Notes under the pieces: generated by a model | Databases searched by the model: none | Seen by the model: only the letters and a program-made list of their open reading frames with translations | Told to the model about the DNA's origin: nothing | Shown here: one piece after another, positions 1-34,698 of the stretch | How the letters are laid out: each line of letters opens with the position of its first letter | Position numbering within the stretch: the stretch's first letter is position 1 | From: an uncultured Geobacteraceae bacterium | GTDB lineage: Bacteria; Desulfobacterota; Desulfuromonadia; Geobacterales; Pseudopelobacteraceae | Reading direction: 5' to 3' | Length of the DNA: 34,698 bases | Assembly (NCBI GenBank): GCA_903925005.1 | Contig: CAIYDX010000173.1 | Span: forward strand, 1-34,698 | Position numbers and translations under genes: made by a program

Positions 1-37
1 AGCGTTCGTTCTGAGCCAGGATCAAACTCTCCAGTTT
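1..37 (-). rRNA. rrs: 16S ribosomal RNA, 5' end only (partial)
   Basis: Read on the minus strand, the left edge gives the conserved 5' end of bacterial 16S rRNA, including the universal 27F primer site (AGAGTTTGATCCTGGCTCAG). The 5' end is placed at 37 by alignment with the E. coli start (AAATTGAAGAGTTTG, here AAACTGGAGAGTTTG). Only 37 nt are inside the window; the rest of the rRNA operon runs off the left edge. Confidence 0.95.
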
Positions 38-166
38 ATACTGATATAGTTTGATAACTTAATCTCAAAAATTTGTTACTGGCAAATCTCACAAATCACT
101 TTAAAACTGCTATTCGGTTTTCAAAGACCAGCGTCGCTGCCGAATCATTCTCGGCGCTGCAACCAG
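38..166 (-). promoter_or_regulatory. 16S rRNA leader with boxA-like antitermination signal
   Basis: This transcribed leader lies between the likely promoter and the 16S 5' end. On the minus strand positions 130-118 read TGGTCTTTGAAAA, close to the rRNA boxA element (TGTTCTTTGAAAA in Bacillus, TGCTCTTTAACA in E. coli) that recruits the Nus antitermination complex. A GC-rich imperfect hairpin lies at about 138-160. The remainder is A/T-rich, as is usual in pre-16S leaders. The boxA call is from motif likeness only. Confidence 0.6.
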
Positions 167-172
167 ACAGAC

Positions 173-201
173 AACATACTCAAGTCGGTTTCGATTGTCA
201 A
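173..201 (-). promoter_or_regulatory. Candidate rRNA promoter (proximal)
   Basis: On the minus strand a perfect -35 (TTGACA, 201-196) is followed by a 17-nt spacer and a -10-like TATGTT (178-173). The DNA just upstream is A/T-rich with runs of A (about 202-232), resembling an UP element. Its expected start point near 166 would give a leader of about 130 nt to the 16S 5' end, containing the boxA-like site at 118-130. Confidence 0.6.
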
Positions 202-246
202 TTACTTTTTTTCAAAAGCGACAATCTTTTTTTCGTACCGACCGGT

Positions 247-258
247 TTTTAAAGAGCA
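247..258 (-). promoter_or_regulatory. Second boxA-like motif upstream of the proximal rRNA promoter
   Basis: The minus strand reads TGCTCTTTAAAA, matching the E. coli boxA core (TGCTCTTTAACA) at 11 of 12 positions. It lies upstream of the promoter at 173-201, so it would be transcribed only from a more distal promoter such as the one suggested at 299-326. It could also be a chance match. Confidence 0.4.
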
Positions 259-298
259 CCCCGAGAAACAAAACCGCTGTCTCAAAAGGGACTCGCTT

Positions 299-326
299 TC
301 TATCATAAACAATTTGATCCTGTCAA
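299..326 (-). promoter_or_regulatory. Candidate distal rRNA promoter
   Basis: The minus strand carries a perfect TTGACA (326-321) preceded by an A/T-rich stretch. The -10 is weak: GATAGA at a 16-nt spacer, or TATGAT with a short spacer. It is offered because rRNA operons often have tandem promoters and a boxA-like motif follows it. Confidence is low because of the poor -10. Confidence 0.3.
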
Positions 327-376
327 AATAAAAATGACTCTTACTATAAAATAAATGGGCGCAACCATTCACTTCT

Positions 377-1816
377 CTAAAATACTTCATAGTATCCATG
401 TGTTCCCAGCTTGTGCACTTTCATAAGATTTGTTGAACCGCGCGTTTCAATCGGGATGCCCATGGTAATTACGACTTGATCACCGATGAGAAAACCTGTG
501 GCCAACATCTTTTTCTCGACTTCATGAATCTGCTGGTCCGTATTTTCCATGATACCGACTTCAGTACATTGCACCCCCCAAAAGATCGATAACCTGCGGT
601 GAATCTCCCGTGAGGCTGTAAAGGCAATTATCGGCGTTGATGGACGGAAAGCCGAGATGAGGGCAGCGGTACCGCCGGACCTGGTAAAAACAGCAATAGC
701 CTTAGCTTTTATCGTCGCTGCAGTCCTGCAGGAGGACTCTGCTACCGCTTGTGCTGTTGTCGTTACCGCATTGAAATGACCGTTCGCAACATGTAAATCT
801 GCATTTTCCACATCTTTGGCAATGCGTACCATTGTTTCGACAGATTCTATCGGAAAATCGCCTGAGGCCGTTTCTGCCGAAAGCATGATTGCATCCGTAC
901 CGTCTATAATTGCATTGGCAACATCGGATGTTTCAGCCCTGGTTGGGCGTGGATTACGGATCATCGAGTCCAGCATCTGGGTTGCCGTTATGACCGGCTT
1001 GCCGGCCCTGTTGCAGTCCATGATGATTTTCTTCTGATAAATCGGAACCTTCTCCGGTTCTATCTCAACCCCTAAATCGCCGCGCGCAACCATAACCGCA
1101 TCGGTAACCTGCAGGATCTTCTTGAAATTTCGGAGCGCTTCCGGCTTTTCAATTTTAGCAACAACCGGAGTATCTTTCCCTTTAGCAGTAATTATCCTCT
1201 TTATCTCCAAAATATCTTCAGCAGTACGCACAAAAGAGAGCGCGATGAAATCAACTCCGGCTTCAAGGGCAAAGTCGAGGTCAATCAGATCCTTTTCCGT
1301 AAGGCAGGGGGCTGAAACGTTTACTCCCGGCAGATTGATCCCTTTATTATTCTTTAGAAGCCCTCCTGCGACAACCAGACAGCGAACCAACTCACCTTCC
1401 AGCGCAACAACTTTCAACTCCATCAGCCCATCATCCAGCAGTATTCGTGAACCGGGATGTACGTCATGCGGCAATGAACGATAAATAGTTGGAATGATGC
1501 CATCTCTGCCTAACACATCGTCGGTGGTGATGACAACCTCCTCCCCTTTAGTCAACAACATGCCGTCGCCAGCCATCTTCCCGGTTCTGATTTTAGGCCC
1601 CTGAAGGTCGCCAAGAATTCCAACCTGACGGCCAAGTTTATCCGACATCTGCCTGATAATTCCGATCAGTTCCAGCTTTTGTGAATTTTCGCCATGCGAA
1701 AAGTTCAGTCTGAATATATCGACTCCGGCCTTCATCAATCTCTGGATCATCTCCGGCGATGAACTTACGGGGCCGACGGTAGCAACTATTTTGGTTTTGC
1801 GGATTGATCTGGACAT
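377..1816 (-). CDS. pyk: Pyruvate kinase
   Basis: This enzyme transfers phosphate from phosphoenolpyruvate to ADP, giving pyruvate and ATP, the last step of glycolysis in the cytoplasm. The 479-residue protein has the usual bacterial length. It shows the N-terminal KTKIVATVGP strand, the substrate-binding RLNFSHG motif (about 36-42), the signature VVAKIEKPEAL with the catalytic Lys at about 221 and metal-binding Glu at about 223, and VMVARGDLGVE (about 241-251) of the TIM barrel. A regulatory C-terminal domain follows. The ATG has an AAGGA ribosome site a few bases upstream. It lies 82 nt downstream of lpdA on the same strand, so cotranscription is possible but not shown. Its 3' end faces the rRNA promoter region, which starts within about 50 nt. 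Confidence 0.97.
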   Translation of the reverse strand: MSRSIRKTKIVATVGPVSSSPEMIQRLMKAGVDIFRLNFSHGENSQKLELIGIIRQMSDKLGRQVGILGDLQGPKIRTGKMAGDGMLLTKGEEVVITTDDVLGRDGIIPTIYRSLPHDVHPGSRILLDDGLMELKVVALEGELVRCLVVAGGLLKNNKGINLPGVNVSAPCLTEKDLIDLDFALEAGVDFIALSFVRTAEDILEIKRIITAKGKDTPVVAKIEKPEALRNFKKILQVTDAVMVARGDLGVEIEPEKVPIYQKKIIMDCNRAGKPVITATQMLDSMIRNPRPTRAETSDVANAIIDGTDAIMLSAETASGDFPIESVETMVRIAKDVENADLHVANGHFNAVTTTAQAVAESSCRTAATIKAKAIAVFTRSGGTAALISAFRPSTPIIAFTASREIHRRLSIFWGVQCTEVGIMENTDQQIHEVEKKMLATGFLIGDQVVITMGIPIETRGSTNLMKVHKLGTHGYYEVF

Positions 1817-1858
1817 GATTGTTCCTTATGAAGTTATTGCGGTTTGAAACTGCGAGTA

Positions 1859-1880
1859 TATCTGTAAAAATGCACAGATA
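1859..1880 (-). repeat. Small hairpin between lpdA and pyk
   Basis: Perfect 7-bp arms TATCTGT (1859-1865) and ACAGATA (1874-1880) enclose an 8-nt loop. It sits 3' of lpdA and 5' of pyk on the minus strand. No clean U-tract follows, so it is not called a terminator. It may be a minor processing or regulatory hairpin, or chance. Confidence 0.3.
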
Positions 1881-1898
1881 AATTTTGACTAATAAAAA

Positions 1899-3332
1899 TT
1901 ACGCGTGTATCGCTTCTTTATGCACATCCAGCGCCGCCTCGCGGATCGCTTCGGAAAGAGTCGGATGAGCGTGGCAAATCAAAGCGATGTCCCGGGACGT
2001 TCCGCCAAAACTCATCACCGTGGCAGCCTCGGCGATTAGATCGGATGCCCGTGGGCCGACGATGTGAACACCTAGTACCCGATCACTTTCCAGATGGGCA
2101 AGAATCTTGACAAACCCTTCCGTTTCATCCATGCAGCGAGCCCGACCGAGAGCCGCAAAATTAAAGCGGCCACTGCGATAGGGTATGCCGTCGGTTTTCA
2201 GCTGTTCTTCCGTCATCCCCACACCGGCCGATTCCGGCCAGGTATATACCACTCCGGGAATGAGCTCGTATTCGACTTTTGTCATCATGCCCGCTATCCG
2301 TTCGACACAGGCAACCCCTTCTTCAGAAGCCTTGTGAGCGAGCATCGGACCGGACACCAGATCGCCAATCGCATAAACCCCGGGAACCGACGTTTGATAC
2401 GAATCATCGACAACAACTCTCCCCGATACATCCAGAACGACACCGACAGTTTCCAGACCGAGACCGCCGGTTAACGGCCTTCGTCCGACCGCCACCAACA
2501 CCTTGTCACAATCGAGCTCTTCACTGCCGGTTTCAGAGTTGAACTGAACTATCGCCTTGGCGCCTATCCTGCGCACTCCGGTAATGCGCGTATTCAGCTT
2601 GAACTGGATCCCCTGCTTGCGTAGCGAACGATAAAGTGCATCAGCAACCTGACGATCCAGATTCGGCAGAATATTCGGCAGCATTTCAATAACCGTGACC
2701 TGAGCACCCAGCCGTCGCCAGACGGAGCCAAGTTCAAGTCCGATAAAACCGCCACCGGCTACGACCAGATGTTCCGGAACCTGATCGAAGGAGAGCGCTT
2801 CGCGCGCAGTGACGACGGCTTGGCCGTCAAAAGGGATGCCCGGCAGACCGGACGCTTCGCTGCCGGTTGCAAGGATCACCTTTGGAGCGGCAAGAATAAT
2901 GGCTGATGTGGGGACGGTCGGCGAATCTTCCGACGTCACCTCAACCTGATGCTGCCCGGAAGCATTAACACCCTTGAGAACGGCAGTGCCGTGAAGCCGC
3001 TCAATTTTGTTTTTCTTTAACAAAAAGGTGATGCCGTCGGTCAGCTTCTTGACCACATCATCCTTGCGCCTCATCATCGCATCAAGGTCCAGGCGCGGGG
3101 TATCTACGGTTATGCCGTGCAGAGCAAACTTATCCCGTGCCAGGGTAAAAAGCTCGCTGGAGTCGAGCAGCGCCTTGCTTGGGATACACCCTTCGTTTAG
3201 ACAGACGCCGCCAGGAGCGGCGCGCTTTTCAACTACGGCAACCTTCATTCCGAGCTGGGATGCACGGATGGCAGCCACATAGCCACCCGGTCCGGCACCT
3301 ACAACAATAAGATCGAATATTTGTTCGGACAT
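1899..3332 (-). CDS. lpdA: Dihydrolipoamide dehydrogenase (E3)
   Basis: This FAD enzyme re-oxidises the dihydrolipoyl group of 2-oxo acid dehydrogenase complexes and reduces NAD+. The 477-residue protein has an N-terminal FAD site (VVGAGPGGYVAA, about 10-21), the redox-active disulfide motif GGVCLNEGCIPSK with Cys44 and Cys49, an NAD-binding GGGFIGLELG segment, a second FAD segment (YAIGDLVSGPMLAHKA) and the C-terminal active-site HAHPTLSE where His and Glu form the proton relay. The reading frame is open for 12 further codons upstream, but the start is placed at 3332 because a GGAGGT site lies seven bases before this ATG and the extension is built from an intergenic repeat. It follows sucB after 112 nt and probably serves the 2-oxoglutarate dehydrogenase complex. 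Confidence 0.96.
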   Translation of the reverse strand: MSEQIFDLIVVGAGPGGYVAAIRASQLGMKVAVVEKRAAPGGVCLNEGCIPSKALLDSSELFTLARDKFALHGITVDTPRLDLDAMMRRKDDVVKKLTDGITFLLKKNKIERLHGTAVLKGVNASGQHQVEVTSEDSPTVPTSAIILAAPKVILATGSEASGLPGIPFDGQAVVTAREALSFDQVPEHLVVAGGGFIGLELGSVWRRLGAQVTVIEMLPNILPNLDRQVADALYRSLRKQGIQFKLNTRITGVRRIGAKAIVQFNSETGSEELDCDKVLVAVGRRPLTGGLGLETVGVVLDVSGRVVVDDSYQTSVPGVYAIGDLVSGPMLAHKASEEGVACVERIAGMMTKVEYELIPGVVYTWPESAGVGMTEEQLKTDGIPYRSGRFNFAALGRARCMDETEGFVKILAHLESDRVLGVHIVGPRASDLIAEAATVMSFGGTSRDIALICHAHPTLSEAIREAALDVHKEAIHA

Positions 3333-3338
3333 TTTTAA

Positions 3339-3344
3339 ACCTCC
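3339..3344 (-). promoter_or_regulatory. Ribosome binding site fixing the lpdA start
   Basis: The minus strand has GGAGGT six bases before the ATG at 3332. No comparable site precedes the in-frame ATG at 3368, which lies inside the heptamer repeat, so the downstream start is preferred. Confidence 0.75.
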
Positions 3345-3354
3345 AAAAAAAACA

Positions 3355-3382
3355 GGGTCAAGGGTCAAGGGTCAAGGGTCAA
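3355..3382. repeat. Heptanucleotide tandem repeat (GGGTCAA x4)
   Basis: Four perfect head-to-tail copies of GGGTCAA fill 3355-3382, and a degenerate continuation (GGAGCAGGG) follows. It lies in the sucB-lpdA intergenic spacer and runs into the upstream in-frame extension of lpdA, which is another reason not to use that start. Copy number at such arrays can change by slippage. Confidence 0.9.
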
Positions 3383-3437
3383 GGAGCAGGGAGTGCATCA
3401 GCCTTTAGATTCTACTTGACCCTGCACCCTTGCCCCT
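3361..3437. repeat. Long inverted repeat built from the heptamer array
   Basis: The arms are 3361-3383 and 3415-3437. Comparing the left arm with the reverse complement of the right gives 20 matches in 23, with a 31-nt loop. On the minus strand the structure begins 8 nt after the sucB stop and ends 29 nt before the lpdA start. It could stabilise the sucB 3' end or modulate readthrough into lpdA. It has no U-tract, so it is not a standard intrinsic terminator. Confidence 0.8.
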
Positions 3438-3444
3438 GATTTCC

Positions 3445-4716
3445 TCATCCTTCCAGCAACAGCTCTTCAGGATTTTCAATATACTCTTTAACCTTCTTAA
3501 GGAATCCGACCGCCTCACGACCGTCGATTATACGGTGATCGTAAGATAACGCCAGAAACATCATCGGTCGAACAACAATCTGTCCGTCGCGCACCACCGG
3601 CCGGTCCTGGATTGCGTGCATCCCCAGCACGGCGCTCTGGGGCGGGTTAAGAATCGGAGTGGAAAGCATCGATCCATAGACGCCACCGTTACTGATAGTA
3701 AAAGTACCACCTTCCAGATCCGAAATCGCCAGACGGTTGGTTTTTATTTTCTCTGAAAAGGCGCTGATTGCCTGATCGACTTCAAACATCTTCAGATGGT
3801 CGGCATCACGCAAAATCGGCACAACCAGTCCCTTATCGCCGCCGATGGCGACACCGATATCATAATAATGATGATAGACAATATCATCACCATCAATACT
3901 GGCATTAACCAACGGAAACTCTTTTAGAGCTTCGACACATGCCTTGACAAAAAAGGGCATAAACCCAAGCGCTATTCCGTGACGTTGAATAAAATGTTCG
4001 CGATATGTTTTGCGCAGAGATACAACATGGGACAGATCGGCCTCGTTGAAGGTTGTCAGCATGGCGGTCTGCTGGCGGGCAGCCAGCAGACGTTCGGCAA
4101 TGCGTTTACGAAGAGGCGACATCGGGCGCCGCTCTTCACGGCCGAATGAATAAACCGGAGATTCTTCTGAACGCACAGAAAGCTTATGGACCGATTCTGC
4201 AATAACAGGCGTGAGTGGCGAAGCCGGCAACGGAATCACGTCTTGGCGCTCCGGCAGAGCTTCGCCCTGCTTGACAGCCTCTGCAGGAGGTGAGGCTGAA
4301 GGTGTTTTCGACTTCTCCTCAATACGGGAAAACAGGTCATCCAGCGTGATGCGCCCCCCCTTGCCGCTCCCCGAAACCTCGTCAGGAGAAATATTCTGTT
4401 CACGCATTTCATGCCGTACCGATGGCGATGTTGGCGGTTCAACCGGTTTAGTCACAGAAGCCGCAGCCGACGGTTCCGGCACGGCAGCGACCTCTTCAAT
4501 CGCACCGATTGTCGTTCCTACTGCCACCGTCGTACCTTCCAACACTGTTATGGTGAGTAAACCGGCAGCGTCGGCATTAAGATCGAGGGTAATTTTATCG
4601 GTTTCGATTTCGCAAAGCGGCTCATCCCGTTTGACAACGTCACCGTTTTTTTTGAACCACTTGGCCAACAGTGCCTCACGCACCGACTCGCCAACCTCGG
4701 GTATCTTTATTTCCAT
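3445..4716 (-). CDS. sucB: Dihydrolipoyllysine succinyltransferase, E2 of 2-oxoglutarate dehydrogenase
   Basis: E2 moves the succinyl group from E1 to CoA through a swinging lipoyl arm and forms the core of the complex. The 423-residue protein has one N-terminal lipoyl domain with the lipoylated lysine in EIETDKITLDL (Lys41), a Pro/Ala-rich linker, a peripheral subunit-binding domain (about 98-130, GSGKGGRITLDDL), a second flexible linker, and the C-terminal acyltransferase domain ending with the catalytic motif SYDHRIIDGREAVGFL (His394, Asp398). The motif set and single lipoyl domain favour SucB over pyruvate dehydrogenase E2. The E1 gene (sucA), commonly next to sucB, is not found in the 141 nt upstream, where the iscS-type operon ends instead. 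lpdA follows downstream. Confidence 0.92.
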   Translation of the reverse strand: MEIKIPEVGESVREALLAKWFKKNGDVVKRDEPLCEIETDKITLDLNADAAGLLTITVLEGTTVAVGTTIGAIEEVAAVPEPSAAASVTKPVEPPTSPSVRHEMREQNISPDEVSGSGKGGRITLDDLFSRIEEKSKTPSASPPAEAVKQGEALPERQDVIPLPASPLTPVIAESVHKLSVRSEESPVYSFGREERRPMSPLRKRIAERLLAARQQTAMLTTFNEADLSHVVSLRKTYREHFIQRHGIALGFMPFFVKACVEALKEFPLVNASIDGDDIVYHHYYDIGVAIGGDKGLVVPILRDADHLKMFEVDQAISAFSEKIKTNRLAISDLEGGTFTISNGGVYGSMLSTPILNPPQSAVLGMHAIQDRPVVRDGQIVVRPMMFLALSYDHRIIDGREAVGFLKKVKEYIENPEELLLEG

Positions 4717-4800
4717 GGGTCACTCCATCAGATAAGTTTATATTCATCCCTGATAACGAACAGCTAGAGATACTTTACCTCATTTCTTCTGATTCTCCAG

Positions 4801-4834
4801 TAAAAACAAAGGGCGACCCACAAATGGCCGCCCC
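4801..4834 (-). terminator. Intrinsic terminator of the nifU-nifS operon
   Basis: On the minus strand GGGGCGGCCA, a short loop and TGGGTCGCCC form a GC-rich stem with one mismatch, followed by TTTGTTTTTA. It starts 24 nt after the nifS stop and lies upstream of sucB, separating the two units. Confidence 0.8.
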
Positions 4835-4857
4835 AGTAAAATCAAATTAAAGAGTTT

Positions 4858-6033
4858 CTACGCCTCCCCTTTCAGGTGCTCCCTGCCGAAGGGGGACATC
4901 TGTCGCAGACGGGCAATGATCGGCGGCATCTCGCGAATAACGGTATCGATCTCGACATCCGTGGTGTAGCGCGAGAGTGAAAAACGGATCGATCCATGGG
5001 CACAAGTGAAAGGGACACCCATAGCCCGCAAGACGTGTGATGGCTCCAGCGAGCCCGAGGTACAGGCGCTTCCTGACGAGGCACAAATTCCGAACTCCGA
5101 CAGCAGCAGCAGTATCGCCTCCCCCTCGACGAACTCAAAAGCGATCGAGGTGGTATTAGGCAGCCTCTCGGCACCGCCACCATTGATACGGGCATGTGGA
5201 ATGGCTGCCATCAGCGTGTCCTGAAGACGGTCGCGCATCGTTTTGACAATAGTATTTTCGGCGTCCATATGCTGACCGGCCAACTGACAAGCCTTACCCA
5301 GTGCAATGATTGCAGAGGCGTTCTCGGTACCGGCCCGCCGACTCTTCTCCTGATGGCCACCCACCAGGAAAGGTCGGAACGGCGTGCCGCGTCTCAGATA
5401 CAAAACACCGATCCCCTTGGGAGCGTGCAGTTTGTGACCGGAAAGCGAGAGCATATCGATACTCGAAGCGGCCATGTTGATCGGAATTTTGCCGATGGCC
5501 TGCACCGCATCGCTGTGAAAAAGAGCACCCTTGGCCTTGGCAATTGCAGCCGCTTCCTCTACCGGAAAGATCACACCGGTCTCGTTATTGGCCCACATTA
5601 GCGAAACTATCGCTGTGTCGGTATCCACGGCAGCTTTCAATTCGTTCATATCCAGGCGACCGGCGCCATCGACACCGATCTCCGTCACCCGATATCCCCT
5701 CTGAGTCAGGTTGCGGCACTGGGTCAGAACAGCCGGGTGCTCGACGCGGGAGGTAATGATGTGACGCCGCTCGGGAAACACTTCCAACGCCGAACGGATC
5801 GCGGCGTTGTCACTCTCGGTACCGCAGGCGGTGAAAATTATTTCATCGGGGGATGCTCCGAGCAGCTCCGCGACACGGACCCTGGCCTCGTTCACCTTGC
5901 TCTGCACCTGGCCGCCGAAAAAATGCATCGAACTGGGGTTGCCATACAGCTCGCAAAAATAGGGGCGCATCTCCTCGAATACCGCTTCATCAACCTTGGT
6001 CGTCGCATTGTTGTCAAGATAGATCTCCTTCAT
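4858..6033 (-). CDS. nifS: Cysteine desulfurase NifS
   Basis: This PLP enzyme removes sulfur from L-cysteine as an enzyme-bound persulfide and hands it to the scaffold NifU for Fe-S cluster assembly. The 391-residue protein is a class I desulfurase: N-terminal YLDNNATTKVD, catalytic His99 (RVEHPAV), PLP-contacting HSDAVQ at about 173, the Schiff-base Lys201 in SLSGHKLHAPKG, and the persulfide Cys324 in SSGSACTSGS. Its start overlaps the nifU stop by 4 nt (ATGA), so the two are translationally coupled. With no nitrogenase genes in view it most likely serves general Fe-S biogenesis, as NIF-type systems do in several anaerobes and epsilonproteobacteria. The name iscS would describe the same activity. 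Confidence 0.95.
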   Translation of the reverse strand: MKEIYLDNNATTKVDEAVFEEMRPYFCELYGNPSSMHFFGGQVQSKVNEARVRVAELLGASPDEIIFTACGTESDNAAIRSALEVFPERRHIITSRVEHPAVLTQCRNLTQRGYRVTEIGVDGAGRLDMNELKAAVDTDTAIVSLMWANNETGVIFPVEEAAAIAKAKGALFHSDAVQAIGKIPINMAASSIDMLSLSGHKLHAPKGIGVLYLRRGTPFRPFLVGGHQEKSRRAGTENASAIIALGKACQLAGQHMDAENTIVKTMRDRLQDTLMAAIPHARINGGGAERLPNTTSIAFEFVEGEAILLLLSEFGICASSGSACTSGSLEPSHVLRAMGVPFTCAHGSIRFSLSRYTTDVEIDTVIREMPPIIARLRQMSPFGREHLKGEA

Positions 6034-6902
6034 GAGAAGACCTCCTCAACCACGATATCTTCGGCAACCAGGTCACGCAGCTTGGCTTCAACCATGCGGG
6101 AAGTATTGCCGGACGAGGCGCAGCCGGCACAGGCCTTGCGGAACGCCACCTGGACCTTGGAACCGTCGATATCAATCAGTTCAAGGTCGCCGCCGTCAGC
6201 CCACAAGAGCGGCCGGATATCGCGTTCCAGAACTTCCTGGATCAGCTGCATCTTTTTCATGTTGGAGAGCTTTTCAGGACGCTTGCGCGGTTGAACATCG
6301 TCATCGCCCAGCACTTTGGCGATCAGATCCTGTATCTTGGGAATGCAGCCGCCGCAGGCGCCGCCCGCTTTGGTGAAGTTTGTCACCTGTTCAACCGTCG
6401 TCAGCCTGTTGGTCTCGATAACCTTCTTGAGGAATGTGTCGGTAATGCCGAAACATTTGCAGACGATCTCCCCCTCGTGGTCAGGGTAGGCATGACCATG
6501 ATCATGCTCACTGTCGTGCTGTGGGATCTCCATGCCGCGATATTTAAATATGGCTACTTCCAGAGCCTCTTGTCCCATAACCGAGCAGTGCATCTTCTCT
6601 TCCGGCAGGCCGCCCAGAAAATCGGCAATATCCTGGTTGCTGACAGCAAGCGCTTCATCAAGGGTTTTTCCCTTGACCATTTCGGTCAAAGCTGATGAAG
6701 AGGCAATCGCACTGGCACAGCCAAAGGTTTGAAACTTGGCATCGACAATTTTGTCCTTGTTCTCATCCAGCTTGAGATAGAGCTTGAGCGCATCGCCGCA
6801 AGCCAGACTGCCGACTTCTCCGACTGCGTCGGCATCCGGTATGTCCCCTACATTGCGGGGATTCAAAAAATGATCCTTAACTATCGGTGTATAATCCCAC
6901 AT
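6030..6902 (-). CDS. nifU: Fe-S cluster assembly scaffold NifU (three-domain)
   Basis: NifU receives sulfur from NifS, assembles transient Fe-S clusters and passes them to apo-proteins. The 290-residue protein has all three NifU modules: an IscU-like domain with Cys35, Asp37, Cys62 and Cys106; a central permanent [2Fe-2S] domain with CKC (148, 150) and CGGC (183, 186); and a C-terminal Nfu domain with CAGC (258, 261). The linker at about 128-144 is unusually rich in His, Asp and Glu (QHDSEHDHGHAYPDHEG), a possible metal-binding or solubility feature. It is first of the nifU-nifS pair and lies 32 nt after the phosphohexomutase gene, so the three genes probably share the promoter at about 8400. 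No iscR-like regulator is present. Confidence 0.96.
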   Translation of the reverse strand: MWDYTPIVKDHFLNPRNVGDIPDADAVGEVGSLACGDALKLYLKLDENKDKIVDAKFQTFGCASAIASSSALTEMVKGKTLDEALAVSNQDIADFLGGLPEEKMHCSVMGQEALEVAIFKYRGMEIPQHDSEHDHGHAYPDHEGEIVCKCFGITDTFLKKVIETNRLTTVEQVTNFTKAGGACGGCIPKIQDLIAKVLGDDDVQPRKRPEKLSNMKKMQLIQEVLERDIRPLLWADGGDLELIDIDGSKVQVAFRKACAGCASSGNTSRMVEAKLRDLVAEDIVVEEVFS

Positions 6903-6934
6903 GACGTTCTCCTTAAAAAGATATCTATCTAAAA

Positions 6935-8353
6935 TTAGCTTAGGATGAATTTACGCCCTGCCGCCATAACTTCGGCAAGACGCACATCGTTGCCCGCCTC
7001 GCCATACAGCCGCACTACCGGCTCCGTGCCCGACTTGCGGAACAACATCCAACTGCCGTCAGCGAGCAGTAATTTGGTTCCGTCAACCTTGATTATGTCA
7101 CTGACCTTCGTCCCGGCAATCTCGGACGGAAGCGCATTAATTTTGTTCTTATAGGCGATTTCCAGTTCCGGCGACAGCTTGAGGTTATCGCGGCGGGTGA
7201 CGAAACGCCCAACTTCACCGTACAGACGGTCAAGCAACTCGCGGATACTTTTCCCCTCACGAGCCACCATTTCAGCCACCAGGAAACAGGCAAGGATACC
7301 GTCTTTCTCTGGAACGTGCCCCTTGATAGTCAGGCCGGCGCTCTCTTCGCCGCCAATCACCAGCTTGTCCTGGCTGATCAGTTCACCGATATACTTGAAG
7401 CCGACCGGCGTTTCATAAACCGTAACGCCATGTTTTTTAGCAACGGCATCGATCAGATGCGAGGTCGCCACGCTACGTGCTACTCCACCCTCAAGCTTGC
7501 GCACCCGGATCAGATAATCGAGCAGCAGTGCAATGATGTAGTTCGGTTCGATGAAGCTGCCGTCGGAGTCCAGAATGCCGAAACGGTCGGCGTCGCCATC
7601 GGTCGCCAAACCGAGCTTGATATCGGCATCATTCTTGACCAGAGAAATAAAATCGGGGATGTGCGCCTCGGATGGCTCGGGAGGTTGGCCGCCAAAATAG
7701 GGATCAAGCCGGTCATTAATGATGACATATGGAATTCCTCTTGTGCGAAGCGGTTCATCCAGATAGCCACGGGCAGTGCCGTAAAGAGGATTTAGCGCCA
7801 CCTTGCCCAAGCGGCCGATAACATCAAAGTCAACCTTCTGTTCCAGAGACCTGAGATAGCTGTCGTGAGGATTGATGTTTTCCACAAGCCCAAGTTTGCC
7901 GGCATCATCAAGCGACAGCTCCTTGTAGCAATCTGTTCCGACCATCGCATTGGCGCGCCGTTCGATCTCACCGGTTGTTTCCGGCAACGCCGGGCCACCC
8001 GATGAAGGCGAAAATTTGACGCCGTTGTATTCGGGCGGGTTATGACTGGCGGTGAAATTGATGCCGCCGGCAGCGCCGCGCCGCAAAATTTCGTACGAGA
8101 TAACCGGCGTGGGAGTATCCCGTTCACAGACAAAGGCTTTAATGCCGGCCCCGGCCAGGACACGGGCCGATGCTTCGACAAAGCGCTGCCCCATGAAACG
8201 GGTATCACAGCCGACTACCACACCTTTGTCGCCTTCGCCGGACGCCTTAATAGTATCGGCTATGGCCCGAACAACGACCTTGACGTTATCAAAGGTGAAA
8301 TCTTCACACAGGATTCCGCGCCAGCCTGATGTTCCAAAGGTGATTTTCGTCAT
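6935..8353 (-). CDS. Phosphoglucomutase/phosphomannomutase family protein
   Basis: This enzyme of the alpha-D-phosphohexomutase superfamily interconverts sugar 1- and 6-phosphates through a phosphoserine. The 472-residue protein carries FGTSGWRG at the N terminus, the active-site phosphoserine loop TASHNPPEYNG (Ser103), the metal loop TDGDADRFG (Asp252, 254, 256), the sugar-recognition loop GGEESAGL and the C-terminal phosphate-binding KSGTEPVVRLYGE. Substrate preference between glucose, mannose and glucosamine phosphates cannot be read with certainty; GEESAG is typical of enzymes acting on glucose or mannose phosphate. The start is supported by GGGAGGGG four bases before the ATG. It is the first gene downstream of a good promoter and is followed closely by nifU. 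Confidence 0.9.
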   Translation of the reverse strand: MTKITFGTSGWRGILCEDFTFDNVKVVVRAIADTIKASGEGDKGVVVGCDTRFMGQRFVEASARVLAGAGIKAFVCERDTPTPVISYEILRRGAAGGINFTASHNPPEYNGVKFSPSSGGPALPETTGEIERRANAMVGTDCYKELSLDDAGKLGLVENINPHDSYLRSLEQKVDFDVIGRLGKVALNPLYGTARGYLDEPLRTRGIPYVIINDRLDPYFGGQPPEPSEAHIPDFISLVKNDADIKLGLATDGDADRFGILDSDGSFIEPNYIIALLLDYLIRVRKLEGGVARSVATSHLIDAVAKKHGVTVYETPVGFKYIGELISQDKLVIGGEESAGLTIKGHVPEKDGILACFLVAEMVAREGKSIRELLDRLYGEVGRFVTRRDNLKLSPELEIAYKNKINALPSEIAGTKVSDIIKVDGTKLLLADGSWMLFRKSGTEPVVRLYGEAGNDVRLAEVMAAGRKFILS

Positions 8354-8394
8354 TGTACCCCTCCCAATGTTAACAGGACATCTTTTGTCGTGTT

Positions 8395-8423
8395 AGAATA
8401 ATACACATGCGGCCGCCCGTCAA
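8395..8423 (-). promoter_or_regulatory. Sigma70-type promoter for phosphohexomutase-nifU-nifS
   Basis: The minus strand shows TTGACG (8423-8418), a 17-nt spacer, and TATTCT (8400-8395). It ends about 40 nt before the start codon at 8353. It is divergent from the valS promoter region. Confidence 0.55.
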
Positions 8424-8474
8424 GCGAAACGAATCGGCATGATTTCAATTTTTACGCTTCTTCCAAGAGTGCGC

Positions 8475-8504
8475 TTGACCTGAATCGACCAACAGTAGTA
8501 TATG
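8475..8504 (+). promoter_or_regulatory. Candidate promoter of valS-nadK-recN
   Basis: TTGACC (8475-8480) is followed by an 18-nt spacer and TATATG (8499-8504). The overlapping TATGAT (8501-8506) is an alternative -10 with a longer spacer. The expected start near 8512 gives a leader of about 105 nt that contains the hairpin at 8557-8591. Confidence 0.45.
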
Positions 8505-8556
8505 ATTACGTTTAGAATAACAGATAACCCGATAAAGCAGGATAAGTGCGTTAACG

Positions 8557-8591
8557 AAGTTTTTTCTGCCTTAAATACGCAGAAAAAGCTT
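8557..8591 (+). promoter_or_regulatory. Hairpin in the valS 5' leader
   Basis: AAGTTTTTTCTGC (8557-8569) pairs with GCAGAAAAAGCTT (8579-8591) across a 9-nt loop: 13 pairs, one of them a T.G wobble. It ends 25 nt before the valS ATG, just upstream of the ribosome site (AAAGGAT). It lacks a following U-tract, so it is not an intrinsic terminator. No T-box motif is visible. A role in leader-based control or mRNA stability is possible but unproven. Confidence 0.65.
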
Positions 8592-8616
8592 CTATACTTA
8601 CTAAAAGGATCATCGA

Positions 8617-11277
8617 ATGACCAAAGAGTTAGCCAAGGGGTACGAACCCCATGATGTTGAGAAGAGATGGTACACAGAGTGGGAAACGAAGGGGTATTTC
8701 CATGCCGCGGCCCAGTCGGATAAGAAGCCTTACTCCATAGTAATCCCCCCGCCCAACGTAACCGGCGCGCTGCACATGGGGCATGCCCTCAACAATACCC
8801 TGCAGGACATCCTCTGCCGCTGGAAACGGATGCAGGGGTATAATGTACTCTGGATGCCCGGCACCGACCATGCCGGCATTGCCACCCAGAACGTGGTCGA
8901 GCGGCAATTGAGCGCCGAGGGGAAGGATCGCCACGATCTGGGACGCGAAGCCTTCATCGAGCGGGTCTGGAAGTGGAAAGCCGAATCCGGCGGCCAGATC
9001 ATCGGCCAGCTGAAACGCCTGGGCGCCTCCTGTGACTGGGAGCGCGAACGTTTCACGATGGATGAAGGGCTCTCTAAAGCGGTGCGTACCGTTTTCGTCA
9101 AATTGTACGAGGATGGCCTGATCTACCGCGACAACCGTCTGATCAACTGGTGCCCACGTTGTCACACCGCCCTGTCCGATATCGAGGTCGAGCACGAAGA
9201 TCACAAGGGACACCTCTGGCACATCCGCTACCCGGTAGTCGGCGAACCGGGGAAATTTGTCGTCGTTGCCACAACCCGTCCCGAAACCATGCTGGGGGAT
9301 ACCGCCGTTGCGGTTCACCCTGAAGACGAACGCTACCAAGGGCTGATCGGAAAGAAAGTACTACTGCCGTTGATCAACCGCGAGATTCCGGTTGTTGCCG
9401 ACGAATACGTGGAGCGCGAGTTCGGCACCGGCGTGGTCAAGATCACTCCGGCGCACGACTTCAACGACTTTGAGGTCGGCCTGCGCCACGGCCTCGACAA
9501 GATCAACGTCCTTGACGAGTCCGGCATCATCAACTCCGCCGGACACCAGTACGAGGGGATGGATCGTTTCGCCGCCCGCACGCGGATCGTGGCGGAACTT
9601 GAGGCCGAAGGCCTATTGGAAAAGATCGAAGATCATCCGATGTCGGTAGGCGGCTGCTACCGTTGCAAGACCGTGGTCGAGCCGTACCTCTCCCTGCAGT
9701 GGTATGTGAAAGTGGCACCGTTGGCGGAGCGAGCGCTCGATGCCGTAAAAAGCGGCAAGACCCGCATCCTCCCCAAACAGTGGGAAAACACCTACTACGA
9801 CTGGATGGAAAATATCCGCGACTGGTGCATCTCGCGTCAGATCTGGTGGGGTCACCGCATCCCGGCCTGGTTCTGCGACCATTGCGGCGAAGTAAATGTT
9901 GCGATGGAGGCGCCGACCGTCTGTTCAAAATGCGGCAGTGACGAGCTTCGCCAGGAGACCGACGTTCTGGACACTTGGTTTTCATCGGCTCTCTGGCCTT
10001 TCTCCACGATGGGGTGGCCGGACCAGACGCCTGAACTGAAATCATTCTACCCGACCGCCTGCCTGGTAACCGGGTTTGATATTCTCTTTTTCTGGGTGGC
10101 CCGGATGATGATGATGGGGCTGCACTTCATGGACGAGGTTCCCTTCACGGACGTTTACATCCACGCTCTGGTGCGCGATGCCCAGGGGCACAAGATGTCC
10201 AAATCCAAAGGGAACGTGATCGATCCGTTGACGGTAATCGACCAGTACGGCACCGACGCCTTCCGTTTCACGCTGGCCGCCTTCGCCGCCCAGGGACGCG
10301 ACATAAAGCTGGCCGAAGAGCGCATTGCCGGTTATCGCAACTTCTGCAACAAGGTATGGAACGCGGCCCGCTTTACGCTTATGAACCTGGAAGGTTTCGA
10401 CCCCGATTCCGTCAACTATGACACCCTGGAATTTTCCCAAGGGGATAAATGGATCCTGCACCGGCTGAATGAGACCGCCAAGGCTGTCGATGAAACCCTG
10501 ACCGGCTACCGCTATAATGAAAGCGCCATGGCGCTTTACCAGTTTACCTGGAGTGAATTCTGCGACTGGTATCTGGAGCTGTCCAAACAGGATATTTACA
10601 ACGGTACGCCGGAGCGGAAACAAGCCACCCAGTACGTTCTCTGGTACACTCTGGAAAACCTGCTCCGCCTGTTGCACCCGTTCATGCCTTTTATCACCGA
10701 AGAGATCTGGCAGGCGTTGCCGGGAATAAAAACGGTCCCGACCATCATGCAAGCCCCCTATCCTGCCGCCTGCGACCGTTGTTCTTTCCCTGATGATGCC
10801 GCCGATATGGAGCGGGTCATGGCGGTTATCAGCGGTATCCGCAACATCCGCGGCGAAATGGAAGTGCCGCCGTCAAAACAGATCGCAGTGATTTTCTCCT
10901 GCAGCAGCGAAGAGAGCCGCCGCCTGATGAAGCATAACGAAAGCGCCATTATCAGCCTGGCCAGAGTCTCCGATCTTGCGATCGGCTACAATATCGAAAA
11001 GCCGGAAGACGCCTCGATCCAGGTAGCCGGCGATATTCAAATTTATGTCCCTCTCAAGGGGCTGGTGGATGTCGCGGCCGAAGAAGAACGACTGCTCAAA
11101 GAGATCGGCAAGATCGACAAAGAGATCGAGATGTTCTCTAAAAAGCTCGAAAGCCCCGCTTTTGTGGACCGTGCCCCTGCAGAAATCGTCGCCAAGGAGC
11201 GTCAAAAGCTGACGGATGTAAACGGCAAAAAGCTGGTACTTGAAGAAAGTCTGGATAAGATCAGAAAACTGAAATAG
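8617..11277 (+). CDS. valS: Valyl-tRNA synthetase
   Basis: This class I synthetase charges tRNA-Val with valine and hydrolyses misactivated threonine in an inserted editing domain. The 886-residue protein has the ATP-binding HIGH signature (HMGH, 53-56, in PNVTGALHMGH), a WCPRCHTALSDIEVEH segment leading into the editing domain, further CxxC pairs (CYRCK; CDHC and CSKC) suggesting zinc binding, and the KMSKS loop (526-530, GHKMSKSKGN). An anticodon-binding domain follows, and the last 70 residues form the charged coiled coil typical of ValS tails that contact tRNA. The ATG has AAAGGAT upstream. nadK begins 7 nt after the stop, which suggests one operon with nadK and recN. Confidence 0.98.
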   Translation: MTKELAKGYEPHDVEKRWYTEWETKGYFHAAAQSDKKPYSIVIPPPNVTGALHMGHALNNTLQDILCRWKRMQGYNVLWMPGTDHAGIATQNVVERQLSAEGKDRHDLGREAFIERVWKWKAESGGQIIGQLKRLGASCDWERERFTMDEGLSKAVRTVFVKLYEDGLIYRDNRLINWCPRCHTALSDIEVEHEDHKGHLWHIRYPVVGEPGKFVVVATTRPETMLGDTAVAVHPEDERYQGLIGKKVLLPLINREIPVVADEYVEREFGTGVVKITPAHDFNDFEVGLRHGLDKINVLDESGIINSAGHQYEGMDRFAARTRIVAELEAEGLLEKIEDHPMSVGGCYRCKTVVEPYLSLQWYVKVAPLAERALDAVKSGKTRILPKQWENTYYDWMENIRDWCISRQIWWGHRIPAWFCDHCGEVNVAMEAPTVCSKCGSDELRQETDVLDTWFSSALWPFSTMGWPDQTPELKSFYPTACLVTGFDILFFWVARMMMMGLHFMDEVPFTDVYIHALVRDAQGHKMSKSKGNVIDPLTVIDQYGTDAFRFTLAAFAAQGRDIKLAEERIAGYRNFCNKVWNAARFTLMNLEGFDPDSVNYDTLEFSQGDKWILHRLNETAKAVDETLTGYRYNESAMALYQFTWSEFCDWYLELSKQDIYNGTPERKQATQYVLWYTLENLLRLLHPFMPFITEEIWQALPGIKTVPTIMQAPYPAACDRCSFPDDAADMERVMAVISGIRNIRGEMEVPPSKQIAVIFSCSSEESRRLMKHNESAIISLARVSDLAIGYNIEKPEDASIQVAGDIQIYVPLKGLVDVAAEEERLLKEIGKIDKEIEMFSKKLESPAFVDRAPAEIVAKERQKLTDVNGKKLVLEESLDKIRKLK

Positions 11278-11284
11278 GTGAGAC

Positions 11285-12151
11285 ATGCAACAGATCCAGA
11301 ACGTCGCCATATTCGCTAAAGTTCATGACCCCCGCTGTCTCGGTGTCGCCAGAGACCTGATCAGCTGGCTGGATAAGCGCGGCCGCACCCCGATGGCCGA
11401 AGCGGAGTTGACACGCCAGCTTGGCGGCCAGAAAGCGCTGACCGAGGAAGAGATCCGTGACCAGGCCGAACTGGTGGTAGTGCTCGGGGGAGACGGCACG
11501 CTGATTTCGGTGGCAAGGCTTTTCAGCGACAAGGATGTGCCGATCCTGGGGGTCAACCTCGGAAGCCTCGGTTTTCTGACGGAGATCACCGTGGAGGAGC
11601 TGTACCCGCGCCTGGAAAAGTGCATGGAGGGGAACCCGCGTGTCTCGGAACGAATGATGCTGGAAGTCACTCTCCATCGGGAAGGTCAGGAAATCGAAAA
11701 ATGCCATGTCCTGAACGACATGGTTATCAACAAGGGGGCGCTGGCACGGATCGTTGATCTGGAGACCAAGGTCAACCGCCATTTCCTGACCACCTACAAA
11801 GCTGACGGCCTGATCGTATCAACCCCGACAGGCTCCACAGGTTATTCCCTGTCAGCCGGCGGACCGATTATCCATCCGCTGATGAGCTGCATTGCAATCA
11901 CCCCGATTTGCCCGCACACACTGACCAACCGCCCGATTGTCGTTACGGATGAATCAATTATCTCGATCACCGTCACCTCTTCTTTTGATGAAAAAGTGTA
12001 CTTGACGCTTGACGGCCAGGTCGGCTTTGAACTGCAGGAAGGTGATTCTGTCGAAGTACGCAAAGCGCTGAATACAACTTCGCTGGTTATGTCGCGCAGC
12101 CGCGATTATTTTGAAATTCTGCGGACCAAACTGAAGTGGGGAGAGCGTTGA
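11285..12151 (+). CDS. nadK: NAD kinase
   Basis: It phosphorylates NAD+ to NADP+ in the cytoplasm, setting the NADP pool for biosynthesis. The 288-residue protein has the catalytic GGDG motif (68-71, VVVLGGDGTLISVARLF), the NDMVINKG motif with Asn144 and Asp145 that bind the nicotinamide ribose, and the Gly-rich TGSTGYSLSAGGP stretch (182-194). The AGGTGA site just upstream overlaps the valS stop, indicating coupling. recN follows after 6 nt; the nadK-recN pairing is common in bacteria, which supports both calls. Confidence 0.96.
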   Translation: MQQIQNVAIFAKVHDPRCLGVARDLISWLDKRGRTPMAEAELTRQLGGQKALTEEEIRDQAELVVVLGGDGTLISVARLFSDKDVPILGVNLGSLGFLTEITVEELYPRLEKCMEGNPRVSERMMLEVTLHREGQEIEKCHVLNDMVINKGALARIVDLETKVNRHFLTTYKADGLIVSTPTGSTGYSLSAGGPIIHPLMSCIAITPICPHTLTNRPIVVTDESIISITVTSSFDEKVYLTLDGQVGFELQEGDSVEVRKALNTTSLVMSRSRDYFEILRTKLKWGER

Positions 12152-12157
12152 GATCGC

Positions 12158-13822
12158 ATGTTAACCGACCTTACCATTAAAAACGTCGCCATTATCGACA
12201 CGCTGCAGATTGCCTTCAAATCGGGCCTGACCGTGCTGACCGGCGAGACCGGCGCCGGTAAATCGATTATCATCGATGCGGTCGGACTGATCATGGGCAA
12301 TCGCGCTTCCAGCGACCTGATCCGCTCCGGCGAGGAAGAGGCGGTCGTCGAGGCTCTATTTGATATTTCCGCCCTGTCGGAAATCAAACAGCAGCTGTCG
12401 GAGGCCGGATTTGAAGCAGAAGATGAGCTGTTGATCAAGCGTTCACTGTCACGGAACGGCAAAAACAGAATTTTTATCAACGGCGGCATGGCCACTCTGG
12501 CCCTTCTGACGGATGTCGCCCCAAGGCTGATCAATATTTACGGCCAACACGATTCCCAAACCCTGCTAAAACCGGAAAATCACCTGCGGCTTCTTGATGC
12601 ATTTGCCGGCATTGGGGTCAAGAGGCAGGAGTTCACCGCACTATTCAATCGGCTGGCATCGATACGCGATCTGCTTGCCGGAATGGAACATGCCGAACGG
12701 GAAGCTGAACGCCGCCTCGATCTGCTCGCCTATCAGTCGGAAGAGATTGAAAAAGCGGCGCTCAAACCGGGGGAAGAGGAACAGCTTGAAGAGCAGCGTC
12801 AGCTTCTGGCAAGTTCCGAGAAGCTGGGGAGCGTCAGCAGTGAAGCCTTTGACCGGCTTTACGGCGGAGACGGGGCTCTTTTAGGACAGCTCAAGCGTAT
12901 CTCTACTTCGATCAGCGAATTATCCGTAATTGACCACTCGCTGCAGGAAACAGCCACTTCGCTTGAAGGGGCCTATCTGCAGCTGGAAGACGCCGCCATA
13001 ACCCTGCGTGACTACGCCTCGCGGATCGAATCCGACCCCGCCGCGCTGCAGCGTATTGATGATCGGCTGGATCAACTTGGCAGATTGAAAAAGAAATACG
13101 CTCCGACGGTAGAAGAGATACTGATTTACAAGGCTAGAATTGACGCCGAACTGGAACAGTTGCACGGCAGGGAACAGAGCAAACATTCTCTGGAAGCTGA
13201 GCGTAACCATCTGGAAGAGGAGTTGAAACAGGCTGGGGCAGAGCTTACCGCTCTCCGCGCTCAGGCCGCAATAAAACTTAAACATGCGCTGGAGAGTGAA
13301 GCTCATCAGTTGGCGATGAAGGGCGCAATCATCGAACCGACGTTGGAGCAGCTGACTGAGCCTCGTTCAAGCGGATTCGAAAAGGTTGAATTCCTCTTCT
13401 CCCCCAATCCTGGGGAAATCCCGCGCCCGCTGGCCAGGATCGCTTCCGGCGGTGAACTGTCGCGATTGATGCTTGCGATCAAGCAGGTTCTGCCCGACAG
13501 CGATGTCCCTACCCTGGTATTCGACGAAGTTGATACCGGCATCGGCGGAGCTACCTCTGAGCTGGTCGGAAGAAAGCTGAAAAACGTCGCGGCCTGTCAA
13601 CAGGTGCTCTGCATAACCCATCTGCCGCAAGTGGCGGTTTTTGCCGACCAGCAACTGCGGGTGGAAAAGCTGATCTCGGGCGGCCGTACAACCACCCGTC
13701 TCCTCGAACTCGGCCAGGATGAGCGTACTCGCGAGGTAGCCCGTATGCTGGCCGGAACAACCGTCACCGATTCCGCCTTGAAACACGCCGCCGAGATGCT
13801 GGCGGCCGGCGCAAAGAGCTGA
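12158..13822 (+). CDS. recN: DNA repair protein RecN
   Basis: RecN is an SMC-like ATPase that acts early in double-strand break repair, tethering DNA ends before RecA loading. The 554-residue protein has an N-terminal Walker A (GETGAGKS, 29-36) in the typical LTGETGAGKSIIIDA context, a short central coiled coil (about 155-380), the ABC signature region (ARIASGGELSRLMLAIK) and Walker B with the catalytic acidic pair (TLVFDEVDTGIGG, about 451-463). The length matches the family. It is the last gene of the valS-nadK-recN unit. In many bacteria recN is LexA-regulated, but here it would be expressed from the valS promoter, since only 6 nt separate it from nadK and no operator is seen. Confidence 0.97.
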   Translation: MLTDLTIKNVAIIDTLQIAFKSGLTVLTGETGAGKSIIIDAVGLIMGNRASSDLIRSGEEEAVVEALFDISALSEIKQQLSEAGFEAEDELLIKRSLSRNGKNRIFINGGMATLALLTDVAPRLINIYGQHDSQTLLKPENHLRLLDAFAGIGVKRQEFTALFNRLASIRDLLAGMEHAEREAERRLDLLAYQSEEIEKAALKPGEEEQLEEQRQLLASSEKLGSVSSEAFDRLYGGDGALLGQLKRISTSISELSVIDHSLQETATSLEGAYLQLEDAAITLRDYASRIESDPAALQRIDDRLDQLGRLKKKYAPTVEEILIYKARIDAELEQLHGREQSKHSLEAERNHLEEELKQAGAELTALRAQAAIKLKHALESEAHQLAMKGAIIEPTLEQLTEPRSSGFEKVEFLFSPNPGEIPRPLARIASGGELSRLMLAIKQVLPDSDVPTLVFDEVDTGIGGATSELVGRKLKNVAACQQVLCITHLPQVAVFADQQLRVEKLISGGRTTTRLLELGQDERTREVARMLAGTTVTDSALKHAAEMLAAGAKS

Positions 13823-13841
13823 GCGAAACGCAATCTTCATC

Positions 13842-13882
13842 CTCACACAAAGGCACGACCAAAAGTAGACGCTTCGTGTGAG
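13842..13882. repeat. Inverted repeat between recN and the yoeB gene
   Basis: Arms CTCACACAAAG (13842-13852) and CTTCGTGTGAG (13872-13882) pair with one mismatch around a 19-nt loop. It lies between the convergent recN and toxin genes and could act at either 3' end, but neither side has a clear U-tract. Confidence 0.45.
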
Positions 13883-13913
13883 TAAAATCCCTTAAAACCC
13901 CATTGTTCGTGTT

Positions 13914-14174
13914 TCAATAGTGATAACGACACGCAATCACAACCAGATCGACACCATCAACAACGTATACCAAACGGTTTGTCTCATCAATTCGGCGAGA
14001 CCAGAAACCGGAAAGATTTTCTCTTAACGGCTCGGGCTTGCCGACACCTTCAAATGGAGAGCGCATGGTATCCCGGATCAGCAGATTGATACGTTTAAGC
14101 GTCTTTTTGTCTTGTGTCTGCCAATATTGATAGTCTTCCCAGGCAGACTCTGTCCAGGTCAGTCGTTCAGGCAT
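13914..14174 (-). CDS. yoeB: Toxin YoeB (Txe family mRNA interferase)
   Basis: YoeB binds the 70S ribosome and cleaves mRNA in the A site, halting translation when free of antitoxin. The 86-residue protein is close to E. coli YoeB across its whole length: WEDYQYWQ near the N terminus, GKPEPLRENLSGFWSRRI in the middle and the terminal CRYHY. By alignment the catalytic residues are all present: Glu48 (E. coli Glu46), Arg67 (Arg65), His85 and Tyr86 (His83, Tyr84). The gene overlaps the antitoxin gene by 8 nt, antitoxin first, the standard yefM-yoeB order. It looks intact and active. It is convergent with recN. Confidence 0.95.
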   Translation of the reverse strand: MPERLTWTESAWEDYQYWQTQDKKTLKRINLLIRDTMRSPFEGVGKPEPLRENLSGFWSRRIDETNRLVYVVDGVDLVVIACRYHY

Positions 14175-14421
14175 CCGCCAACTTTCCGCTTACCAGCTTT
14201 CCCGCTCGAAACTGTTCAATTGATTCTGCAATGTGAACCGCGTTGGCAGGTGTTTTCAGAAGATGAACCGTCTCCATAAGGCTGTTAAAGGTATCAAGAG
14301 ACATGAGAACGGCGTCAGGGGCATCCCGCCGGGAAATAACCGTAAAGTCAAAATCAGCTACCGCCTGATCCACCACATGCTTAAGATGATTTCGTGCCTC
14401 TGAAAATTTGACAACTCGCAT
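14167..14421 (-). CDS. yefM: Antitoxin YefM (Phd/YefM family)
   Basis: YefM binds and neutralises YoeB and, with it, represses the operon by binding the promoter through its N-terminal domain. The 84-residue protein begins MRVVKFSEARNHLK and has the Phd/YefM core (VISRRDAPDAVLMSLDTFNSLMET), with a C-terminal tail as expected for the toxin-wrapping segment. The frame is open for 10 further codons upstream to a TTG, but the ATG at 14421 is chosen because AGAGGT precedes it by six bases and the protein then starts at the family's usual residue. It overlaps yoeB, so the two are co-translated. Confidence 0.93.
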   Translation of the reverse strand: MRVVKFSEARNHLKHVVDQAVADFDFTVISRRDAPDAVLMSLDTFNSLMETVHLLKTPANAVHIAESIEQFRAGKLVSGKLADA

Positions 14422-14450
14422 AGAGCACCTCTTGTCTGTTAAGTAGTACA

Positions 14451-14479
14451 AGTATGCCGTCTTTAGTGTGAAACATCAA
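14451..14479 (-). promoter_or_regulatory. Candidate promoter/operator of yefM-yoeB
   Basis: The minus strand reads TTGATG (14479-14474), 17 nt, CATACT (14456-14451), about 30 nt before the yefM ATG. A GTAC core (TTGTACTA, 14451-14444) lies immediately downstream and resembles half of the TGTACA palindromes that E. coli YefM-YoeB binds. Both hexamers match only 4 of 6 positions. Confidence 0.35.
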
Positions 14480-14646
14480 GAATTATTCTATGTTATACCA
14501 GCCTGTGTCACGGCAGGATTTTATACCCACCTTTTGCCTTTTCATTACATTGTCCCTGAAACCATGCCCACCCTACCTGGCTACCTGGCTTGAAAGCAAC
14601 ATGGAATTAGGATAAACCAGAAGTATCTGACACGAAGGTAATGAGA

Positions 14647-14909
14647 ATGAGTGATTTAAGAGTGTATATTGATGGCAGGAAAAACGTGATTTTGAGTTTG
14701 CCGAGAACTACAACAGAGGTTTTCAGGATTTCAAGTTTGGAGTGATGCTTCGTCAGGCTCGTGAAGATGCCGGTCTTACACTGTAAGAACTGGCCGTCAA
14801 AATCAGTACCAAAAAACAGCTATTTCGCGAATTGATAACCATGAGGAGGATATGAAGCTTTCAGTTTACCAATGCTCTTGGGAAGCAGTTGACCATCTCC
14901 GTTGCCTGA
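14647..14909 (+). pseudogene. Decayed HigA-type (XRE) antitoxin gene
   Basis: No single frame is open here, but joining frames gives a recognisable HigA-family antitoxin. It starts MSDLRVYIDGRKN (14647), shifts frame near 14690 into DFEFAENYNRGFQDFKFG followed by VMLRQAREDAGLTL, meets an in-frame TAA at about 14784 where a Glu codon is expected (ELAVKISTKK follows), shifts again within the run of six A at about 14809-14814 to TAISRIDNHEEDMKLSVYQ, and shifts a third time to NALGKQLTISVA, ending at the TGA at 14907-14909. The helix-turn-helix region (LRQAREDAGLTL to ISRI) is clear. At least one stop and three frameshifts make it non-functional. I see no toxin gene (HigB) in the 225 nt upstream. 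Confidence 0.8.
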
Positions 14910-14917
14910 ATCCTATT

Positions 14918-16600
14918 TCACGATTTCTTCGCTCCGCTCATACCCTTGGCAGCCACAACCTTGTTGCGTCCGCCATGCTTGGCTGCATATAGCGCCTCGT
15001 CAGCCCCGGCGTTAAGAGCAGTTGGATCTCCATAGAGTGATAATGGGGCGATGCCGCAACTGAAGGTACACGAGAAGGTCATATCTTTTGACTGAAAACT
15101 GATGGCGGCAAAACTCTCCCGCAACTCGTTCATCAGCACAACCGCCTCGGAGAGGCTGCAGCCGGGAAGAATAACGGCAAACTCCTCGCCGCCGAATCGG
15201 CCGACGGTGTCCGCTTTACGCACACGTTGCCTTATGAGGCGCGCAAGAGCGGTTATCACCCGGTCACCGACCGGATGACCATAAGTGTCGTTCACCGCCT
15301 TAAACTTATCCACATCGATCATCGCAAAGCAGATCTCTTCCTGCTTGCGTTGGGCATGGGAAACCGCCGCATCCAGCAGTTCCTTGGTGGCGGTATGGTT
15401 GAACAGGCCGGTCATGCTGTCCCGCACCATCTGGGAGCGGATGATCTTCATCCGTCCGGCACGCACAGCCACGGAAGAAACCAGACGGTGGCCTTCGATC
15501 GGCTTGGTCAAAAACGCATCCCCTCCGATCTGCATGGCCAGATGCTGTTTGTCGGAATCAGTTTCGCTGGAGAGATAAACGATCGGAATACTGAAATAAG
15601 CGCCGATCTGCCGAATGGCCTTCGCCAGCTCCATGCCATTGCAGCCGGGCATGTACACATCCATTAAAATCAGGTCCGGCTTGAATTCGAATAGAGGCGA
15701 CATAACCTGCAGCGGATCGTTTACTACCAGGGTGATCATTCCCGCTTCCTGAAGTATCAAGGCATGATATTCGGACAGCAAAGGATCGTCGTCCACGATC
15801 ATTATCCGGTACGGCTCCGGTTTTTCCGACGAAGTAAGAAGGGTGAGGGTCGTACAGAGGTCGGTCATATTGAGCGGTTTTACGAAATAGGCACTGGACC
15901 CGGCCCGCACGGCTGACAAACGATTGGCCAGCGTGCCGTTAGAGGATATAAAGATTGTCGGGATCGGGTTCTCAAGACCTGACTGAATGGCTTGCATAAT
16001 TTCCGAGCCTCCAAACGGCTTTTCCGGAAAGATGATATCCATAACTATCGCGTCGGGAGGGGCACTCTTCACGGCATTGGCCAACTGTTCCAGTTCGCCG
16101 AAAGAAGTGATCTCAAAACCGAAACAGCCTATCTGGGCAGCCAGCGTCAGGCGCTGATACGAATCGTCCTCGCAGAGATAGACAACCTTTTGCTCCCGTT
16201 CAGAGGTTTCCTCCGCGGCAGTTGCCAGCTCCTGAAACTGCAGCGCCATTCCCTGCATCGGATCGACGGTGGAAATTTCGAGCTCCATCCGGGCAAACAA
16301 TTCCTGCATCTTCTGATGCCAGAATCTGTCGGGAGGGTCTGCGGACTTCATCGCCTCCTTTGCCAGCTGCTCCCCCGTCAAGGCAACAGAGCTCAACAAA
16401 CCCAATCGAAATGAAGCGCACGCCCCTTTCATGGTGTGGATACGGCGATGCAAATCCTCCAGCGAATCGTTCCCCTGTTCTCCCAGGACAAACTCGGAGT
16501 AGGAGGCCCGGATTCTTTCCAGCTGGACCGGAAGCTGCTTTATGTAAGCTTCACGTATTTTTTTCAGTTTTGTCGCAATGGCTTCTGTTTGTGCGCTCAA
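14918..16600 (-). CDS. Diguanylate cyclase with Hpt and two receiver domains (Hpt-REC-REC-GGDEF)
   Basis: This predicted cytoplasmic enzyme makes c-di-GMP from two GTP under phosphorelay control. The 560-residue protein has an Hpt domain with phospho-acceptor His55 (RRIHTMKGACASF); a first receiver domain (about 137-255; acidic pocket EDD at 144-146, phospho-Asp188, Lys241); a second (about 264-380; DDD at 270-272, Asp314, Lys366); and a GGDEF domain (about 390-555) with the active motif GGEEF (470-474) and an RxxD inhibitory site (RKAD, 461-464), so catalysis and product inhibition both look intact. The frame runs on to 16762 inside tusA, but a TTG at 16600 preceded by AAAGGA is chosen because the extension overlaps tusA and looks non-coding. 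It is last in the hydrogenase cluster. Confidence 0.9.
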   Translation of the reverse strand: MSAQTEAIATKLKKIREAYIKQLPVQLERIRASYSEFVLGEQGNDSLEDLHRRIHTMKGACASFRLGLLSSVALTGEQLAKEAMKSADPPDRFWHQKMQELFARMELEISTVDPMQGMALQFQELATAAEETSEREQKVVYLCEDDSYQRLTLAAQIGCFGFEITSFGELEQLANAVKSAPPDAIVMDIIFPEKPFGGSEIMQAIQSGLENPIPTIFISSNGTLANRLSAVRAGSSAYFVKPLNMTDLCTTLTLLTSSEKPEPYRIMIVDDDPLLSEYHALILQEAGMITLVVNDPLQVMSPLFEFKPDLILMDVYMPGCNGMELAKAIRQIGAYFSIPIVYLSSETDSDKQHLAMQIGGDAFLTKPIEGHRLVSSVAVRAGRMKIIRSQMVRDSMTGLFNHTATKELLDAAVSHAQRKQEEICFAMIDVDKFKAVNDTYGHPVGDRVITALARLIRQRVRKADTVGRFGGEEFAVILPGCSLSEAVVLMNELRESFAAISFQSKDMTFSCTFSCGIAPLSLYGDPTALNAGADEALYAAKHGGRNKVVAAKGMSGAKKS

Positions 16601-16628
16601 AGCTGTACATCCTTTCTGCTGCTTGTGA

Positions 16629-16850
16629 TCAAAACTGGATCTGCACCTTTTTTGCCATTCCCTCTTCCTTGACCCAAAGAAGAACCTTTCTCGCACGCGT
16701 GCACCAATCGCGCACATCCTTTTCAAAAGTAGGGCAATCGGCGACAACTTCAAGTAAATCACCCGGTTTCATCTTAACCGACATGACGGTAATTTTTAGT
16801 GTCGGTTGAGGGCATTTAAGTCCTCGTGCGTCGAGCATTGCAACAGCCAT
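16629..16850 (-). CDS. TusA/SirA-like sulfur carrier protein
   Basis: This 73-residue protein belongs to the TusA/SirA/YedF family, small proteins that carry a persulfide on a conserved cysteine. It starts AVAMLDARGLKCPQPTLK, with the CPxP motif and sulfur-carrying Cys at about 13, and keeps the KPGDLLEVVADCPTFEKDV strand-helix pattern. Two further cysteines (about 39 and 50) lie in the second half. The start is supported by AAGGAGA upstream. It sits between mvhD and the diguanylate cyclase gene, so its sulfur or electron partner may be the HdrA-MvhD module, as with TusA beside Hdr-like complexes in sulfur metabolisers. That link is inferred from position. No dsrE-like or tRNA thiolation gene is nearby. 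Confidence 0.85.
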   Translation of the reverse strand: MAVAMLDARGLKCPQPTLKITVMSVKMKPGDLLEVVADCPTFEKDVRDWCTRARKVLLWVKEEGMAKKVQIQF

Positions 16851-16872
16851 AACATTCTCTCCTTGTGGTTTT

Positions 16873-16889
16873 ATTATATTGTTTACAAT
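16873..16889 (-). promoter_or_regulatory. Candidate -10 and short palindrome before tusA
   Basis: In the 42-nt mvhD-tusA gap the minus strand holds a perfect TATAAT (16878-16873) abutting the inverted repeat ATTGT-AA-ACAAT (16889-16878). No good -35 is found at 16-18 nt, so this may be an activator-dependent internal promoter for tusA and the cyclase gene, or just A/T-rich spacer. Confidence 0.25.
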
Positions 16890-16892
16890 AAA

Positions 16893-17312
16893 TTAACGCG
16901 CTAACGAGATCGGCCCGAGCATACGAACAGATTCGACCATCTCAGCAATGACCCTGCTAAACTTTTCCCCTTCTCCCGCTGAGACATAATCCAGCCGACA
17001 GCGCTCTTTTTCTACTCCCAGCTGTTCCAGCATCAGATTCAACATACTGTGACGCTGCAGGGCTCGGCAGTTCCCCTCTTTATAGTGGCAGTCTCCGGGA
17101 TGACAAGCAAGGATTATAACACCATCGGCGCCTTTTTCAAGTGCGGAAAGGATGAACTGCGGATCGACCCTGCCGCTGCACATGACCCGTATGACCTGGA
17201 CATTGGGAGGATACGGTTCCTGCGAACCACCAGCCTTGTCGGCACCGGCGTATGAACACCAGTTACAGAGAAATCCGATTATTTTAGGTTCAAAGCCTTT
17301 CTCTTCCGTCAT
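16893..17312 (-). CDS. mvhD: MvhD-type hydrogenase/Hdr iron-sulfur subunit
   Basis: MvhD is the small [2Fe-2S] protein that passes electrons from the MvhGA hydrogenase to HdrA. The 139-residue protein shows the family's cysteine pattern: FLCNWCSYAGAD near the N terminus (Cys16, Cys19), VMCSGRVDP in the middle, and ILACHPGDCHYKEGNC (three Cys) further on, ending in the conserved MVESVRMLGPI region. Its start overlaps the hdrA stop by 4 nt, so the two are coupled. Together with mvhG, mvhA and hdrA it marks the hydrogenase as group 3c-like rather than the NAD-linked Hox type. Confidence 0.92.
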   Translation of the reverse strand: MTEEKGFEPKIIGFLCNWCSYAGADKAGGSQEPYPPNVQVIRVMCSGRVDPQFILSALEKGADGVIILACHPGDCHYKEGNCRALQRHSMLNLMLEQLGVEKERCRLDYVSAGEGEKFSRVIAEMVESVRMLGPISLAR

Positions 17313-19261
17313 TTCAAGACTCCTTCAATCTCCGCCATGATCTGTTCACCGGTAAAGTGGTGGCCGGTAATAGCTGCTGCCGGACAAGCGGTCACACAGG
17401 TGCCGCATCCGCGGCAGAGAACGACGTTGATATTAGAAACATTCCGTTCGGTATTGAACGATATCGCATGATAGGGGCAGACGGAAACACAGAGATGGCA
17501 ACCGGCGCACCGGGTCTCATCGACCTCGGCACAGATCGGCTCAATTTCTATCATACGTCCCGGTTGGAGTCCGGCCAGGGTATGACCGACACCGGCCATA
17601 CCTTCCAGCATCGCCGACCGGATATCCATCGGTTCCTGACAGGAGCCGGCCAGATAAACACCTTTCATGGTGCTCTGGGCGGCATCCATTCTTCCATGCA
17701 GTTCCCGGAAGAACCCGAATGAATCACAGCCGACATCCAGCATCGCGGCAAGCGTACCCGCGCCTTCCGCCGGAACCACCGCCGGGCAGAGGATGACCAT
17801 GTCCGCCAACGCAACCTCACCCTTGGCACTGACCGCAAGCCTCCCATCTTTCCTTTGGGTGACCGCAAGCTCTTTAATGTTGCTATAGCGTTTCAGGCTC
17901 GTTTTTTTGTTCAGGGCTGCTTTCTGAAAAATGAGCTGCGCCTCTTTACCCGGCATGACCAGTTCGCGGTGATAATGGGTGACCCTGGCATTGGGAAGTT
18001 TGGCGGCAATCATATGGTTGAATTTGAAGGCATACTGACAGCAGATACCCGAGCAGTAAGCCTTATGCTCGCTGTCAAGACTGCCGACACAGTGGATGAT
18101 GGCTACCGACGAAGGGGGGATTCCTTCACCGGTAAGAATGTCGCCGCCGGTCGGGCCGGTTGATGACAGCATCCGTTCAAATTGCAGGGCATCATACACG
18201 TTCGGCAATGTCCCCATCCCCATGCCGGAAACCTGAGAGGCATCATACAGTCCGGCGCCGGTAGCCAGAATTATCGCGCCGATCCTCCGTTCGACAATCT
18301 TTTCCACCTCTTCCAGGTTGACGACATCTTCGCCCATCGGACAGGCGTCCTTGCAGGCCCTGCACTCTTCGCCCCGTGAACGGATACAGATCTCCTCCAT
18401 CAGGAACGGCGCATTTGGTAGAACACCGGCAAAAGCGAAGTCCATTGCCTTGCGCTCGCTGGCGCTGCCGTTGAAGTCATTCATAGTGGTCGCGGGACAG
18501 ACCTGTACGCACTCGCCGCAGCCGATGCATTCGTGCAGCGAAACATGGCGCGGTTTCCGCCGGATCCTGGCAATGAAGTTCCCATAAAAACCGGTCACCT
18601 CGACCAGCTCCGCCATAGTCATCAGTTCGATATTCCCGGAATGATCGCCATGGAGCAGATCCCCCATCAGCGGTTCCAGCATGCAGGGAGCGCACTCCAG
18701 GGCCGGAAAGAGCTCATCGAAACGGACCGGCAGACCGCCGACAAAAGGCGTACGCTCTACCAGCACCACCGACCGCCCCGCTTCGGCCAGCGACAGGGCC
18801 GCTTTCATACCGGCAGGGCCGGCGCCGATTACGAGAGCATCCGGGCAGATCTCCAACTGTTTCTTTTCGAGCGGCTGCTGCAACCGCACCCGGAAAACCG
18901 CTCCACGAATGGCTCTAATCGTCTTCTCGGTTGCGATTGCCGGATCTTCGGTTACCCAGGCGATCTGCTCGCGAATGTTGACCATCTGCATCAGGTACGG
19001 ATTCATCCCCGCATTGGTCAGGCAGCGACGGAAGGTAGCTTCGTGATCGCGGGGAGAGCATGCGGCTACGACCACCCGATCGGGGCGTTCTGTCTTCAGG
19101 CTCTCCTCGAACCGTAGCTTGCCGTCTTCCGAACAGATAAAATCTACGGTTGTTACATAGGGGTGATCGGGGAATGATTTTGCCGCTTCGGCCACCGCTT
19201 CGGAGCTGATCTTGTCGGCGATATTGCTGCCGCAGTTACAGAAATAAATGCCTACCTTCAT
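17309..19261 (-). CDS. hdrA: Heterodisulfide reductase subunit A-like flavoprotein (HdrA)
   Basis: HdrA is the FAD-containing subunit where electron bifurcation takes place in Hdr complexes. The 650-residue protein has an N-terminal cysteine-bearing region (YFCNCGSNIAD; CSEDG; AACSPRDHE), a Rossmann FAD site (VIGAGPAGMKAALS, about 144-157), an embedded ferredoxin motif CIGCGECVQVCP (245-255), a further cluster-like CRACKDACP (300-307) and two C-terminal [4Fe-4S] ferredoxin motifs (CAGCHLCVSVCP and CRGCGTCVTACP). The length fits methanogen-type HdrA. The ATG at 19261 is chosen because it overlaps the protease gene stop (ATGA) and follows GGAGGGGGG; an in-frame ATG five codons upstream is less likely. 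HdrB and HdrC, which reduce the disulfide, are not in the window, so the electron acceptor is unknown. Confidence 0.93.
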   Translation of the reverse strand: MKVGIYFCNCGSNIADKISSEAVAEAAKSFPDHPYVTTVDFICSEDGKLRFEESLKTERPDRVVVAACSPRDHEATFRRCLTNAGMNPYLMQMVNIREQIAWVTEDPAIATEKTIRAIRGAVFRVRLQQPLEKKQLEICPDALVIGAGPAGMKAALSLAEAGRSVVLVERTPFVGGLPVRFDELFPALECAPCMLEPLMGDLLHGDHSGNIELMTMAELVEVTGFYGNFIARIRRKPRHVSLHECIGCGECVQVCPATTMNDFNGSASERKAMDFAFAGVLPNAPFLMEEICIRSRGEECRACKDACPMGEDVVNLEEVEKIVERRIGAIILATGAGLYDASQVSGMGMGTLPNVYDALQFERMLSSTGPTGGDILTGEGIPPSSVAIIHCVGSLDSEHKAYCSGICCQYAFKFNHMIAAKLPNARVTHYHRELVMPGKEAQLIFQKAALNKKTSLKRYSNIKELAVTQRKDGRLAVSAKGEVALADMVILCPAVVPAEGAGTLAAMLDVGCDSFGFFRELHGRMDAAQSTMKGVYLAGSCQEPMDIRSAMLEGMAGVGHTLAGLQPGRMIEIEPICAEVDETRCAGCHLCVSVCPYHAISFNTERNVSNINVVLCRGCGTCVTACPAAAITGHHFTGEQIMAEIEGVLK

Positions 19262-19746
19262 GCTCCCCCCTCCCATTCGGTAATCTGGGCACTGATCCGG
19301 TCCACGGCCTCCGGGACTGCAGCAGCCACTTCATCGGTGAACCGTTCGCCAAAAAGATCAAATTCGCGAGCCTCGATACCCCAGAAGGATACCTGTTCCG
19401 GCAACGGAACACCCACCATCCGTCCCAGATCATAGGCGGTGGCAAAATCGGTATCATGGCTGGAAAACGTATTCTTGGTGTTGATAAAATCATTCGGGTC
19501 AAAACGCCGGACCGTACCGGGTGTTGCGCCGCTCAGCATCGCATCTACCACCACGGCCCGTTTGAAACCGGCCATCGCTTCCATCAGTCTGATCCCCCCG
19601 GTATGCAGCTCCGTCACGGTCAGCTTCATGTAAAGCTTCAGGCGCTCCGCCACGGCATGGGCAACGGCGATCCCGACTCCGTCGTCGGAAAGGAGCGGGT
19701 TGCCCATCCCAATGATCACGGTTTCCGCTATAACTGATGCGGTCAT
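19258..19746 (-). CDS. Hydrogenase maturation protease (HyaD/HycI family)
   Basis: This endopeptidase removes the C-terminal tail of the [NiFe] large subunit once nickel is inserted. The 162-residue protein has the family's N-terminal GMGNPLLSDDGVG motif with a nickel-sensing acidic residue, a second acidic site in VVVDAML and the conserved SSHDTDF histidine region. Its ATG (19746) overlaps the mvhA TGA by one base, with GGAGG five bases upstream; a GTG one codon earlier is possible. It lies directly between mvhA, its presumed substrate, and hdrA. The substrate tail is predicted as the last 26 residues of MvhA. Confidence 0.93.
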   Translation of the reverse strand: MTASVIAETVIIGMGNPLLSDDGVGIAVAHAVAERLKLYMKLTVTELHTGGIRLMEAMAGFKRAVVVDAMLSGATPGTVRRFDPNDFINTKNTFSSHDTDFATAYDLGRMVGVPLPEQVSFWGIEAREFDLFGERFTDEVAAAVPEAVDRISAQITEWEGGA

Positions 19747-21236
19747 CACTTCCTCCGCATCTCCCGCAGCATCCCGCCCTGGCTGTCGCGGATCGACACG
19801 GTCAGCGGCATCTTGCCGGGGAGAAAGTGTGTGGCACAGGACAAACAGGGATCGTACAGCCGGAAGGCCATTTCCACCCTGTTGAGGATCGCTTCATCCG
19901 AAGCGTTGCCGGTGATCAGTTTTTCCGCGGCTCGTTTTATCGACATCGACATCGGGGCATAGTTATTAGTAGTGCCGACGATCATATTGACCTTTGTCAG
20001 CACTCCTCGTTCGTCGGTTTCATAATGATGGGTAAGCGTCCCGCGCGGGGCTTCGACCGAACCGATCCCCACACCGACAAACCGGGCCGGATCAGGAATG
20101 TTGCGGGTCTCCGGAGAAGTAATTTCCGGATCGAGCGCCAGTTCCAGCATCCGCTCCGAAGCATAGAGCAGTTCGATCAGCCGCGCCCAGTGGGTGGCCA
20201 GACGATGATGAATCGGCTCATACCGGGCAGCAGTGACTTTTTTGCAGCCGAAGGTTTCGTACATCCGCTGGTATTCGTCATTGGCCAATGGCGTCGCCAT
20301 CCCCTCGGAGACATTCAGCCTTGAGAGCGGCGTAGCGGTGTAGATGCCACTCTCGATTCCGTCGTTAAGCCCCTTCCACCCCACTTTTTTCAGATATGGA
20401 TATTTCAGGTAAGTCCACGCCTCGACACGTTCGGCAATATGTTCGCGGTATTCGGAAGGGTGATATTTTACAAATTCGGCCCCTTCCTGGTCCACAACAC
20501 GGATTATACCGTCATAGAAGTTGGCCTGATTGCCGGCATCCACGGTCCCCATCGAATAGGTGCGGTGCAGATAGATGTCTGAGGTTACAAGTTCCAGATA
20601 TACCGGGTTTTTCAGGACGATTTTTTCGAAGATGGACAGCGAGAATTTGGCAAATTCGATATTTTTACGGGCAGTTGTTTCAATCTCTGTTCGCTCTTCC
20701 GCAGTAATGGAGCGGCTCCAGCCGCCGGGGACTCCGGCCACCGGATGGATCGATCTACCGCCAAGAAACTTGATGATCTCGTGATTCCGTTTACGACAGG
20801 CGATCACCTCGCCGGCGACCTCCAGCCCGACCTTGCGGGCCACCCCCAGAATATTGCGCTCCGAAGGAGGGGCATCCGGCCCGACGATGAAGTCGGGGCC
20901 GCCCAATGCATAAAAGTGGGTTGTATGATCGGTGACGAAAAAGGCCATGTAGAGCAGTTCCCGCAGTTTCTTTGCCGTTGGGGTCGGCTCGGCGCCAAAG
21001 ACCTTGTCCAGCGCCTTGGTGGCCGCCAGGTGGTGCGCCTCGGGACAGACCCCGCAGATCCGGTTGGTAATGACCGGCATCTCTTCGGCCATTCTCCCTA
21101 CGCAGAACTGTTCGAAACCGCGCAACTCCGGAATCTGAAAAAAGGTATTCTCCACCCCCCCCTGATCGTTCAGAAAAATGTCGATCCGGCCATGCCCTTC
21201 CAGACGGGTTATCGGGTCAATCACGATGCGTTGCAT
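19746..21236 (-). CDS. mvhA: [NiFe] hydrogenase large subunit, group 3 (MvhA-like)
   Basis: The large subunit carries the Ni-Fe(CN)2CO site that oxidises or evolves H2. The 496-residue protein begins with ITRLEGHGRIDIF, has the L1 ligand motif RICGVCPEAHH (Cys61, Cys64) and the L2 motif DPCLSCATH (Cys464, Cys467) followed by a 26-residue tail that should be cut after His470. There is no twin-arginine signal on its partner, so the enzyme is cytoplasmic. The ATG at 21236 is preceded by GGAGGTG; a TTG one codon earlier is ignored. MvhD and HdrA neighbours point to group 3c. In methanogens this enzyme supplies electrons for flavin bifurcation; the same role here is inference. Confidence 0.95.
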   Translation of the reverse strand: MQRIVIDPITRLEGHGRIDIFLNDQGGVENTFFQIPELRGFEQFCVGRMAEEMPVITNRICGVCPEAHHLAATKALDKVFGAEPTPTAKKLRELLYMAFFVTDHTTHFYALGGPDFIVGPDAPPSERNILGVARKVGLEVAGEVIACRKRNHEIIKFLGGRSIHPVAGVPGGWSRSITAEERTEIETTARKNIEFAKFSLSIFEKIVLKNPVYLELVTSDIYLHRTYSMGTVDAGNQANFYDGIIRVVDQEGAEFVKYHPSEYREHIAERVEAWTYLKYPYLKKVGWKGLNDGIESGIYTATPLSRLNVSEGMATPLANDEYQRMYETFGCKKVTAARYEPIHHRLATHWARLIELLYASERMLELALDPEITSPETRNIPDPARFVGVGIGSVEAPRGTLTHHYETDERGVLTKVNMIVGTTNNYAPMSMSIKRAAEKLITGNASDEAILNRVEMAFRLYDPCLSCATHFLPGKMPLTVSIRDSQGGMLREMRRK

Positions 21237-21288
21237 CAAACACCTCCAAAATCAGTACCGCTGAAACCAGACAGAAAAAAATCAAAGG

Positions 21289-21402
21289 CAATGGAACGCG
21301 GATAAAATCCGATTTAATCGGATTTGTACGGATCAGCCAAAACAATAATTTTGATTTTAATCCGCGAAAATCCGTTCAATCTGCGTCATCCGCGTTCTAT
21401 TG
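21289..21402. repeat. Intergenic repeat with long inverted arms between mvhG and mvhA
   Basis: Arms 21289-21303 and 21388-21402 match at 14 of 15 positions as inverted repeats. The interior is built from variants of ATCCG, CGCGGAT and AATCCG (for example at 21301-21335 and 21358-21378). It fills most of the 170-nt gap between mvhG and mvhA, unusual for subunit genes of one enzyme. Its look is that of a dispersed intergenic repeat family, which I cannot test from this window. Confidence 0.75.
21305..21325. repeat. Perfect 9-bp hairpin inside the mvhG-mvhA repeat
   Basis: AAATCCGAT (21305-21313) and ATCGGATTT (21317-21325) are perfect inverted arms around TTA. In the mvhG-mvhA transcript it would form a compact stem about 70 nt before the mvhA start, possibly a processing or stability element that sets subunit ratios. 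Confidence 0.7.
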
Positions 21403-21406
21403 CAGT

Positions 21407-22402
21407 TCAGGTTTGTTTTCCCACCCGACCGCCCAGTGTCGAACTGGCCAGGGTGTATTTGTAGAACAGTCCGGCGTAGTCGGGAATCGTTTTCAGGAAA
21501 TCATCCACCCGTCCGGCAATTGCCTTTTCCGACAGACCGGTGGTATCGCCGATGTCCATCACCGAACCGAGCGCCGCCACCATCTTTGCCCCCTGGTCGC
21601 GGATCCCCTCCGGCGCGCCGTAACAACCGGTGCAGGGCATGTTGGCCTTGGTGCAGGGGGCGCCGCAGCCGTTCCGGGTGGCGATCCCCATACAGAGCAG
21701 TCCCTGTTCCAGCAGGCAGGCTTTGCGATCAGGGTAGAACTCATAATTGCGCCGGAAGGCGGTGATACGCTTCTCCTCCTTGGTCCGGTCGCAATCGTCA
21801 CAGACAGTCAGGGTACCGCAGCCGATCGTACTCCCTTTGGGCGGCAGATCACCGGAGAGGATCGTCTCGATCACATTCCAGATCTGCTCCGATTCAGGAG
21901 GACAGCCGGGAATATAGTAATCGACCTCGACCTCCTGGGCCAGATGTTTTACCCGTTCCAGGAGCGGCGTCAGGTGAATGTCCCCCTCAGGAAAACCGGT
22001 CGTGCCGGAGGGGATGACCGCCGCAGGATTATCAACCGAGGGATTATCAAGGTAAACGGCATTCAGCAGTTCATCTTTTGTGGTGAAGTTGGCCAGCGCC
22101 GGGATGCATCCCCCCTTGGCACAGGAACCGAAGGCCACCAGGATTTGCGATTTCCTCCGCAGCAGATGGGCCATTTCGACATTCTCTTCGGTGCGCAGAG
22201 CCCCGTTGAAGAGGGTCACGGCAATGGCCCGGTCCGGGAGCGCTTCAATATCCTTCTTCTTGGTGTCCAAAAGGCAGGGGCAGAACATGAAATCCATCGC
22301 CGCATCAACGTCCAGGATTTTCTCGTGCAGGTTGACTACGGCAATCTCGCAACCGCCGCATGACGCGGCCCAGTAAACCGCCAGTTTCGGCTTCTCAGGC
22401 AT
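21407..22402 (-). CDS. mvhG: [NiFe] hydrogenase small subunit, group 3 (MvhG-like)
   Basis: The small subunit carries Fe-S clusters that take electrons from the Ni-Fe site to MvhD. The 331-residue protein has the proximal-cluster CGGCE motif at the N terminus (Cys15, Cys18), FGSCAKGGCIPAL, IPGCPPESEQIW, CGTLTVCDDC and a ferredoxin-like cysteine-rich C-terminal half (LLCMGIATRNGCGAPC; MPCTGCYGAPEG). It lacks a twin-arginine leader, consistent with a soluble cytoplasmic enzyme. The start is supported by GGGAGG six bases upstream. It begins 69 nt after the response-regulator gene of the chemosensory cluster on the same strand, with no clear terminator between, so readthrough from that cluster is possible. 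Confidence 0.93.
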   Translation of the reverse strand: MPEKPKLAVYWAASCGGCEIAVVNLHEKILDVDAAMDFMFCPCLLDTKKKDIEALPDRAIAVTLFNGALRTEENVEMAHLLRRKSQILVAFGSCAKGGCIPALANFTTKDELLNAVYLDNPSVDNPAAVIPSGTTGFPEGDIHLTPLLERVKHLAQEVEVDYYIPGCPPESEQIWNVIETILSGDLPPKGSTIGCGTLTVCDDCDRTKEEKRITAFRRNYEFYPDRKACLLEQGLLCMGIATRNGCGAPCTKANMPCTGCYGAPEGIRDQGAKMVAALGSVMDIGDTTGLSEKAIAGRVDDFLKTIPDYAGLFYKYTLASSTLGGRVGKQT

Positions 22403-22471
22403 TTCGTCCTCCCTTTAATACAAAATCCGAATACCACGCTGCTTCATGGCTACTCATCCAGGCCGCCCATC

Positions 22472-22846
22472 TCAGCTGCGCGAAAGAAGCGCTCCCACCA
22501 TCTCCGGCAGCGTCTCCTGCAATTCTTCATCCTTCGTCAGCACGCCATCCATATCCGGATGTGCCAACCTGAGAGGAGCGGCATCTTCACCGGTCAAGAG
22601 TACGAAAGGCTGATGATAGCCATGTTCCCGCAACTCGGCGAAAAGCTGGACCCCGTCGATGAACGGCATGTTCATGTCCGAAACCACCACGCGGATCGTC
22701 GGATCTTCCGCCATCTTCTCCATGGCGTCCATCCCCCCTTCGGAAATCACGACTTCGTATCCTGCTGCATCAAGAATCATTCCGGTCAGCTGGGCGGTGA
22801 ATTCGTCGTCATCAACCACCAGAATAGTTTCAAGTGTGTCACTCAT
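22472..22846 (-). CDS. Single-domain response regulator (CheY-like)
   Basis: This 124-residue protein is a stand-alone receiver domain. It keeps the phosphorylation pocket: Asp12-14 (VVDDDEF), phospho-Asp57 (VVSDMNMP), Thr85 (LLTGED) and Lys105 (LTKDEE). There is no output domain, so it acts by protein binding or as a phosphate sink. It follows cheA by 14 nt and is the last gene of the chemosensory cluster. Its KDE context resembles the receiver of the kinase at 31771-33345 (VLKDEG), which hints at shared ancestry. Whether it binds a flagellar switch cannot be told; no flagellar genes are present. Confidence 0.9.
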   Translation of the reverse strand: MSDTLETILVVDDDEFTAQLTGMILDAAGYEVVISEGGMDAMEKMAEDPTIRVVVSDMNMPFIDGVQLFAELREHGYHQPFVLLTGEDAAPLRLAHPDMDGVLTKDEELQETLPEMVGALLSRS

Positions 22847-22860
22847 TATATGCTCCTTTA

Positions 22861-25113
22861 TTATCCGATCAGGTTGCGAACGGTTTCTATCAGATTGGAT
22901 TGATCAAATGCCCCTTTGACGATATAGGCGTTGGCGCCCACCTGTATGCCACGCCGTTTATCCTCGTCCTTCTCGCGCGAGGTGACGATGATGACAGGCA
23001 CATGCCGGTAACGATCGTCGGCACGCAGCCGTTCGGTAAACGAAAAACCGTCCATGCGCGGCATCTCGACATCGGTAATTACCAGGTCGTACAAGGTCGC
23101 ACCGATCTTCTCCAGCGCATCCTGGCCGTCCTCGGCCGTATCCACTAAGTAACCATAAGCTTCCAGAATGCTTTTTTCGATCTCTCTTGTGTTAATTGAA
23201 TCATCAACCACCAGAACCGTTGCCGTGCGATCTTCCTTGACGGCGGGTCTCAGCCGTCCGGGCTCGCCAAATTCCCGGGCCTGCCGGATAAGTTCCGGGA
23301 CATGAAGGACATTTATGATGCTGTCACGCTCCCCGATAGTGACCCCCGATACCATGGAGAGGTTCTGCAGATGAGGCGGCAGCTGCTTTACCACCATCTC
23401 CTCGCGACCGATGATTTCGTCTACCTCCAACCCCAGTTTTTCTTCCCCGTCCCTGATGATGACAATCAACGCCTCATTCGCCTCGGCAGACGTTTCTTTC
23501 GAGATTTTGAGGAGAGTTGTCAGCTTCTCTACCGGGATAATCTGTTCCCTGAGACGAATGGCGCGTTTGTTGACGATCTCAATGATCTCCTCACGTTGAA
23601 CCGAAAGCATTTCGACAAGCGACGTAGCCGGCAAGGCACATGTTCTTCCGTTGGCGCAGATAAGGAACAGAGGAAACACCGCCAGATTGGGGGGGAGCCG
23701 CAGAAGAAAGGTAGTGCCGCTCCCTTCCCTGGTTTCGACGAAAATAGTCCCTTTCAACTCATCAACGATGCTTTTCTTGACAACATCCATCCCCACCCCG
23801 CGACCTGAAAGATCGGTGATGATGGCGCTCGTGCTGAAACCGGGCATAAATATCAAGTTATGTATCTCCGCACGGGACATCCCGGCTATTGTCTCCGGCT
23901 CGAACAGACGTTTTGACAGGGCCTTTTCGCGTATTTTGTCGGCTGATAGCCCTCTGCCATCGTCACCAAGGGAAATGGTGACACAGCCGCTGTCATAAAA
24001 CGCTGAAAGATTGATGGTCCCCTTGGCCGGTTTTCCAGCCGCCGCCCGCTCTTCCGCGTTTTCCAGGCCATGGTCCAGTGAATTGCGAATCATATGCATC
24101 AGAGAATCACCGATACGGTCGATAATCTTCCTGTCCAGCTCGGTATCTCCCCCCTCTACAACGAAATCGATATCTTTGCCCTGTTCGTGGGCAAGATCCC
24201 TTACAGTGCGGCGCAGAGGGTCAAATACGGTCGAGAGCGGCTGCATGCGCATCCTGAGCGAGGTCTCCTGCAAATCGCCGACAAGATGATCCTGCATGAG
24301 TGACGCGTCAAACATGGCCCGCACCGACTGGCGCAGAGAAAGCTGGATTGCGGCGCAAGCCTTTAAAAGTGGTTCATGTTCATTATCACCGGTACTGAGC
24401 TTTCCGGCGACGGCTTTGAGATGTCGCGTCGTTGCTCGCTCAATTTCAGTGAGCCTTCCGATATGCCTCTTGAACCTGCCATGCTCGGAGACGATCTCCC
24501 CCATGAGTCTGATCAAGTCATCAAGTTTGGCGGCATTGATGCGCAGATAGTCAACCTGCCGTCCTTTGGGGGCCATTGGCAGTGGTGCGGGCTCTGCAGG
24601 AGCAGAAATAGTTTGTTCAACCGGTGGAGCGGCCTGGGCCGATGAGACCGAGAGAAGAGGCGGGGCGGAGGAAGCCGCGACAGGGGCAGCCGGCTGAGCC
24701 GGAGCCGCCGGCAATGCACCTTCGGCCGGTATCGTTGCTGCCAGGCTCAACACTTCGCAGAGCGCCTCCGGCGCTTCCACGGACGTATCTCCCGCTGTTA
24801 TCCGATCCAGCATTGCCAAAAGAGCATCTACTCCCCGAAAGAGGGCATCGGAGACTGATGAGGTCAACGGGATGTTACCACTGCGGACCGCGTCAAGTAC
24901 ATCCTCCATCTTATGGGCAAGTTCGGTGACGCCGGAAAGTTTCATCATCCGGGACGATCCCTTAATCGTGTGTGCTGAACGGAACAGACCGTTAATCATC
25001 TCGGCATCGCCGGGCAGTTTTTCCAGATTGAGCAGCCCTTCGCTTATCCGCGAGCAATGTTCGCGCGCCTCTTCGACGAAACGCGCAAGAAATTTGGAGT
25101 GATCGAAGGCCAT
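22861..25113 (-). CDS. cheA: Hybrid chemotaxis histidine kinase CheA-REC
   Basis: This kinase is controlled by the MCP through CheW and passes phosphate from His to Asp. The 750-residue protein has an N-terminal Hpt domain with His48 (RSAHTIKGSSRMM), a Pro/Ala-rich linker (about 135-180), a dimerisation helix, an ATP-binding domain with N-box IRNSLDHGLE and G-boxes GDDGRGL and GRGVGMDVVK, a CheW-like domain (about 475-610) and a C-terminal receiver domain (about 630-750) with phospho-Asp681 and Lys733. No P2 CheY-docking domain is evident. This Hpt-kinase-CheW-REC architecture is that of WspE and FrzE-like kinases rather than the E. coli type. The gene begins 2 nt after cheR. Confidence 0.94.
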   Translation of the reverse strand: MAFDHSKFLARFVEEAREHCSRISEGLLNLEKLPGDAEMINGLFRSAHTIKGSSRMMKLSGVTELAHKMEDVLDAVRSGNIPLTSSVSDALFRGVDALLAMLDRITAGDTSVEAPEALCEVLSLAATIPAEGALPAAPAQPAAPVAASSAPPLLSVSSAQAAPPVEQTISAPAEPAPLPMAPKGRQVDYLRINAAKLDDLIRLMGEIVSEHGRFKRHIGRLTEIERATTRHLKAVAGKLSTGDNEHEPLLKACAAIQLSLRQSVRAMFDASLMQDHLVGDLQETSLRMRMQPLSTVFDPLRRTVRDLAHEQGKDIDFVVEGGDTELDRKIIDRIGDSLMHMIRNSLDHGLENAEERAAAGKPAKGTINLSAFYDSGCVTISLGDDGRGLSADKIREKALSKRLFEPETIAGMSRAEIHNLIFMPGFSTSAIITDLSGRGVGMDVVKKSIVDELKGTIFVETREGSGTTFLLRLPPNLAVFPLFLICANGRTCALPATSLVEMLSVQREEIIEIVNKRAIRLREQIIPVEKLTTLLKISKETSAEANEALIVIIRDGEEKLGLEVDEIIGREEMVVKQLPPHLQNLSMVSGVTIGERDSIINVLHVPELIRQAREFGEPGRLRPAVKEDRTATVLVVDDSINTREIEKSILEAYGYLVDTAEDGQDALEKIGATLYDLVITDVEMPRMDGFSFTERLRADDRYRHVPVIIVTSREKDEDKRRGIQVGANAYIVKGAFDQSNLIETVRNLIG

Positions 25114-25115
25114 GT

Positions 25116-26654
25116 TTATCTATTCTCCAAGAGAGATATTTTATGTCGGCATATTACGATAAACTGTTCCGCGTTGAACGAAAGAGGGAAAAATTTCTGC
25201 CCCTGCTCTTTCAGAGCCCCTTTACCAAGAATATTGAGCACCGCTTCATAGCCGCTTTGCGCACGTTTCGCATCCAATTGCACGAACAGTATTTCGGCGG
25301 TATAAAAATGGGCAAGCCAACAAGAGGAGTCCAGATAGATGGCCTCTCGGAAACGCTTGATAGCATCATCAATCTCCCCATTCTGCCGCGCCACCATCCC
25401 GAGCATCAGATACGCCTCCAGACAGAGCGGGTCTCGTCCCAAAATGGCTTCACAGACGGTGCGGGCCTCATCGAAACGCGATGCGCTCAAAAGCAGGCTC
25501 CCCTTGAGGCAGTACGCTTTCTCAAAGGTTCCATCCTGTTCGATGATGGCATCGAGAATCGCAAGCGCTTTGTCGTGCTGTTTATTTTGGGCCAGCACAA
25601 TGGCCTCGTCAAAACTGCCCTTGATATCAATCGGCACCGGTGAGTGAGACTGTTTACGCGGACGTTCATGAACAGGCCTCTCAGGCGGTCGATTCTGGTG
25701 AACCTCCGGCCTGGCCGTATAAGTTGGAGCTGATGTGTGTAAAGCCACGCTCCGTAGCCGCTCGGGAGTAAATGAATGACGGCTGGACGTGCGGCGTTCT
25801 TCAAAAACAAGCGGCGGTAATTTGCGATAGAAAAAGAGCGACTTCTGCTTTACAAGCGAAAGAATGCCTATGTCATGGTGAATAGTTTCCGACGCACCGA
25901 CAAGCAGGCACCCGCCATCGGTGAGAAGCTCGGCAAGTTTGCCGAATATTTCCCGCTGCACCTTTCCGGGGAAATAGATCGATACGTTCCGGTACAAGAT
26001 TATGTCGGGCAACAGCATCCTTTGAGGATAAGAAGTGCCCAGCAGGTTTACCACCTCGAAGCCGACCTGATTTCTGATCGAGGCGCTGACCCGGAACTTC
26101 CCCTGTTCGTGCGGTTCGAAGTAGCGTTCAAGCAGGGTCTGGTCCATACCACGAAACGAGCTTTTTCCATAGGCACCCACTCTTGCCGTTGCAATAGCGG
26201 TGGAATCAATATCAACGCCGGTAATGGCAAACAGCCGCTCACTCTCGGCTCCAAACCGTTCCCGCAGCATTATGGCAATTGAATAAGGTTCCTCCCCGGT
26301 GGAGCAGCCGGCACTCAAAATCCTGATCGGCCTCAGGTCACGAACAGCCATGAACTCCGGCACCAGCATATCGACCAAAAGGTTCAGGTGTTCAGGTTCA
26401 CGAAAAAAATAAGTTTCATTGACCGTCAGCAGTTCAGTCAACCGCAGCAACTCATCCTGGTCGCGCAGCAACAGGGCGAGATAAGCTTCAGAGGAATCGA
26501 TCTTCAGCGCCGCCATCCGTCGCCACAAACTCGCGATAAGCGCCTGTTCCCGTTCCTTTTCGAAGCTGTGTCCGCACGTACGCAGCATCAGCTCTTTAAA
26601 TGGAGCAAGGTCGACAGCCTCGCCCATTTTATGAGACCGTGCGGTGGCCGTCAT
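25116..26654 (-). CDS. cheR: Chemoreceptor methyltransferase CheR with C-terminal TPR region
   Basis: CheR methylates glutamates of the MCP using SAM, setting receptor adaptation. The 512-residue protein has the CheR catalytic domain in the first 280 residues: NETYFFREPEHL (79-90), the SAM-binding SAGCSTGEEPYSIAIML (114-130) and DIILYRNVSIYFP, where the usual CRNVLIYF is slightly changed. A low-complexity linker (about 290-345) leads to TPR-like repeats (about 345-480, for example AILDAIIEQDGTFEKAYCLKG and AYLMLGMVARQNGEIDDAIK). TPR-bearing CheR occurs in Wsp- and Frz-type systems (WspC, FrzF). It sits 2 nt from both cheB and cheA. Confidence 0.93.
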   Translation of the reverse strand: MTATARSHKMGEAVDLAPFKELMLRTCGHSFEKEREQALIASLWRRMAALKIDSSEAYLALLLRDQDELLRLTELLTVNETYFFREPEHLNLLVDMLVPEFMAVRDLRPIRILSAGCSTGEEPYSIAIMLRERFGAESERLFAITGVDIDSTAIATARVGAYGKSSFRGMDQTLLERYFEPHEQGKFRVSASIRNQVGFEVVNLLGTSYPQRMLLPDIILYRNVSIYFPGKVQREIFGKLAELLTDGGCLLVGASETIHHDIGILSLVKQKSLFFYRKLPPLVFEERRTSSRHSFTPERLRSVALHTSAPTYTARPEVHQNRPPERPVHERPRKQSHSPVPIDIKGSFDEAIVLAQNKQHDKALAILDAIIEQDGTFEKAYCLKGSLLLSASRFDEARTVCEAILGRDPLCLEAYLMLGMVARQNGEIDDAIKRFREAIYLDSSCWLAHFYTAEILFVQLDAKRAQSGYEAVLNILGKGALKEQGQKFFPLSFNAEQFIVICRHKISLLENR

Positions 26655-26656
26655 AG

Positions 26657-27694
26657 TCAGACTCCGGCCCGCTGCATCAGTTCAGCCGGAATATCCGCGA
26701 GCGCCAGCACCTTGTCTATGCAGCCTCGTTCCACCGCCATCCGGTTCATACCGAAAATCACGGAACTCGTAGCATCCTGCGCAAGAGTAGCTCCACCGGC
26801 TTTCCTGATTGCCTGCATACCTGAAGCTCCGTCATCCCCCATACCGCTGAGGATCAACCCGGTAGCCCGTTCACGATAAGCCGAGGCAACCGAAGTAAGG
26901 AGCGTGTTGCAGGATGGGTGGTAGACCTGACGTGCTTCCTTTTCACCGAGAATAATCATGCCATGCTCGGTGATCCTCATCGAATGTTCGGCCGGGTTGA
27001 CATAGACGTTACCCGCGGCAAGTTGGTCGCCATGTCTCGCCACTCGTACCTTGAGTGGTGTTACCGTACTCAGCCAGTCCACCATTCCCTGGGTAAACCC
27101 TTCGGCGATATGCTGTGTTATTACGATCGGAACCGGGAATTGGGCAGGCAGACGCGACAGAATTGAGTGAATGGCCTGCGGGCCGCCGGTGGAGGCAGCG
27201 ATGACAATGATTCCCCCTTTCGAAAAACACTTCTTGATCGCCACTCCGCCTGCATCCACGGTTCCGGATTGCCTCCTCATCGTCAGTAGATGGGCCGGAA
27301 CATCGACTTTTGCCAGGAGACGGATCTTACTGATAAGATTACGTACATTTTCCAGACTGATATCCGGTTTTTCAATGACGTCCAGTGCGCCTTTGGATAC
27401 CGCGGCAAAGGCGGTGCGCACCCCGGTCAAAGCGGTTACCACCAGAATCGGCACCGGATGCTCGGCAATGATCCTCTCTATGGCTTCAAGCCCTCCGACG
27501 ACCGGCATCTCGATATCCATGGTCACAATATCCGGTTTGAGCGAGGCGACCATATTAACAGCCTCGGCGCCGTCCGCGGCCTCTCCAGCCACGACGATAC
27601 CCGGCTCGGACTCAAGGATGGCACGAATCATGTCGCGGACCAGTGCACTGTCGTCAACAACCAAAACCCGAATGATACTTTTTGAATTTGCCAT
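26657..27694 (-). CDS. cheB: Chemoreceptor methylesterase CheB
   Basis: CheB removes methyl groups (and deamidates glutamines) from the MCP, opposing CheR; it is activated by phosphorylation from CheA. The 345-residue protein has an N-terminal receiver domain with Asp14-15 and phospho-Asp60 (IVTMDIEMP), a linker and a C-terminal esterase domain with the Ser-His-Asp triad: Ser168 (AASTGGPQA), His195 (TQHIAEGF) and Asp287 (LSGMGDDGASGM). Length and motifs are standard. It lies between the MCP and cheR genes with gaps of 3 and 2 nt. Having both cheB and cheR implies that this cluster adapts independently. Confidence 0.96.
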   Translation of the reverse strand: MANSKSIIRVLVVDDSALVRDMIRAILESEPGIVVAGEAADGAEAVNMVASLKPDIVTMDIEMPVVGGLEAIERIIAEHPVPILVVTALTGVRTAFAAVSKGALDVIEKPDISLENVRNLISKIRLLAKVDVPAHLLTMRRQSGTVDAGGVAIKKCFSKGGIIVIAASTGGPQAIHSILSRLPAQFPVPIVITQHIAEGFTQGMVDWLSTVTPLKVRVARHGDQLAAGNVYVNPAEHSMRITEHGMIILGEKEARQVYHPSCNTLLTSVASAYRERATGLILSGMGDDGASGMQAIRKAGGATLAQDATSSVIFGMNRMAVERGCIDKVLALADIPAELMQRAGV

Positions 27695-27697
27695 GAG

Positions 27698-29389
27698 TTA
27701 GAGGGTCTCCGGAGCCGGCGAACTCCCCTGTTCACTGCTGAGATTATCAGCTTTAAAGGTGTGAACCAATGTCCTCAACTGTTCGGAGAGTCCCAGCAGT
27801 TCGTCGGTCGCGCTGTTTGTTTCATGAATGGAATCGGTAGCAAAGCGAACGCCCTGATCGATATCCTTAAGAGCCAGGACCACCTGACTGCTGGCTATCT
27901 GCTGCTGCTGGGTAGAAAGGGAAATCTGCCGGGCGGCGCTGGCGGTTTCATCCACGCCGTCCACGCTTTCAATCAGCATCGCCACCGTGTGAGAGGCATA
28001 TTCCTGACCTTCCTGAATGAGAAGAAAACTCTTTTCCGAAGACATTACCAATCGGTTGACCGAATCAAGGATCTCCGTTATTTTCCCCTCGATTTCGGAG
28101 GTTGATTCTACCACACTGTCCGCCAGACGCCGGATCTCTACCGCCACCACACCGAAGCGTTTTCCCGATTCTCCCGCGCTGGCCGCCTCAAGTGCAGCGT
28201 TGAATGCAATCAGCTTGGTCTGGTTGGCAATGTTATTGATTATCTCCATAACCTTGTTGATCTCTTTCGACTTTCTACCCAGTTCGACTATTTCGCCCAA
28301 ATTTGTCTGTATGTTGTGGCTTATGTCATTGATCTTGAAGTTAAGGTTTTCGACTTCGGCAGCGCCTATTTTGGTGTCGTCCAGCGTCTTGTCGGCCCTT
28401 TCCACCACACTCTGGCTGTGCTGGGCTATCTGGCTTGCCGTGGAGGAAAACTCTTCCATGGTTGACGATATTTCCACCACCGAGCTGGAAAGCTGGGTGG
28501 AAAATCCGGATTGCTGGTCCATGGTTAACGCAATGGCACCGGCATGCGAGCAGATCCTTTCGGTAATACAGGAAACTTTCCCGATAACCTGATTCAGCCC
28601 TTTGATATGTTCATTGAACCAGCTGGCAAGTTCGCCCACTTCATCGTTACTGGTCACCGATACCGCTACCGTCAGATCGTTTTTGAAGTTTTTAAGTGTA
28701 TTTGAAATCTCTTCAATCGGCCCGGAAATAAACCGTTTGACCATCAGAAATGCCGCTGCCTGCAGGAGCGCCAGCAGGGCGAGCGTTATAGCGACATACT
28801 GTATGATGCTTTTGGAAACCTCCCGTTTGATCGCGTTCTGCTCCTTGACAACCGCGGTATTGATATCGTCCATGTAAACACCGGTACCGATGATCCAGTT
28901 CCTGGAAGGAATAGCCTTGGCATAGGATATCTTCGGCTTCATCTCCTCCTGCCCCGGCATCTTCCACATGTAGTCCACATATCCTTCACCCTTTTCACGG
29001 CAGATTCTGGTGATTTCCCGCAAGATATAAACACCGTTGGGGTCGCGAAGGTCACTCTGGTCTTTCCCCTCCAGGCGTGGATCGGGGTGACTGATCATGA
29101 TGTTCTTGAAATCGTTGATCCAAAGGTAACCGGTTTGGCCGTAGCGCATGTTTTTTGATACCTTGATGGCCTCATCAGGCGGCATCTTCTCCAGCACCCT
29201 CACCGCCATGTCCACATACCCTTTGATCTGTTGCCTCCTTTCAGAGACAAGTGTTGCTCGATATGCTGATATCCGTTCATCACCACGAGAGATGATATTC
29301 ACGATGGAAATGACCGAAATGACCGTAGCTATCGAGAAAATGCAGACAAGCGTTAATCCCAATACCTTTTTACGCAACGTAATTCTCAT
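27698..29389 (-). CDS. Methyl-accepting chemotaxis protein with single Cache domain
   Basis: This inner-membrane receptor senses a periplasmic ligand and controls CheA. The 563-residue protein has a membrane segment at about 9-30, a periplasmic single-Cache domain (about 40-190, with MRYGQTGYLWIND and NWIIGTGVYMDDI), a second membrane segment (about 195-218), a HAMP domain (about 219-271) and a long cytoplasmic coiled coil. The hairpin tip (about 383-412) reads IANQTKLIAFNAALEAASAG, where canonical receptors have QTNLLALNAAIEAARAG. There is no C-terminal CheR-tethering pentapeptide. The ATG at 29389 overlaps the CheW-like stop (TAATG) and follows GGGGGG; an in-frame ATG seven codons upstream is less likely. 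Confidence 0.93.
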   Translation of the reverse strand: MRITLRKKVLGLTLVCIFSIATVISVISIVNIISRGDERISAYRATLVSERRQQIKGYVDMAVRVLEKMPPDEAIKVSKNMRYGQTGYLWINDFKNIMISHPDPRLEGKDQSDLRDPNGVYILREITRICREKGEGYVDYMWKMPGQEEMKPKISYAKAIPSRNWIIGTGVYMDDINTAVVKEQNAIKREVSKSIIQYVAITLALLALLQAAAFLMVKRFISGPIEEISNTLKNFKNDLTVAVSVTSNDEVGELASWFNEHIKGLNQVIGKVSCITERICSHAGAIALTMDQQSGFSTQLSSSVVEISSTMEEFSSTASQIAQHSQSVVERADKTLDDTKIGAAEVENLNFKINDISHNIQTNLGEIVELGRKSKEINKVMEIINNIANQTKLIAFNAALEAASAGESGKRFGVVAVEIRRLADSVVESTSEIEGKITEILDSVNRLVMSSEKSFLLIQEGQEYASHTVAMLIESVDGVDETASAARQISLSTQQQQIASSQVVLALKDIDQGVRFATDSIHETNSATDELLGLSEQLRTLVHTFKADNLSSEQGSSPAPETL

Positions 29390-29802
29390 TATTCCCCCCT
29401 TATCAAACATTTTTCCTTTAATAAACGTATAAAATCCACAAGCAGCACCATACGTCCGTTACGAGGCAAAATCCCCCACACACCCCTTCTGATGGTAAAC
29501 GGCTCCAACAGTGCTGGAAACAGACTGATATCATTCTGGCTGAATTCGGCAATATCTTCCATTGTGTCGATGATTACCCGATACGGCCGTATGTCGTCTG
29601 TCCTGATGGTAACGACAGTCGGCGAAAAATATACAGAGTTTCCGGCGCCAAATCCAAGCTCGTCGTGAAACCAGAACAGGTCATCACTCTGTTCGCCGTC
29701 ATAGTTTGCGATTCCGGCTACCTGTGCGGCATCGATACCGAAATGGACGCCGCAGGCCGAAAAAAGCAGCAGGTCGAGCCTTATATCGCACTTGTCATTC
29801 AT
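29389..29802 (-). CDS. Divergent CheW-like protein
   Basis: This 137-residue protein has the outline of a CheW domain: LDLLLFSACGVHFGIDAAQVAGI at the start, a middle strand set including VVTIRTDDIRPYRVIIDTMEDIAEF, and a final GRMVLLVDFIRLLKE. The usual CheW motif around an NLRG is absent, replaced by GVWGILPRNGRMVLLVD. It overlaps the CheW gene (4 nt) upstream and the MCP gene downstream, so it is probably co-translated with both. It may be a second adaptor with different kinase or receptor contacts, as WspB and WspD are in the Wsp system. Function by family is likely; details are inferred. Confidence 0.65.
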   Translation of the reverse strand: MNDKCDIRLDLLLFSACGVHFGIDAAQVAGIANYDGEQSDDLFWFHDELGFGAGNSVYFSPTVVTIRTDDIRPYRVIIDTMEDIAEFSQNDISLFPALLEPFTIRRGVWGILPRNGRMVLLVDFIRLLKEKCLIRGE

Positions 29803-30317
29803 AGCGCGACGAGTGCCGACAGCTTGCCGACCTCAAGCAATGAAATGGTTTTGCCCTTATATTCGACTTCACCAATTACCAGATCCCGGGCAGCGCCATT
29901 CAGTGTTGCCAGCGGCGGATGGATCGTAGTCAGCGGAATATCGATCACATCTTCTATCGAATCGATAAGTATGCCGGAATGAAAATCGCCATGCACGGCC
30001 ATTGCAATCAGCCATTTTCCGGCGGCACCTTTTTCCTCTCCCAGAAAATGGCTAATATCGACAACCGATTCAATATCGCCACGAACGTTTATGAGGCCGG
30101 GAAGATAGTCGGGAAGACAGGGAACCCAGGATATATCGCATGACGGGAGTATTTCCCTGATGTCGCTGCCGTAAAACGCATAAAGGTTTGTGCCGCACAA
30201 GAAGATGACGACCTTGACCCGCTCCTCGTCTACATCGACGACCTCTTTCGCACGCTGACGTCTTTTGAGCTCGTCCATGATCAGTTCGCTTTTCAGTTGT
30301 ATGTTTGATGATTCCAT
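29799..30317 (-). CDS. cheW: CheW-type coupling protein
   Basis: CheW links the receptor to CheA. The 172-residue protein has a charged N-terminal helix of about 30 residues before the CheW domain. The domain shows VKVVIFLCGTNLYAFYGSDIREIL, the LPGLINVRGDIESVVDI core containing the NVRG motif that stands for NLRG, and the closing GEVEYKGKTISLLEVGKLS. It starts the adaptor-receptor block and overlaps the next CheW-like gene by 4 nt. The start has GGAG about 10 bases upstream. It lies 39 nt after the membrane kinase gene. Confidence 0.9.
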   Translation of the reverse strand: MESSNIQLKSELIMDELKRRQRAKEVVDVDEERVKVVIFLCGTNLYAFYGSDIREILPSCDISWVPCLPDYLPGLINVRGDIESVVDISHFLGEEKGAAGKWLIAMAVHGDFHSGILIDSIEDVIDIPLTTIHPPLATLNGAARDLVIGEVEYKGKTISLLEVGKLSALVAL

Positions 30318-30356
30318 TGCCGATTGCTCCGCTGACTATGTGATTAGTAGGAAATA

Positions 30357-31778
30357 TTAAATAGTATCCGGTAAAATATCCCGATCTACGGCATCTGTGG
30401 CCTTCGGCAACGTGAAACAAAACACACTTCCCTTTCCAAGATCGGATTCCACCCAGATTCTCCCGCCGTGCCGCTCTATAATTTCTTTGCAGATGGAAAG
30501 CCCAAGTCCGGTGCCTTTGGGCTTGTCGGTCAGAGTATCGCCAATCTGATGAAATTTCTCGAACACCTTGTCGCGGTTTTCCGGTGCGATACCTATGCCG
30601 GTATCTGCAACCGATACCAGAAGGTTCTCACTTTCCAGGCGTATACCGATAGTAATTCCGCCATGCTCCGAAAACTTGACGGCATTTGAGGCCAGATTGA
30701 TCAGCACCTGAACCAGTCGGTCACGATCACCCTGGATAAGCGGCAGGTCGTTTTCCACGGACAGATTCAGATAGAGCTGCCTGGCTTCCGTCAAAGGCCT
30801 GATAGTCGCCGCCACATGTTCAATAATACCCGCCAGATCGACATCGCCAAAATGCCATTCAACCCGGCCGGCCTCTAGCTTTGCAAGATCGAGAACATTA
30901 TTAATCAGACTGGTCAGCCGTTCGCCTTCGGATACTATCACATCAAGATCAGCATTGATCTGCTGAACCGAACGCATCACCTTGGCATCGTTCAAATCCA
31001 GCAACGGGATTATATCCTGCACCATTTTTTTCTTGATTACCTTGGCAAAACCGTACACCGAGGTCATGGGAGTGCGCAATTCATGAGATACGGATGAAAG
31101 AAATTCACCCTTGGCCTGGCTGGCGGCATCCGCCAACTCTTTCAAATACCGGTTTTGATGACTTAGACGAATTGCATTAGTCATGGTGTCGTGGCTGCGC
31201 CGCGAATTTAACAGCAGGATTAACGAAAAGAGCATCCCGAAGAACGCCAGGCCGTATCCAAGCCTGGTGCCGGGCATTATATTGACAACTAGAAACGGCA
31301 GCATGACCGGAAATAGGAAAGCCGGAAATGTGCGGGGCAGAATCGATGTGGTGGCGGAACTTATCCCGCACACGGCCGGCAAGGTACATGCGACCAGTAC
31401 CTTGTATTCAACATCTATTTCCTGATAGAGAATTATATTACCGGCACCCCACCCCATCCCTGCCAGAAAAACGCCCCATCGCAATCGGCATTGCCACTTT
31501 GCAACGTTTGTTCGTCCGACCGGACGATTAAAAAACGTCCTGACAATCCTGAAACGGAAAAGGTTGACCGAAAGTTGAAACAGCATCCAGAGCAGCAGCC
31601 CCGGTGAATACACCTGTCCCCAGAAAAAATACGTCAACCCCACGGATATCAGTGACGACGACATCAGGGACGGCAATAAATCCCGGCAATGGAGATCGAT
31701 CTGGTCTACCCCTACTTTTTCCTTCAGCGCGGCATCATTTTCGATCAGCACGTTATTTTGTGTATCGTGATTATTCAT
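30357..31778 (-). CDS. Membrane-bound sensor histidine kinase
   Basis: This 473-residue protein has an N-terminal membrane region with about six hydrophobic helices (within residues 40-192) and no large periplasmic domain, followed by a HisKA domain with phospho-His232 ([13 protein letters not shown]) and a HATPase_c domain with the N-box and G-boxes ([21 protein letters not shown]). No receiver domain is attached. The reading frame extends 31 codons upstream, but the ATG at 31778 is favoured because it overlaps the previous gene by only 8 nt and starts just before the first helix. The signal sensed is unknown. The kinase core closely resembles those of the two kinases upstream. Confidence 0.88.
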
Positions 31779-33345
31779 ATTCCTTCTGCAGTCGCAACGG
31801 CAGTACAAAGGAGAAAGTACTCCCTTTGCCAAGTTCAGACTCCACCCATATCTTTCCCCCGTGATGCTCAACGATCTGTTTGCATATCGGAAGTCCCAAA
31901 CCGGTTCCTTTCGGGCGATCGGTCAGGGTGTCCCCCACCTGTTTGAATTTATCGAAGACATTATTTTGATCTTTTTCGGCAATCCCTATTCCTGTGTCAA
32001 TAATTGCAACCTTGACAAGACACTCTCCATTTTCCGCATGATTGTCATCCTCCGAAATCCTTTGAGCCGTTACCGTAACGGAACCGCCATCGGTGAACTT
32101 CAGCGCATTGGAAAGAAGATTGATCACCACCTGGACTATTCTGTCCCTGTCGCAGAATACGGAGGGAAGTCCCGCATCAATATCCTTGATGATAATTATC
32201 CCTTTATTTTCAAATAACGGTGCAATTGCGGCAATTGCCTGTTCCAGGATTTCCAGGATCGGCACCGATTCCACTCGCCACTCGATTTTCCCGGCTTCCA
32301 TCTTTGAAAGATCAAGGACGTCATTGATCAGTGCGGTAAGACGTTCACCTTCGGAAATAATGATCCCGACGTTCTCGTTTATCTGCTGCACCGTTCGGTC
32401 GGTTTTGACGTCACCTGATGGCAGCTGGGGAAAAACTACCTCCTCCAGCTTTTTCCTGATTACCTTCGTGAAACCTAAGACCGAGGTCAAGGGGGTCCTG
32501 AGTTCATGGGAAACGGTGGAGAGAAAATCATCCTTCATCCGCTCGACTTCCTTCTCGGACGTGACATCCCGCACAATCACCAGATTGCCGATAAATTCAT
32601 CCGCCTTGCCGGAGAAGGCCTGTTTTTTACGGATTACAGCAGCTACGGCCGAGCCGGTCCTCCCCCCCTCCAACTCCATCTGGACGGCAACAGGGTTATC
32701 GGATTGCATGCGGATCATTTCAAACAGCGGCGCCAGATTCCCATTGAATACATCCTGACAACCCTTGCCTACCAAATCTGCTTCCCTCACACCAAACATC
32801 TTCCCAAGGGCGGGATTAGCGAGGGTTATGCGGGTTTGGGCATTGGCAACCAGCAGGCCGTCCGGCATATTGTTGATGATGGCGGTCATGTAGGAAAGCG
32901 TATCTTCCTGTTCGGACGTCTTGGCTGCCAGATCGGCAACAAGCTGGAGATTCTGCAGTTTGAGCTGATGCTTCGCCAAAGCTCTTTTGACGGTAATATT
33001 GATTGTCTCTTCTATCCCCTCGTCTTTGAGAACATAGTCGATGGCGCCGCTGCTCAAGGCATCGACCGCAACCGAGATACTGCTCACGCCGGTTACCATG
33101 ATAATCGGCACATCAAGACCCTGTTTTCTAATCGCCTTGATCAGCTGGATGCCATCCATTTCCGGCATATTTACATCGGAAACAATCAAATCGATGGTCG
33201 AGTCGGCGATGCATTTTTCAAGCGCTTGCAGACCGTTTTCAGCCATTACCACATTGTATCCGCTGGTTTCAAGGATTGACGAGAGCATTTCCCGTACAAA
33301 GACATCATCATCGACGATCAGTATTTTAGTACCCGGAATGTTCAT
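31771..33345 (-). CDS. Sensor kinase with N-terminal receiver and PAS domain (REC-PAS-HisKA-HATPase)
   Basis: This soluble 524-residue kinase has an N-terminal receiver domain (1-125) with Asp12-14, phospho-Asp57 (LIVSDVNMP) and Lys107, a short coiled coil, a PAS domain (about 150-262; [21 protein letters not shown]), a HisKA domain with phospho-His280 ([13 protein letters not shown]) and a HATPase_c domain ([15 protein letters not shown]). A receiver ahead of the kinase suggests that its activity is controlled by phosphorylation from another kinase. Its ATG overlaps the preceding gene stop by 4 nt. No output regulator is attached. Confidence 0.92.
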
Positions 33346-34523
33346 GCTTCCAGATCCTCCTCGACCGGCAGCACAATGGTGAAGACACTACCCTTGCCCG
33401 GTTCGCTATCGACTCCTATTTTTCCACCATGATACTCCACAATCAGCCGGCATATCGAGAGTCCGAGTCCGACCCCCTTCGGCTTGTCGGTGAGGGCATC
33501 GCCGATCTGGCTGAATTTTTCAAAGACCAACCCGTGCCGCGAAGCGAGGATGCCCCGGCCGGTATCGGCAATACTGACCACTATCTCATTGTTGACCTTA
33601 TTGGCGCTGCATGTCACCCGCCCCTGGTCGGTAAATGCGACAGCATTTGAGAGCAAATGATTAATAACCTGAAAAATCCTGTTTCTGTCTCCCTTGATCA
33701 TGGGCAAATCATCCTCGATCATTAATACGAATTCAAGCTCCTTTTCTTCGATAATCGGGGAAAACGCCGTAGCGGCATTTTCGATGACGCCACGCAATGA
33801 GAGCGGTTCCCAGCGCCATTCCGCCGTACCCGCCTCCATCGCGGTCAGGTCGAGGATGCTTTCAATCAGCTCGGAAAGCCTCTCGGACTCCGAGACAAGA
33901 ATCCCCAAATTCTCTTCGACTTCCTTGATTTTGTTGACTGTTTCCGGAGCATTGTCGGCAATCACGGGAATAAGTTTCGCGAGCTTTTTCCTGCTTATCT
34001 CCGCATATCCGATGATTGAAGTGAGAGGGGTCCGTAATTCATGAGAGACTGAAGAAAGAAATGCCGTCTTTGCCTGGTCCAGCTCCTTAAGTTTCTCATA
34101 CGCCTGTTTCAGAACCGCCGACTTCTCAATATTTATCTCCAGGCTCTTGACCTCACGCTCAAGCATTGCCTTTTCGATAGCGCGTCTGAGCGTCATCATG
34201 ATCCTGCTTATTTGCGGCGGCTTCTCGACGAAATCATAGGCGCCGAGCTTGATCGCCTCTACCGCGGTAGCTATGTCACCAAAGGCGGTAACCATGATTA
34301 CCGGAATATCGGGATCTTGTTTCCGCAGTTCCTTGAGTGTTTCAATACCGTCCATACCGGGCATTTTTAGATCGAGAAGCACCGCGTCAAACGCCGTGTC
34401 GCGAAAGAGTTTTACAGCACTCTGTCCATCGGTGGCTGCAATAGACGTAAAACCGGACTCTTGGAGTTTCTCCGTCAGTACATACCTAACCATCTCATCA
34501 TCATCAACAACCAGGATGTTCAT
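33342..34523 (-). CDS. Receiver-histidine kinase (REC-HisKA-HATPase)
   Basis: This soluble 393-residue protein has a receiver domain (1-118) with Asp7-9, phospho-Asp51 ([13 protein letters not shown]) and Lys101, a charged coiled coil (about 110-150), a HisKA domain with phospho-His161 ([13 protein letters not shown]) and a HATPase_c domain ([15 protein letters not shown]). The frame is open for 30 further codons upstream, but [10 protein letters not shown] at 34523 is the natural receiver start and is preceded by GGAGAG. It overlaps the next kinase gene by 4 nt. It is the first gene in this direction, and its start lies 51 nt from the stop of an IS1595-like transposase. Confidence 0.92.
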
Positions 34524-34573
34524 ACGCTCTCTCCATCCGCAGTCAATTGCGCCATTATTTTTCCTGAATCGTT

Positions 34574-34698
34574 CTAAAAGAGCGCTAGTCGTAAAAACCA
34601 TTCCGGACGGCATCCGGTATGCGTAGCAGCGTAGACCAGTCTGGTGAAGATGGCTGGCAGATTGAACCGGCGGTTAAACCGATACTGGCACTCACCAA
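34574..34698 (-). mobile_element. IS1595-like transposase, C-terminal end (partial)
   Basis: The last 40 codons before a TAG at 34574 read GECQYRFNRRFNLPAIFTRL followed by VYAATHTGCRPEWFLRLALF. The (F/Y)RFNRRFNL stretch and the closing ATxTxxxPExxLRLA pattern match the C terminus of IS1595-family (ISXO2-like) DDE transposases, recognised from memory. The remaining gene lies outside the window. The end of the element should lie between 34524 and 34573, but I cannot define its terminal inverted repeat with only one end present. It may be an intact element or a remnant. Confidence 0.65.

Follow-up and report, generated by a model that had tools for sequence, protein, structure and literature searches.

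A TusA-like sulfur carrier accompanies a distinct HdrA clade, with and without an Mvh-type hydrogenase

Within one clade of HdrA flavoproteins, no HdrB is seen beside the HdrA gene, and a TusA of one particular subfamily nearly always lies alongside it. A partnership between this HdrA and TusA is, on the strength of sequence comparison, well supported. Low-energy anaerobic life depends heavily on HdrA complexes, and to our knowledge the acceptor half of those characterised is HdrBC. We tentatively favor, at a little short of an even chance, the reading that MvhGA, MvhD and HdrA form a cytoplasmic, H2-linked complex in which a TusA-type carrier stands in place of the HdrBC module. TusA in this complex probably carries a persulfide or disulfide that takes the high-potential electrons, although the chemistry is deduced.

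The window, a stretch of 34,698 nucleotides from an uncultured Geobacteraceae bacterium (contig CAIYDX010000173.1), bears out the gene content originally read from it, with hydrogenase subunits, protease, HdrA and MvhD adjacent and a CPxP TusA-like gene following. MvhG-MvhA-HycI-HdrA-MvhD-TusA adjoin at 22402-16629 on the minus strand, all intact (Table 1). MvhA and HycI overlap by 4 bases, HycI and HdrA by 19, and HdrA and MvhD by 4, while 42 bases separate MvhD from TusA, the start of which is preceded by AAGGAGAG. A genome-wide search found no MvhD other than the window copy. MvhA carries both Ni-binding CxxC motifs (RICGVCPEAHH and DPCLSCATH, followed by a C-terminal tail), and Vhu models rank first among NCBIfam models for both subunits (VhuA for MvhA at 1.7e-114 and 382.6 bits, below the equivalog cut-off of 800; VhuG for MvhG at 2.2e-62 and 211 bits, below the cut-off of 450), placing the enzyme with the group 3c (Mvh/Vhu) [NiFe]-hydrogenases.

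Table 1. Features of the operon and its flanks (window coordinates)
Feature	Coordinates	Strand	Basis
mvhG, [NiFe]-hydrogenase small subunit, 331 aa	21407..22402	-	PF01058 (Oxidored_q6) 5.5e-23
mvhA, [NiFe]-hydrogenase large subunit, group 3c-like, 497 aa	19746..21239	-	PF00374
hycI-type hydrogenase maturation protease, 163 aa	19258..19749	-	PF01750; TIGR00072 above cut-off
hdrA, TusA-linked clade, 655 aa	17309..19276	-	NF040770 3e-160; aligned to 8rvu and 5odc chains
mvhD / FlpD [2Fe-2S] subunit, 139 aa	16893..17312	-	PF02662 1.4e-50; PDB matches 8rvu_F, 5odc_D
tusA-like sulfur carrier, 73 aa	16629..16850	-	PF01206 6.8e-16
Hpt-receiver-GGDEF protein, directly downstream of tusA	14918..16762	-	Pfam
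receiver, CheA, CheR, CheB, MCP genes, directly upstream of mvhG	22472..29410	-	Pfam/NCBIfam

The carrier belongs to the TusA family by its PF01206 match (58 bits against a cut-off of 28.6) and its CPQP motif, and falls outside TusA in the strict sense, scoring 37.3 bits against the NF001423 equivalog cut-off of 78. Its cysteines are C13 in CPQP, C39 in DCPTFE and C50 in DWC; an alignment of 78 relatives, counting the window copy, shows C13 and C39 without exception and C50 in 71. A single-sequence structure prediction of the protein reached a pLDDT of 50.7 and was set aside. The true start of the Hpt-receiver-GGDEF gene is probably later, since the start of the longest open frame overlaps tusA, and the chemosensory set is found beside the hydrogenase again, by synteny, in many relatives.

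The original prediction had proposed its own test, namely whether the placement of tusA is conserved, and the survey of MvhA relatives answers that it is. Among 65 loci with HdrA and MvhD, from several phyla, 42 have TusA without HdrB, 12 have HdrB without TusA, none has both and 11 have neither. Its recurrence across several phyla makes the adjacency more than a coincidence. The carrier starts between -136 and +84 bases from the MvhD stop in 37 of the 42 TusA loci. Ten of the HdrB loci were recognized by a pattern of two CCG motifs, and two more (L109 and L121) by the Pfam CCG domain, the CCG protein of L121 being 426 aa long and carrying a ferredoxin domain; single-motif matches in L073 (136 aa) and L123 (155 aa) were dismissed as chance, in short antisense frames. 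As for the loci with neither gene, in five the contig begins inside or just before hdrA (L087, L094, L096, L100 and L101), in another five (L058, L099, L103, L111 and L119) the genome has TusA on another contig or further along, and L084 stops 1.4 kb after MvhD, with TusA lying about 4 kb on in its sister L076. More distant MvhA relatives (G064, G124 and G178, at 39-40%) were left out. A possible third form, MvhGA with about 50% identity in G039 and G042, adjoins another flavin/Fe-S protein and was set aside; that of G042 also adjoins an aldehyde ferredoxin oxidoreductase-like protein.

The same association holds at the level of whole genomes. TusA was present in all 38 genomes with the TusA-linked HdrA type in a sample of 195 from the window's class, and the same was true of all 13 such genomes among 198 sampled from the phylum of G209. 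Conversely, none of 14 HdrB-clade genomes had a TusA of this subfamily, one of them giving a weak 32% match. Genome G347 has both operon types, with its one TusA in the type that lacks HdrB. Seven Nitrospirota loci have no Mvh or CCG gene across about 15 kb, and their HdrA and TusA genes overlap or are separated by 6 bases. TusA therefore follows HdrA itself, and hydrogenase maturation as the sole reason for its presence was rejected, given that the pair occurs in fetched stretches without hydrogenase. The link thus goes further than was originally guessed, TusA and HdrB never sharing a locus and TusA being kept with HdrA in the absence of a hydrogenase too.

A single clade on a long stem (SH-aLRT 100) unites the TusA-linked HdrA proteins, and, with unlabelled rows left out, a single switch between HdrB and TusA states is enough to explain the HdrA trees. 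Between the TusA group and the HdrB group of Chloroflexota, MvhA is on average 64% identical and HdrA 39%. The window HdrA has the FAD domain and the six [4Fe-4S] ligand sets of MvhAGD-HdrABC, keeping 24 cysteines that fit the six sites, plus C195/C198, with a partly provisional assignment of cysteines to clusters; among the retained ligands are those for the high-potential exit cluster and for the ferredoxin exit. Of the columns fixed in the HdrB type, the TusA type has lost 1 of 38 in the N-/C-terminal arm versus 32 of 129 across the core made up of the flavin and inserted-ferredoxin domains (Fisher p 0.0019, with domain borders set by the analyst and shared descent ignored). What changed in HdrA, on this alignment, is the flavin core with its inserted ferredoxin domain and not the arm facing MvhD. 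A cysteine in the flavin domain, C497, was gained in 78 of 86 rows of the TusA clade and occurs in none of 19 HdrB-type rows. With regard to S-S cleavage of the ferredoxin:thioredoxin reductase type, which uses an Fe-S cluster beside a redox-active cysteine pair, C497 is the one feature noted. L400 and a three-residue insertion near 208 are missing from the HdrA of the four earliest-branching loci (L216, L223, L229 and L232); the insertion is also missing from the hydrogenase-free HdrA.

In the mechanism we propose, electrons from H2 would pass from MvhA through MvhG and MvhD to the flavin of HdrA and be split there. One would leave through the inserted ferredoxin domain of HdrA to ferredoxin, and the other would take the cluster that formerly fed HdrC and reach a TusA-borne persulfide or disulfide; TusA would dock at that cluster and depart as a thiol plus sulfide. 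Alternatively, the whole pathway could run in reverse, making H2 or loading sulfur. Several observations speak against TusA as acceptor: C497 is absent in 8 of the 86 rows, including those of Accumulibacter and Sulfuritalea, where TusA is still present; TusA has no metal site; and the clusters with which HdrB cleaves S-S bonds have no visible substitute. The loss of L400 and of the insertion noted above, the TusA genes that lie apart from HdrA and the frequent signalling neighbors weigh on the same side. A bolder proposal, to which we give distinctly less credence though a real chance, is that of a novel class of bifurcating flavoenzyme, in which HdrA alone, without the non-cubane cluster of HdrB, would reduce or oxidize sulfane sulfur on a dedicated TusA. 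The exit cluster beside the flavin and C497 would act directly on the persulfide or disulfide of TusA, with H2 as the driving donor in the Mvh form and ferredoxin or another donor in the hydrogenase-free form. HdrA-TusA, with or without hydrogenase, would on this view be a sulfur-handling unit in its own right, the state of which neighboring signalling genes may also read.

The evidence suggests a known energy-saving machine rebuilt for protein-bound sulfur. Were HdrBC exchanged for a 73-residue carrier throughout the clade, HdrA would be a modular electron splitter. In Geobacterales, Nitrospirota, Accumulibacter and others, H2 cycling would then connect to sulfur held on protein, and the exchange could explain the role of the Geobacter Mvh hydrogenase.

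HdrB and HdrC, originally reported as missing, are indeed both absent from the operon, and the contig has no CCG (HdrB) domain. A genome-wide search for that domain (for HdrC, absence refers to the operon) gave 14 matches in 7 open frames of 420, 421, 427, 448, 667, 676 and 717 aa, none of them HdrB-sized, which by eye and from their neighbors we take to be glycolate/lactate-type and Etf-linked Fe-S proteins. An HdrB elsewhere in this genome is ruled out within the limits of the assembly, its absence being likely rather than proven because the assembly is 94.9% complete, with 6.2% contamination, in 419 contigs. The operon has neither the HdrB and HdrC of MvhAGD-HdrABC nor the HdrC1B1A-hyp-HdrC2B2 set of sHdr. 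The original prediction, that the acceptor is not the usual HdrBC or is encoded elsewhere, is in its first half in keeping with this absence; in favor of the second half, a two-domain CCG frame of 265-345 aa, and so an HdrB-sized protein, occurs elsewhere in 15 of 20 distinct TusA-type genomes checked, several such frames adjoining an HdrA paralogue of 35-37% identity. In methanogens, moreover, hdrBC is not necessarily linked to mvh, according to the available text of PMC6085437. It nevertheless seems to us quite improbable that this HdrA is served by HdrBC, or by a fused CCG protein, from another locus with TusA as a passenger, since no CCG frame of 265-345 aa was found in G000, G042 (rated 100% complete), G210 or G216 and fragments only in G052, the HdrA face is remodelled in the TusA clade, and TusA tracks HdrA even without Mvh.

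Two further readings give TusA a different task. HdrA and TusA could be a redox or sulfur sensor module feeding the neighboring chemosensory, histidine kinase and c-di-GMP genes, with H2 turnover as the input signal; this we think unlikely, though it keeps some standing because most of the loci have signalling genes at their flanks and because TusA is also found without HdrA. Of the 42 TusA loci, 22 have a Che, MCP, kinase or GGDEF gene within 4 kb of the carrier, and 36 have a signalling gene somewhere in the fetched stretch; in Accumulibacter and Sulfuritalea an MCP-like gene immediately precedes mvhG. After HdrA-TusA in Nitrospirota come a binding protein, a kinase and mostly a receiver; in L224, L227 and L230 TusA keeps the binding protein and kinase without HdrA. 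Stand-alone TusA relatives lie beside kinases in Geobacterales, G179 has tusA beside cheA and cheR on a contig other than that of hdrA, and G060 and G397 have TusA with no HdrA of the TusA-linked type seen in the genome. Against this, 17 of the 42 loci have neither a signalling gene within 4 kb of TusA nor a Che core, 6 have no signalling gene across the whole fetched stretch, and the Mvh loci keep a full catalytic hydrogenase. Kinases and MCPs are, furthermore, common genes, the counts being raw, and queries derived from the window favor such matches. The narrower idea that TusA is only a part of the chemosensory operon proved insufficient alone. TusA might instead be an assembly or repair factor, supplying sulfur to build a cluster or cofactor found only in this HdrA, while the complex would pass its electrons to ferredoxin or another acceptor. 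E. coli TusA is a general sulfur carrier, and tracking HdrA with and without hydrogenase fits HdrA assembly as well as HdrA catalysis, and argues against a role confined to hydrogenase maturation. Genomes without such a TusA, however, encode HdrB-linked HdrA proteins whose cysteine ligands are the same, and the mutual exclusion of TusA and HdrB suggests a function at the acceptor end and not one in assembly, so this role, too, has only a minor share of our confidence.

The preferred complex, with TusA in place of HdrBC, can be set against several known systems. In MvhAGD-HdrABC of methanogens (5odc, 8rvu, 7bkb), H2 drives the reduction of ferredoxin coupled to that of a disulfide. Like that complex, the window has HdrA and MvhD that align over their full length, with HdrA Fe-S ligands in register, and the Vhu-like MvhA and MvhG described above; unlike it, the window lacks HdrB and HdrC, its HdrA core and inserted domain have diverged, and TusA is added. 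The closest HdrB-bearing relative found is the HdrB-HdrA-MvhD-MvhG-MvhA operon of Chloroflexota, which has no TusA. In the sulfur-oxidizing sHdr system, as here, an HdrA-like flavoprotein is tied to sulfur, and TusA is the sulfur donor. That system, hdrC1B1A-hyp-hdrC2B2 in the available text of PMC12345210, has two HdrB and two HdrC, whereas the window operon has none. HdrA2 of Methanosarcina is the top NCBIfam model for the window HdrA, yet at 535 bits the match falls short of the cut-off of 1100; in HdrA2, MvhD is part of a fusion (available text of PMC6019823), and both its system and Flox-HdrABC have HdrBC. The HdrA-TusA pairing is not described in the available text of PMC12142623, PMC12350162, PMC4667449, PMC6085437, PMC6019823 or PMC12345210, nor in the accessible portions of the open-licence literature searched, outside which older Geobacter hydrogenase work lies. 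For Accumulibacter, a Hox hydrogenase is discussed in PMC8407102, the available text of which contains no TusA, HdrA or heterodisulfide.

As a hydrogenase cluster, the set is already known under the name Mvh in Geobacter. In Geobacter sulfurreducens it is named as GSU2416-2423, with an MCP-like member, MvhV, and the available text of PMC8691401 and PMC7894505 mentions neither TusA nor missing HdrBC for it. Genus g13 of the window's family, presumably Geobacter in the strict sense, includes four genomes with MvhG, MvhA, HycI, HdrA, MvhD and TusA together, and we infer that one of GSU2416-2423 is the TusA. In one of the four, an MCP-like gene lies upstream of the Mvh set.

The six genes MvhG, MvhA, HycI, HdrA, MvhD and TusA were confirmed to be intact, on the minus strand and in the order first noted. 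They lie on contig C173 (34698 bases) of genome G000, an assembly of 5.4 Mb in 419 contigs (completeness 94.9%, contamination 6.2%), and the closest relatives of their MvhA come from bins labelled Geobacter, Desulfuromonadaceae or Deltaproteobacteria. Two papers on G. sulfurreducens describe an Mvh cluster, GSU2416-2423, in which one member (MvhV) is MCP-like and for which a role in hydrogen production is suggested, together with a separate Hdr cluster, GSU0085-0092 (PMC8691401, PMC7894505); the hydrogenase cluster itself is therefore not new. An exchange of HdrBC for TusA found no mention in the titles and excerpts of open-licence literature searched.

The noted lack of HdrB in the window was borne out, the CCG domain that marks HdrB being absent from this contig, and it extends to the genome-wide search, where none of the seven ORFs with CCG domains was of HdrB size. 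The same genome holds a single MvhD and four TusA-family genes. One of the latter, 78% identical to the operon copy, is located near a contig end (L124:279-500, G000:C96) with neither MvhD nor HdrA adjoining.

Gene order in relatives was scored with the window proteins as queries at 80 loci fetched with MvhA, among which MvhA's own clade is over-represented because the loci were picked by peptide patterns of the window MvhA. HdrA and MvhD were carried by 65 of them: 42 had TusA without HdrB, 12 had HdrB without TusA (ten from the pattern search and two more from Pfam), none had both and 11 had neither. Five of these 11 open at the very start of a contig, within hdrA or shortly ahead of it; in the HdrA tree, the proteins of the remaining six fall in the TusA clade, and in five of these cases TusA was located further along the contig or elsewhere in the genome. 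The juxtaposition of tusA and mvhD is conserved, TusA starting between −136 and +84 bases from the MvhD stop at 37 of the 42 loci (ORFs counted from the first start codon). At the remaining loci, TusA is upstream of mvhG (L085, L088), separated from MvhD by an MCP gene (L056), ~4 kb further on (L076) or far upstream (L063).

In a survey by genome, among 195 sampled genomes of the window's class (HdrA type at E up to 1e-140, TusA at E up to 1e-12), HdrA of this type occurred in 38 and TusA in 41, and all 38 HdrA genomes had TusA (Fisher test, 2.5e-37, common descent ignored). Two genomes with TusA and no HdrA above threshold, G029 and G192, have broken contigs bearing pieces of the same operon, while G060 is a genuine exception. 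The TusA of G005 belongs to a more distant, otherwise kinase-linked branch of the subfamily, yet heads the same gene cluster; in G116, MvhA is present with neither HdrA nor TusA reaching threshold, and the contig stops ~0.7 kb past hycI. At the same HdrA threshold, a sample of 198 genomes of the phylum to which G209 belongs (titled Thermodesulfovibrio, the source of locus L073) included 13 with HdrA, all with TusA, and 29 with TusA. TusA directly follows MvhD at 12 of their 14 HdrA loci and MvhA in G355, the remaining locus being the second operon of G347, an HdrB operon without TusA; G347 thus possesses one operon of each kind. This TusA was found in none of 14 HdrB-clade genomes, one of which has a weak 32% match.

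TusA goes with HdrA rather than with the hydrogenase. Sixteen Nitrospirota genomes have TusA without an HdrA above threshold; 12 of these were inspected, and 11 had HdrA together with TusA. At seven loci (L217-L222, L226), HdrA is 602-612 aa long and shares 32-37% identity with that of the window; TusA overlaps it by up to ~20 bases or lies 6 bases from it, with no Mvh, MvhD or CCG match within the fetched stretches of ~15 kb. Behind the pair come a periplasmic binding protein and a histidine kinase, in most cases with a receiver as well (domains checked in L217 only), and a molybdopterin/Fe-S/NrfD (polysulfide reductase-like) set is found near L217. A small two-cluster ferredoxin is located upstream of the pair at some of the seven. 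At L223, L229 and L232, as at L216 (G355), the order HdrA-MvhD-MvhG-MvhA-TusA is that of HdrB operons, except that HdrB has gone and TusA is present in addition, and in G401 pieces of HdrA and MvhD adjoin TusA at a contig end. Counting against the rule that TusA follows HdrA are extra TusA copies without HdrA, either accompanied by that binding protein and kinase (L224, L227, L230) or in other settings (L225, L228, L231); G397 has two TusA genes and HdrA beside neither.

In trees of 76 and 82 HdrA proteins (quick search), the TusA-linked proteins form one clade with an SH-aLRT support of 100 and a long stem, and the HdrB and TusA states require one change, rows with neither being left out of the count. 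Mean identity between the two groups falls from 0.64 for MvhA through 0.51 for MvhG and 0.47 for MvhD to 0.39 for HdrA. The distribution of column losses over the HdrA domains (see the table) indicates that the donor side was kept and the acceptor side changed.

Features of the window and of its HdrA. Fixed columns are those invariant among HdrB-type HdrA, counted as lost in the TusA type; domain borders were set by the authors.
Feature	Window coordinates	Content	Fixed columns lost
Chemosensory set before hydrogenase	22472-34613	receiver, CheA, CheR, CheB, MCP, two CheW-like genes, three kinases	
Two small overlapping genes	13914-14451	by eye, YoeB-YefM-like toxin-antitoxin pair	
HdrA N-terminal part			1/24
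HdrA first flavin part			11/38
HdrA inserted ferredoxin			7/33
HdrA second flavin part			14/58
HdrA C-terminal ferredoxin			0/14

Cysteines aligned to cluster ligands are invariant in 86 of 86 TusA-clade HdrA rows, some of which are duplicates. We take C396, C408, C412 and C413 of the window protein to be the probable HA4 ligands, from the published 5odc work and the alignment. A flavin-domain cysteine, C497 of the window HdrA encoded at 17309-19276, occurs in 78 of these 86 rows (duplicates included) versus 0 of 19 HdrB-type rows; the eight without it include the Accumulibacter/Sulfuritalea branch. With the TusA equivalog model (cut-off 78 bits), the TusA of the operon reaches 37 bits. C13 of its CPxP motif and a second cysteine, C39 in DC-TF, are each invariant in 78 of 78 rows, and C50 is present in 71 of 78, counts that include some duplicates or stand-alone copies. 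The C39 position is an aspartate in E. coli TusA (1dcj) and a cysteine in E. coli YedF (1je3), so C39 is not unique to this group. A two-cysteine TusA of this kind could hold a persulfide or form a disulfide.

Functional partnership between TusA and this clade of HdrA is probable. That TusA has taken over from HdrBC the role of carrying the high-potential substrate is the preferred but tentative reading of the sequences, somewhat short of an even chance. A supply of HdrBC in trans, from elsewhere in the genome, is improbable. PF02754 was run against 20 distinct TusA-type genomes (G207 and G041, with identical coordinates, counted once). Of these, 15 do have at least one HdrB-sized, two-domain CCG ORF of 265-345 aa, some of which (270-279 aa) may be other proteins; such ORFs are absent from G000, G042, G210 and G216 in this search, and G052 has CCG fragments only. 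As a general explanation of the system, an HdrB supplied in trans therefore fails. In several relatives, moreover, HdrB adjoins an HdrA paralogue, 35-37% identical.

A sensory role for TusA, alone or beside catalysis, is conceivable but unlikely, and a role in assembly appears doubtful to us as well; both are kept as the leading rivals to replacement of HdrBC. As raw counts, a signalling gene lies within 4 kb of TusA at 22 of 42 loci, and at least one signalling match occurs across the whole fetched stretch at 36 of 42; neither a signalling gene within 4 kb nor a Che core was present at 17 of 42. A Che set similar to that of the window is located downstream of TusA in several Nitrospirota (e.g., L064, L070, L073), and the hydrogenase and chemosensory genes thus travel together across phyla. 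In several Geobacterales genomes, a second, more distant TusA branch adjoins large histidine kinases (L186-L190; e.g., L187:7575, L189:7299, L190:7107), with no HdrA match within the fetched stretches. Finally, a different MvhD-MvhG-MvhA set adjoins aldehyde ferredoxin oxidoreductase-like and flavin/Fe-S proteins at L193 (G042:C5:268000-287999), and a related MvhA set is also found in G039 (L192).
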